This document shows positions 1-43,067 of a stretch of 43,067 nt of DNA, piece after piece. Where the stretch lies: positions 1-43,067 of IMG/VR virus record IMGVR_UViG_3300027834_000014, one strand, 5' to 3'. Under the pieces are notes generated by a model that worked only from the letters and a program-made list of their open reading frames with translations, had not been told where the DNA came from and made no database searches. Both the position numbers and the translations under genes were made by a program. The DNA is from a virus. Every line of letters starts with the position of its first letter. The stretch's first letter is position 1.

Positions 1-128
1 CACCATTAAGTGTTAAGCCTGATGTTGTGAATTCAGGTGGCAATTCAGTGCCACCTGAACCACCACCACCAGAAGATGATAATGGCTCAGCGCCAAACTT
101 TGAACCCTTCATTATTCTTGATGTTACT
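1..128. repeat. Terminal direct repeat, left copy
   Basis: Positions 1-128 match 42932-43059 base for base except position 9 (A here, G at 42940). The repeat lies inside the large fibre gene, not in an intergenic end. This suggests assembly overlap of a circularly permuted or circular molecule rather than a physical end repeat, but the sequence alone cannot exclude a true terminal repeat. The last 8 bases of the window (43060-43067) do not match 129-136. Confidence 0.9.
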
Positions 129-1672
129 TCATCTTCTAACGATGTTGCTGTGCGTGTGACTGCAATTCTGGCACGTAAAACAGCGGAATTCATAAAGTCA
201 GGCAATTGAAAGTCCGACTCTGAATCTCTTGAAATTGCTTCGTCTAAGTCACTGTAAACCTGTTGACCATAAGCAACAAAAACAACGGCAGGAGAGCTAG
301 GTAATATATAAGCCCTTGCAACAGTTGTCGAGTTGGGAGAGCCGCCAACATTAACAGGCGCGCCAGTGCCGTTATCAAATACAGTAGGATCAATGGTGTT
401 TGTGGTAGTGCCGCCTACAACACCAGTTCGACCAAGTAGCGTTGAGAATACGACAGAATCAACACCAGCAATATTAAGAATGTTTTGCTGTCTATTGCCT
501 TGTTGACTACCCGCACCGATAAAGTGAAGCTCGCCGCCACTAAGGTCAATTTCTAAATTTGCACCGTCTGCAGTTATGTTAAGGCCATTTTTTACAGTAG
601 CACCAAAGCACTCCATAAAATCAAACATTTGGTGTGCCGGTTCGTTTGCTGAAATAACAAAAGGTGTCACCGAGGTAATAGCGCCTGCTGCAATCGTATA
701 AACGCCAAGGATTAAAACATCACGTCTTGTGCTTGTTGTGTATGATGCAATTGGCACTTCCATCGGGTCGCCGTTAACATCAATAGTAATAACAAAATCA
801 CCATCAACACCAAGCGGCGGATTGTAATCTGTTTGTGCCCACTCAACAGTAACAGAGGTGTTGATATCTCCAAGTAATGAGAAAATATCACCGCTACCAG
901 CGGTAATTCTTATCACTGAAGAACTTTGCAACGAAGGAACACCGCCACGAAAAACACCTGTACCGTTTAAGTCTCGCGCTGGCATTTCTACCTGATGCGA
1001 TTGCCCGATATTAATTAACACGTTATTAGCATCAATAACCGTGAATATTTGCTGAACTCGTCCAGTGATCGGGATTGTATCAGTAACAAAACCGTTAGCA
1101 CCTAAGTAGTAAATACCGCCAATAGTAAAGCCGTGGCTAGGTTGATTAGCAACACCTTCCAAGATAACTAAGATGTTATTGGCATCAACGATATCTGCAA
1201 GCATTGAAGACGCACAAGTATTAATATCATTGCTTGAAGCTGCCACCCAGTTGCGCGGGTCGGTTTCATCACGACGAACACCTAAGCCTGACAATACATT
1301 TGCCGGGGTTAATCCGTGACTAGGGGCTGCAACTTGCTCAACAATTACTGAAGGAGTTGAACCAGGGTCACCTTGTGGGCCACGCGCACCAACTGCAATT
1401 TCTACAGTTTGTCGCCACCCAGCAACACCTTGGTAGCCATAAGCCCACCATCCATCACTAGGCACTGAGCTAGTATCTTCAACAATAGTACCGATACCGA
1501 CAATATTAGTTGATCCACTAACACGGGTTAATTCATCTGGATTATTTGAAAAGTAAGTATCTCTGTTTGCTTCACTTGTGAATACCATTGGTTGATCGTT
1601 AGTTACTTTAACCCCAACAATCCACGCACCCGCACCACTTCCGCCTGAGCCGTCGCCTATAATTAAACTCAT
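1..1672 (-). CDS. Large phage fibre protein, N-terminal part (gene continues across the window ends)
   Basis: From ATG at 1672 the minus strand is open to position 1 without a stop. Through the terminal overlap it joins exactly in frame to the frame ending at 40413, giving 1,397 codons including the stop (about 1,396 residues). The start overlaps the stop of the 77-residue gene as TAATG. The N-terminus has a Gly/Ser stretch (residues 8-15) and a short collagen-like GARGPQGDPG run (95-104). The rest is rich in Gly, Asn, Thr and Val, as in beta-structured fibres. It is probably a trimeric tail or head fibre involved in host binding. Its place directly after the major capsid genes makes a capsid fibre a real alternative. 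No chaperone or enzymatic domain was recognised. Confidence 0.75.
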   Translation of the reverse strand, partial: MSLIIGDGSGGSGAGAWIVGVKVTNDQPMVFTSEANRDTYFSNNPDELTRVSGSTNIVGIGTIVEDTSSVPSDGWWAYGYQGVAGWRQTVEIAVGARGPQGDPGSTPSVIVEQVAAPSHGLTPANVLSGLGVRRDETDPRNWVAASSNDINTCASSMLADIVDANNILVILEGVANQPSHGFTIGGIYYLGANGFVTDTIPITGRVQQIFTVIDANNVLINIGQSHQVEMPARDLNGTGVFRGGVPSLQSSSVIRITAGSGDIFSLLGDINTSVTVEWAQTDYNPPLGVDGDFVITIDVNGDPMEVPIASYTTSTRRDVLILGVYTIAAGAITSVTPFVISANEPAHQMFDFMECFGATVKNGLNITADGANLEIDLSGGELHFIGAGSQQGNRQQNILNIAGVDSVVFSTLLGRTGVVGGTTTNTIDPTVFDNGTGAPVNVGGSPNSTTVARAYILPSSPAVVFVAYGQQVYSDLDEAISRDSESDFQLPDFMNSAVLRARIAVTRTATSLEDEVTSRIMKGSKFGAEPLSSSGGGGSGGTELPPEFTTSGLTLNG

Positions 1673-1905
1673 TAGTTACCCGCCTTAATGGAATAAACCA
1701 TATCACCAGTTGGCTGAAATCTTAATTTCTGACCTTTTACGTAAATTATTTTAGTTCCTGTTTCGGTTATCGTATCCGATACAATGTATTCTGTGCCATT
1801 CCATGCTGAAACAATCACACTTCCAGAGGTTGCATTAGTTATTAAAACTAAGTTTACCTCTGTCTCTAAGTATGAAAATTCTTGGGCTGTGTTGTACTGT
1901 GGCAT
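1672..1905 (-). CDS. Small structural-module protein, 77 aa, possible fibre base or head decoration
   Basis: The gene begins with MPQYNTAQEF and is predicted to be beta-rich, with repeated Thr/Ser/Val strands and no cysteine. A good ribosome site (AGGAG) precedes the ATG. Its stop overlaps the ATG of the giant fibre gene by one base, so the two are translationally coupled. It lies downstream of the major capsid gene and a 53-residue gene, after an intervening hairpin terminator. The position and beta-rich composition fit a small capsid decoration protein or an adaptor that seats the fibre. No specific family is recognised. Confidence 0.6.
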   Translation of the reverse strand: MPQYNTAQEFSYLETEVNLVLITNATSGSVIVSAWNGTEYIVSDTITETGTKIIYVKGQKLRFQPTGDMVYSIKAGN

Positions 1906-1939
1906 TTTGTAGCTCCTGCACTTGGTATTTAGAAAGAAT

Positions 1940-1962
1940 AAAGCCCCTGCTAGAGGGGCTTT
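1940..1962 (-). terminator. Hairpin terminator or attenuator, bidirectional
   Basis: A perfect 9-bp stem, AAAGCCCCT (1940-1948) with AGGGGCTTT (1954-1962), encloses a 5-base loop. It lies between the 53-residue gene (stop at 1972) and the start of the 77-residue gene (1905). On the minus strand it probably attenuates transcription after the capsid genes, lowering fibre gene expression. Confidence 0.75.
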
Positions 1963-1971
1963 ATATTTGGT

Positions 1972-2133
1972 TTACTCTTTGGGCTTTTTAGCTTTAATTT
2001 CTGACACGCCTTTGCAATTTTTTAACTTACCTTGCAATTCTTTGTCTTTTGTCTCGAACTCTCCTTGCTCGATAGAAATTAGCTTTACACCTAAGAATAT
2101 ATTTTTACCGCCTTTAGGTATTAAAAACTTCAT
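1972..2133 (-). CDS. Small protein of unknown function, 53 aa
   Basis: A short lysine-rich frame (MKFLIPKGGK to the C-terminus AKKPKE) starts 7 bases after the major capsid stop, with an AGGTGA ribosome site before its ATG. Hairpin terminator 1940-1962 follows at once, so it is the last gene of the portal-scaffold-capsid transcript before attenuation. Small basic proteins just after the capsid gene are common in phages, often as decoration or head-completion proteins. No family is recognised here. Confidence 0.6.
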   Translation of the reverse strand: MKFLIPKGGKNIFLGVKLISIEQGEFETKDKELQGKLKNCKGVSEIKAKKPKE

Positions 2134-2140
2134 GTGTCAC

Positions 2141-3307
2141 CTATCCAATATTATATAAACGAGCCATGTGCGTTTTAGACTGGCGAATTTCAAAAGCGAA
2201 ATCACCAAGAATACGGACACGTTCGCCATCTTGACCAGGCTGTGTTGCATCTTTAGTCTGCCATGCGCCAGAGCTATTAGCGTTATTAGCATTCATAGGT
2301 GTGATTGTAACCATGCGCTTTTCCAAGATGAATAACTCATCATCTGAAACGTTAGTATCAACAACGATGGTTGTAGTTGTGCCAAGTAACGGAATATCAG
2401 AAGGTAACATAGTTACTGAACCTTCATCATTAGACCAATCAGCTAAGCGCTGGCTTGAATAGTTAGCCGCTACAAGCTTGTTTAATTCACGAGCTTTATT
2501 GATACCTACAACAATAGTATCTGACATACCACCACGCTTAACAATTTCAGCATTCAAATCTTGAATGGCATCAAGAGTTAAAGCGCCAGCAGAATGATCA
2601 ACATTAATAGCGCCAGCTTGTGACGTGTAAAAACGCATACCGCCAGTGTATGTGTATTCTTCACCAGCGATTGTCGCGGTATCTTTGCGGCCACGAATTA
2701 ACGCGCGATCTAACTGAATTGTTAATTGACGAATACGTTCAGAAATTTGGAATTGCAAGTCATTGGTGTCACCCCATTGCATTGTAGATAATGCGCGGCG
2801 AGACATTTCAACAGCTGTATCCATAGTCTGAAAAAAGTTTTCAACTTTCTCAGGCTGAAAGATGCCATCATTTTCAGCAAGCGAGTTTTCAGGGCGCGAT
2901 GTTGAGTTGATAGTCAACTGCACTCCAGTAGTACCAGCTTCAGCAACTGTAGCACCGAAACCACGAACAACAGTCAATGCATCGGCATTAATAGCAGTTA
3001 CAAGAATTTCTTCATCTGAGCCATCAGCGCCAAAAGTCATACCAACACGGAATTTTGCACCTTCACCAGTAGCAACGTTAATAGTTGTTGCTGAGTCGGT
3101 AAAGTTGCCTGATGCATTTGCGCTTGTTGCGTCAACACGCATATCAAGCCAGCTCATTTTGTAGCCGTCAAATGCCTGTGTAGCATTGCCCATAGAAACT
3201 ACAGATAATAAGCCCGTTCGGTTAGAGCGTGCAATATCAAAAGCACCATTTACCACTTCTTGAGTCAGCGCAGCCGACAGCGTACCACTAATTATTTCAT
3301 TAGCCAT
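2141..3307 (-). CDS. Major capsid protein (DUF5309/SU10-like)
   Basis: At 388 residues and directly after portal and scaffold, this is the HK97-fold shell protein. The central region around SRPENSLAENDGIFQPEKVENF, followed by the helical stretch with RIRQLTIQLDRALIRG, resembles the DUF5309 (SU10 major capsid) family. Conserved C-terminal elements include the ADWSNDEGSV segment and the LGDFAFEIRQ strand near the end. An AGAGG site lies before the ATG. An internal beta-rich insertion (about residues 65-110, Thr/Ala/Gly rich) may be an insertion domain. No N-terminal protease-processed arm is evident, and a separate scaffold is present. The family assignment is from pattern recognition. Confidence 0.85.
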   Translation of the reverse strand: MANEIISGTLSAALTQEVVNGAFDIARSNRTGLLSVVSMGNATQAFDGYKMSWLDMRVDATSANASGNFTDSATTINVATGEGAKFRVGMTFGADGSDEEILVTAINADALTVVRGFGATVAEAGTTGVQLTINSTSRPENSLAENDGIFQPEKVENFFQTMDTAVEMSRRALSTMQWGDTNDLQFQISERIRQLTIQLDRALIRGRKDTATIAGEEYTYTGGMRFYTSQAGAINVDHSAGALTLDAIQDLNAEIVKRGGMSDTIVVGINKARELNKLVAANYSSQRLADWSNDEGSVTMLPSDIPLLGTTTTIVVDTNVSDDELFILEKRMVTITPMNANNANSSGAWQTKDATQPGQDGERVRILGDFAFEIRQSKTHMARLYNIG

Positions 3308-3316
3308 TTTATACCT

Positions 3317-4048
3317 CTACTTTAATTTTAAGTTGTCTTTTACAAAATCGTTAACACTGGTGTATTTATTACCACTGCTATCCGTGTTGCTAATTTTGGC
3401 ATTAGAAGCACCGCCACTATGATTACTGCCGTTTAATTTACCGCCGCCAAGTGTAGCAATGTCGGCCTTTACTAAAGATGAAAACAATTCATTTTTTGCA
3501 ATTTCTGCAACAAACTGCTCTCTATTTAATGATGAGGCACTGCCGTCGTCATTTAAAAATGTTTCTACCCCTGTCGCTGGGTCAACACTAATATATTCAC
3601 CAATAAGCTTATTAAAAGCTTTCTTTCCTTTATCGGTAGCTAATTCGTTAGTTATCGATTGTGATGTAGCTTTCTTTTGGTTGTCAGCAATGCCCTGCAT
3701 TCTTGAGTTGAAATCATTAGAAGATAACTCTAAGCGTTTTCGCTCGTCCTCTAATTTTTCACGTTCAATGCGTAAGATATCATCAACGTTATTGTCCTTT
3801 TTGGCTTTTTCTAAAGCGTCAATACGCGCTTGTTCAATTTCCGCAGCTTTGCCTTTTTCAAATTCAGATAGTCTGCCAGACAATTCGCTGTTTTCACCTT
3901 TCTGGCTTTCTAACTTGCTATTCAAATCATTAAGCGTGCCTTTCATTTTCATGACACCTGCGTGTTTGTATCCTTCACCATCTTGCACATAATCCTCTTG
4001 TACAAATTCAGGTAACTGCTCGTACTGCTCACTTGTTAACTCTTTCAT
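3317..4048 (-). CDS. Capsid scaffolding protein
   Basis: This 243-residue acidic/basic protein lies between portal and major capsid genes. Residues about 35-125 form a long predicted coiled coil (alternating Glu, Lys, Leu, with LRIEREKLEDERKRLE inside), as in GP20-type scaffolds. The C-terminal third has a Gly/Ser/Asn linker and ends in a short basic helix (VNDFVKDNLKLK), the kind of segment scaffolds use to bind capsid protein. No Ser-His-Asp protease motif is seen. It should direct procapsid assembly and be absent from mature virions. Confidence 0.85.
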   Translation of the reverse strand: MKELTSEQYEQLPEFVQEDYVQDGEGYKHAGVMKMKGTLNDLNSKLESQKGENSELSGRLSEFEKGKAAEIEQARIDALEKAKKDNNVDDILRIEREKLEDERKRLELSSNDFNSRMQGIADNQKKATSQSITNELATDKGKKAFNKLIGEYISVDPATGVETFLNDDGSASSLNREQFVAEIAKNELFSSLVKADIATLGGGKLNGSNHSGGASNAKISNTDSSGNKYTSVNDFVKDNLKLK

Positions 4049-4077
4049 GGCACTGCCTATATTGAGTTTATATTAAT

Positions 4078-4092
4078 GCTAACACTGTTAGC
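4078..4092 (-). other. Short perfect hairpin in portal-scaffold gap
   Basis: GCTAAC (4078-4083) and GTTAGC (4087-4092) form a 6-bp stem with a 3-base loop, 30 bases upstream of the scaffold start. There is no T-run after it on the minus strand, so it may be an mRNA processing or stabilising hairpin rather than a terminator. Confidence 0.4.
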
Positions 4093-4109
4093 GACTTTTA
4101 CTAAATTTT

Positions 4110-4141
4110 AGCCCTTTTGACTAACTAGGTCAAATAAGGCT
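4110..4141 (-). other. Interrupted hairpin at portal stop codon
   Basis: TTTGAC pairs with GTCAAA around a TAACTAG loop, and outer AGCC pairs with GGCT, giving a two-part stem that reaches the portal stop codon. With hairpin 4078-4092 it fills the 92-base gap between portal and scaffold. This may set the relative expression of portal and scaffold or capsid. Confidence 0.4.
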
Positions 4142-5643
4142 TATTCTACTGGTGTAATCACTGGCTCTATGTTGCCAATCTCAGCCATTACATCCTCTAA
4201 TTCACCCTCATGCCAACCAAGCGCAATAAGCTTTTTAGTTGCTTGCTCTTGCGTCATTAACTGAGAATTAACCATTTCAATAACAAATCGACCTGCCTCA
4301 GTATTTGGTGATACTTTGCTAAATTCGCGCGGCATATCAAACATAATATCACCGGCATATTCATCAACACTATCTTGATCAACCATACCTTCAAACATTG
4401 CACAGTAAGCAATAAGCTTTTTAACGCTCATTTCAATGCCAGATACTAGCGGATTTAATACAGCGTTTTGCTCTGCTGAGTTAATCAAAGCCTCTGTTGC
4501 TGAAGTGTCACCAGTTGAGTATTCAGGAACAACGCCACCGATTGAGCGTATTTTATTCTTGCTTGCTTCGTCGTAGTTTTCGAATGACTCTAAAGAACCG
4601 TCTGTACTAGTTGTTTGGATTGTTATTTCGTTACTAGGCCAAAGGTTTGTTTGTCCAATAGCTCGATATCTTCTACCGTTAGTACTTTCAAAGGCTTCTA
4701 GGTCAGCATCTACCATGCCAAACACATCAGTAGTAGGAACAAACTTACGTAATGCTTCTTTATAGTCAGCGCTGGCGTTATAGCGATGCAAGCACAAATC
4801 AGCAATAGGATTTAAAAAGCCTAGCTGCTGAGGTAATTCATGATTAACCTCTTGGTCGCTAACTATTTGCAGTGGGATAAACTTTAACGGCTTCGTCTTG
4901 ATGGTGATGTAGTCAGGCTCACCCTTCTCATAACCGTTATCACTAGAGTAAACAATTTTCTGCTGATAGTAATTGCCATTTTCATCAAGAGCTAAAACAA
5001 TGTAAGACTCAGTTAAATAAAGCTCATCTGTGCCATTGCTTTTAATTCTGTTTTCAATATCATCATCAAAATTACGACCAACTTCTAACAGCATGATAAA
5101 GCGCAATTGCTTACGACCGTTAATCACTTCGAAGTCAGCAGAGATAACAGATTCACGTGAGTACTGCTTGATTGTTGGTCGAGGATTTAAATCAGCAACA
5201 TCAGCAGCGCTTACATCTTCAAGTGCAACGCCTTGCAATCCCTGGTAGTCAACAGCGGCAATATGCCATTTAACAGCAAGCACATTAGAGGCTAAGCTTT
5301 CAGTTAACCCTTTAAGCGTACAACCGTCACCATCAACATTGTTAATTAAATATTCAAGTTTAGGATCAAGCTCTGGCGTAAAATCATCAAGATTAAGCTT
5401 GCCAATCATCGAGGTTAAAGTTTGTGTTGTGTACTCGTCAAACTCTGCACCAACTTTATACTTCTTGTATTGTGCAATAGCTTGCGTTGATGTTTTGTCG
5501 ACTTCATTTGGTGAAGGTAGGTATGTTTCGCCGCCCATCTTAACGAATGGAGCGCCTTTGATTACTGTACGAACCTTGAGAACTTCGTCAAGCATTTCGT
5601 TTAAAGCATAATCTCTTTGTATGTTTATAGACATAAAAGCCAC
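4141..5643 (-). CDS. Portal protein (DUF4055-like)
   Basis: About 500 residues, located between terminase/minor head genes and scaffold. The sequence fits DUF4055-type portals: an N-terminal helical region, the segment VDGDGCTLKGL, the LNPRPTIKQY region (residues about 152-161) and the LNPIADLCLHRYNASADY segment typical of the portal core. The C-terminal part (SATEALINSAEQNAVLNPLV) corresponds to the long stem helix. It forms the dodecameric DNA entry ring and head-tail vertex. The longest frame starts with GTG at 5643. ATG at 5634 (MSINIQ) is an alternative, and neither has a convincing ribosome site. A hairpin at 5644-5667 sits just upstream. Confidence 0.85.
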   Translation of the reverse strand: MAFMSINIQRDYALNEMLDEVLKVRTVIKGAPFVKMGGETYLPSPNEVDKTSTQAIAQYKKYKVGAEFDEYTTQTLTSMIGKLNLDDFTPELDPKLEYLINNVDGDGCTLKGLTESLASNVLAVKWHIAAVDYQGLQGVALEDVSAADVADLNPRPTIKQYSRESVISADFEVINGRKQLRFIMLLEVGRNFDDDIENRIKSNGTDELYLTESYIVLALDENGNYYQQKIVYSSDNGYEKGEPDYITIKTKPLKFIPLQIVSDQEVNHELPQQLGFLNPIADLCLHRYNASADYKEALRKFVPTTDVFGMVDADLEAFESTNGRRYRAIGQTNLWPSNEITIQTTSTDGSLESFENYDEASKNKIRSIGGVVPEYSTGDTSATEALINSAEQNAVLNPLVSGIEMSVKKLIAYCAMFEGMVDQDSVDEYAGDIMFDMPREFSKVSPNTEAGRFVIEMVNSQLMTQEQATKKLIALGWHEGELEDVMAEIGNIEPVITPVE

Positions 5644-5667
5644 ACTAGGTTATTAATTGTACCTAGT
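5644..5667 (-). promoter_or_regulatory. Hairpin directly upstream of portal start
   Basis: ACTAGGT (5644-5650) and ACCTAGT (5661-5667) form a perfect 7-bp inverted repeat with a 10-base spacer, abutting the GTG start of the portal gene. No clear Shine-Dalgarno site is visible here. The element could be a translational control hairpin or an operator. A TATACT sequence overlaps it on the minus strand but has no good -35 box. Confidence 0.4.
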
Positions 5668-5710
5668 ATAGCTTTTATTAACGAATGGTGAAAGTGGCTA
5701 ATTTTTAGTG

Positions 5711-5881
5711 TTATTGACTATTGCTATGGCTAGCTAGACTACCAAGCATTTCTTTTATTTTATCCCCGCTGAATTTAGGCGTGATAACTATGTCTCTTTG
5801 CTTGGTATCAGCAAATTCTTTTTCTGTCTTCATTTCTTTCGTCCGGCTTGTGCATAGGGATTTTATATTATCACTTAGCAT
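5711..5881 (-). CDS. Small protein of unknown function, 56 aa
   Basis: The frame starts with MLSDNIKSLC and ends SLASHSNSQ. Its ATG overlaps the 3-prime end of the YopX-family gene by 11 bases and is preceded by GGAGAGTAAC, the ribosome site seen throughout this genome. The alternative internal ATG (5833) lacks such a site. Composition is charged and helical, with no membrane segment. Function is unknown; it is in the small-gene cluster upstream of portal. Confidence 0.55.
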   Translation of the reverse strand: MLSDNIKSLCTSRTKEMKTEKEFADTKQRDIVITPKFSGDKIKEMLGSLASHSNSQ

Positions 5882-6272
5882 TGTTACTCTCCAATAGTTC
5901 TGGATTTTCGTGAATATTACCGATTACTTTGTACTTATTGCTATGCGCTGTAAGTTGATCGCGTGATTTTGTAAAGAATGGGTTTAAGGCTTTAATGACA
6001 AATGATCCGTGCTCAAAAACAACATAGCCTTTGGTGAGCCAATCAGAATATTTATCCATAGGCTCGACAATATCACCTTCATAGATATCAACACCACTCT
6101 TATCTTGTAAGTCTGTGAATTGGCGCTTAGCCACGATGTCAGCAGAGTCATAATCAAATGTATCTTGGCCATTGGTAAGTCTGTTAATAGTGGTGTAATG
6201 CTTCGCTATTGATGTGGTAAAGTCCCTGTTATTAACCCAGAACATTATTTCGAACTTAATATCTCTCATCAT
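5871..6272 (-). CDS. YopX family protein
   Basis: 133 residues with the two hallmark YopX regions: DKSGVDIYEGDIV (about 57-69) and VIGNIHENPELL (about 116-127). YopX proteins are common in phages and prophages of many bacteria, but their biochemical role is not established. They have a small beta-rich fold. The start is ATGATG after a GGAGAGTA site. It is co-directional with NinH-like and small genes upstream. The family call is firm; the function is not known. Confidence 0.9.
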   Translation of the reverse strand: MMRDIKFEIMFWVNNRDFTTSIAKHYTTINRLTNGQDTFDYDSADIVAKRQFTDLQDKSGVDIYEGDIVEPMDKYSDWLTKGYVVFEHGSFVIKALNPFFTKSRDQLTAHSNKYKVIGNIHENPELLESNNAK

Positions 6273-6288
6273 TACTCTCCTTTATTAA

Positions 6289-6450
6289 TTAATCTTGCTT
6301 GGTTACTTTTACAAAATACTTACTGTGATTCAGGTTTATTTCCAATCCACGCTTTGCCTTTTGCGCCATATTAAACCCAATAACATCCATCTGCTTTACA
6401 GGTTGCCCGCTTGCTCTTTCAATAACATCTACACTGTATGTGTAATTCAT
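6289..6450 (-). CDS. Small protein of unknown function, 53 aa
   Basis: Begins MNYTYSVDVI and is preceded by AAGGA at good spacing. It lies 2 bases after the NinH-like stop and before the YopX gene, so it is part of the same transcript from the promoter at 6706-6735. It is a basic protein (many Lys/Arg, C-terminus VKVTKQD), probably alpha/beta, with no recognised domain. Confidence 0.6.
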   Translation of the reverse strand: MNYTYSVDVIERASGQPVKQMDVIGFNMAQKAKRGLEINLNHSKYFVKVTKQD

Positions 6451-6452
6451 AA

Positions 6453-6665
6453 CTAATCCTTATTAATTAATTCAAAGCCTGCAATAGCGCTACCATCACG
6501 AACCACGCGCAATAATGTATTACCACCTTTAACGATGTAAGACTTGACTGTATTGCGAGCTACGCCCAACTCAACCGCTAAAGCGGACTGATTGCCTCGA
6601 TGAAATATCAATGCACTATTAACGGTTGCTAACTCTACGAACTCAGTTTCTAACTTTGCTTTCAT
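6453..6665 (-). CDS. NinH-like small HTH DNA-binding protein
   Basis: A 70-residue protein with a Fis-like helix-turn-helix: GNQSALAVELGVARNTVKSY (about 24-43), followed by a short conserved tail. The pattern (GNQ, HTH, then a short helix) resembles lambda NinH, a Fis-related protein. It is the first gene of the minus-strand cluster behind a strong sigma70 promoter (6706-6735) and may regulate late genes or its own divergent promoter region. An AGGAAG-type site precedes the ATG. Confidence 0.7.
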   Translation of the reverse strand: MKAKLETEFVELATVNSALIFHRGNQSALAVELGVARNTVKSYIVKGGNTLLRVVRDGSAIAGFELINKD

Positions 6666-6705
6666 TTTAATCTTCCTCTCTGGGATAATTGTTTAGATTA
6701 ATTGC

Positions 6706-6735
6706 ATTATATGCTTTACTTTTGCGCACAGTCAA
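6706..6735 (-). promoter_or_regulatory. Strong sigma70-like promoter for the NinH-like/YopX cluster
   Basis: On the minus strand, TTGACT (plus 6730-6735), an 18-base spacer and a perfect TATAAT (plus 6706-6711). The -10 box is 41 bases from the NinH-like start. It is the best-matching promoter in the window and probably uses unmodified host RNA polymerase. Confidence 0.8.
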
Positions 6736-6773
6736 GTTAAAGTTACCTCAATTACTTAACGGAGAGAAATGCA

Positions 6774-7058
6774 ATGATCGAACTTAACACTCTTAATATT
6801 GACATAGAGCCACCGAAGGTTGGTGATGTATTAGTTGTAAGAACTAAGAAGTCAGGAGAAAAAAAGATACTGGTTACTGTAAAGGATGTTATTAAGTCTG
6901 ATGGCGACTTTGAAATAATATTAAACAAGGCTAGTAATTCTTACTTCCTGTGGGCTATGTACATGAATGGTGAGTCATGGGTGTCGCGCGTTTGGAATCT
7001 TGGGCAAATAACACTTACAGCATCAACAAATAACACTAATAGCTTAATTGATTTGTAA
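6774..7058 (+). CDS. Hypothetical protein, 94 aa (first gene of plus-strand cassette)
   Basis: Begins MIELNTLNIDIEPP. It has a beta-rich N-terminal half with the VGDVLVVRTKKSGEKK motif, reminiscent of small SH3-like barrels, and a C-terminus with several Trp (FLWAMYMNGESW). An ACGGAGAG ribosome site precedes it, similar to the leaders at 24716 and 39167. A weak promoter (TTGCGC, 16 bases, TACCTC) lies just upstream. It is the first gene of a short plus-strand block inside the otherwise minus-strand head region. Function is unknown. Confidence 0.65.
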   Translation: MIELNTLNIDIEPPKVGDVLVVRTKKSGEKKILVTVKDVIKSDGDFEIILNKASNSYFLWAMYMNGESWVSRVWNLGQITLTASTNNTNSLIDL

Positions 7059-7066
7059 CGGAGAGA

Positions 7067-7237
7067 ATGATGAAATACATAAAAACGCTTGCTGTGATAT
7101 TTCTTATATTCGCAGCGGCTAGCCTGATGGTTGTATCGCTATTTGATAGTGCGCCATTAGATATTGAGCTAGGCATATTGCTAGCATTGGTTATTACTTA
7201 TTGTGTTAATGAAGATAATAAAGGAGAGGAAAAATGA
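7067..7237 (+). CDS. Small membrane protein, 56 aa, two predicted TM segments
   Basis: ATGATG after a GGAGAGA site. A basic N-terminus (MMKYIK) leads into a hydrophobic helix (about residues 7-25), then an acidic turn (DSAPLDIE) and a second hydrophobic stretch (about 34-46) with a charged C-terminus. The stop overlaps the next gene as ATGA. It is probably an inner-membrane protein of unknown role. A signal-anchor topology with the tail in the cytoplasm is plausible. Confidence 0.6.
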   Translation: MMKYIKTLAVIFLIFAAASLMVVSLFDSAPLDIELGILLALVITYCVNEDNKGEEK

Positions 7238-8103
7238 AAACAGTTTGTGAGAATGTTGTAAAAGCGGTTAATTGGTTAAAGGGTGATATAGCTAATAGTG
7301 ATGATTTTGGTGGTAAAGAAGAATTTGTATTTTTTAGTGCTGAAAGAGGCGTTTATGGAACAAGCTACAGTAAACACGACGGTGATTTCGATATTCATCA
7401 CGTTTGCACCATTGCAGAGTTCAACGCACTACTAGCAGAAATGGAAAATAATTTCGGTAAATACACTGGTGCAAAGTTTGACGCAAGCAAGGCGACTAAA
7501 TTAGAGGTGAGTAAAGTGGATATTGATTGGAGTGAAGCGCCAGAGGGTGCGACTTATTGGATGCCTAGCGGTGAATTTTGGCAAGAGGCATTTATTAAGG
7601 TGGTTGATGGTAATATACACGTGTGGCGCTCACGCTGGTATCTTGCAAGTGGACATAGTGTTGATTCTTTATTGAAGTTAGGCATGGTTGAACGGCCACA
7701 ACCACCAGTATATACGCAAGAAATGCTAGATAATGGTGAGTGCCCACAGGTTGGTGCTAAGTTATTAATTGCACAAACCATACTTCCTTGCCATGTGCTT
7801 AAGTTTATCGGTCTAGAGGTTGAGGTTATCGGGATTTGTAGTGACTTAAGCGGCAGAAAGGTAATTACATTTGAGCACGAAGAAGAAGGAGTTGGATGCA
7901 TATTATTTCTAGAACATTTTATTAAGCCACTACCACCTAAACAAGAGCTAGAAGATGGTGAGGCTTATAGTTTTGAGGTTAAGTACAGAGGTAGGATGAA
8001 AGGCGTATATATGAGTGTCCGTGATATATTTTATTGCGTCAATGCTGATATTGCCGCTAAAGACTGCACCAACATAACCCTACTTACACCAGAGGGGAAA
8101 TAA
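7234..8103 (+). CDS. Modular hypothetical protein, 289 aa
   Basis: It appears built of exchangeable small modules. Residues about 1-75 are an alpha/beta segment with YSKHDGDFDIHHVCT. Residues 95-150 hold a DWSEAPEGATYW element followed by Trp-rich strands. Residues 155-235 carry NGECPQVGAKLL and a GLEVEVIGI beta unit. The rest is a C-terminal beta segment. The AP-x-GAT element is also in the 87-residue protein at 24872. Such mosaic proteins are common in phages of marine gammaproteobacteria, with no known function. Overlaps the gene upstream by 4 bases. Confidence 0.65.
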   Translation: MKTVCENVVKAVNWLKGDIANSDDFGGKEEFVFFSAERGVYGTSYSKHDGDFDIHHVCTIAEFNALLAEMENNFGKYTGAKFDASKATKLEVSKVDIDWSEAPEGATYWMPSGEFWQEAFIKVVDGNIHVWRSRWYLASGHSVDSLLKLGMVERPQPPVYTQEMLDNGECPQVGAKLLIAQTILPCHVLKFIGLEVEVIGICSDLSGRKVITFEHEEEGVGCILFLEHFIKPLPPKQELEDGEAYSFEVKYRGRMKGVYMSVRDIFYCVNADIAAKDCTNITLLTPEGK

Positions 8104-8104
8104 A

Positions 8105-8320
8105 ATGATTGACGCTAGCAGTGTTGCAGACTCCATGGCTTTTTCTCGCATGGAAATGAAAATTGGAATATTGAAAGGCCTTTTGAATAGCGAAGACATA
8201 ACGACAGATAGATTTATGGAGCTAGAGCTTGAATGTAAATGTGATTACATAGATGCCAAGCGCCAAATAAATAAAGCAGCAGCGGAAGAAAAGAAAAAAC
8301 GCATAGAGGAATTATCATGA
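8105..8320 (+). CDS. Hypothetical protein, 71 aa
   Basis: Largely alpha-helical and charged (MIDASSVADSMAFSR, then a Lys/Glu-rich C-terminus with AAAEEKKKR). Start is supported by an AGAGGGG site. It is one base after the preceding stop and overlaps the signal-peptide gene by 4 bases (ATGA). Function is not recognised. Confidence 0.6.
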   Translation: MIDASSVADSMAFSRMEMKIGILKGLLNSEDITTDRFMELELECKCDYIDAKRQINKAAAEEKKKRIEELS

Positions 8321-8595
8321 AATACCTATTAATATTATTACTATCATTCCCTGTATTTGCAGAGGAAGAAAAGGATATATGCGAAACTATTGAGGGCTTT
8401 GCATCTGGTGTTATGAAAACAAGACAGCTTGGCGTTAGCCTTAAAGACGTGCTTGCTCCAGCTAAAGATAAGGTGCTTAGATATATAATTATTGAGGCTT
8501 ACAAGGTGCATGGCTTTTCTACAGACAAGCACCAAAAGAAAGCCGTTATTGATTTTTCAAATAGAATATACCTTGAATGCTTGGAGGGTAGTTAG
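8317..8595 (+). CDS. Predicted exported protein with signal peptide, 92 aa
   Basis: A short basic N-terminus is followed by a hydrophobic core (YLLILLLSFPVFA, residues 3-15), with likely signal-peptidase I cleavage after Ala-15 before EEEK. The mature part has two Cys (C22 and C89), suited to a periplasmic disulphide, and motifs MKTRQLGVSLKDV and DFSNRIYLECL. I recall similar small exported proteins in other phages but cannot name the family. A periplasmic role, such as superinfection exclusion or envelope modification, is an inference from export only. Confidence 0.7.
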   Translation: MKYLLILLLSFPVFAEEEKDICETIEGFASGVMKTRQLGVSLKDVLAPAKDKVLRYIIIEAYKVHGFSTDKHQKKAVIDFSNRIYLECLEGS

Positions 8596-8596
8596 C

Positions 8597-8812
8597 ATGA
8601 CTGATTGCAGCAACGAGATATCTCAGGCGCTGAACGAGCATGACACCAAGAAAGGCCCAAAGGAAGAGCCAACGAAGCAACAACTTAGAGAAGAGGCATG
8701 TAAAAAGTTCGCAAGAAAAACAGCGAGAAACTTCAATCTACACTGGAGGAAAGAAGAGTCTCTTGCTGCTTTGGCTTTAGAGTTATTTGACACTATGGAT
8801 AAATTAAAATGA
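8597..8812 (+). CDS. Hypothetical protein, 71 aa
   Basis: Start chosen at the ATG at 8597, two bases after the preceding stop, with a GGAGGG site upstream. A longer in-frame extension to 8492 would run through the exported-protein gene and has no ribosome site. The protein (MTDCSNEISQALNEHD...) is charged and helical, with a basic middle (CKKFARKTARNF). Function is unknown. Confidence 0.6.
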   Translation: MTDCSNEISQALNEHDTKKGPKEEPTKQQLREEACKKFARKTARNFNLHWRKEESLAALALELFDTMDKLK

Positions 8813-9030
8813 ACGATTTGAAAAATGAATTAAACTGGCTTTCTCGTGTAATTGGATTGATGGGGCTAGCACATATAGCCCCAGTATCGATAGCATCTTT
8901 TACAGCTTATGATATTGTTTATTTAACAATGCCATTTTCTGAGTGGGACCCTGTGGCTAGGCTTTTACATGGGCTATGGATGCTTATGGCTACTATAATC
9001 ATAATCCTTAATGCCGGCATGGAAAATTAA
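8809..9030 (+). CDS. Small membrane protein, 73 aa, paralogue of next gene
   Basis: Two hydrophobic segments (about residues 13-36 and 51-69) flank a loop with MPFSEWDPVARLL. Its stop is one base before the best start of the next gene, to which it is clearly related (shared HIA-x-V-x-I-x-SF and PF-x-EW patterns). It overlaps the upstream gene by 4 bases. Probably an inner-membrane protein. A role in exclusion or lysis timing would be inference only. Confidence 0.65.
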   Translation: MNDLKNELNWLSRVIGLMGLAHIAPVSIASFTAYDIVYLTMPFSEWDPVARLLHGLWMLMATIIIILNAGMEN

Positions 9031-9031
9031 A

Positions 9032-9262
9032 ATGAAATCAACATTTAACACCTACACACTCTTATTTATCATAAATCACATCGCCTTTGTTGCTATTGGC
9101 TCATTCGTTATGTGGGAGAATCATTTCCTGACCCCTTTTGATGAGTGGCTTCTTATGATTAGGGCGATTTACATTTTTAGCATGCTCCTGTCATTTGTAG
9201 TTATGTTTTTTTACAGGGCAGCTAATAAGTCTTATATGGCGGCTAAAACCCTAAATCATTAA
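9032..9262 (+). CDS. Small membrane protein, 76 aa, paralogue of preceding gene
   Basis: MKSTFNTYTLLF... has two predicted membrane segments (about 7-27 and 46-63) joined by a loop LTPFDEWLLMIRAI. The start at 9032 follows the preceding stop by one base. The in-frame ATG at 9011 would overlap it by 20 bases. The protein aligns along its length with the 73-residue neighbour, which indicates tandem gene duplication. The gene's 3-prime end overlaps the convergent minor head gene by 20 bases. Confidence 0.65.
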   Translation: MKSTFNTYTLLFIINHIAFVAIGSFVMWENHFLTPFDEWLLMIRAIYIFSMLLSFVVMFFYRAANKSYMAAKTLNH

Positions 9263-10268
9263 GCGTTAACGGCTTTAGATATTGATTAGTAAGGTTGGCA
9301 AGTGGCAGTTTTCCATCAAGGAATAGCTGCCCTTTTCTTTTGCCTAGCGTTTCAAATACAAAAGACTTGGGCTGTGTGCGTAGCCATTGACCGAAAGGAG
9401 TATTTGCTTTTATTTGCGCGCCACCATCAGCACCTTTGCTTGCCTTTGTTCCTTCGAATTCATCTTGACCATACAACAAATAACCTATAACTGTTCTGCA
9501 TTGGTAGTGATACGGCGGATATCCAACAGGGCTTTTGCCTTGCAACCATCCTTTAGGGTATTTAGCGCTAATTGATATACAAACATCGCTAGTTCCACTA
9601 TCAAAAGTAACAATAGGTATTTCACGCTCAATAATATCTGAGTTATCAGCAGCCATTAACTGATTGGCTCTAGCTGTATAGTGCTGCACACCAGTTCTAA
9701 CTAATGATTCAGCTTCACTACGTTGGATATTATTATTTAAATCGCGGAATTGCTTTGTTAGCTGGCCAAGCGTTTGCATCTTACCGCTAGTTAGTGACTC
9801 ATTGTAGGCCGATGTGATAATGGCGTTGTATCTGCTTGCCATCGTACCTTCATAGCCTTTAACGAACTTTGACCAGACAGCAGACTGTTTACGGTTGCCA
9901 CTGGACAGGCTCATTATTGAGTTGCGGACATACTTTTCTGTTTTTGATTCACCTGGCACAGCTAAAGTCGCAGCAGCAGAAGATAATAACGCGGCAGTGT
10001 AAGCAGCTTCATTGACGGCAATCGTTGTCATGCTAGCAGTAGCAGTTGCAAAGCCATCCGTTAAGCTTTCGTTGATAGCCTTGTTGATTAGTGCATTAAC
10101 ACGGTTAACATCTCGTATCGATGTAATATCACCATACTCAGCTAATGCCAATCTAACAGCTTTGTAAGCCTCATTGATTGACGGGTACACTTCATCTTTT
10201 AATATGCCAGTCGCTAAGCGTGCAATGTATACTTGATGTCTGTTAACTGTTTCTAGGTAAGTTGCCAT
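9243..10268 (-). CDS. Minor head protein / head morphogenesis protein
   Basis: About 341 residues, between terminase and portal in transcription order. The C-terminal half carries the head-morphogenesis signature: a helix with LVRTGVQHYTARAN, then TFDSGTSDVCISISAKYPKG and GYPPYHYQCRTVIGYL, whose Cys/His arrangement is typical of the SPP1 gp7/Mu F-like family. It binds the portal or DNA inside the capsid in related phages. ATG at 10268 is preferred. A TTG at 10280 extends the frame by four codons. No strong ribosome site is seen. The Ala-rich stretch at about 90-110 is likely helical. Confidence 0.8.
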   Translation of the reverse strand: MATYLETVNRHQVYIARLATGILKDEVYPSINEAYKAVRLALAEYGDITSIRDVNRVNALINKAINESLTDGFATATASMTTIAVNEAAYTAALLSSAAATLAVPGESKTEKYVRNSIMSLSSGNRKQSAVWSKFVKGYEGTMASRYNAIITSAYNESLTSGKMQTLGQLTKQFRDLNNNIQRSEAESLVRTGVQHYTARANQLMAADNSDIIEREIPIVTFDSGTSDVCISISAKYPKGWLQGKSPVGYPPYHYQCRTVIGYLLYGQDEFEGTKASKGADGGAQIKANTPFGQWLRTQPKSFVFETLGKRKGQLFLDGKLPLANLTNQYLKPLTLNDLGF

Positions 10269-10283
10269 AAAAAAGCCCAAGGT

Positions 10284-10541
10284 TTAATCGCTGATAAATT
10301 CAAATGTTAATGAGTGTAAAGTTTTTCCGTTGTATTCTGTCTCTATTGACAAGGAAAACCCTAATACTTTAACCTCTTTTAGCTCTTTAGGTAGTGCTAG
10401 TGATATTGCATCCCTCATTGGCTCAAAGCCTAGGTATTTTTGATCTATAAAAAGTTTGCTGCTTTCACATCTTTTAATTTCTTTTACTATGTTCTCATAG
10501 TGTTTTCTTTTGATGGTTACTATTATTCTGGTTCTGCTCAT
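10284..10541 (-). CDS. Hypothetical protein, 85 aa
   Basis: A basic alpha/beta protein (MSRTRIIVTIKRKHYENI...) ending in beta strands (SLTFEFISD). It lies between large terminase and minor head genes in the late transcript. No recognised domain. It is not interrupted and has the same base use as its neighbours. Confidence 0.6.
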   Translation of the reverse strand: MSRTRIIVTIKRKHYENIVKEIKRCESSKLFIDQKYLGFEPMRDAISLALPKELKEVKVLGFSLSIETEYNGKTLHSLTFEFISD

Positions 10542-10596
10542 AATAAGCGCCTTGGTAAAATTCCTGTTGAATTATAGCACGATTTATCAGCGATCA

Positions 10597-12159
10597 TCAC
10601 GTAAACGCCATCCCGCGAGATAGTGGTTTTTTGCTACCCTCTTCGGTAACAGCTAAGTATCTAAATGCATCAGCGCCATCACTAGCCCAATCATGCAAAG
10701 GCTTATCTCTAAAGCATCCTAGTTTATCATTCCATTCCTTTCGATACGACTCTAAACACTTTATTCCGTGTTCGCACTTATCTTTATCAAATACGCATCT
10801 ATCAAGCATCTTGCGACTGTGGTTAATGCCGTCATCAATAGAAAGCTTTGGCACCACATTTAATCGCAACGAATACTTCTTACCATCGTTATCAAGGTCA
10901 AAGCCGTTTAACGCTATCTGCTTACGTGTTAAGCCTTTATTGCTAAAGTCTCTGTTATCGATATCATGAGGCGCGTAATGTTCACCATAATCATAACCTC
11001 TATCACGTAAAACTTTTGCGTAATGCTCCAAGCCTTCACCTGAGTTCTCATAATAATCTATCAAATGTATTTCATTGCCGACTTTCTGATAAAACCATAT
11101 CGAAGTATTATCACCCACACCGATATCCCAAGCAGTATTTACTTTGGCGTCATTATTAAATCCTTCGCAAATACGGCCGTCTTTATATATTTTACTGAAC
11201 TGGTTAGCGTAGTATGCGCCCTTGGTTGCTTGTTCAAATGCCTCTTTAGGTGTAGAAGGATACTCACGCTTCATATCCTCGCCTAAGTCACATTCTTTAG
11301 CATAGTACCAGTCGCGCTGTTCTTTACTGAAAATTAAGCCTGTTTCGTGCTCAAGTTTTGTAAAATACGTTTCGATATGCTCGGGCGTTTCCTTGTCAGA
11401 CTCTAGTTTATAGCCCTCATTCAAATACCAGGGGAAGAAGTGAAACTTAAAATCAAGCAGCGTTAAAGCATCGTTTCTTTTCATCTTAGTTTCAGCGGCG
11501 ATAGAGTAGTCATAAAAATAACCCTCTTTACCTTCTGCCGTTGATTCGATAGTTATTACATTACCAAGCGCCACAGCTTCGAAAGCACCAGTAACTATTT
11601 CTTTGGCTTTATCGGGAAACTTTTTACATATCTTACCGAACTCTGAAACATGCAAACTCTGCAATGTTCCGCCACGGTATGAAGTGCTAACAGCTATTGA
11701 CGAACCGTTGTCAAATACATAACCGTTATCTTTATCGTTTATTGGTACAGGTAATCGATAGCCAATCTCTTCAATTAGCTCTCGTTGTTCTGGCGCAATA
11801 TTTCTGTAAGCAAATCGTATCTTGTTTCGGTAAATGTCTTTTGCTGATGTTAAATCATGGCAAATACAACCTGCTGCAAAGTTTTCAATAAACAAACAAT
11901 CATCAAGATCACTTATCATTTTGAAAGTCGTGAACCCTAATTGCCTAGCCTTTAAGATAATATCGCGACAATGCTGGTTAAGGTAAAAGCTTTCTTGCTC
12001 TGCGTTAGGTGTGAACAAAACCTTTTTACCAGCTTTGTCTTTGATGTGATAGATGGTGTTAAGTCTAAACCACTTAAATGTCATAGCTTCAGCTAAATCA
12101 TCATAAGACAGTGTGTCAAGATTATCTAAATACCAAATTGCTTGCTCATGGTTTGTCAC
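10597..12159 (-). CDS. terL: Terminase large subunit
   Basis: A 520-residue packaging motor. The ATPase domain shows a variant Walker A, KARQLGFTT (70-78), and a Walker B-like LHVSEF (169-174) with catalytic Glu-173. The C-terminal RNase H-like nuclease has acidic residues in AWDIGVGD (D345, D350), HDIDNRD (D399, D401) and HDWASDGADAFRY (D490, D494). Its ATG overlaps the small subunit stop (ATGA). It translocates DNA into the procapsid through the portal and cuts concatemers. A headful mechanism would fit the permuted assembly but is not shown. Confidence 0.95.
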   Translation of the reverse strand: MTNHEQAIWYLDNLDTLSYDDLAEAMTFKWFRLNTIYHIKDKAGKKVLFTPNAEQESFYLNQHCRDIILKARQLGFTTFKMISDLDDCLFIENFAAGCICHDLTSAKDIYRNKIRFAYRNIAPEQRELIEEIGYRLPVPINDKDNGYVFDNGSSIAVSTSYRGGTLQSLHVSEFGKICKKFPDKAKEIVTGAFEAVALGNVITIESTAEGKEGYFYDYSIAAETKMKRNDALTLLDFKFHFFPWYLNEGYKLESDKETPEHIETYFTKLEHETGLIFSKEQRDWYYAKECDLGEDMKREYPSTPKEAFEQATKGAYYANQFSKIYKDGRICEGFNNDAKVNTAWDIGVGDNTSIWFYQKVGNEIHLIDYYENSGEGLEHYAKVLRDRGYDYGEHYAPHDIDNRDFSNKGLTRKQIALNGFDLDNDGKKYSLRLNVVPKLSIDDGINHSRKMLDRCVFDKDKCEHGIKCLESYRKEWNDKLGCFRDKPLHDWASDGADAFRYLAVTEEGSKKPLSRGMAFT

Positions 12160-12584
12160 CGCTTAGATCCTGCGGTTAACTTAGATGCTAGCGTTGCAGA
12201 AACCTTAATATTATTATTAGTCTCTACTGGTGCGTTATCGCCTTGCATTAGGTTGTGCTCTTTCATTGCTGCGATTGCTGCCGACATATTTATCATGCCT
12301 TTTTCAGCATCATTAACCATTGCGGCTTCAGCTATTTTTTCAAGCTTTTTTAGCTTGTCGGTCTTAGTCCAAACGTATGTTTCTAACTGTGTAGATTTGT
12401 ATTCAGCTATTAATCGCTTAGCCTTATCACTCCTTAACACTCTACTAGCTGATTGCTCTGCGCTTCTTGGGCTGTAGTTAGCGTCAATAGCGGCCTGCTT
12501 AGCATTCGTCAAACCGTTAAGTATGTAATTCTTTATAAGCTTATCACTGTCGGGTAATTTGCTTTTATTCTTCGATTCAGCCAC
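12156..12584 (-). CDS. terS: Terminase small subunit
   Basis: The start is set at GTG 12584, which has AAGG/AGGA upstream and leaves room for the terminator and extended -10 promoter upstream. The longest frame (to 12653) would run through that terminator. The protein (about 142 residues) has an N-terminal HTH-like region with TNAKQAAIDANYSPRSAEQSASRVL, as in the Terminase_2 family, and a helical oligomerisation region. It recognises the packaging site and recruits the large subunit. Stop overlaps the terL start by 4 bases. Confidence 0.85.
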   Translation of the reverse strand: MAESKNKSKLPDSDKLIKNYILNGLTNAKQAAIDANYSPRSAEQSASRVLRSDKAKRLIAEYKSTQLETYVWTKTDKLKKLEKIAEAAMVNDAEKGMINMSAAIAAMKEHNLMQGDNAPVETNNNIKVSATLASKLTAGSKR

Positions 12585-12621
12585 CGGCCTTATCCTTATT
12601 TGTTGGCACCGCCATTGATTA

Positions 12622-12630
12622 ATTATAGCA
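12622..12630 (-). promoter_or_regulatory. Extended -10 promoter for the terminase operon
   Basis: On the minus strand, TGC-TATAAT (plus 12622-12630), an extended -10 with a perfect hexamer. The -35 region is only a T-run. It lies 38 bases upstream of the GTG start of the small terminase and directly after the terminator of the endolysin operon, so it probably starts the late packaging/head transcript. Confidence 0.55.
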
Positions 12631-12646
12631 TTATCACAGATATAAA

Positions 12647-12670
12647 AAAGCACCCTGTTTAGAGTGCTTT
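12647..12670 (-). terminator. Rho-independent terminator after the endolysin gene
   Basis: On the minus strand, an AAGCAC/GTGCTT stem with an internal mismatch is followed by a run of T. It lies 20 bases after the stop of the 172-residue endolysin candidate and before the terminase operon, separating the two transcripts. Confidence 0.75.
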
Positions 12671-12690
12671 GTTTTAGTATCGTTTAATCT

Positions 12691-13209
12691 CTAAAGTTTA
12701 ATTTTATCTAACCCGTGTTTCTTCCATGCCGCTTGAAACTTTTCGAATGTACTAGCACCTAATGGAGTGTTATAAATTCGCTTGTAATACCGGTAAATCT
12801 CAAATATCTCTTTATGGTCTGGTAGTGGTTCTTTATCCATTGAGTATTTTAATCTAGCCATTGCGCAAGCGTATTTTGGTGATTCAATCAAATCAGAATT
12901 TACAGCTTCAAAATCCTCATCACTATTGTATGTTGGTGCTAGCCCTAATACCTCATATTTAAACTTTGACATATCATTGTTAACATCTTGCATTACATCG
13001 CAATTAGCAAATATATCATCATGCGTATCAGGCTCCATCTGCCAAACACCCAAAGCAGGGCCATTAATTTGCTTTATGTCATACCCACAATCGCTTTCTA
13101 TTGCCGCAGTAGCCAATAAAAGCATTTGTGCATTCTTGCTATTGTAATTTCCACCCATGTATTCAAGGGTTGGTTTAATTATGTAATCTAATAACTGTTT
13201 CGCTTGCAT
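12691..13209 (-). CDS. Endolysin candidate, lysozyme/transglycosylase-like
   Basis: 172 residues. The N-terminal region has AAIESDCGYDIKQI (35-48) with likely catalytic Glu-38, then GPALGVWQMEP (50-60), a pattern shared by goose-type/SLT-like lysozyme folds in phages. A helical C-terminus with a basic end follows. No signal peptide, so release through a holin is expected. It closes the 17.1-12.7 kb operon. Start has a TAGGAGAG site. The catalytic assignment is by motif only; a structural lysozyme-like protein is the alternative. Confidence 0.7.
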   Translation of the reverse strand: MQAKQLLDYIIKPTLEYMGGNYNSKNAQMLLLATAAIESDCGYDIKQINGPALGVWQMEPDTHDDIFANCDVMQDVNNDMSKFKYEVLGLAPTYNSDEDFEAVNSDLIESPKYACAMARLKYSMDKEPLPDHKEIFEIYRYYKRIYNTPLGASTFEKFQAAWKKHGLDKIKL

Positions 13210-13230
13210 TCTTTACTCTCCTAAATTAAT

Positions 13231-13404
13231 TTACAGCTTACAAATTGCGTATTCTACTATACACGGATAATAACCATCAATATTCTCAGTAGCATGTGAC
13301 CATCCATCACCAAGCCATTCAAGAGAATCTTCCCACCCGCTAACGATGTCATTTATTTTGCATCGATAAATTTCACCAACAACCAAATCTTTTCTTTCGA
13401 TCAT
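13231..13404 (-). CDS. Small protein of unknown function, 57 aa
   Basis: Begins MIERKDLVVGEIYRCKINDI, with a GAGGG site before the ATG. Acidic and Trp-rich middle (SGWEDSLEWLGDGWSHA). Beta strands at the N-terminus suggest a small SH3-like or chromo-like fold, but no family is recognised. It sits between the DUF7220-like membrane gene and the endolysin. Confidence 0.6.
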   Translation of the reverse strand: MIERKDLVVGEIYRCKINDIVSGWEDSLEWLGDGWSHATENIDGYYPCIVEYAICKL

Positions 13405-13428
13405 ATCACCCTCACTAAATATAATTAA

Positions 13429-13665
13429 TTACTTGGCAAGCTTCATAGCAACGGCGTGCAACTTAGCATTAAACCATCGGCGTATAACGTAAGATCTAAC
13501 TAATGAAATTACAGTGTATATTGTCCCAAGCCAAATATTTTGCTCGACTGATATCTCCCACCCGAAAAGCGGAAAAATAGTCATGTTTGCAGTAAAGTTA
13601 ATTACCCAGCCAATAACTATATTTATTAGCGCCTCGTAAAGAGAGCCTAGTTTAGTTTGATTCAT
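13429..13665 (-). CDS. Phage membrane protein, DUF7220-like
   Basis: 78 residues with two membrane segments. The order of motifs SLYEALINIVIGWVINF, then FPLFGWEISVEQNIWLG and TVISLVRSYVIRRWFN matches the DUF7220 phage membrane family as I remember it. Function is unknown. Its position two genes before the endolysin makes a role in lysis possible but unproven. Preceded by AAGGA, and its ATG overlaps the stop of the 39-residue gene (ATGA). Confidence 0.7.
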   Translation of the reverse strand: MNQTKLGSLYEALINIVIGWVINFTANMTIFPLFGWEISVEQNIWLGTIYTVISLVRSYVIRRWFNAKLHAVAMKLAK

Positions 13666-13781
13666 AAATAATCCTTAATATTAAAATAGCTTAATAGCCC
13701 TATAGAGCTGTAAATTATTATGCCGATACAAAATTGATTTAATGTTATACCGGCGTTTATGTAAGTTAGTTTGTTATGCAC
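13662..13781 (-). CDS. Possible small hydrophobic protein, 39 aa (GTG start)
   Basis: An open frame from GTG 13781 (overlapping the end of the 31-residue gene) to a TGA that overlaps the ATG of the DUF7220-like gene. It contains one hydrophobic stretch (about residues 14-29) and fills an otherwise empty gap. The ribosome site is weak, so translation is uncertain; coupling to the upstream gene would be needed. Confidence 0.4.
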   Translation of the reverse strand: MHNKLTYINAGITLNQFCIGIIIYSSIGLLSYFNIKDYL

Positions 13782-13869
13782 TGACTAATAACTTTAATGC
13801 AATTACAGCAATAGCAAACACAACAAATACAGTTACTATGAAATTAATTGGGTTGAACGGGTCTTTCAT
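13774..13869 (-). CDS. Small single-TM protein, 31 aa
   Basis: MKDPFNPINF followed by one strongly hydrophobic helix (about 10-29) and a very short tail. AAGGAGAG lies at good spacing before the ATG, two bases after the NinG-like gene. The size and shape match small phage membrane peptides. Function is unknown. Confidence 0.55.
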   Translation of the reverse strand: MKDPFNPINFIVTVFVVFAIAVIALKLLVSA

Positions 13870-13870
13870 C

Positions 13871-14425
13871 TTACTCTCCTTTTAAGCTCTTTAGCTTTTG
13901 TTTAAATTCAGTTTCTAGCTTAAGCATATCGTCAGTAGTCATTTTATCAGTACCGCCTTTCATTGATAAAAGCCTATCGACACGCTCATCACCTATTCTA
14001 ATCCGAAGGTTCTTTTCATAATCACCAGAGTCACCACCTTTGTAAGTGTTGCAGTAAGCTCGTTGCGCATGAATATTATCTTCATCATATCTAATCTTGG
14101 GGTTGTTGCCTGACTCCAACCAATGACCTGCATGATAGTTATCGCCAAGAGGTTCGTTACAACAAATGCATAATAAATCTTTATCTCGATACCTAATGTA
14201 ATCATGACAAGATTTCTTTAGCGCCGGTCGCCTTGCCTTCCTATCCGTTAGTTGAAACTTTCGCTTTTGCTCTGCATGCTTTTTAGCTTTAACCTTTGGT
14301 GCTGACTTAACACCATAATCTTTCATGCATTCAATATCACAATAATAAGCGCCAAATACATGCTTCATACTTTCCGTTAACTTGTATTCTTTGCAATTTC
14401 TGCAGCGCTTATTCTTATTTGCCAT
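13871..14425 (-). CDS. ninG: NinG-like recombination protein
   Basis: 184 residues. An N-terminal zinc site (C8, C11, C29, C33), a basic linker, then the NinG core: a helix with SCHDYIRYRDKDLLCICC, YHAGHW with paired His, NNPKIRYDEDNIH and AYCNTYKGGD. This resembles HNH-type zinc-binding nucleases. Lambda NinG (Rap) is a structure-specific nuclease for recombination joints. The gene is in the recombination operon with the annealing-protein candidate, consistent with phage-encoded recombination. Confidence 0.85.
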   Translation of the reverse strand: MANKNKRCRNCKEYKLTESMKHVFGAYYCDIECMKDYGVKSAPKVKAKKHAEQKRKFQLTDRKARRPALKKSCHDYIRYRDKDLLCICCNEPLGDNYHAGHWLESGNNPKIRYDEDNIHAQRAYCNTYKGGDSGDYEKNLRIRIGDERVDRLLSMKGGTDKMTTDDMLKLETEFKQKLKSLKGE

Positions 14426-14484
14426 TTGCTTATTCCTTACTGGTTAAACTTTTCAATAATAAACTTAACGCCTTTTACTATAGG

Positions 14485-14643
14485 TTAAGGCTGCGGTATT
14501 TCGTACGTGTTAAGCGAAGCGGTGAAAACACCTAAAGCCTCGTATATTTCCTCGTAATCTTTTGTCTTTTTCCACTCTCTACCAACATCACTTGCTAAAA
14601 ACTGCATAGCCAAGCCGGTGTTTGTTCCTTTGGGTATATCCAT
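14485..14643 (-). CDS. Small protein of unknown function, 52 aa
   Basis: MDIPKGTNTGLAMQF..., with a strong AAGGAGAGAG site before the ATG. Mostly helical with acidic stretches (KDYEEIYEALG) and a C-terminus EIPQP. It is co-directional with NinG and the HTH gene. No recognised family. Confidence 0.6.
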   Translation of the reverse strand: MDIPKGTNTGLAMQFLASDVGREWKKTKDYEEIYEALGVFTASLNTYEIPQP

Positions 14644-14686
14644 TTACTCTCTCCTTATTGCGGCCATTATAGCCGCTTTAGTTTAA

Positions 14687-15085
14687 TTAAATTATTGCGT
14701 ACTTAGTTCTAAACCCTTCTTTATCGCCCTTAACCAAATTTGTTATATACGATAAATCTCTGTCTATAGCGTATTTAGTTGCTGACAATATTTTGCACAA
14801 GTCCTTTTTTTGATACTTGTACGGATTGTCTTTTATTAATAAATATAGCTTTTCTCTGCGCTCACAAGTTACATTCTTTTTTAGTATTTCTGCATCTTGC
14901 CCCCAGTTTCTAACTGAGTTTTTATTAACGCCAAGCTCTAAACCAACAACCGTTGCACTCTTTCCTTTTCTTAACATTTCAAGCGCTAGCAGTTTAATAG
15001 CATATGGTGCAGGCTTATTATTAACAGGTTTCTTTTCCGTTATAAATCCTGTGCTTTTTCTCATAGCGATAATAGCTGCTAGCAT
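14687..15085 (-). CDS. Helix-turn-helix protein, 132 aa
   Basis: The central region KSATVVGLELGVNKNSVRNWG (about 42-62) is a clear homeodomain-like HTH. A second helical motif lies at about 90-112 (KKDLCKILSATKYAIDRDL). N-terminal basic segment. Start has GGAAAG upstream. It may be a phage transcription factor for late genes. It has the same two-HTH layout as the 161-residue protein at 25585, but they are not obviously close in sequence. Confidence 0.65.
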   Translation of the reverse strand: MLAAIIAMRKSTGFITEKKPVNNKPAPYAIKLLALEMLRKGKSATVVGLELGVNKNSVRNWGQDAEILKKNVTCERREKLYLLIKDNPYKYQKKDLCKILSATKYAIDRDLSYITNLVKGDKEGFRTKYAII

Positions 15086-15103
15086 TTTCTTTCCTTTACT
15101 CTG

Positions 15104-16132
15104 TTAATAGTTAATTTGTAGGTTAGGTAATTCACGTTTAGCGGCTAATTTTATCATTGTTTTACCATCTTCTTCGCTGATGCCATTAGCAGTTAAAACC
15201 TCTAAAATGCCGTTGTGAATTTTAGTATTATGACGCTTATTCGCCTCGCGCTTTTCTGCTGCTTCTTGCTCTAATCTTGCTTGCTCTTGCTGGCGTTTAA
15301 TCTCAGCTTGCTTTGCGTTTTCGGCTGCAATTTCTGCTTGCTGCTTTGCGTACTCTTCGCGCTCGATAGCTTCTTGCTTTTCACGCTCAATACGCGCATT
15401 TTCATCAATGACACGCTGCTTTTCAGCTTCTTGCTGACGAATAACTTCTGCTGCTTCATTTTCTTTTTTATCAATTTCAGCTTGCTTGCGATCCATTTCT
15501 TCTTGCTGTAATCGCATCTTTTCTTGCTGAGCTTCTAGCTGCTCTTGCTGGATTCTGTTCTGTTCTGCTAACTCAGCTTGCTTTGCTTGTTCAGCCTCAT
15601 AAGCAACGGCAGACATAAGCGCATCATTTAAGATATCTAGCGACTCGGCGCGAACTTGAAAAGCGTCAGTTGCGCGGTGATAATAACCGTCTTGAGTGTC
15701 AGTTTCTCCACACTCCTGAATTAAATCGGTAATTTGCTGGGATGTAGAACCGTTCGGTAATACTCTGTAATTATACAGAACATCAATACGAGCCTGTAAG
15801 TCAGCTTCAAACTTAGCTTTGCGATCTTTCTCTTCTTGGTCTTTGGCTTTGTAAGCTTCTTGATGTGGCTGTTGAATATCAACAAGGATGTCCATTATTT
15901 CATTTTTCTTAGCGTCAATTGCTTTACCACCAGCAACCCAATAAGCTTTAGCGTTTTTATGTACCGTATTTAGCTTTGTTCGTGTTGGTGTTGTCATATC
16001 CAGCACAAAGCGCTTACTTGCTTCATAACCTTCCTTTGTTGACATATCAGGAATGAAATTGCCTTTATCTTGTATTTCAGCAATACCAGCTGCGATTTTA
16101 TCAAACTCTACTAACTCTTTTACTTCGTTCAT
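15104..16132 (-). CDS. Coiled-coil protein next to annealing protein, 342 aa
   Basis: Start at ATG 16132 (MNEVKELVEF), preceded by GGAGAG that overlaps the stop of the previous gene. An upstream extension to 16156 lacks support. Residues about 1-130 are a compact alpha domain. About 185-305 is a very long Gln/Glu/Lys/Ala coiled coil (many QQE and EQA repeats), which makes it resemble TolA-like entries in searches without being TolA. It lies beside a single-strand annealing candidate, so a recombination accessory role is reasonable. Confidence 0.7.
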   Translation of the reverse strand: MNEVKELVEFDKIAAGIAEIQDKGNFIPDMSTKEGYEASKRFVLDMTTPTRTKLNTVHKNAKAYWVAGGKAIDAKKNEIMDILVDIQQPHQEAYKAKDQEEKDRKAKFEADLQARIDVLYNYRVLPNGSTSQQITDLIQECGETDTQDGYYHRATDAFQVRAESLDILNDALMSAVAYEAEQAKQAELAEQNRIQQEQLEAQQEKMRLQQEEMDRKQAEIDKKENEAAEVIRQQEAEKQRVIDENARIEREKQEAIEREEYAKQQAEIAAENAKQAEIKRQQEQARLEQEAAEKREANKRHNTKIHNGILEVLTANGISEEDGKTMIKLAAKRELPNLQINY

Positions 16133-16133
16133 T

Positions 16134-16859
16134 TTATTTCTCTCCAGTAATAACATTTAATTGTGAATTGTATGCTACGTCAAAACCTTTGGCGTATGCG
16201 TTAAAATCAAGATTTAACAATTGACATCTGCCTTGAAGTTTATTTTTGTGACCTACTAGTAATAAATCTAAAGTTCTTTTTTCTTTGATTGCTGAGTAAA
16301 CCGATGATTCTTTTCTACACCAATCTTTCAACTCTTCAATTTTTGCGTTTGATTCTTTTTCAAAATCATCAGCTTTTTCCAGTGACATTTCAAAGTTAAG
16401 GTAGTCAACATAATTCGGATCATCAAAAAGACCCATGAAAATATCAGCGCTAAATCCCAACTCAGAAAGACCTTTTGTTTTTGCGTTGGTAACGACTTTT
16501 TTGCGAACCTCGTCATCAATCTTCATATAACCTTCTTTGCCTTTGTAGCCATTAGTCATATAGCAAGATTTTTCACTAGCATGAATTGGTATCTCTCCGC
16601 GCTCACCAGACTTAGGGCAAACAAAAAACAAGGTTGCATCATATGACAATATAGTTGTGGTTCCGTATTCTTTTTCTTGAAATACTTCACTACCAACTAC
16701 AACACCCCACCCAATACCCTGCATACCAAACTTTTCAGTTGCCTTTTTGTTTTGGTACATAGGAGCAACAGAGGTAAAGTTGTGCGCCCCCTTGCTTGCC
16801 TTTTTAGTAAAAGATGGGTCTGTTTTTGAGACTGAATTCCAAAAATCTAAGTTACTCAT
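16134..16859 (-). CDS. Putative single-strand annealing recombinase (ERF/Rad52-like)
   Basis: 241 residues from ATG 16859, which has a GAAGG site; the longest frame (to 16907) overlaps the upstream gene by 56 bases without support. N-terminal MSNLDFWNSVSKTDPSFTKK and the core APMYQNKKATEKFGMQGIGWG followed by strands resemble phage annealing proteins related to ERF/Rad52. A charged helical C-terminus follows. The enzyme would anneal complementary single strands in phage recombination. The superfamily is an inference; only a structure or profile search can settle it. Confidence 0.6.
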   Translation of the reverse strand: MSNLDFWNSVSKTDPSFTKKASKGAHNFTSVAPMYQNKKATEKFGMQGIGWGVVVGSEVFQEKEYGTTTILSYDATLFFVCPKSGERGEIPIHASEKSCYMTNGYKGKEGYMKIDDEVRKKVVTNAKTKGLSELGFSADIFMGLFDDPNYVDYLNFEMSLEKADDFEKESNAKIEELKDWCRKESSVYSAIKEKRTLDLLLVGHKNKLQGRCQLLNLDFNAYAKGFDVAYNSQLNVITGEK

Positions 16860-17061
16860 TACCTTCACCCTCGACATATTTCCATTGATCAAAGCCGCAG
16901 TTATCAAGAATCTTTACCAAATCAACAACACTGTGAATTTCGATATCTAAATCTAAAATCTGATAATTAACTATTTCTTTACCTTTTAATTCATATGTGA
17001 ACTTACCGATTACCGGAGCTACTTTTTCAGGTGGGTCTATTTCTGTACTTAACCAAGTCAT
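16852..17061 (-). CDS. Hypothetical protein, 69 aa (first gene of recombination operon)
   Basis: MTWLSTEIDPPEKVAP..., preceded by TTGGAGAG. A small acidic alpha/beta protein with no recognised motif. Its end overlaps the start of the annealing-protein gene by 8 bases, so the two are coupled. It follows a long, structured intergenic region that holds the likely operon promoter. Confidence 0.6.
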   Translation of the reverse strand: MTWLSTEIDPPEKVAPVIGKFTYELKGKEIVNYQILDLDIEIHSVVDLVKILDNCGFDQWKYVEGEGNE

Positions 17062-17311
17062 TTAATCTCTCCAAATTAAAGCTTAAGTGTGCATAGTGAA
17101 ATGAGCTAGGGTAAATATATTCTGCAAAACCCCACTTACCTAGAGCGACAAAACCAAGCCATCAAAGCACTGTAATACTTAGCTAACCCTGTTGCATTAT
17201 TGTTACTAACTCACTTCACTTATGCACACTCTAAAAATATAACGGTTGCTTATGTAGAGTTTATACAGCGTTGGATGGCTACCGATAATCATTTCCGCTG
17301 TTGATGTAGTA

Positions 17312-17340
17312 ATCTTAATTTACTTTAATCATCGAGTCAA
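17312..17340 (-). promoter_or_regulatory. Candidate promoter for the recombination operon
   Basis: On the minus strand, TTGACT (plus 17335-17340), a 17-base spacer and TAAGAT (plus 17312-17317). If used, it makes a leader of about 240 bases, containing the inverted repeats, before the start at 17061. Confidence 0.45.
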
Positions 17341-17359
17341 CCTTTTTTATATTTATTTG

Positions 17360-17388
17360 TTTACTTATTTTTAGGTTTCGATTACTAT
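17360..17388 (+). promoter_or_regulatory. Sigma70-like promoter for the XRE regulator
   Basis: TTTACT (17360-17365), a 17-base spacer, TACTAT (17383-17388), 28 bases before the ATG of the XRE gene. It is back-to-back with the leftward candidate at 17312-17340, with about 20 bases between -35 boxes. Confidence 0.65.
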
Positions 17389-17416
17389 AGGTACAACTTA
17401 ATAAATAGAGGTTCAT

Positions 17417-17619
17417 ATGAACATTCCAGAATCATTAGAAAAAGCTTACAAAGCAACAAAAACAAAACAAGTAGAATTAGCTGCCGGCATTAACGTAACT
17501 AAGTCCTACGTATCAGCAATTGAAACAGGCGTTAAAACAGCGCCTATTGGTTTTATAGTTAAGTGCTCACTATTCTTTAAAATGAAAGTAAGCGAGTTTA
17601 TCGCATTAGGAGAAGAATA
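17417..17619 (+). CDS. XRE-family HTH regulator, 67 aa
   Basis: A single Cro/CI-type domain: helices with TKQVELAAGINVTKSYVSAIE (about 17-36) form the HTH, and a C-terminal helix has FKMKVSEFIALGEE. No cleavable or oligomerisation domain is present, so it is Cro-like in size rather than a full CI repressor. An AGAGG site precedes the ATG. It is the first gene of a small plus-strand operon and probably represses its own promoter or the divergent one. Confidence 0.8.
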
Positions 17620-17814
17620 ATGTGTGATTTTTGCGGGTCAAATAGAAACGTGCCAGAAATAGAAGATTCAGAGTATGTTGTTATGACTCTTGACGGGGAT
17701 AACATGAAACTTGATTACGATGCTTATTCTTGTGATTCTAGCTTCAACGAGTCAATTAAAATAAATTTTTGCCCTTACTGTGGTCAAAAAACCAAAGCAC
17801 GAGGAGAGGAATAA
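17620..17814 (+). CDS. Zinc-ribbon protein, 64 aa
   Basis: Starts one base after the XRE stop, with GAGAAG upstream. Two Cys pairs, CDFCG (C2, C5) and CPYCG (C51, C54), can bind one zinc between N- and C-terminal ends. The middle is acidic. It ends in a short basic tail. Proteins like this occur as small phage zinc-ribbon factors; function is not known. Confidence 0.65.
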   Translation: MCDFCGSNRNVPEIEDSEYVVMTLDGDNMKLDYDAYSCDSSFNESIKINFCPYCGQKTKARGEE

Positions 17815-18002
17815 TGATCAATAACTGCCCTAGCTGCAATAAATACCCACACGTTAATGTAACTGTTAAATGTGATAACAATAAATGCCCTGAGTTCGGA
17901 CAAGAGTATTATGTTTTTGAGTGGCAAGCATTAAAGAAAAGCAATAAAGGTGATATCAACATTAGCGCCGAATCTTTAATGGCACAGTATAGTGCATTAT
18001 GA
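17814..18002 (+). CDS. Zinc-finger protein, 62 aa, Lar-like layout
   Basis: ATG 17814 overlaps the preceding stop (TAATG) and has GGAGAGG upstream. CPSC near the N-terminus (C5, C8) and CDNNKC (C20, C25) around VNVTVKC, followed by a WQALKK helix, resemble the Cys layout of the Lar restriction-alleviation family and other small phage zinc proteins. The match is loose. Start at 17769 in the same frame is not supported. Confidence 0.55.
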   Translation: MINNCPSCNKYPHVNVTVKCDNNKCPEFGQEYYVFEWQALKKSNKGDINISAESLMAQYSAL

Positions 18003-18061
18003 TGGATGAACTAACAGAAATAATCCTATCCTGGATACCAATATTTAATGAGCCACCTTAG
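17999..18061 (+). CDS. Possible 20-aa peptide
   Basis: ATG 17999 overlaps the previous stop (ATGA). The frame encodes MMDELTEIILSWIPIFNEPP and stops inside the terminator hairpin. There is no separate ribosome site, so expression would depend on coupling. Low confidence. Confidence 0.25.
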   Translation: MMDELTEIILSWIPIFNEPP

Positions 18062-18072
18062 GGTGGTTTTTT
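18053..18072 (+). terminator. Rho-independent terminator of the XRE/zinc-ribbon operon
   Basis: CCACC (18053-18057), loop TTAG, GGTGG (18062-18066) followed by six T. It closes the plus-strand operon that starts at 17417. Confidence 0.85.
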
Positions 18073-18093
18073 ATTGCCTGTTACAAAGTAAAA

Positions 18094-18117
18094 AGCCCCA
18101 ATCTTTCGAAAGGGGCT
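18094..18117 (-). terminator. Terminator for the RdgC operon
   Basis: AGCCCC (18094-18099) and GGGGCT (18112-18117), with an inner CTTTCGAAAG. On the minus strand the stem is followed by TTTTT. It would end transcripts from the RdgC operon (20421 to 18278) after they cross the 18121-18277 region. Confidence 0.75.
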
Positions 18118-18120
18118 AAC

Positions 18121-18277
18121 TTAATACTTGGAGAGTAATAAAGTTCAATATAGATTAAATACTCACCATTGGAAAACAAAATAAAATGTCGAATCCAACA
18201 GTGATTAATCAGGTTGTAATTTGACGGTCACGACCTGATGAGGTTCTATATTAACTCTTTATTGTTTTAATTGCTAG
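18121..18277. other. Structured non-coding region with nested inverted repeats
   Basis: No gene found. An outer imperfect inverted repeat has arms 18137-18154 and 18245-18263 (AATAAAG...AATATAGA against TCTATATT...CTTTATT). Inside lies a hairpin with ATCAGGT (18208-18214) and ACCTGAT (18233-18239), with TGAC-G-GTCA at its apex, and a perfect 10-base palindrome TGATTAATCA (18202-18211). A GGAGAGTAATAA sequence (18130-18141) resembles this genome's ribosome sites but has no ATG after it. It could be a small RNA, an origin element or a decayed gene start. Confidence 0.65.
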
Positions 18278-18553
18278 TTATCTGTTCTTTCTGTTTTCCT
18301 TAGCTATAGCATTCTCGGTTATCCTTGCTTCATTTAACAATCTGTATGCTTCAAGCATGTGATCTGTATCATCTTCGTACGCCAGCCTATTAGGTCTATC
18401 GCCTGACGTTACACCAATACAAACGTTATCTAGACGAACCTTAGCGCAAAGAACTATCTCTCTAACATCGCCACTATTAACCGCCAATCTTTCGTGCGAA
18501 CTTCTTAATGACCAGAACTCTCGCTTATTTATTGATATATTTTTATTACTCAC
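18278..18553 (-). CDS. Hypothetical protein, 91 aa (GTG start)
   Basis: GTG 18553 follows GGAGAGAGAAG. The protein (SNKNISINKREFWSLR...) is charged, with a helix of REFWSLRSSHERLAV and C-terminal KENRKNR. Last gene of the RdgC operon, before the non-coding region and terminator. Unknown function. Confidence 0.6.
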   Translation of the reverse strand: MSNKNISINKREFWSLRSSHERLAVNSGDVREIVLCAKVRLDNVCIGVTSGDRPNRLAYEDDTDHMLEAYRLLNEARITENAIAKENRKNR

Positions 18554-18577
18554 CTTCTCTCTCCTTTGGTAGTTAAA

Positions 18578-18742
18578 TTATTTAGCTTCAGTATCAGAAA
18601 TATCTTGAAGTCGTTTTGTCATATCGTCGATCTTCCTCATTACATACTCTTTATCTTCTTCGCTTGTATACGCGTATTCGAAATAATCACCAATCTCATT
18701 AATACATTTCAATAGTATGGCGCTTAACTTTAAATCTTTCAT
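18578..18742 (-). CDS. Small helical protein, 54 aa
   Basis: ATG 18742 (MKDLKLSAILLKCINEI...) with a reasonable AAGGATAG site upstream. Two charged helices, the second (KEYVMRKIDDMTKRLQDI) amphipathic and possibly a dimerising coiled coil. It lies in the RdgC operon. No family recognised. Confidence 0.6.
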   Translation of the reverse strand: MKDLKLSAILLKCINEIGDYFEYAYTSEEDKEYVMRKIDDMTKRLQDISDTEAK

Positions 18743-18762
18743 CTTACTATCCTTTTATTGGT

Positions 18763-18951
18763 TTATTTAATCATTTCCACATTTTCACAACGGACCCATT
18801 CAATATCGCCATCATCACAACCAAGGCAAATTTCAACAAGACCAATTAGCGCCTCATTAAAATTCACGCTAAATATATCTCTTACAGCTCCCTTGTATTT
18901 GCATTGCATATTTCCGGTAAAGCTTGTTTTATTAAATTCTTCAATGTTCAT
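18763..18951 (-). CDS. Hypothetical protein, 62 aa
   Basis: MNIEEFNKTSFTGNMQCKYK... with a GGAGAGATAAAG site. Contains four Cys (C17, C42, C45, C55); C42/C45 as CLGC suggest metal binding, but the spacing does not form a standard ribbon. The protein is acidic in the C-terminal half. Unknown function, in the RdgC operon. Confidence 0.6.
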   Translation of the reverse strand: MNIEEFNKTSFTGNMQCKYKGAVRDIFSVNFNEALIGLVEICLGCDDGDIEWVRCENVEMIK

Positions 18952-18974
18952 TCTTTATCTCTCCGTTATTAAAT

Positions 18975-19130
18975 TTATTTTTTATCTTCTACTGTTAATA
19001 AGTCAGCGGCCAATAATAAAAGCTCTGAAGCAAGTTCTTTAGCCTCTTTTGCGTCCATTGTTCCAGTGCTAGTTTCATCAACATTAACTTCTACTAACTT
19101 TTTACTTATCCAATGTAAGTTGAATCTCAT
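18975..19130 (-). CDS. Small protein, 51 aa
   Basis: Start chosen at ATG 19130 (MRFNLHWISKKLVEV), preceded by GAGGAGAG. The longer frame to 19184 would overlap the upstream gene. A C-terminal Ala/Leu/Glu-rich amphipathic helix (AKEAKELASELLLLAADLL) is its main feature. Unknown function. Confidence 0.55.
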   Translation of the reverse strand: MRFNLHWISKKLVEVNVDETSTGTMDAKEAKELASELLLLAADLLTVEDKK

Positions 19131-19149
19131 TACTTCTCTCCTCTTTATT

Positions 19150-19422
19150 TTATTTGCCTGTTTTAGCAACCCTGATAGCTTCAATTATGCTTTTATCTAC
19201 TGACTCACCTTTCAATCTAAAAGGCTTGAATTTTCCCTTTACGCGGTTAGAGTAAACTGTTCCGTTAGTGTACAACTCAACTCTTCTAACTCCGCCAACA
19301 ATGGTAATATGATTGTTTTTTGCAGGCCCTTTCGTGGTAAGGCTTAGGTTTTCACGCTCAGCTACAGCAAGTCCTGAATCTAAAATTATATCTATTAGCT
19401 TATTTCTATCATCTTTATTCAT
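19150..19422 (-). CDS. Hypothetical protein, 90 aa
   Basis: Second gene of the RdgC operon. A helical N-terminus (MNKDDRNKLIDIILDSGLAV), then a basic beta region (HITIVGGVRRVELYTNGTVYSN) that could bind nucleic acid, and a helical end. Good GAGGA site. No recognised domain. Confidence 0.6.
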   Translation of the reverse strand: MNKDDRNKLIDIILDSGLAVAERENLSLTTKGPAKNNHITIVGGVRRVELYTNGTVYSNRVKGKFKPFRLKGESVDKSIIEAIRVAKTGK

Positions 19423-19482
19423 TTCTTTATCCTCTTTATTTTAAATATAGGTTAGCGCACCGGTTATGATGCGCTAAAAGTT

Positions 19483-20421
19483 TTATTCTTCTAAGTAGCT
19501 CAAAGCATCAACCGAAAACTCACCGTGCAAGCTTTTTATCATTCGATTAAGTTCACCAGCCATTAAAGTAAAATCAGCATCTAATTTAGCCAATACATCG
19601 TCTTTGTCTATATCGTCGTTTTGCTCGGTGATAACGCCAGCGAACTTAATGCGCTTAATTGATAAATCATCGTGAAGCATAAAAGAAATTGAATCATCGA
19701 ACTCTAAAGCAATTTTAGTTACGTATTGCTCAGCATCTAAATGCGCCTTGACTTCATCGCTTGATAAATCTTGGTTCTTAACTGACGCACTAGCGCTTTG
19801 ATCGCCAATTGAGTTAAAAGCAGCCTCCATGCCAAAAGATAGATCGCCATTGATAAATGATTGTTCACCATTAAGTAGACCATCAACCCAATCAGTCATT
19901 ACTTCATCGGGTGCTTTTTCAGGACTTACACTAGTTACCGGTAACGTGCCTAATGCTTTACGAAGCAACGCAAGCACATCTTCAGCTTTGCCGCGACTAG
20001 CTGTATTGATAACAATAATATTTTCTTTAGCGTTAATATAAGCGTGAGTATCAGTTATGCGTGAGAATGCGCGAGGCAATAACTCAAAAGTAACATCTTC
20101 TTTGATTTGCTCACGTTCTTTCTTTGTTGCTGTGTGGTTGCGCTCAACTTCCAGAGTGTCAATGCGTTCATCGACATAATCTTTAATAACTGGCGCTGGT
20201 AAAATCTTTTCTTCTTTACGTGCGCAAAAAAGAATGTTGCCGCTTGATTCGTGCGTAAGCCAAGCTTCATGCTTACCCAATGGCTTAGTGAAGCCAAAGT
20301 GTGATAACTCAGTCGATGCGCAAGGAGTGAATGCGTGCTGCTGTAATTGTTCTTCAATTAATTCTTGAGTCCAATCGAAAGTACGAGTAAAAGCGAATAC
20401 GAATACATTTTTAAAAAACAT
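19483..20421 (-). CDS. rdgC: RdgC, recombination-associated protein
   Basis: 312 residues, close to the length of E. coli RdgC, with the same ordered blocks: FTPCASTELSHFGF (31-44), LFCARKEEKILPAPVIK (64-80), LLPRAFSR (114-121), KAEDVLALLRKALGTLPV (145-162) and a C-terminal DDIDKDDVLAKLDADFTLMAGEL. RdgC is a ring-forming dsDNA-binding protein that limits RecA-driven recombination. Here it is phage-encoded, first in a leftward operon facing the Cro-like gene and replication genes. AAAGGAAA precedes the ATG. It may keep host RecA away from replicating phage DNA, which is an inference. Confidence 0.95.
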   Translation of the reverse strand: MFFKNVFVFAFTRTFDWTQELIEEQLQQHAFTPCASTELSHFGFTKPLGKHEAWLTHESSGNILFCARKEEKILPAPVIKDYVDERIDTLEVERNHTATKKEREQIKEDVTFELLPRAFSRITDTHAYINAKENIIVINTASRGKAEDVLALLRKALGTLPVTSVSPEKAPDEVMTDWVDGLLNGEQSFINGDLSFGMEAAFNSIGDQSASASVKNQDLSSDEVKAHLDAEQYVTKIALEFDDSISFMLHDDLSIKRIKFAGVITEQNDDIDKDDVLAKLDADFTLMAGELNRMIKSLHGEFSVDALSYLEE

Positions 20422-20455
20422 GATATTTCCTTTTTGTTTATATTAATTAACTGTC

Positions 20456-20505
20456 AACAAGTATAAAGAGTTAAACCGATAAAGCAATAATTATTTTAAC
20501 TTGTT
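20456..20505. promoter_or_regulatory. Candidate operator with mirrored AACAAGT/ACTTGTT half-sites
   Basis: AACAAGT (20456-20462) overlaps the -10 box of the RdgC promoter. Its mirror ACTTGTT (20499-20505) overlaps the -35 box of the rightward promoter. An inner pair AGTTAAA (20469-20475) and TTTAACT (20495-20501) adds symmetry. The layout suits binding of a dimeric repressor, probably the adjacent HTH protein. Confidence 0.5.
20460..20487 (-). promoter_or_regulatory. Promoter for the RdgC operon
   Basis: On the minus strand, TTGCTT (plus 20482-20487), a 16-base spacer and TATACT (plus 20460-20465), 39 bases upstream of the rdgC ATG. Confidence 0.6.
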
Positions 20506-20529
20506 TTAGTTTATTTAAGCTGATACTAT
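20501..20529 (+). promoter_or_regulatory. Promoter for the Cro-like/replication operon
   Basis: TTGTTT (20501-20506), a 17-base spacer, TACTAT (20524-20529). The -10 overlaps an upstream in-frame ATG at 20528, so that ATG cannot be on the mRNA. This places the gene start at 20561. Confidence 0.65.
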
Positions 20530-20560
20530 GGCTTTAGAAATTAAACATAACGAGGTTTAC

Positions 20561-20755
20561 ATGGACAAAAAAGAAATGCTGAAAATTTTAAAAGGCTATA
20601 TTTACTCAGAGTTTGGCACAGCAAAGAAGTACGCTGAAAGCTTGGGTGTTAGTAGCGCCTTTATTAGTGCTGTACTAAATGGCAATAAGGAGCCAACAGA
20701 GGAGATGTTTAAAGCAATCTCTATGAAGAAAAAAGTAATTTATTGTCAGGCATAA
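20561..20755 (+). CDS. Cro-like HTH protein, 64 aa
   Basis: ATG 20561 (MDKKEMLKIL) follows an ACGAGG site; the upstream in-frame ATG at 20528 lies within the promoter. HTH around TAKKYAESLGVSSAFISAVLNGNKEP (about 18-43) and a short C-terminal strand resemble small Cro/YdaS-type regulators. First gene of the replication operon and facing rdgC, it takes the place of lambda cro. It likely represses the divergent pair of promoters. There is no CI-type partner here. Confidence 0.75.
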   Translation: MDKKEMLKILKGYIYSEFGTAKKYAESLGVSSAFISAVLNGNKEPTEEMFKAISMKKKVIYCQA

Positions 20756-20806
20756 AAAAAGCCGCCCAGCAAGCAGCTTAATTAATTCGACAGAGGCTAT
20801 CATAAC

Positions 20807-21439
20807 ATGAAAGAAACATTTAGTGTCAAGAATTGGAGTGAGTTCCAGCACTATAAAGATAGAAATCCGCCATGGATAAAACTACATAATCATCTTCTTG
20901 ATGACTATGAGTTTGAGTGCCTAGGTGATGCAGCGAAAGGGCATCTACTTTGTATATGGATGCTAGCAAGTAGAACTAAGAACGAAATGCCGTTTGATGA
21001 AAAATGGATAACAAAAAAAATAGGAGCGTCAACAAAGGTAAATCTTGAAGCCTTGGTTTCTGCTGGATTCCTCATTGTGGAGCGTGATGCTAGCAAGTCG
21101 CTACACAATGATTCGCAACTCGCTACAGTAAGCGTTCCCTCAGAAGAGAAGAGAAGAGGAGAGACAGAGAAGAGTAGAGTAGATAAGGGGCGCTTTACAC
21201 CGCCGTCAGATATTGAAACGGTTTCTTATTTTGAATCTAAAGGGTCAACAAATATTGAGGCTCAAAAGTTCTGGCTGTTCTATGATTCTAAAAACTGGAT
21301 GGTTGGAAAGAGTAAAATGAAAAAGTGGCAATCAGCAGCTAGTGGGTGGATAGCTAGAAACAAAACAAACCCCGATAACAAAAACATACTTGAAGAATCA
21401 TCAAATAGTAACTGGCACGAACAAGAGCAAGGATTTTAA
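20807..21439 (+). CDS. Replication initiation protein, O-like
   Basis: 210 residues. N-terminal winged-helix-like region with PPWIKLHNHLLDDYEF (21-36), AAKGHLLCIWMLASR (42-56) and KKIGASTKVNLEALVSAGFL, typical of phage O-type initiators. A low-complexity charged linker (about 110-125) leads to a C-terminal helical domain with QKFWLFYDSKNWMVGKSKM, resembling DnaT/DnaD-like helicase-loading regions. Immediately followed by a P homologue, as in lambda. It should bind an origin (possibly inside this gene) and recruit P and host DnaB. An AGAGG lies 10 bases before the ATG. Confidence 0.8.
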   Translation: MKETFSVKNWSEFQHYKDRNPPWIKLHNHLLDDYEFECLGDAAKGHLLCIWMLASRTKNEMPFDEKWITKKIGASTKVNLEALVSAGFLIVERDASKSLHNDSQLATVSVPSEEKRRGETEKSRVDKGRFTPPSDIETVSYFESKGSTNIEAQKFWLFYDSKNWMVGKSKMKKWQSAASGWIARNKTNPDNKNILEESSNSNWHEQEQGF

Positions 21440-21441
21440 CC

Positions 21442-22164
21442 ATGAAAGACTTAAAAGAAATAGCAGAAAACTTTAACCAAGTTGCAAACCAACCTGTCAA
21501 CAATAAAGAAGTTGTTATTGATGACTTTGCTAAGAGCATTATCGATCAGGTGTTTAAGCAATTATCGGTTATATTTCCCGCATGGAAACACGCGCTACCT
21601 ACTGAAAAAGACTTGTCTTTAGCTAAAATGGAGTGGACGAAAGCTTTTAGTGAAAACAACATTCACGACCTAGAGCAAATAAAGTACGGGTTTAAAAAAG
21701 CCAGAGCTAGTGAATCTGATTTCCTACCAAGCTGCGGAAAGTTTATCTCTTGGTGTACTCCAACCGCCGAAGATCTTGGATACCCTAGCGAGCAAAGAGC
21801 GCTAAGAGATTGCATATCGCACAGAGCTAACAAGAAAATACTTAACGCTAAAAACATGAACACAAGACCTTTTATAATCGAGTTGTGTAAAAGAGTTGAC
21901 TGGTGGTTGATAAATTCCGCATCAAATCAGTCAGAACACAGAAAAGCAGAAAAGCATTTTAATGAAGAATATTTAAATTTGATAAATTCCGGATATACAG
22001 AGCCAGAAGCTACAAGTCATGATCGCTTAGAGACTCGCGATATTGTAGAAGAAAGGAAAAGCCCAGAGCAAAAAGAAGCAGCAAGCAAAAGAACCAAAGA
22101 GTCATTTGCTGAAATGAGAAGACAGCTTGAAATTGCAAAAGCAAAAAATAAAACGAATGGCTAA
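21442..22164 (+). CDS. P: Replication protein P-like helicase loader
   Basis: 240 residues matching the lambda P family. IIDQVFKQLSVIFPAWKH (33-50), EWTKAFSENNIHDLEQI (64-80), FKKARASESDFLPSCGKFISWC (84-105) align with lambda P blocks (LFEQLLATFPA, WVLAFRENGI, FLPSPGQFVAWC). A basic, helical C-terminus follows. P binds host DnaB helicase and brings it to the O-origin complex. The gene starts two bases after the O-like stop with an AAGGA site. No phage helicase was found, so dependence on host DnaB is likely. Confidence 0.88.
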   Translation: MKDLKEIAENFNQVANQPVNNKEVVIDDFAKSIIDQVFKQLSVIFPAWKHALPTEKDLSLAKMEWTKAFSENNIHDLEQIKYGFKKARASESDFLPSCGKFISWCTPTAEDLGYPSEQRALRDCISHRANKKILNAKNMNTRPFIIELCKRVDWWLINSASNQSEHRKAEKHFNEEYLNLINSGYTEPEATSHDRLETRDIVEERKSPEQKEAASKRTKESFAEMRRQLEIAKAKNKTNG

Positions 22165-22204
22165 GATAATAGCTAATAGAGTTAAGCAGGAGATAAAGCA
22201 GTGA
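22157..22204 (+). CDS. Possible 15-aa peptide between P and next gene
   Basis: ATG 22157 overlaps the P-like stop and ends overlapping the GTG of the 131-residue gene (MAKIIANRVKQEIKQ). It may only serve translational coupling. Low confidence. Confidence 0.2.
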   Translation: MAKIIANRVKQEIKQ

Positions 22205-22596
22205 ACAAATTAGAAAACTTAATAATTAAACATGCTGAGTACTCAGATTTAAAAAGTGAATTAAAGCGAAAAATATCAGCCGAGCTATCTAAGCATAAAT
22301 ACAATGAAGAGTTTGAAGGTATGCTTAGCGGTAAAGATGCACTTAGTGAAGGGGACATCATTTATGGCACTTGTGGTAATCACACTTATCAAGCTGTAAA
22401 AATGTTAAATCGTGATTCTGATGGTTATGGCGCTTACCAGTATGACGAAATTTTAAACATGTACGCCTGTGAGCACTGCTTGAATGCAAGAGAATTAAAG
22501 TTAGAAATGAGCATTGTCGGGACTAAGTTAGGGCAGATTAGAGGCGCAATAACTAGAGCTGGTAGGAATTTAAATAGAGTTAAGCAAGATAAATAA
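22201..22596 (+). CDS. Hypothetical protein, 131 aa (GTG start)
   Basis: GTG 22201 preceded by CAGGAGAT at correct spacing. N-terminal and C-terminal halves are helical and basic (about 1-40 and 96-131). The centre holds a small beta region with YGTCGNHTYQ and CEHC, giving Cys at C59, C90 and C93, so a zinc site is possible with a His. Unknown function, within the replication operon. Confidence 0.6.
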   Translation: MNKLENLIIKHAEYSDLKSELKRKISAELSKHKYNEEFEGMLSGKDALSEGDIIYGTCGNHTYQAVKMLNRDSDGYGAYQYDEILNMYACEHCLNARELKLEMSIVGTKLGQIRGAITRAGRNLNRVKQDK

Positions 22597-22609
22597 CAGG
22601 AGAGTAACA

Positions 22610-22723
22610 ATGAAGAAGAGAAATAAAAAATACAATCGCGTTGAAGCGGTTCGCAGAAACAACGAGCGAATATTAAAAGGCTTTGCGGTAGCTTACTTTG
22701 CTAATGATGAAACACCAAAGTAG
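22610..22723 (+). CDS. Small basic protein, 37 aa
   Basis: MKKRNKKYNRVEAVRRNNERILKGF... with a CAGGAGAGTAAC site. Highly basic N-terminal half, then a short hydrophobic FAVAYFAND end. Likely nucleic-acid binding by charge alone. Function is unknown. Confidence 0.55.
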   Translation: MKKRNKKYNRVEAVRRNNERILKGFAVAYFANDETPK

Positions 22724-22756
22724 GATATTATTCTTACAAATATTAAAGGTGATGTT

Positions 22757-23062
22757 ATGCCGGTTAATAAAACTATGGCTGAGGCGATATCAGAATTTCC
22801 TTACAAGTGGTCAATAATGCTTGGCGTGTTTTGTGTTGAGAAAGGCTTAAAAACTTGCAAGATGGAGTTAGTTAAATTTACTGAGCGTTATTATCAATCT
22901 GACTTAGTTACTTATTTAAACGACCGTCACCAGGCTTTCATTCAAAAGCAGAAAGATAAAAACGTAAACATGAGCGGCGCGGGTTGGATTGCTTCACCGG
23001 TAGGTCGTGACTTTTCAGAAGATGAAGCCGGTAATATTTTTAGCAAGTTGGGCGCTATTTAA
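22757..23062 (+). CDS. Hypothetical protein, 101 aa
   Basis: MPVNKTMAEAISEFPYKWSIML..., preceded by AAAGGTGA. An alpha-helical N-terminal two-thirds and a C-terminus with GAGWIASPVGRDFSEDEAGNIFSKLGAI. Conserved-looking, but no family recognised. Located in the replication operon. Confidence 0.6.
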   Translation: MPVNKTMAEAISEFPYKWSIMLGVFCVEKGLKTCKMELVKFTERYYQSDLVTYLNDRHQAFIQKQKDKNVNMSGAGWIASPVGRDFSEDEAGNIFSKLGAI

Positions 23063-23077
23063 CATAGGAGAGAGAAG

Positions 23078-23230
23078 ATGAAAATAAATGGCTTTGCACT
23101 GCGTAACAAGAGGAAAATAACAAGAGCATTTAACGATCATTCATATTGGCGAGAAATCCTATCAACAAGTAAGGGCAAAAGGCGCTATTACCACATCAAA
23201 GGTAAAGGTGAATTTGTTTGGACTTATTAA
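23078..23230 (+). CDS. Small basic protein, 50 aa
   Basis: MKINGFALRNKRKITRAFND... with AGGAGAGAG before the ATG. Rich in Arg/Lys and Tyr (GKRRYYHIKGKGEFVWTY). A small beta-type fold is possible. Function is unknown. Confidence 0.6.
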   Translation: MKINGFALRNKRKITRAFNDHSYWREILSTSKGKRRYYHIKGKGEFVWTY

Positions 23231-23293
23231 ATGAGTAACCAAGAACTAAAGCCGGTTGATATGACCGGCTACACTAATCAAATTGGAGAGTAA
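23231..23293 (+). CDS. Possible 20-aa leader peptide before the methyltransferase
   Basis: ATG immediately follows the preceding TAA. The frame is MSNQELKPVDMTGYTNQIGE and stops two bases before the methyltransferase ATG. It contains the hairpin CCGGT/ACCGG. The methyltransferase ribosome site lies inside its last codons, so it could act as a coupling leader. Low confidence. Confidence 0.3.
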   Translation: MSNQELKPVDMTGYTNQIGE

Positions 23294-23295
23294 TA

Positions 23296-23883
23296 ATGAA
23301 AAAGTACAATGTAATTTATGCAGATCCACCGTGGCAATTCACCAATAAAAAAACTGGTGGCTCAATGAAGTCAGGAGCAGCCCACCAATACCTAACCACT
23401 GGCATTGAAGGACTGAAAAACATAGACGTAAACTCAATTGCTGATGATAACGCGGTACTGTTTATGTGGTACGTTGGCGCTATGCCTCAAGAGGCTATTG
23501 ACTTAGTCCGCGCATGGGGATTTACCATTAAAAATATGAATGGCTTTGTTTGGAATAAACTTACACAGAAAAACAAACCTCATTTTGGCATGGGTTTTTA
23601 CACTAGGGCGGGTAGCGAGTCCGTAATAATCGCGACAAAAGGAAAGTTTAAACCAGTGTCACATGGTGTTCGTGCTGTATTTAATGCTGACGAGCAAATT
23701 CAATTCGAAGGTAAAGCGATTAAGCACAGCAAGAAGCCGCTACAAGTGCGAGATTTGATAATTGAACTGTGCGGCGACCTTCCAAGGCTTGAAATGTTTG
23801 CTAGAGAAAGCGCCGAAGGCTGGGATGTTTTTGGTAACGAAGCACCTAACTCAATAACTATAAACGACAAAACCCCGAGCTAA
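23296..23883 (+). CDS. MT-A70 family DNA N6-adenine methyltransferase
   Basis: 195 residues. The DPPW catalytic motif (10-13) follows the YNVIYA strand. Further family features are AVLFMWYVGAMPQEAIDLVRAWGF, then FVWNKL and MGFYTRAGSESVIIATKGK, and the C-terminal DLPRLEMFARESAEGWDVFGNE with the SAM-site Glu/Phe. It transfers a methyl group from SAM to adenine N6. With no restriction enzyme nearby, protection of phage DNA or regulation is likely. GGAGAGTAAT precedes the ATG. Confidence 0.92.
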   Translation: MKKYNVIYADPPWQFTNKKTGGSMKSGAAHQYLTTGIEGLKNIDVNSIADDNAVLFMWYVGAMPQEAIDLVRAWGFTIKNMNGFVWNKLTQKNKPHFGMGFYTRAGSESVIIATKGKFKPVSHGVRAVFNADEQIQFEGKAIKHSKKPLQVRDLIIELCGDLPRLEMFARESAEGWDVFGNEAPNSITINDKTPS

Positions 23884-23896
23884 CGAGGTGCAATTA

Positions 23897-23921
23897 ACCC
23901 GCCTATCTTATTCCGGCGGGT
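23897..23921 (+). terminator. Hairpin between convergent methyltransferase and holin genes
   Basis: ACCCGCC (23897-23903) and GGCGGGT (23915-23921), a GC-rich perfect 7-bp stem. No long T-run on either side, so it may act as a weak bidirectional terminator. Confidence 0.55.
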
Positions 23922-23983
23922 AGTTGGTTACAGGTGGCGGCAGGTGTCTTGGTCTTGCCGCTTTCTTTTCTGTCATAATTCAT
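23903..23983 (-). CDS. Possible 26-aa peptide after the holin
   Basis: ATG 23983 overlaps the holin stop (ATGA); the frame is MNYDRKESGKTKTPAATCNQ..., stop at 23903. An overlapping alternative frame (23976 to 23908) encodes a proline-rich 22-mer with RHLPPPVTNYPPE. Neither has a separate ribosome site. I cannot decide between them or show either is used. Confidence 0.25.
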   Translation of the reverse strand: MNYDRKESGKTKTPAATCNQLPAGIR

Positions 23984-24501
23984 TTATTTGACACCAGCTT
24001 TGATGCCGTAACTTTATCCTTTGTTCTTAAGCCCATCCAAGCTAGATAACCACTAGATAATATTGATATAACAAAAGCATCCGGCGTTGTGGCGTTAAAT
24101 GCGTAAGCAATTGTTGCAGCAAGACTTCCCCACGCCATCAATGGGCGGCTGCTCTTTTCAATCCAACCCTCTGCAACTTTTTGACCTTCAACAATAACTT
24201 TAGATGTTGTTTCATGTTCTTTCTGTTTATCTTCTAGTTCAGCTAAGTGCATTGCTTGTATGTGAGAGCGCACAGAATCTTCATTTTTGTAATAAAGCCC
24301 CTTTAGCTTAACCATCGCATCAGGATTGCCTTGTAGTTGCTGTAAAGCTATATCAGGGTCATCTGAGCCAGTAGCACCAGAAACTAAAGAAACGCCAGCA
24401 GCAATCGCGCCAGGAATATTGCCGGTTAATAGCGAGCCAACTAATGATGCGCCTGTTCCAGCATTATCTTTTATCCAATCACCAACATTTGACCAACTCA
24501 T
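23980..24501 (-). CDS. Holin candidate, 3TM-type
   Basis: 173 residues. An N-terminal amphipathic region with Gly/Ala-rich hydrophobic stretch (about 17-45), a charged helical middle (about 65-105), then EGWIEKSSRPLMAWG (111-125) leading into two closely spaced membrane helices (about 121-137 and 142-158). This resembles the GTA-type 3TM holin family. Isolated minus-strand gene amid plus-strand genes. It would permeabilise the inner membrane for endolysin release. A second holin candidate is at 38256. Confidence 0.7.
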   Translation of the reverse strand: MSWSNVGDWIKDNAGTGASLVGSLLTGNIPGAIAAGVSLVSGATGSDDPDIALQQLQGNPDAMVKLKGLYYKNEDSVRSHIQAMHLAELEDKQKEHETTSKVIVEGQKVAEGWIEKSSRPLMAWGSLAATIAYAFNATTPDAFVISILSSGYLAWMGLRTKDKVTASKLVSNK

Positions 24502-24509
24502 ATTAACCT

Positions 24510-24593
24510 CTAATCTAAATAACCATCGCTAATTCCGCCTGAAAACCCATTGCCAATCATGGCATCGACAATCCAACTATTTTCATCTTTCAT
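24510..24593 (-). CDS. Small protein, 27 aa, upstream of holin
   Basis: MKDENSWIVDAMIGNGFSGGISDGYLD, with AAGGGG upstream of the ATG, 8 bases before the holin start. The Gly-rich, acidic-ending sequence is typical of short phage peptides. Function is unknown. It is the first gene of this short leftward unit. Confidence 0.5.
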   Translation of the reverse strand: MKDENSWIVDAMIGNGFSGGISDGYLD

Positions 24594-24656
24594 AATATTA
24601 ACCCCTTATCTGTTTAGTTAATTTTATCATGAATGGAAATTAATTGTAATTTGCGG

Positions 24657-24684
24657 TTGACTTGTCACGGATAAGTGTTACTAT
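24657..24684 (+). promoter_or_regulatory. Early promoter for cassette 24.7-27.0 kb
   Basis: TTGACT (24657-24662), a 16-base spacer, TACTAT (24679-24684). ACTTGT overlaps the -35. The following leader (TATCAATAACGGAGAGG...TTAGAAA) is nearly the same as that at 39108-39166. Confidence 0.8.
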
Positions 24685-24715
24685 TTAGCTATCAATAACG
24701 GAGAGGGCTTAGAAA

Positions 24716-24868
24716 ATGAATGCAGCAAAGGTAATAAAGAACAAGCATAGTGACTTTGAAGTAGTAATTGATGGTAAGCGTGTCAAGGGTGGGTACTTTT
24801 CAAGAATGGAAGATTACGCCAATACAGAAGCAAAAAAAATGGCAAGAATGATTAACCAAGGAGAATAA
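24716..24868 (+). CDS. Small protein, 50 aa
   Basis: MNAAKVIKNKHSDFEVVIDGKRVKGG..., with CGGAGAGG 9 bases before the ATG. Basic, with a beta hairpin (FEVVIDGKRVKGGYF) and a C-terminal helix. First gene of the cassette. No family known. Confidence 0.6.
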   Translation: MNAAKVIKNKHSDFEVVIDGKRVKGGYFSRMEDYANTEAKKMARMINQGE

Positions 24869-24871
24869 GAA

Positions 24872-25135
24872 ATGGGTGAATTAAAGGCTTCATCGGTAAC
24901 AGTAAGTAAAATAAAAAACATTATGTCTTCTGGCGTTCTTAAAAACGCACCTAGAGGCGCAACGCATTATGATATGTTTTGGTGTCAGTTTCTTAAAAAG
25001 TGCGGCGATAAGCTTAGGTTTTTTGAAGATAACATGTGGAAAATTAGCGGACATAAAGACGGCGTTAATATGCTTAGCAATGGGGAGTGCATAAACTTAT
25101 GGACAATGAAGATTGAACAAGGAGCAAACAAGTAA
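24872..25135 (+). CDS. Hypothetical protein with AP-x-GAT element, 87 aa
   Basis: NAPRGATHYDMFWCQF (about 25-40) followed by a W-x-x-SGH strand region resembles residues 98-145 of the 289-residue protein at 7234. This looks like a small domain often seen in phage proteins, with no known role. Its 3-prime end, GAACAAGGAGCAAACAAGTAA, provides the ribosome site for the next gene and is nearly the same as the end of the 132-residue gene at 39565. Confidence 0.6.
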   Translation: MGELKASSVTVSKIKNIMSSGVLKNAPRGATHYDMFWCQFLKKCGDKLRFFEDNMWKISGHKDGVNMLSNGECINLWTMKIEQGANK

Positions 25136-25273
25136 ATGACTAAAATGCTGGAATGCCCCGAATGCGGAGAAACTAAACCAAGGCGTAACGATGCTGAGGT
25201 TTGTGGTGGAACTTGCCGACAAAGAAAAAAACGAAGATTAGCAAAGGAGAAGAAAAATGAAAAGCACAACTAA
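25136..25273 (+). CDS. Zinc-finger protein, 45 aa
   Basis: MTKMLECPECGETKPRR..., with CPEC (C7, C10) and CGGTC (C23, C27) followed by a very basic tail (RQRKKRRLAKEKK). A single zinc finger plus basic helix suggests nucleic-acid binding. ATG follows the preceding stop directly, with AAGGAG upstream. Counterpart at 39566 has the same layout. Confidence 0.6.
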   Translation: MTKMLECPECGETKPRRNDAEVCGGTCRQRKKRRLAKEKKNEKHN

Positions 25274-25583
25274 AGCAGTAATAACAATATCAGCAGTATT
25301 CGCGGTGTTATTCGTGCCGCCTTTATTCTTTGCTACTGAGTACAAAGAGGCTATTGGTGAAACTGGTATGCGTTCTTTTTGTGCGATATTTATTGGTATT
25401 GTTGCTTGGGCTGTATTTGGCAGGCTAAGTCAAATGGAAGTTGAGCGAGAGCGAAGAAAGAATAACCGTGCTGAGATAGCAAGAAACAGAATGCGAGGCT
25501 GTATTTTACTGTTGATGTTTGGTGCTTTCGGTGTGGCCTTAGCGTTTACTTTGAATTTTATTTTATGTATGGAGGGTTATTAG
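25257..25583 (+). CDS. Membrane protein, 108 aa
   Basis: Three predicted membrane segments: about 7-25, 39-56 and 81-103. Between the second and third lies a basic, helical stretch (MEVERERRKNNRAEIARNRMR). Two Cys near the third segment. AAAGGAGAAG before the ATG. Overlaps the zinc-finger gene by 17 bases. Unknown function. Confidence 0.65.
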   Translation: MKSTTKAVITISAVFAVLFVPPLFFATEYKEAIGETGMRSFCAIFIGIVAWAVFGRLSQMEVERERRKNNRAEIARNRMRGCILLLMFGAFGVALAFTLNFILCMEGY

Positions 25584-25584
25584 T

Positions 25585-26070
25585 ATGAGCGGCGCAATAA
25601 AAACATTAATTGGCATTAAAGCGGTTTATCGTGACCTCGGTGAGTCTAAGAAATTTAAGCGAACCAAGCTTGACGGTAAGCGAGCGAAAAACACGAAAGA
25701 AGAAAATGAACGCCATGTAAGCACAATAGTTAAAATGTCCATTGATGGTTTTGCTGTCATTAAAATAACCGAGGCAACAAATTGCTCTCCTTCTTACATC
25801 AACAAAATCAGAAATAAATTCGGACTAGTAAGCAAGAAAAAGATAACTAAAAAACAGGCTTTTATTGATTTAATAAGGCGCTCTGAAAATTTTACTTATT
25901 CGGTATCAAGCGCAGCTTTAAAGCTAGGCGTTAAAACCAATGTTATTTACGGGATTATGGCGTCAGTTCCACAGGTTAAGCGAGGCACCAGAAAAGGGGA
26001 AAAGAGTGGTTTATGGTATGACAGATACGAACCTAACCTTATTAGTGAAAATAGACGTAAACTGGGTTAG
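25585..26070 (+). CDS. DNA-binding protein with two HTH-like motifs, 161 aa
   Basis: First HTH at about 53-80 (DGFAVIKITEATNCSPSYINKIRNK), second at about 104-127 (YSVSSAALKLGVKTNVIYGIM). Basic linker and ends. A GGAGGG site precedes the ATG. Could be an early transcription regulator of this phage. Compare the HTH protein at 14687. Confidence 0.6.
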   Translation: MSGAIKTLIGIKAVYRDLGESKKFKRTKLDGKRAKNTKEENERHVSTIVKMSIDGFAVIKITEATNCSPSYINKIRNKFGLVSKKKITKKQAFIDLIRRSENFTYSVSSAALKLGVKTNVIYGIMASVPQVKRGTRKGEKSGLWYDRYEPNLISENRRKLG

Positions 26071-26072
26071 TT

Positions 26073-26537
26073 ATGAAAGATCATCAAGTATCTAATCATA
26101 ATCTGCAAGAAACAATGCTGTTACTTCAAGGTGAAATTGATAGTGATAAATTAATTATCATCAACTCTCAACCTGCTGGCACTGGCAAGTGGGGCATGGC
26201 TAGATTGTGGCGTTCATGGATGGCAACTACTGCAAAGTATATGGCAGGCAATGGCGCGATAATGCCGCTTATGATTAAAGAAAACGGCGAGTGGTATGGT
26301 CAACGCCCTTTTGACGCTAACGACGCTCACGAATTATTTACTCGTCAATGGTTAGGTGTTTGTGAAGATGGTTATCGTTTGAGTTGGGCTAAGTCTGGCA
26401 ATCAGCGAAAAGCCACTAAAGGCGAAAGGTTTAATGCATTACGTAAACATGAAAACTGGTGTATTGAAAAAGGAATAGTGCTTTTCAAGCCTAGAGGCTC
26501 TGAATATGAGAAGCTAGAAGAACAGCAAAATAATTAA
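26073..26537 (+). CDS. Conserved phage protein of unknown function, 154 aa
   Basis: Contains NSQPAGTGKWGMARLWRSWM (about 31-50), IMPLMIKENGEWYGQRPFDANDAHELFTRQWLG and GNQRKATKGERFNALRKHENW. I recall this as a conserved phage protein, sometimes placed near nin-like genes, but cannot name it. It is not lambda NinB. Trp/Arg-rich blocks suggest nucleic-acid contact. Weak ribosome site. Confidence 0.6.
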   Translation: MKDHQVSNHNLQETMLLLQGEIDSDKLIIINSQPAGTGKWGMARLWRSWMATTAKYMAGNGAIMPLMIKENGEWYGQRPFDANDAHELFTRQWLGVCEDGYRLSWAKSGNQRKATKGERFNALRKHENWCIEKGIVLFKPRGSEYEKLEEQQNN

Positions 26538-26562
26538 TTTAACAGGCTAAAGGAGAGAAGTA

Positions 26563-26853
26563 ATGCATGAAGAAATATTTAAAAGAGAAGATGGTTCAAG
26601 AGTTAAGGTTATTGCAAAGATAATGATTGATTCATGGAGAGCAAAGGCTGGCTTTCAGTATTCTACAGAGGTATTTACTTGCGAGAAGGGCAAAAGAACA
26701 TGGAAGCCTACTTATGATCAGAATTGTTATAGGTATCGAAAATTAAGCATGGAAGAAAGAGTTGAGTTTCAAGATGACAGCAAGCTTGACGCTGTAAGCG
26801 AATCAGAGCTTTCAAGCGTACTTACAAATCTATGGAAAAAGCTTAAGCCGTAA
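26563..26853 (+). CDS. Hypothetical protein, 96 aa
   Basis: MHEEIFKREDGSRVKVIAKIMIDSW..., AAAGGAGAG site. N-terminal beta sheet with a CEKGKRTWKP turn, then RKLSMEERVEF and a C-terminal helix ending LWKKLKP. Looks conserved among phages; function is unknown. Confidence 0.6.
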   Translation: MHEEIFKREDGSRVKVIAKIMIDSWRAKAGFQYSTEVFTCEKGKRTWKPTYDQNCYRYRKLSMEERVEFQDDSKLDAVSESELSSVLTNLWKKLKP

Positions 26854-26855
26854 TT

Positions 26856-27044
26856 ATGAAAATAGTTAAGTTATACGCCACCACTAACCGTCAACATATA
26901 TGCCCTGAGTGTAAAGGCTTATTGCATAGCGGTGATGAGGCGGCATTAACTAGAAAAACTTATAGACACCTACACTATGAGCGCATTAGATTGCTTCACA
27001 GTGCAGGTATTAGATGGATATTAGTGAATCTTATTAATAGATAA
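26856..27044 (+). CDS. Small CxxC protein, 62 aa
   Basis: CPEC (C16, C19) near a His-rich, basic C-terminal helix (RKTYRHLHYERIRLLHSAG). A one-pair zinc site could be completed by His residues. No clear ribosome site, start two bases after the preceding stop. Last gene of the 24.7-27.0 kb cassette. Confidence 0.5.
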   Translation: MKIVKLYATTNRQHICPECKGLLHSGDEAALTRKTYRHLHYERIRLLHSAGIRWILVNLINR

Positions 27045-27107
27045 CCCTGTCGGCAATAGCAAAACCAACAACCAGTTAAAAAATAATCAATTGTTTTATT
27101 TTGTCAA

Positions 27108-27133
27108 AAAAAGGGGCAGTTAAGCCCCTTTTT
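27108..27133. terminator. Bidirectional Rho-independent terminator
   Basis: A perfect 10-bp stem AAAAAGGGGC (27108-27117) with GCCCCTTTTT (27124-27133), loop AGTTAA. It lies between the convergent plus-strand cassette and the last tail gene on the minus strand. T-runs face both directions. Confidence 0.9.
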
Positions 27134-27145
27134 ACTAACTGTTAA

Positions 27146-28954
27146 TTATTGGAACACTTCCATTAACTGACCAGTAGCAGTCCTATAAACTGTACCAACC
27201 AATTCGCCACCAGCTAAAGCAGCGGCATTGTCAGCGTAAACAGGCGTGTTGTATCGTATCTGTTTACCATTTTTAAGCCATACATAAGCGTTAGCTCTAG
27301 CAGCATCACTTGTACCAATGCCGAGAGATTCAGCTACTTGACCAGCAACATAAGTGGTTTTGGAAGGCGATCCAATTCCGTCAGGGTTAGAAGGATCGTT
27401 GTAGGTGCCTTTAACAACTTCCAAGTAACTATCTGCACGCAAACCTAGACCACCAAGGATTGAAGATCTTGATCCAATCGATATGTTATCTTCACCACCT
27501 AATATTGATACGCCAATAAGCACAGTCCCATCTGATGCAATACCTATCTCATTGCCTGAGCCACCTCCAACAAACGAATTCTGGACTGTTGTTGACAACA
27601 TTGCGTTAGCAGTACCGCCTACAATTGCGTTTTGTGTTCCGCTTGCTGTCGCTATATTGTTTGCAAATCCGCTACCAATAAACGAGCGTTGACCATTCAT
27701 TAGATTTTGAAAGCCGCCAACAATTACAGAATATTGAGCGTTGCTCTGTATATCATTCTCACGACCCCCAACAATAACAGAATGCTGACCTGTGCTAGCA
27801 CTGATACTGTTAGACTCACCACCGCCGATAAAAGCGTAAACAGTATTTGATCCAATGATTTGATTTGATTTGCCACCTATCAAAACGGAGTGCCCGGAAC
27901 TTTGACCTGTTATCTGGTTTGATTGACCCCCACCCAAGAAAGTATAAAAAGCGTTATCACCTGTAATTTGGTTTAACTCACCGCCTACCAAGACAGCGCG
28001 GCTAGTGGCTGTTCCTGTGATGGTGTTTTCGCCTCCACCACCAATAAAGCATCTGTTAGCAGTATCTCCAGAAATAACATTGTCGCGACCACCTACTATT
28101 ACAGATAAGAATGCTTGTGTTCCGTTTATCAGGTTTGTATTACCACCACCAATAAACGAATAGTTAACAATATCAGCGTTTATTTCATTTCCTTTACCGC
28201 CAGCGATAGTAACCCAATAACCATCGGCTCTATTTTGCCAGCCTCCACCAATAAAAGCACCTTGACAGTCATTATCAAAAGCCGCCAATATCTGATTGTC
28301 ATTGCCTCCACATATTGTCGCGCCGTCACCAAGTCCAATAGCTCCGGCCCCCATATTTATTACGTTATTTCTTCCGGCTAGTATTGCTGAATACCTAAGA
28401 TTGCCAATCAAGGATAGCAAGTTTGCCGGGGGCGTTCCACCAAGCCCCCATTGATCGGAATATGTGCTTAATGTTTTATCTAAAGCGATACTCTGTGATA
28501 CATTATCACTGGCAATTATATCTTTATCATTACCCGCACCCGTACCCGCAATAACTAAAAATTTAGCGCTTCTATCAAGTAGGTTAATAACCTTACCTAA
28601 AGGAAATTCAGCAATAAAAGCTTTGTATGCCGCCACCGTAGGAAACTCATACGCTTGTGATAGGTCGCTTATTAAATCTGAAGAATTTCCAACTGTGAAC
28701 TCTTCTCTGTTTGCGCCAACCTTTATGTAATAACTGCCATCTTCAACATAAAAATTACACCTTCCAGATGAATCGCTTACGTTTTCAATCCCATCTTGAT
28801 TTATTGGGTTGGCTCCTGCTGCATCGCTAAATATATCAGCTAGCGTGTCATTGGTGTTGTAAACCTCAAATACAGTTCCGGCAAAGTAATTGTTTCCGCC
28901 AGCCTCTGAATCATTGAAAGCCGCTATATTAAATATTGTTTGTTTTAGTGCCAT
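27146..28954 (-). CDS. Tail fibre/tailspike with YadA-head-like repeats
   Basis: 602 residues. The N-terminus (about 1-105) has EVYNTNDTLADIFSDAAG, then NPINQDGIENVSDSSGRCNFYVEDGSYYIKV, a pattern shared by tailspike head-binding regions. Residues about 190-480 contain at least a dozen 20-25-residue repeats built on (I/V)GG-x-x-N-x-I-x-G, resembling Hep/Hag or YadA head left-handed beta rolls. The C-terminus has no recognised chaperone domain. It overlaps the upstream tail gene (TAATG). Likely binds host surface. The terminator at 27108 follows. Confidence 0.8.
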   Translation of the reverse strand: MALKQTIFNIAAFNDSEAGGNNYFAGTVFEVYNTNDTLADIFSDAAGANPINQDGIENVSDSSGRCNFYVEDGSYYIKVGANREEFTVGNSSDLISDLSQAYEFPTVAAYKAFIAEFPLGKVINLLDRSAKFLVIAGTGAGNDKDIIASDNVSQSIALDKTLSTYSDQWGLGGTPPANLLSLIGNLRYSAILAGRNNVINMGAGAIGLGDGATICGGNDNQILAAFDNDCQGAFIGGGWQNRADGYWVTIAGGKGNEINADIVNYSFIGGGNTNLINGTQAFLSVIVGGRDNVISGDTANRCFIGGGGENTITGTATSRAVLVGGELNQITGDNAFYTFLGGGQSNQITGQSSGHSVLIGGKSNQIIGSNTVYAFIGGGESNSISASTGQHSVIVGGRENDIQSNAQYSVIVGGFQNLMNGQRSFIGSGFANNIATASGTQNAIVGGTANAMLSTTVQNSFVGGGSGNEIGIASDGTVLIGVSILGGEDNISIGSRSSILGGLGLRADSYLEVVKGTYNDPSNPDGIGSPSKTTYVAGQVAESLGIGTSDAARANAYVWLKNGKQIRYNTPVYADNAAALAGGELVGTVYRTATGQLMEVFQ

Positions 28955-31545
28955 TAGTAATCCCGTAAACCCTTTATAGTTAAATCATTGTCGCCAATTA
29001 TGTTAATATCATTACCGTTTGATTTTATGGCGAAGCCAGGAGCGCCAGCATCACCAGTATCATTGTTTTCATCCGAGTACCCACCAAAAGCCCCGGCCTT
29101 TAACCCGCCCAGTTCACCAGGTGCGGCTCGCGTACCTTCCATGCCATCAAGGCCAGTATCAGACATTAAGTTTTCTATTGTCGCGGTACTTCCAACGCCT
29201 TTTTTTCCGCCAACGTAACCTTGACCACCAGAGCCGCCATTACCACCCTGAACATATGGGGCGTTAAAGCTGTCGGCTATAGTAACTGATGATGGAGAGC
29301 CTCCACCGCCTGAGTATATTACACCTTGAGACACGTCAATCTCACAATCAACAGTTAAGTTTAAAGCGTTACCGCCTTGTGAGCCATTAGTTCCAGGTCT
29401 AACAACCCTTAACGGAAAGTCATTAGGGTTTGTTGTTGTCGCATCTGTTGCGCTTGGCCCTGTTCCGCCTGCACCTAAAATACCGCCTCTAATGATTAAC
29501 CTGAATGTAACTCCGCTTGCTTGTGTGCCAGTATCAAAAGCATCTACTAGCGTGCTTGTGCCACCAATAGTTACACCTGAAGGTATAAAAACAGTATACT
29601 CGCCAGCGGCAGGAGGCGCGAACTCAGTTGATAAGTCATAATTCTCCTTGTCGCCATCAACAATAAAATCAAAATCATCCTCATTAATTATATCCTGATA
29701 AGTTATAGCTTTTACGGTATATGTTGCTTCATCAGGATTGTCCTTTAAGCTAAGTATTTGTAAATTGTTTGCTTTGGGGTTTCCGTAATCATCAACAGTA
29801 TTATCACTAGTGACATTTATTATTTCAGCCTCTTCAATCACACCCCCATCAACCGCTCCAAATTTTGAATAGTCTATTTTAAATGTGAATATTTCAGGCG
29901 CTTTAGTGTTTAGGTTTGAAATTCTAGCCGCGCCACCTATGGCAATTTGAATATCTTGGTCTGTATTAGTTAAAAACTGGGTATAAAAATCATCTTCTGA
30001 CTGTGGTTCAAGTGTCCCAGTTACTTCAGTTAATACGTTTATTGATTCAAACAATATGCTAGCGTTTTCGTCATCAGTTTTCTTTGCCCCGTTAAATGGG
30101 GCGAAGCCTATCGTTGATCTCGTTAACTGACTTGAGTATTGAGGTTTGCTTGATAGTGATTCTTGCTTTATGTCCTCGCTAAAATCTAGCGTAACAGGCT
30201 GCTGCTCGAAATCTCCAACCGCTTTAATTTTTATTTTTTGCGCTCGTTCATCGAAATATAAAGCTATGTTTGATTCAGCCCAAGTTCTAATAATTAAGTT
30301 TATATATTTGCTTGCTGAGTCTGGTTTGTAAATGTATACGGGGCCAGTTGCGTTAGGTGTTGCTGCAATCGCGCCTGAATAATCACCGTAAAATTTAGTA
30401 GGTATACTTGTTTGCTGTAACTCTTCAATAATGGTTTCTATCGGGTTAAAGTCGGTTAAAACCTTAACAATTTGCACTGATGCATTAATGCTATGGTCTT
30501 TTGTTTCGCTTCCGCCAACCTCTCTTGATGTTATTTCTAGCTCGCCAGTGGTGCTATCAGTTACTTTACACTCTATTAGTTCGCTATCAATCACGACTGT
30601 TACCGTATCGGTATCTTGACCGTATTCTCCAACAATAAAATCTTTTAGCTCAATACTAACTGACGCGCTTGTAATGGCGTTTAATAATCTTCCGCTCGAT
30701 ACCATAGGCGTTTTAGTTTTACTTGCCTCTGCTAGCATTAGTGGATCAAGAAGCTTTACAGACCACGAACCTTTATTTAATGACTGTGAATCAACAATGT
30801 ATTCCCTAGCAACACAATCCTCCTTGCTGAAGTTGCCGTTATTTTCAAAGCCAGTGTATGTTATTGCCCTTCTGTTTTGCAGATAACCACCAGTTCTTGC
30901 CAATAGCTTTTTAATCAATGTAGCGTTGCTAGTCCTTCTTTCAGGGTAAGGCACTGAATAAACGTCATCATCAGTATTGTCCATTATCGTTATTGATGCG
31001 CTAGCGTTTTTAGCCATACTAACACCTGGCTTAATTTCGCTTGGACTATGTGATATTGAGCTAAGACCGTTGTAATAGATTTGACCGTCATAACTTTGAC
31101 CATTTATAAATAAAAATTCACGTTCAGCATTTCGATCAAAACTATCATTAGTTGAACACCCTCCTCCATCAGGGCGCTTAGGGTATCCCAAGCAAGATCC
31201 ATCAGCCTCGCCGCCGTGGATTATTTGCGCGTTTGGCATCATATGAGTTTCGTCAGTTGTGCCAAACTCACCACGGGATAATATTTCAATCTCAGTTGCA
31301 GTGTTTATTTTTATTTTTATTATTTCATCGCCAGCTTTTAAGTATGGATTTGATGAAACAAAAAATAAAGGATCGCCATCAGCTATCGTAAACACACCAG
31401 TGTAACCTGCATTCAAATGCGCGTTCAATGTTACATCGCGCTTATCAAAAGCACCGTCAACAGTGTACTTGCAGGCGTTAACGAATATCGATACGCCAGA
31501 GGTTAGCGACTCACCGTAGTTATTCTTTTTGCTATCAAATGACAT
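28954..31545 (-). CDS. Tail-tip protein with glycine-rich receptor-binding C-terminus
   Basis: 863 residues. The first about 640 are beta-rich with several strands/loops typical of tail hub or central baseplate proteins. From about 650 on it has Gly-rich segments (RLIIRGGILGAGGTG, YSGGGGSP, GGNGGSGGQGYVGGKKG, DTGDAGAPGF), resembling polyglycine-helix receptor-binding tips of T-even gp38 and some lambda J-like proteins. It likely recognises the host receptor at the tail tip. One-base overlap with both neighbours. Confidence 0.75.
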   Translation of the reverse strand: MSFDSKKNNYGESLTSGVSIFVNACKYTVDGAFDKRDVTLNAHLNAGYTGVFTIADGDPLFFVSSNPYLKAGDEIIKIKINTATEIEILSRGEFGTTDETHMMPNAQIIHGGEADGSCLGYPKRPDGGGCSTNDSFDRNAEREFLFINGQSYDGQIYYNGLSSISHSPSEIKPGVSMAKNASASITIMDNTDDDVYSVPYPERRTSNATLIKKLLARTGGYLQNRRAITYTGFENNGNFSKEDCVAREYIVDSQSLNKGSWSVKLLDPLMLAEASKTKTPMVSSGRLLNAITSASVSIELKDFIVGEYGQDTDTVTVVIDSELIECKVTDSTTGELEITSREVGGSETKDHSINASVQIVKVLTDFNPIETIIEELQQTSIPTKFYGDYSGAIAATPNATGPVYIYKPDSASKYINLIIRTWAESNIALYFDERAQKIKIKAVGDFEQQPVTLDFSEDIKQESLSSKPQYSSQLTRSTIGFAPFNGAKKTDDENASILFESINVLTEVTGTLEPQSEDDFYTQFLTNTDQDIQIAIGGAARISNLNTKAPEIFTFKIDYSKFGAVDGGVIEEAEIINVTSDNTVDDYGNPKANNLQILSLKDNPDEATYTVKAITYQDIINEDDFDFIVDGDKENYDLSTEFAPPAAGEYTVFIPSGVTIGGTSTLVDAFDTGTQASGVTFRLIIRGGILGAGGTGPSATDATTTNPNDFPLRVVRPGTNGSQGGNALNLTVDCEIDVSQGVIYSGGGGSPSSVTIADSFNAPYVQGGNGGSGGQGYVGGKKGVGSTATIENLMSDTGLDGMEGTRAAPGELGGLKAGAFGGYSDENNDTGDAGAPGFAIKSNGNDINIIGDNDLTIKGLRDY

Positions 31546-32369
31546 TACACGAACCCTTTAAAGTCAAAAGTAAAAGTGCCGGTTGTGTTTGTTGCATATG
31601 TTGGCGGCGTTAAAGAATTAGGGTTCGACGCGCGTCCAAAAAAGTTTTGTTGTAAGTTTTTATTCCACTTCATAAATAGCGCCTTACCGTCTTTTACATG
31701 GTTCATATAGTCAGCATATTGACGGTTGAAAGAATCCTCATCATCAGCCCACTTAATAAAATCAAACTTTCCTTTTTGCTCGTAACCTCTTTTTATTCTA
31801 CGCCCCATTATAAACTGATTTGTTTCGCTGCTAAATGATTCAAGCTTATCTATTGAGTTGGTATACCCAGGAGTAAATCCAATGGAAGGAGTTTTATCAA
31901 AAACCCATGCCTTGCCAATGTAAATATTACCTATGAATAATTTACTGGTAAAATTAAGCGTCAATCGCTGGCGTGAAGATGATAGAGTATCGAAATAAAC
32001 TATCATTGTTTTGTTGTCACCTGTTGGTGCTAGCGTGCCAGTTTCAACCCAAACTCCATTTGATAAAACTTCAATTTTACCGCTTAGCCCTGCCGTTTTT
32101 CCGTTATGAATCCCTATACCAAGGTAATCTATATCGCTTTCGCTTAACTGGTTGAATGTTATCACTACACTGCCGCTTTCTGCGTTAGGACTGTATTGTG
32201 TATTATCCCTAAAGTCTAAGCAGTTGCTAAATGGATATGTAGCATCTTCATCTTCACCGGTGTAAGTTGATGAGGTTAACAGAGAGCGAAAGCCTATTAT
32301 GGCAGCGCAAGTTTTAGCAACCTCTGCACTGCTTGGTAGTACAATCGTTCTGCCTACTATGTTTGCCAT
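31545..32369 (-). CDS. Tail protein, distal-tail-like, 274 aa
   Basis: Located between tape measure and tail-tip genes, where distal tail/minor tail proteins are found. Beta-rich with a central jelly-roll-like region (SDIDYLGIGIHNGKTAGLSG, DTLSSSRQRLTLNF) and a C-terminal segment RRIKRGYEQKGKFDFIKW. TAATG overlaps on both sides show tight coupling. Exact family not recognised. Confidence 0.65.
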   Translation of the reverse strand: MANIVGRTIVLPSSAEVAKTCAAIIGFRSLLTSSTYTGEDEDATYPFSNCLDFRDNTQYSPNAESGSVVITFNQLSESDIDYLGIGIHNGKTAGLSGKIEVLSNGVWVETGTLAPTGDNKTMIVYFDTLSSSRQRLTLNFTSKLFIGNIYIGKAWVFDKTPSIGFTPGYTNSIDKLESFSSETNQFIMGRRIKRGYEQKGKFDFIKWADDEDSFNRQYADYMNHVKDGKALFMKWNKNLQQNFFGRASNPNSLTPPTYATNTTGTFTFDFKGFV

Positions 32370-34600
32370 TAGATAGCCCCTATTCTTTGCGCGTTTGATT
32401 GACCGTTGTTTATAGCAATATTAACACCTTCGCTTTCTGAAATATAATTCTCAAATTGTTCTCTTGTTATTGGGATCATATCGTTAGGGCCAAAGTTTTC
32501 TAAACCTGTGATGTTTATTATTCTATCTTGCGATTGATTGTCAACGCTTGGTGCTGTTGGCGTTACAGTTGGCGATGTTGAAGGAACAGTCGGAGCGCTT
32601 GAGCTACCAGGACTAGCGCTTTTTATTGTTGCCAACAATCCTGCGCCTTGTGCTGCAACTTGAGCGGCAAAACCTAAGTTTGCAGGGTATGGATTATTTA
32701 ATGCTTTAGCTACACCAGAAGCAATATTTACAATAGCATCTGCAATTGCGAACTTCTTCTGAGTCTTACTTGATTGGCTACCAAAGGCTGAAAGCAATGA
32801 TAGTGTTGCGCTTGCCCCTGTTCTTATGTTGTCAATTCTGGCGTTGCTCGCTAGCAATTCTAGCTTTGTTCTATCGTCAGAGCCTTGCTTTGTTTTTTCT
32901 GTTATCTGGTCTTGCTTTATTTGTTCAGCGTCAATTTCTTGCTGTGCTAACTCTGCTATCAACTCTGTTTTTTGCTCATGAGTTAGCTTTTCATTTTCAA
33001 GTATTGCGGCGCGTCTTGATTCATAGTTAAAAAATACATTTTGAAGCGCTAACTCTTCATCAAGTTGACGTTGATTTATTTCACCTTCTGCAAATGCTCG
33101 CCTAACTTCTGCCTCTGCTTGTATAGCTTGCGTTTCAAGTTCAAGCCTAGCTTTTAACGATGCAAAGGCAGCGTCACCTGATTCACTTCCCGCACCTTTA
33201 TCTGGCTTGACTTCCGCCTTAGGTGCGTTACCGAAAATATCATTGTCACCAGTGCCAGAAAATGCAGCGCTAATCTGGCTATCAACAGCTAGCAGAGCAA
33301 TCCTTTCTTCTCGCTGCCTTTTATAAGCCTCTAAGAGTTTATCTGCATCACTTATCTTCTCAGCTTGCGCTTTTCTTTCTGTTTCCCTTTGGGCCAATAT
33401 AGATTCAATAGCCGCATCCCTTGCTGATTCTATATTTTTTATTTGCTTTCCTAGCGCGCCCCTTGCATCGTCTACATCTTGATCGTCAAAAGGGTTAAAA
33501 GCCGCCCTTGTTGCCACTCCGTAAGCTGCAACCCTGTCGACAAATGCAGCAAGCTCAACAGTTACAATCTGAGTAAAGTTTCTAATATTTGGTATTATAT
33601 TTAAGAATGCATCACTTATATCAAGCGTTGAGCCGTTGGTATCAGAAACCATCTGATCACCCATGTTCTCCCATATATCTAAAATGTATTTTGTTGTGAA
33701 CGATATGTCATCACCAATCTGTGATAATTGATCGCCAAAAACTTCAGCTATCTTTCCGGCTGCGCCACTTGCAACCGCATCACCAAGCATATCTATAGCA
33801 TTTGATAACTCAATAAGCGTACCTGAGAATACATCTGAAGCGCCAGTAGCTTCATCGGTCAACCCTATTAGTCTAGTTATTGACGTACCGGCAACCGTAA
33901 AACCTTCGGCTATTGAAACGCTAGCCCTATCAAATGAGCTTTGAAATTCTGGAAGAGAGTTTTGCAAGGCTTTAAAAACCCTTTCCGTAACTAGCTCACC
34001 CGCAGCGCCTAATTCTTTTAGCTGCCCAACCTGTACGCCAAATTCTTTAGCTATGGCGCGAGATACAGGCAAAGAAGCCTCCATGATCGCCTTTAACTCT
34101 TCACCTTGTAAAGCACCTGCGCCAAGACCTTGCCCAAGCTGAACTAAAACACTTGCAGCCTCTTCTGCGCTTGCTCCGTTTGCTTTGAATGCCTTTGTTA
34201 ACCCTTCGACAACATCAAGAGAGTCTTTAGTACTAAAGCCAAAGTCAGCAACAGAGTTTGATATTCTTTGATACGCATCAGCAACACCATTAATTTCAAC
34301 ACGCGAAGTTTTCGCTATTTGAAATATAGCTTCTTGAACAGCTAAAGCCTCAGTTGTGCTTGTTGTGGTTTGTTTTATTTGGTTGTTTACTTTTGTCCAT
34401 GCGTCCGCATACCTAGCAACAGCACCAGTAGCAAGCGCAGCGCCAACAGCAGCAGCAACCTTTGTCAATGAACCAAATGAGCTAACAACTCCGTCAGCGC
34501 TAGCTCCAATACCTTTAACTTTTTTATTTAAGCTATCAGCACTTGATTCAGCTGCTCTTGATTTTAAAGCAATTTCAATTTCACGTTTTTCTGATGCCAT
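32369..34600 (-). CDS. Tape measure protein
   Basis: 743 residues. N-terminal tape-measure domain (about 60-235): KVNNQIKQTTTSTTEALAVQ, EINGVADAYQRISNSV, LTKAFKANGASAEEAASVLVQLGQGLGAGALQGEELKAIME, KEFGVQVGQLKELGAAG. Then long helical/coiled-coil stretches, Ala/Glu rich, and a Pro/Thr/Ser-rich linker near 690. It sets tail length, and this size suits a siphovirus tail of roughly 110 nm by the usual ratio. It follows the two chaperone frames. Confidence 0.93.
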   Translation of the reverse strand: MASEKREIEIALKSRAAESSADSLNKKVKGIGASADGVVSSFGSLTKVAAAVGAALATGAVARYADAWTKVNNQIKQTTTSTTEALAVQEAIFQIAKTSRVEINGVADAYQRISNSVADFGFSTKDSLDVVEGLTKAFKANGASAEEAASVLVQLGQGLGAGALQGEELKAIMEASLPVSRAIAKEFGVQVGQLKELGAAGELVTERVFKALQNSLPEFQSSFDRASVSIAEGFTVAGTSITRLIGLTDEATGASDVFSGTLIELSNAIDMLGDAVASGAAGKIAEVFGDQLSQIGDDISFTTKYILDIWENMGDQMVSDTNGSTLDISDAFLNIIPNIRNFTQIVTVELAAFVDRVAAYGVATRAAFNPFDDQDVDDARGALGKQIKNIESARDAAIESILAQRETERKAQAEKISDADKLLEAYKRQREERIALLAVDSQISAAFSGTGDNDIFGNAPKAEVKPDKGAGSESGDAAFASLKARLELETQAIQAEAEVRRAFAEGEINQRQLDEELALQNVFFNYESRRAAILENEKLTHEQKTELIAELAQQEIDAEQIKQDQITEKTKQGSDDRTKLELLASNARIDNIRTGASATLSLLSAFGSQSSKTQKKFAIADAIVNIASGVAKALNNPYPANLGFAAQVAAQGAGLLATIKSASPGSSSAPTVPSTSPTVTPTAPSVDNQSQDRIINITGLENFGPNDMIPITREQFENYISESEGVNIAINNGQSNAQRIGAI

Positions 34601-34912
34601 TTATTTAGCCTCTGCCTTTCTTCGCGCTGTTTCAATGGTTAGCCATTCATTATCAAGCGCTAAAATAATATCAATTATTATATCAGGTTCGTAAGATTTA
34701 CACCCATGTATACTAATATGTTCAATTACATCTTGCTCAGTAAGCGGCAAAGGTGAAGCCATTTGTCCTGTATAACGTCTTGAGCGCGATATTGTGTTAA
34801 ATGAATTCATGGCTAATTGCATCTTGTTGGTAACGCTAGGCTTTGACTCTAAAAGCTGCTTTAGCATAGGAGAATTGCGTTTTCTCCTATCCTTTTGCAT
34901 TGCTGTTATCAT
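34601..34912 (-). CDS. Tail assembly chaperone, second frame (G-T extension)
   Basis: A 103-residue frame between the first chaperone frame and tape measure. It is open without a stop from the slippery site A-AAA-AAG at 34945-34951 and joins the first frame after a -1 shift (adding ALTWQSSGNDE before MITAMQ). The sequence has a basic N-terminus and a helical C-terminus. It is probably expressed mainly as the G-T fusion that coats the tape measure protein during tail assembly. Independent initiation at 34912 has no strong ribosome site. Confidence 0.7.
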   Translation of the reverse strand: MITAMQKDRRKRNSPMLKQLLESKPSVTNKMQLAMNSFNTISRSRRYTGQMASPLPLTEQDVIEHISIHGCKSYEPDIIIDIILALDNEWLTIETARRKAEAK

Positions 34913-34938
34913 TTCATCGTTACCAGATGATTGCCATG

Positions 34939-35376
34939 TTAGCGCTTTTTTAGCTCTTCTATTGCCTCTCTGCCCTCTTCGCTTAAGTAGAATTCAAAGT
35001 TTCCTGCTTTAGTCATAAGTATAGGCACTAAGCTTTCATGCATGGATTTACAGTTAAATATACCGCGACAGTTTTCACGACTAAAAGGCAACTCCTCCAT
35101 GTTTTCAGCGTCTAAAGCGCCGCCAAAGTCAGTTATATATTCACCAAGCCACATAGCGTAAATTTCACTCATATCAACATCAGATTGATCGCAATAAATA
35201 CCCTTGTGCTTTTTAATTATAGCTTGTATTTGCTTTTGGTATTTATGCCCGCCAACACGAGGAACACAAAAAAACAAATCTTCACCTTGTAGCGGGTAAA
35301 TAGGCGTTCCGCTTTCTTGAAGTTTAGTATCCTCTGAAAATACCGCTAAATTAATTAAGTTCAAATTACTCTCCAA
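34939..35376 (-). CDS. Tail assembly chaperone, first frame
   Basis: 145 residues, placed between the tail tube gene and tape measure, as with lambda G. It ends ...IEELKKR with the slippery heptamer A-AAA-AAG in the zero frame two codons before the stop. Unshifted product is the short chaperone; about 258 residues result with a -1 shift. Preceded by a terminator/attenuator after the tail tube gene. Ribosome site TTGGAGAG. Confidence 0.75.
   Translation of the reverse strand: MESNLNLINLAVFSEDTKLQESGTPIYPLQGEDLFFCVPRVGGHKYQKQIQAIIKKHKGIYCDQSDVDMSEIYAMWLGEYITDFGGALDAENMEELPFSRENCRGIFNCKSMHESLVPILMTKAGNFEFYLSEEGREAIEELKKR
34945..34951 (-). promoter_or_regulatory. Programmed -1 frameshift site A-AAA-AAG
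   Basis: In the zero frame the codons are CTA AAA AAG CGC TAA. The heptamer A-AAA-AAG is the classic bacterial -1 slippery sequence. After the shift, reading continues into the 34601-34912 frame with no stop. A GAGAGG purine-rich, SD-like sequence lies about 14 bases upstream and may stimulate the shift. Confidence 0.85.
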
Positions 35377-35408
35377 ATTGTTTTATTAAATTCATTGTAT
35401 CATATACA

Positions 35409-35436
35409 AAAAAGCCACCGTTAAAAGTGGCTTTTT
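35409..35436 (-). terminator. Terminator/attenuator after the tail tube gene
   Basis: A perfect 10-bp stem AAAAAGCCAC (35409-35418) with GTGGCTTTTT (35427-35436). On the minus strand it is 15 bases after the tube stop. It likely lowers transcription of chaperone and later tail genes relative to the tube. Confidence 0.85.
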
Positions 35437-35450
35437 AATTCAGTGTTTAT

Positions 35451-36629
35451 TTAAAAGTTTGAGTAAATACTTACCGTTCTGCCGTTAGCAATACTTTCTT
35501 CACAAGCAAAGCTTAAGTTGTTAACAGCAATAGCGTTTGCTTCAGTTGGGTTGTCATGCTCGGTCATTACTGATTGTTCCATTACTACAATCATTGACTT
35601 ACCATCTGTCCATTCAATTTCTACAGCAAAGTTAACGCGTGTACGGTTTTCATATCGGCGCTGCCATTTGCGAGAGTCACTAATTAATGCGCGCGTTACC
35701 AATGAGCCACTAGCAGTAAATGAACGGCCACCATAGTTAATAGCGTTACAACCAGCACCGCGGCTTTCTTGCAAGTTATTGTTAATTTCAAGCGTCATGC
35801 TTTTAACTTCACAATCACTATCAGCACCATCAACCCAGAAACGCTTTACATTATTCACTGCGCTAACTACATCAGATTGATCGCGCGCTTTATCAGTTTG
35901 ACCAGTAACAGGAGCATCACCCGCTAAAGGCAATTCACTAACTAAGTTGCCGGTAGATGTACAAATTCCGCTTTCAGGAATTTCAAACGTTAAGCTGTTA
36001 AATAACGAATCTAAATAACTACGGTAACTAACATCATTAGTGGCAGATAAATCAACCATGCGCTCCTGTGTGCCGTAGTAATACGGACTAGTGCCTGATT
36101 GAGCTTTCATGCTTGCTACGGTGATAGAGCTACCAGCGCTTTCTAGCGAAGCTGGTGCAGGACTAGTTGTGATATCATCACCTGAAACGCTTGTTACATT
36201 GTAGGCGCGGTTATCATCAGCATTAGCTAAGCCAGAAACAAAGATATAACTTCCTTCTGGTATAGTGTGCCCTGGAACTTCAAAACCCGTTGCTGTTGCC
36301 GAAATATCAATATCAGTAATTGAGTTATCTTCTTGCTCACAATACAAAGCAGCAACTAAATAGTCTTTAGTTTGCTGTGTTATCTCGCTAGAAATTTCAG
36401 ACGGATAAGTATTTGTATCCTGAATTTGCTGCTTGCCTTGCTGGTTGGTTTTAATTTCACCAGACTCAACATAAGCAAAAGTGCTTTTAGTTGTGCCAGA
36501 AATACGGCGCACATAGTCCCATTCTGGGTTTGTGTCCAAGGCGCCTTTTGTTGTTTGCGGGGTGACATAAAAGCTTATGTCATTCGCGTTTAATTCGCGA
36601 TCATTTACAATAGTTGGTGTGATAGCCAT
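35451..36629 (-). CDS. Major tail tube protein
   Basis: 392 residues, after the connector genes and followed by attenuator then chaperones. Fits the phage tail tube family with a long two-part beta structure: N-terminal VTPQTTKGALDTNPEWDYVRRISGTT, a middle insertion (about 110-170) with an Ig-like beta domain (TEVPGHTIPEGSYIFVSG-type strands), and C-terminal VNFAVEIEWTDGKSMIVVM. Stacked hexameric rings form the tail tube. Its expression would be high, given the terminator. Confidence 0.8.
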   Translation of the reverse strand: MAITPTIVNDRELNANDISFYVTPQTTKGALDTNPEWDYVRRISGTTKSTFAYVESGEIKTNQQGKQQIQDTNTYPSEISSEITQQTKDYLVAALYCEQEDNSITDIDISATATGFEVPGHTIPEGSYIFVSGLANADDNRAYNVTSVSGDDITTSPAPASLESAGSSITVASMKAQSGTSPYYYGTQERMVDLSATNDVSYRSYLDSLFNSLTFEIPESGICTSTGNLVSELPLAGDAPVTGQTDKARDQSDVVSAVNNVKRFWVDGADSDCEVKSMTLEINNNLQESRGAGCNAINYGGRSFTASGSLVTRALISDSRKWQRRYENRTRVNFAVEIEWTDGKSMIVVMEQSVMTEHDNPTEANAIAVNNLSFACEESIANGRTVSIYSNF

Positions 36630-36631
36630 TT

Positions 36632-37054
36632 TTAATTTCCTTGAAAGTAACCATTAACATTTACATCATATCGATATAGGTTTGTGTTCGGCTCGTCACC
36701 GACCTTCTCGGGAATTGCCTCTTGACAGTATAACCCATCAAAGTACTTATTCTCAAATAAGGCTATTAATTCCTTTGCTGTGGAAGTTATCCCGCGCTTT
36801 TCTGAGCCTTTATCTTTGTTGACGAGTATTTGTATAGTGTGAATAAATTCAGTGCGAGAGGTTAAGCCTCCGGCGCTTGAGTTGATGCGATCGAGAATCA
36901 CCGTTGATTGCTTCAAGTATGGCGCTGACATTGTTTTAACTTCTTCAGTATCAGCATTCACTAGCTGTGAAACTGAATAACCTGTGGGCAAGCTTTCGTA
37001 TAGCCGCTTGTGAAAGCTGTTTTCATACGTATCTATGTAGTCGTCTTTAGGCAT
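36632..37054 (-). CDS. Tail terminator/completion protein
   Basis: 140 residues directly upstream of the tube gene, the normal place of the tail terminator. An alpha/beta protein with a helix YENSFHKRLYESLPTG, strands IHTIQILVNKDKG and a C-terminal YRYDVNVNGYFQ strand like lambda gpU-type folds. AGGAAAG before the ATG. Assignment is from context and general shape. Confidence 0.6.
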   Translation of the reverse strand: MPKDDYIDTYENSFHKRLYESLPTGYSVSQLVNADTEEVKTMSAPYLKQSTVILDRINSSAGGLTSRTEFIHTIQILVNKDKGSEKRGITSTAKELIALFENKYFDGLYCQEAIPEKVGDEPNTNLYRYDVNVNGYFQGN

Positions 37055-37427
37055 TGGTCGCTTTCCTAATTTGCTTGCTTAGCTCTTTTGGCGGTGTTTG
37101 CGTTGAATATCCTGTCTCAAGTATACGGTAGGCGTATGGATAACGGTTCTGAATAAAAATAGTTGGATAATTCGTAGCTTTAGCTGTACCAATAATATTA
37201 ATCCCGCCTGATATCGTTCCTGCACCTGCTTTATCTAAGTTAATAGGCAATGAATAGTTTGGATTTTCAACGGATACTTGCCAAGCACCCCTTAAAATGC
37301 CAGTATCAACAGCAGTATTTAGCACGATACCTTGAAGTAATTTTATTGATACAATTCGTGTTTCTCGATTTATCTCTTCTTCAAGATAATCAGAAATATC
37401 TAAATTACGCTCGTTTCTACCTGTCAT
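37047..37427 (-). CDS. Head-tail connector/tail completion, HK97 gp10-like
   Basis: 126 residues. NTAVDTGILRGAWQVS (about 37-52) and the NRYPYAYRILETGYSTQTPP end (about 93-112) form the pattern of HK97 gp10-like proteins, which act at the neck or tail end. Overlaps both neighbours, showing coupling in the connector module. Confidence 0.75.
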   Translation of the reverse strand: MTGRNERNLDISDYLEEEINRETRIVSIKLLQGIVLNTAVDTGILRGAWQVSVENPNYSLPINLDKAGAGTISGGINIIGTAKATNYPTIFIQNRYPYAYRILETGYSTQTPPKELSKQIRKATNA

Positions 37428-37786
37428 TATTTCACCATACTAAAGAACCATGCAGCACCGGCAGGGTCATTTTCAACAGCATCAATCGACATTTCTTTGC
37501 CATCATAAACACAAGTGTATGAGGCATCTAATGTACTTGGTGTTGTGTCACCTTTGTAAGCTACAACATATAAATTTGAATTAGTTACGTTCTCAAATAT
37601 CGTTGATGCGCTTTCAATATCAAGCGGTATAGCTAACATATCATAGCTTTCGCCAGGTGATTCATCACCCGTTGACGGGTTGTATGAGCCACCTTTACTG
37701 ATATTCATCGATACACGAAAATCGGCAAACTCATCATTGATTAGCTCGTCTGCCAGTTCTATAAATTCAACTTTAGAGGTTGCCAT
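37427..37786 (-). CDS. Head closure/head-tail joining protein
   Basis: 119 residues, between adaptor and gp10-like genes, as in the usual order adaptor, stopper, gp10-like, terminator. Beta-rich with KGGSYNPSTGDESPGESY loop and AIPLDIESASTIFEN, then VAYKGDTTPST. It probably acts as the stopper holding DNA in the head. Call by context. Confidence 0.6.
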   Translation of the reverse strand: MATSKVEFIELADELINDEFADFRVSMNISKGGSYNPSTGDESPGESYDMLAIPLDIESASTIFENVTNSNLYVVAYKGDTTPSTLDASYTCVYDGKEMSIDAVENDPAGAAWFFSMVK

Positions 37787-38256
37787 TATAAAACTCTCAA
37801 GCTATTAAAGCCGCTAGATGCTGTTGATAAATAAGGGCGTAAAAGGTTACTGATAATATTAGTACTATATTTAGTGGTTCGCGCTGTACCTTCAACATAT
37901 GAAACAGACTTACTTAATGAGCCAAGTGATTTATCTTCACTTGCTATTTGCCCGTTAATGTCTTGCGATTCCATTGCTACGAATAAAAAGCCTTTTAAGT
38001 CCTGCCACACGGCCTGCGCTGCACCGTTCTGAATATCATCAATTGACACTTCATCGGTTGGAAGTTGCATTTTTTGCGCTTCATCGACAATAGTTCCTTT
38101 GAATGTGTAAGTGGGGTCGATAAAGTCAACCGCTGTAATAACTGAAGCCGCTTCAATATTAGCATCAGTGTATGATGTGTAGTCATAGCCTCGCAAATCA
38201 GCCCAAGCTTTAAAGTCTGCAACGCTTATATAGGAATTCTCGCCAACAGTAGCCAT
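37786..38256 (-). CDS. Head-tail adaptor, DnaT-like fold family
   Basis: 156 residues. NSYISVADFKAWADLRGYDY (about 7-26), then IEAASVITAVDFIDPTYTFKG and a DIQNGAAQAVWQDL helix resemble the family often called DnaT-like ssDNA-binding in phages but serving as head-tail adaptor. First gene of the connector block and the only one to begin right after the membrane protein at 38256-38531. Confidence 0.75.
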   Translation of the reverse strand: MATVGENSYISVADFKAWADLRGYDYTSYTDANIEAASVITAVDFIDPTYTFKGTIVDEAQKMQLPTDEVSIDDIQNGAAQAVWQDLKGFLFVAMESQDINGQIASEDKSLGSLSKSVSYVEGTARTTKYSTNIISNLLRPYLSTASSGFNSLRVL

Positions 38257-38531
38257 TATTTTTTCGCCTTGTTTCTGCGGTCTTTAATATTGTAATAGGT
38301 ATCGACACTATTTTTTATGATTAATGACAGCCCTGAAATTATCGCTACAACAGCAGCCCAATCAGGCAAGCCAAATGCAACGTCATTAACAACCTTTGCT
38401 GCAGTGTCATTAGCTACACCGCCGCCAACACCAACCCCCATAAATACATAACCAAACAAAACTATGCTCTTGCTTGCTAGTGCGTTGCCGTGGTCACTTA
38501 TCGCGTGTAGTGCGCCGCTTAAAATACTCAT
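38256..38531 (-). CDS. Holin candidate/membrane protein, 91 aa
   Basis: Two membrane segments: about 21-42 (IVLFGYVFMGVGVGGGV) and 58-74 (WAAVVAIISGLSLIIK), with a charged basic C-terminus (IKDRRNKAKK). N-terminus SDHGNALASKS is polar. The size and topology fit a class II holin. The gene is near other small membrane genes. It stands apart from the endolysin at 12691. Holin activity is inferred. Confidence 0.6.
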   Translation of the reverse strand: MSILSGALHAISDHGNALASKSIVLFGYVFMGVGVGGGVANDTAAKVVNDVAFGLPDWAAVVAIISGLSLIIKNSVDTYYNIKDRRNKAKK

Positions 38532-38613
38532 CTTTTACCCGTTTAACTATGTGTTTAATACAATTATAGATTACCCAACCATTAGCACCAATGGCTATTA
38601 TTGGTAAAGCCAT
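38494..38613 (-). CDS. Small single-TM protein, 39 aa
   Basis: MALPIIAIGANGWVIYNCIKHIVKRVKDEYFKRRTTRDK, with AGGAAG before the ATG. A hydrophobic N-terminal segment (2-17) then a very basic tail. It overlaps both neighbours (38 and 32 bases), which is notable but consistent with the tight packing here. Confidence 0.45.
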   Translation of the reverse strand: MALPIIAIGANGWVIYNCIKHIVKRVKDEYFKRRTTRDK

Positions 38614-38986
38614 GCTTATAGCTTCCTGCACCGCCTTTCTCCCTATTGGCTATTAAGTAGATTATCACAAAAATATCTATTAATTTTATCGCGTAAGGGA
38701 AAATAACATCAAAATAATTCACTTCTGTTGATTGGTAGCTTATAGCTGAAAGCCAGAACATTACAGAGTAGAAAAGCATTGCTATCTTAAGTGGTAATTT
38801 TGCTTTTGATCTTAATATGAATAGCGAAAACATTAATGATGTAAATATAGAGTGACCAAAGTCATTAACTGGCATTAGAAAAACAGCCTCGCACAAAGCA
38901 AAGGCTATTAGAAAAATGACAGAGTCGCGATTAAATAGCGATAATATCAGCACGCTAACAATCACTAAATAATCAGCGTAAATCAT
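38582..38986 (-). CDS. Multi-pass membrane protein, 134 aa
   Basis: Four predicted membrane segments (about 4-17, 23-38, 45-57, 66-82 and a fifth weaker one near 98-111), short loops. No known domain. It is upstream of the holin candidate in the same leftward transcript. Could be part of lysis control or membrane remodelling; not established. Confidence 0.6.
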   Translation of the reverse strand: MIYADYLVIVSVLILSLFNRDSVIFLIAFALCEAVFLMPVNDFGHSIFTSLMFSLFILRSKAKLPLKIAMLFYSVMFWLSAISYQSTEVNYFDVIFPYAIKLIDIFVIIYLIANREKGGAGSYKHGFTNNSHWC

Positions 38987-39036
38987 TTGGTTTTAGTGCC
39001 GCCGGTTTTTGTTTTCTTCTTTCGTGATGTTGCCAT
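38983..39036 (-). CDS. Tiny basic peptide, 17 aa
   Basis: MATSRKKKTKTGGTKTK, with an AAGGA site, stop overlapping the next ATG (ATGA). Almost all Lys/Thr/Gly/Arg. First open frame behind the leftward promoter at 39074. Probably translated, but it may serve only coupling. Confidence 0.45.
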   Translation of the reverse strand: MATSRKKKTKTGGTKTK

Positions 39037-39073
39037 GATAATCCTTGTTTGATAATTGCCTTAGTGCCAACCA

Positions 39074-39082
39074 AGTATAGCA
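39074..39082 (-). promoter_or_regulatory. Extended -10 promoter for the connector/tail transcript
   Basis: On the minus strand, TGC-TATACT (plus 39074-39082), with a weak -35 of T/A. It lies 38 bases before the first small gene at 39036. The extended -10 resembles that at the terminase operon (12622-12630). Confidence 0.5.
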
Positions 39083-39107
39083 TGGAGCAAATAAATTAAA
39101 AATACTG

Positions 39108-39135
39108 TTGACTTGTTCGTGATATGGCGTACACT
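39108..39135 (+). promoter_or_regulatory. Early promoter for cassette 39.2-39.9 kb
   Basis: TTGACT (39108-39113), a 16-base spacer, TACACT (39130-39135). ACTTGTT (39111-39117) overlaps the -35. The leader after it matches that of 24657-24715 almost base for base. Confidence 0.8.
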
Positions 39136-39166
39136 TTAGTTATCAATGACGGAGAGGATTTAGAAA

Positions 39167-39565
39167 ATGAATATTAACAATATAAAGAAATGGTTATCAG
39201 ATTCAGACAAGATTAAAAATGTTAAAGCTAACTTTAAGCGCTCCACATCAAGCTCTAATGTAGATAAATTTCAATTAGGTTTCAATGCAGATCATAGGTT
39301 TAAGTCGTTTAGTGCTACTGTTTATTTTGGCGGCTACACTGGCGATTATGGCGATTCTAGCGTTTATAATTTTTTATCTCTTGGTGATGCTGATGTAGCA
39401 AAAGAAGCTGTAATTCAATACATGAAAGATAATGAAGATGATTTACTTTTATATATTTCTGAGTTTTATAAAAGTAAAGCTATTGAATCCAAAGACAAGG
39501 CAAAATCCTTGCTAGAGGCAGATTTAAACGTAATAAAAGAGCTTGAACAAGGAGCAAGCAAATAA
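39167..39565 (+). CDS. Hypothetical protein, 132 aa
   Basis: MNINNIKKWLSDSDKIKNVKANF..., ribosome site CGGAGAGG. N-terminal charged helix, a central beta region (ATVYFGGYTGDYGDSSVYNF) and long C-terminal helix. The end carries GAACAAGGAGCAAGCAAATAA, which gives the ribosome site for the zinc-finger gene downstream. Not recognised. Confidence 0.6.
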   Translation: MNINNIKKWLSDSDKIKNVKANFKRSTSSSNVDKFQLGFNADHRFKSFSATVYFGGYTGDYGDSSVYNFLSLGDADVAKEAVIQYMKDNEDDLLLYISEFYKSKAIESKDKAKSLLEADLNVIKELEQGASK

Positions 39566-39736
39566 ATGCCGTCAACAAAGAAAACATGCAAGTACGAGCG
39601 ATGCACCGACGGCGATAACGGTGCTCGCAAAGAGTTTTATGCTACTGCTAGTGGTGAGTATTGCTGCCCTAAGCATGGTACATATCAAAGGCGTTTAGAT
39701 AAGCGCAAGGAGAAGAGCGATGAGCAAATTAAGTGA
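39566..39736 (+). CDS. Zinc-finger protein, 56 aa
   Basis: CKYERC (C8, C13) and CCPKHG (C33, C34, H37) may bind one zinc; a basic tail (RRLDKRKEK) follows. ATG follows the preceding stop, with AAGGAG. Same layout as the 45-residue gene at 25136, at the same place after a similarly ending gene. Confidence 0.6.
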   Translation: MPSTKKTCKYERCTDGDNGARKEFYATASGEYCCPKHGTYQRRLDKRKEKSDEQIK

Positions 39737-39764
39737 TATTGATAATAGCGAGGTGTTGAAGTGA
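39720..39764 (+). CDS. Possible 14-aa peptide
   Basis: ATG 39720 has a strong AAGGAG site; product MSKLSDIDNSEVLK. The stop overlaps the next GTG (GTGA). It lies within the end of the zinc-finger gene in another frame. Translation coupling is the simplest role. Confidence 0.3.
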   Translation: MSKLSDIDNSEVLK

Positions 39765-39943
39765 GTAATGAAAAAGTAGAAAGCTCGGGCGGGGCTGTTG
39801 TCAGTGCTGCTTTTTGCAAGCAATGCGGTGGTTTTGTTGAGTATAATAAAACATGCAGGCTTCTTTGTAGCCCGCCAAAATACAGAGGGGAATGCAAAGG
39901 GTGCGGGAAAGCTCACTATACACACTGCCATAAAGTAGATTAA
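39761..39943 (+). CDS. Cys-rich zinc-binding protein, 60 aa (GTG start)
   Basis: GTG 39761 with GAGG upstream. CKQCGG (C20, C23), then C33, C37, and CKGCGK (C46, C49) with H53, H56 and C57/H58 near the end. Enough ligands for two zinc ions. No family known. Last gene of the cassette, before a terminator. Confidence 0.6.
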   Translation: MSNEKVESSGGAVVSAAFCKQCGGFVEYNKTCRLLCSPPKYRGECKGCGKAHYTHCHKVD

Positions 39944-39980
39944 ACGAAAGTACACTAACGCTATAACTAAGCACATAAAA

Positions 39981-40004
39981 AAAGCCCCTATCTCAAGGGG
40001 CTTT
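39981..40004. terminator. Bidirectional terminator between convergent genes
   Basis: A 9-bp perfect stem AAAGCCCCT (39981-39989) and AGGGGCTTT (39996-40004), between the plus-strand cassette end and the minus-strand 112-residue gene end. Confidence 0.85.
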
Positions 40005-40008
40005 ATCA

Positions 40009-40347
40009 TTACTTCATTCTATCGTTTTCCTTTCCTCTATCTTTATCATCTGCCGAATACATAACCTTACTGAGTTCTTCTAAATCAGTTCCGTTATACA
40101 TGACGCCATCAATAATAATAGAGTCGACAGTTTCAACGTTAACATGCTCGTTAGGTGGCAAGCCCTCAGTTATCGATAATTCAGCGCCGCTTTCTTTTAT
40201 TTCTAAATGATTACGGTCTGATTTAATGTCAATTTCTGCCGGTTCTTTCATGCCACTGTTTGAGTAAGTAATCTCTATCTCGTTAAAAGTAAGTATTCGC
40301 ACGTAATACTTACTGTTGAGATTAGTAAACATTTTAAGTGTTATCAT
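40009..40347 (-). CDS. Hypothetical protein, 112 aa, downstream of fibre
   Basis: MITLKMFTNLNSKYYVRILTFNEIEITYS..., AAGGTG site. Beta-rich N-terminal half, acidic C-terminus. It follows the giant fibre gene and a hairpin, and ends before a convergent terminator. It might assist the fibre (assembly chaperone or attachment), based only on position. Confidence 0.6.
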   Translation of the reverse strand: MITLKMFTNLNSKYYVRILTFNEIEITYSNSGMKEPAEIDIKSDRNHLEIKESGAELSITEGLPPNEHVNVETVDSIIIDGVMYNGTDLEELSKVMYSADDKDRGKENDRMK

Positions 40348-40360
40348 ATTGCACCTTGTT

Positions 40361-40380
40361 AGCCCCTCGTTAAAGGGGCT
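40361..40380 (-). terminator. Hairpin between fibre and downstream gene
   Basis: AGCCCCT (40361-40367) and AGGGGCT (40374-40380), loop CGTTAA. No clear T-run on the minus strand, so it may be only a weak attenuator after the fibre gene. Confidence 0.5.
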
Positions 40381-40412
40381 GTTTGTTGCTTGTTATTTTA
40401 ATGCTTTCACGA

Positions 40413-43067
40413 TTAACTCCAGCGAACTTCTAAGAAGAATCTATCATTAACCCTATTGCCACCAGCATCAGTTACATCAATAAAGACTAAATCAGATGCA
40501 ATTGTACATGTAGCAGTCATCTTAGCGCCAGTATTACTAATAGCTGTGGCATTAGCCCATGACGTAGTAAAGGCAAAGTTTGCAACACCAGAACCGAAAG
40601 AGTACTGGCCTGTTTGAGGGTTGCCGAGGTCGTTAAGCGTCCCTTTGTACGTGCCTGCTGGGTCTCGGTATAATATCGAGCCATCAGATTCAATGGTTAA
40701 GTATACAGAATTACCTTCTAGCGGTGAATCATCAACAGCCCAAACATTGCCGCGCGGGAATGCTGTCTGAGTAAAGTTAACCTCCCTTTGTGGTAGTACC
40801 TCGTATTCACCACTGCCGCCGAACAACTGGTGATCATCTACTAGTGCGGTTACAGCGCATGATTCTGTTGAGCCATTAACGATAGTAAAGGTATTACCAA
40901 AGTCATATAGCCCTTTTGGAACTCGACGAGTAACACCGACCACGTTTACATTAGGCACGTTGTAACGTAATCCAGTCTCAATAGCACGTCTGCCTAGTTC
41001 GGCGTCAATAGCATTGTCATCAAGAGTATACGTTGTTACTGACAAGATGCTCATGTCGTTTACTGGGTTGCCAGGAGGGATATAGAAGAACGTACCACGG
41101 TCAGTTGTTCCAGAGCCGGTGTAGTCAATCTCGCCAACCTTTTCATCTTCAAGCAGGACATTAGCGACATTGCTACCAGCTGGAATGTCGTACGTAATAG
41201 TGTGCATTACATCACGATCAAGGTTAACTGAGGTATTACCGCCTGAGTTGACCATTGTTAACTGTAACTGCCCCGCGCTCACGTTAACAAATGACTCGTA
41301 GCGACCATTACTGCCCCATGATGTGTTGTTAGGCTCTAACCCTAAGTACAAACTGCCGTCATGAGTAGCGCCGCACATAATACGCAAATCAGTACGAAAG
41401 CCGTTTGCTCGACAAGTGTCCCAAAATGCTTGAGTATTATTAGGGGAGCCTGCGGTTACTGTTCCGCCTGTCTGCGTGATTCGTATAACTTCAGGAAAAC
41501 CCCTAAAGTTTAGGGTGTTAACCCATCTATTTATATTGCTACCAGTCCAGCCTGCCTCTGCAAGAGTGTTTCCTTCTGCAAAGAAGAATTGACCAACAGC
41601 ATCTGCAAAATCAATACGTGTGGTGTTTACGTATGCCGCCGCTTCACCATCAGACCAGACAAGACGGTTATCAGCTTGCGAGTTTAGCGCTAAAGTACCT
41701 TGTGGCAACGGGTTGTTTGCATCAACCAAAACACGTTGAAGCATCGTTCCGTCAGTAGGATCATCAAACTGAACACCAACACGTTCAATTTGCGCAGGTT
41801 CATCAACAAACACATTCATATCGTAGTCGTACATATAAACCGTTTGACCTGTACCGCTTGAGCGCTTACGAAGTGTAACTTGATAATCGCCAACTTGACC
41901 TGAGAACTCAAACGTAAAACTGTTAACACTGCCGGGATCATTGTTTGTATCAGGAATATCAAAAGACAGTAACTGATTGCCGTCAGAATCAACAATCTCA
42001 TAATCCTGAGTTGTGCTTGACGATGTAGCACTACCAAACGTCATGTTGAACTGTACGCGCTGATGAAAGCAGTCTGCAAAAGTAATATCTAAGCCGCCGC
42101 TACCAGTTGCGTTAAATCTTAAACCGCGATGGCCATCAAAAGGCGCGCCATTAACAACCATATTCTCAGCAACAACACTACCACCATCAACAGCGGTTAA
42201 TGTAATAGTTGATAATGAGTTTAAAGTTGTATCAGCTTTAGTTGCACGCTTTTGTGCTATTAGCGTTTCAAAAAATACCGCATCAATTGGAAACCCAGTA
42301 GTAGGGAATACAGGCCAGCCTTCACTAGAGCTAAACATACCAGAAGAAAAGCGCGAGCCAGTTGATGAAAGTCTTTGAATATCAGCGCCACCAGCAAAGT
42401 GAACTACCTCGCCATTAACGTATTTAGTGTGTGCGCCCGTCTCACCCTCGTAATCACCGACACTTTCAACAGCAAGACCACCGGCAAAGCCAGCGCCAAC
42501 GTTTCTAGTTTGCCACTGATTAAGGTCAATCTCTTTAATTGGGACCTCTGAACCAATTGTGTGAGGCGTTAGCTGTGAAGAGAATGTGACGTTAGGGTCT
42601 AAAACACCTAGACGGTTAGAGCGGATTGTTACGTCATAAGCCTGAGTAAACGCAAGATCAACAGTAATAATGTAACCATCGTCAATATCGTTTGATGCTC
42701 GATAAATCCCGTAGGTAACGTCCGTTTCATCCAATGGATATTGTGAATCGCGATAAACCTTAAATGATGGGTTATCATCAACGTTACCGCCAGCAATGCC
42801 GCGAATAACTGTGCGCGAGTTAACAACACCAGTACCAGAGGCGTTAGTTGCTCTAAAATCAAAGTCAACTGTGAATGGTTGAGGCGCAGCACCAGAGGCA
42901 ACAGGATCGACAGTAGCAATAACAAAGCGCGCACCATTAGGTGTTAAGCCTGATGTTGTGAATTCAGGTGGCAATTCAGTGCCACCTGAACCACCACCAC
43001 CAGAAGATGATAATGGCTCAGCGCCAAACTTTGAACCCTTCATTATTCTTGATGTTACTACTGTCGA
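40413..43067 (-). CDS. Large phage fibre protein, C-terminal part (gene enters from the window end)
   Basis: The frame is open from the window end to the stop at 40413; the ATG at 43043 is internal (MKGSKFGAEPL is also coded at 111-79). With the part at 1-1672 it forms a protein of about 1,396 residues. This section is beta-rich with Asn/Thr/Gly, and holds an SSGGGGSGG linker (residues 12-20 of the 43043 frame). It has a region with FADCFHQRVQFNMTFGSATS and a C-terminal domain ending in FFLEVRWS. These features suit a trimeric receptor-binding or capsid fibre. Enzymatic residues are not seen. Confidence 0.75.
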   Translation of the reverse strand, partial: STVVTSRIMKGSKFGAEPLSSSGGGGSGGTELPPEFTTSGLTPNGARFVIATVDPVASGAAPQPFTVDFDFRATNASGTGVVNSRTVIRGIAGGNVDDNPSFKVYRDSQYPLDETDVTYGIYRASNDIDDGYIITVDLAFTQAYDVTIRSNRLGVLDPNVTFSSQLTPHTIGSEVPIKEIDLNQWQTRNVGAGFAGGLAVESVGDYEGETGAHTKYVNGEVVHFAGGADIQRLSSTGSRFSSGMFSSSEGWPVFPTTGFPIDAVFFETLIAQKRATKADTTLNSLSTITLTAVDGGSVVAENMVVNGAPFDGHRGLRFNATGSGGLDITFADCFHQRVQFNMTFGSATSSSTTQDYEIVDSDGNQLLSFDIPDTNNDPGSVNSFTFEFSGQVGDYQVTLRKRSSGTGQTVYMYDYDMNVFVDEPAQIERVGVQFDDPTDGTMLQRVLVDANNPLPQGTLALNSQADNRLVWSDGEAAAYVNTTRIDFADAVGQFFFAEGNTLAEAGWTGSNINRWVNTLNFRGFPEVIRITQTGGTVTAGSPNNTQAFWDTCRANGFRTDLRIMCGATHDGSLYLGLEPNNTSWGSNGRYESFVNVSAGQLQLTMVNSGGNTSVNLDRDVMHTITYDIPAGSNVANVLLEDEKVGEIDYTGSGTTDRGTFFYIPPGNPVNDMSILSVTTYTLDDNAIDAELGRRAIETGLRYNVPNVNVVGVTRRVPKGLYDFGNTFTIVNGSTESCAVTALVDDHQLFGGSGEYEVLPQREVNFTQTAFPRGNVWAVDDSPLEGNSVYLTIESDGSILYRDPAGTYKGTLNDLGNPQTGQYSFGSGVANFAFTTSWANATAISNTGAKMTATCTIASDLVFIDVTDAGGNRVNDRFFLEVRWS
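42932..43059. repeat. Terminal direct repeat, right copy
   Basis: Matches 1-128 with one mismatch (42940 G versus 9 A, changing Pro to Leu in the fibre). Bases 43060-43067 are outside the match and may be an assembly end or a variant. Confidence 0.9.

Follow-up and report, generated by a model that had tools for sequence, protein, structure and literature searches.

Two small accessory cassettes in this marine phage each open with a promoter and leader, carry variable genes behind them, and run through an inner junction into a gene for a short, Cys-rich and basic protein (Table 1). Throughout, 'the window' means the whole virus record that was analysed, 43,067 nt in length. The first cassette belongs to the early operon. 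The second is opposite in strand to the late genes, between a membrane-protein gene (38582–38986) and 40009–40347, and ends in a hairpin that is probably a terminator in both directions. A repeat search finds a 128-nt terminal repeat at 1–128 and 42932–43059, and because contig 3300002225_000021 reads across the join between its copies, the genome is taken to be circular or permuted, at about 42.9 kb. The families matched (terminase, portal, tape measure, minor tail) are those of a siphovirus, and the terminase and tail proteins are nearest to those of Pseudoalteromonas phages.

Table 1. Coordinates of the cassettes, seams and slots in the window
Feature	Coordinates	Strand	Evidence
Cassette 1 left edge: sigma70-like promoter TTGACT-16-TACTAT, leader, ribosome-binding site, start codon	24657..24721	+	Pattern matches, repeats, identity with G001
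Cassette 1 variable content: a 50-aa gene (24716–24868) and an 87-aa gene (24872–25135)	24716..25135	+	Unrelated 55- and 87-aa genes in the G001 slot
Cassette 1 inner junction: upstream gene end, ribosome-binding site, start of Cys/basic gene	25110..25138	+	90% identical to 39540–39568, kept in G001
45-aa Cys/basic protein	25136..25273	+	100% identity over 45 aa in G001
Cassette 2 left edge: promoter TTGACT-16-TACACT, leader, ribosome-binding site, start codon	39108..39172	+	Repeat and pattern matches
Cassette 2 variable content: 132-aa protein, function not assigned	39167..39565	+	Family match, phrog_25872 (E 2.4e-7)
Cassette 2 inner junction	39540..39568	+	Repeat and pattern match
56-aa Cys/basic protein of cassette 2	39566..39736	+	Sequence
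Final gene of cassette 2, encoding a Cys-rich protein of 60 aa	39761..39943	+	ORF; weak phrog_9369 match
GC-rich hairpin closing cassette 2	39981..40004	.	Hairpin search
First series of slots whose seams are conserved and whose genes are replaced, NinG (13871–14425) included	13204..15085	-	Comparison of window and G001
Second series of such slots, again with seams conserved and genes replaced	18247..19448	-	Comparison of window and G001
Gene start cut off directly before the MT-A70 methylase gene; G001 has the full gene (56 aa)	23227..23290	+	57 nt identical; frame ends after 20 codons

Promoter-leader and inner junction each occur twice in the window, with 0 mismatches to their shared patterns, and neither pattern occurs in 100 dinucleotide-preserving shuffles; a repeat finder lists the same two pairs, as D3 and D13. 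The leader core alone gives 2 matches against 0.14 expected, and the genome has no third copy. (Extra exact matches to the core in contigs L002 and L003, with neither promoter nor start context, were taken as chance.) Between the cassettes the promoter-leaders are ~79% identical over 66 nt and the junctions 90% over 29 nt; the likeness noted in the sequence-only reading is borne out. Its 16-base spacer before TATCAAT was misplaced: 16 nt is the distance between the promoter hexamers, in both cassettes, and the gap from TTGACTTGT to TATCAAT is 24 nt. Likeness at the left edge begins at the -35 box and ends at the first codons. Likeness at the junction begins ~8 codons short of the upstream gene's stop, at 25110 and 39540 rather than at 25115 and 39544 as first given, and ends at the next start codon.

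What lies between these edges differs, as had been claimed: the variable genes of cassette 1 are two in number, of 50 and 87 aa, and in cassette 2 there is a single one, of 132 aa. The 132-aa protein has an identical copy in viral contigs and otherwise no relative in viral contigs, phage records or GTDB genomes; prediction of its structure from the single sequence gave a mean pLDDT of 39.9, which is unusable. The Cys/basic proteins that follow the junctions, both described earlier as zinc fingers, are alike in style. But BLASTP aligns nothing between them, the 45-aa protein alone has a zinc-ribbon match, weak and sub-threshold (E 0.021), and the 56-aa protein matches no family.

Because the cassettes have promoter and leader in common and each places a small, basic, Cys-containing protein behind its junction, they could be read as a regulon. 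The leader would then be the operator of a phage regulator, for which each cassette's own Cys/basic protein is a possible candidate, on the model of acr-aca operons, and the edges would be alike through co-regulation and not through exchange. This we regard as very unlikely. The promoter inverted repeats of acr-aca operons, bound by a last-encoded HTH repressor, have no counterpart here: the promoter regions share no inverted repeat, and family searches match no HTH in the Cys/basic proteins. The leader, moreover, has no further copy in the genome, and the inner junction, which is also common to both cassettes, is left unexplained by an operator. An anti-defence reading was likewise set aside: PADLOC gave no defence-system match above E 0.03, and the promoters contain no inverted repeat.

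Pattern scans of viral contigs found the exact cassette edges in one different phage and in one fragment identical to the window. That phage is G001 (IMG/VR 3300027834_000019, 35.8 kb). A near-identity search of window 20001–40500 against phage records returned no match, the promoter-leader is absent from GTDB genomes, and NinB relatives at 38–75% amino-acid identity come with neither cassette promoter nor junction. The G001 promoter-leader is 95% identical to that of cassette 1 over 127 nt, and its junction and Cys/basic gene 87.5% identical over 480 nt, whereas between these edges G001 carries 55- and 87-aa genes unrelated to the 50- and 87-aa genes of the window (a z score of 2.7 for the 50/55-aa pair does not justify a homology call). 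Different genes within the same edges, the outcome foreseen for related phages, are thus found in G001, and at about ten further slots as well; the fixed gene content and missing shared edges that would have told against exchange were not seen in this comparison. Cassette exchange at shared sequences is accordingly supported between phages at the cassette 1 locus, gene diversity per slot being that of two genomes, the window and G001; homologous recombination at the edges is its likely means. With cassette 2, G001 shares a match to the promoter-leader and nothing beyond.

The same arrangement recurs on a larger scale. The window and G001 share many islands of 23–88 nt, in 13.2–19.4 kb and 22–27 kb, and the genes between these seams are mostly unrelated. 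Short conserved islands fall on gene ends in 15 of 17 cases, against 3.1 expected and a random maximum of 10 in 20,000 placements. Over the 25 nt before the start codon, window and G001 match at 20–25 positions in the same slot; in different slots the figure is 8.8 ± 2.6. Identity ends at the start codon, just 14–22 of the first 57 nt matching in 11 replaced genes. Since genes kept in both phages are ~94–95% identical in DNA at best, gradual divergence in place cannot account for the others, which were replaced. The NinG/Rap resolvase gene of the window occupies the place of RusA and YbcO in G001, which is a swap of functional analogues at one seam; alternation of NinG and RusA is familiar from lambdoid phages. 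The MT-A70 methylase of the window falls in a region where G001 has a C5 cytosine methylase.

Seams of this kind might be conserved just as selected expression signals, the genes being replaced by illegitimate recombination and only working junctions kept, with the seams themselves passive. Every seam does contain a ribosome-binding site and start codon, the cassette edges contain promoters, and illegitimate exchange is a standard model of phage mosaics (PMC3029335). Even so we judge this explanation unlikely. Seams differ by slot, and a generic signal would not need 23 identical positions of 25; several are 100% identical over 26–57 nt, bases outside the signal included; and each single-gene replacement in a row would require two exact illegitimate joins within seams. 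An artefact of assembly, in which the second copy or the mosaic arose from chimeric contigs, has to be considered for metagenomic sequences such as these, but is highly improbable: contig 3300002225_000021 repeats window 31118–43059 at 99.99%, cassette 2 included, contig 3300002225_000035 matches eleven proteins of the 9.2–16 kb region at 100%, and G001 has the early seams in the same order as the window across many kilobases.

The reading we favor, with fair confidence, is that genes are exchanged by homologous recombination at conserved boundary sequences; the process is a known one and shows up here at high density. The shared stretches are gene seams. In each, one gene's stop is followed by the ribosome-binding site and start of its downstream neighbor, and at the head of a cassette a promoter and leader are included. 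Seams stay near-constant within this phage group while the genes between them are swapped, one or two at a time, for unrelated ones from other phages; the replacement is evident from the comparison, and the exchange step itself is most likely homologous recombination between co-infecting phages with common seams. Because the seam carries expression signals, an incoming gene would be expressed at once. The window encodes several recombination-related genes (exonuclease, NinB/Orf, NinG/Rap, RdgC), and the first three products, or else host RecA, are candidate agents. Among the genes of the window no annealing protein (RecT, Erf, Redbeta) was recognised, which counts against the reading, and the recombinase may thus be host RecA. 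Orf and Rap aid lambda recombination, and phage recombinases use short or diverged homology (PMC3945230, PMC2327257). As for the two copies of the edges, the cassette may have been copied between early operon and late moron site, or taken twice from a common pool; the edges of cassettes 1 and 2 are 10–21% diverged, so any link between them would be old. A bolder proposal, which we hold to be unlikely, makes the seams slot-specific docking sequences, maintained in the population and letting single genes swap with working expression signals, and makes promoter-leader and junction a mobile frame that has moved variable genes about within one genome, between its early operon and its late moron site.

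Some seams bear traces of joining. The unrelated 87-aa and 132-aa proteins of cassettes 1 and 2 end in EQGANK and EQGASK, respectively; these residues are encoded by the shared junction itself, and the G001 seam has TAA at the tail position where the cassettes read GAA, so the protein tail is a product of the seam. The cut-off gene start before the MT-A70 methylase gene, at 23231–23290, is another such trace. Elsewhere, the seams at 19127 and 19418 are alike and have a single counterpart in G001. In G001, in turn, a perfect 31-nt direct repeat (L034 8641–8671 and 9200–9230) flanks the genes after ninB; it is a seam used twice.

Several known systems invite comparison, and none is quite the same. 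The closest are the boundary, or linker, sequences of lambdoid phages (Susskind and Botstein 1978; Clark et al. 2001, as cited in PMC3029335). There, as in the window and G001, short conserved intergenic sequences flank alternative, unrelated genes at the same place, and on this defining feature the two phages belong with the lambdoid type. The present case differs in that seams persist at almost all gene joints across two long regions, with the single gene as unit, and in that one genome has the same edge pair at two places. T4-type PeSLs (Arbiol et al. 2010; Comeau et al. 2014, as cited in PMC4503421) are mobile regulatory cassettes in which, as here, a conserved early promoter element edges the exchanged genes. 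A PeSL, however, joins the early promoter to a stem-loop terminator and is present in many copies in a hypervariable region, neither of which holds for the window cassettes: no terminator-like hairpin lies on the + strand in 24501–24657 or 38986–39108, and there are two copies only, in a host-type siphovirus setting. The SAS/ESAS known from cluster K mycobacteriophages (PMC3203893) are likewise conserved just upstream of the start codons of different gene families, but there a single 13-nt sequence recurs across the genome, whereas each window slot has a seam of its own.

Cassette 2 also recalls the morons of tailed phages, with its own promoter (39108–39135) and own hairpin, set between late genes and running against them. 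At the matching place, contig L040, whose tail protein is 66% identical, has a different opposite-strand cassette with a similar closing hairpin, and Pseudoalteromonas phage H105/1 has four opposite-strand genes and an annotated terminator. Unlike a moron, cassette 2 has a promoter in common with the early operon of the same phage. An empty site, with the flanking genes adjacent, was seen in no relative; L040 and H105/1 hold other cassettes there. The site is best described as a moron locus with changing content.

The origin of phage mosaics is disputed, shared sequences usually being missing at the joints (PMC3029335, PMC2327257). The window and G001 keep such sequences at nearly every joint of two long regions, so that gene-by-gene replacement is seen directly, and the pair provides a natural case in which homologous and illegitimate exchange can be weighed against each other. 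As an instance of seam exchange it is new and clear, but not a new kind: single-gene swapping between near-unchanged joints is known phage evolution in unusually clear form. It is also a dense example of a general tendency, weaker in seven Vibrio phages sharing NinB, where 45 of 60 short islands fall on gene ends against ~9 expected (summed over non-independent pairs) and each pair has only 0–4 such islands. The cassette loci mark two likely locations of unstudied accessory genes in marine phages.

A few further observations deserve mention. An opposite-strand cassette with terminator stands between head and tail genes in three phages: the window (39108–40004), L040 (6503–7289) and L041 (3305–4262). 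L040 and H105/1 each have a small protein that, by eye, starts alike, with M(N)NEMTDLS. RdgC, usually a bacterial chromosomal protein, is encoded by the phage at 19483–20421 (PF04381, E 2.9e-100). The late region encodes an 876-aa protein (40413–43043) without any PHROG match. A 602-aa protein (27146–28954) has many repeated IGGGxxN-like motifs, resembles trimeric adhesin repeats, and is probably a tail fibre.
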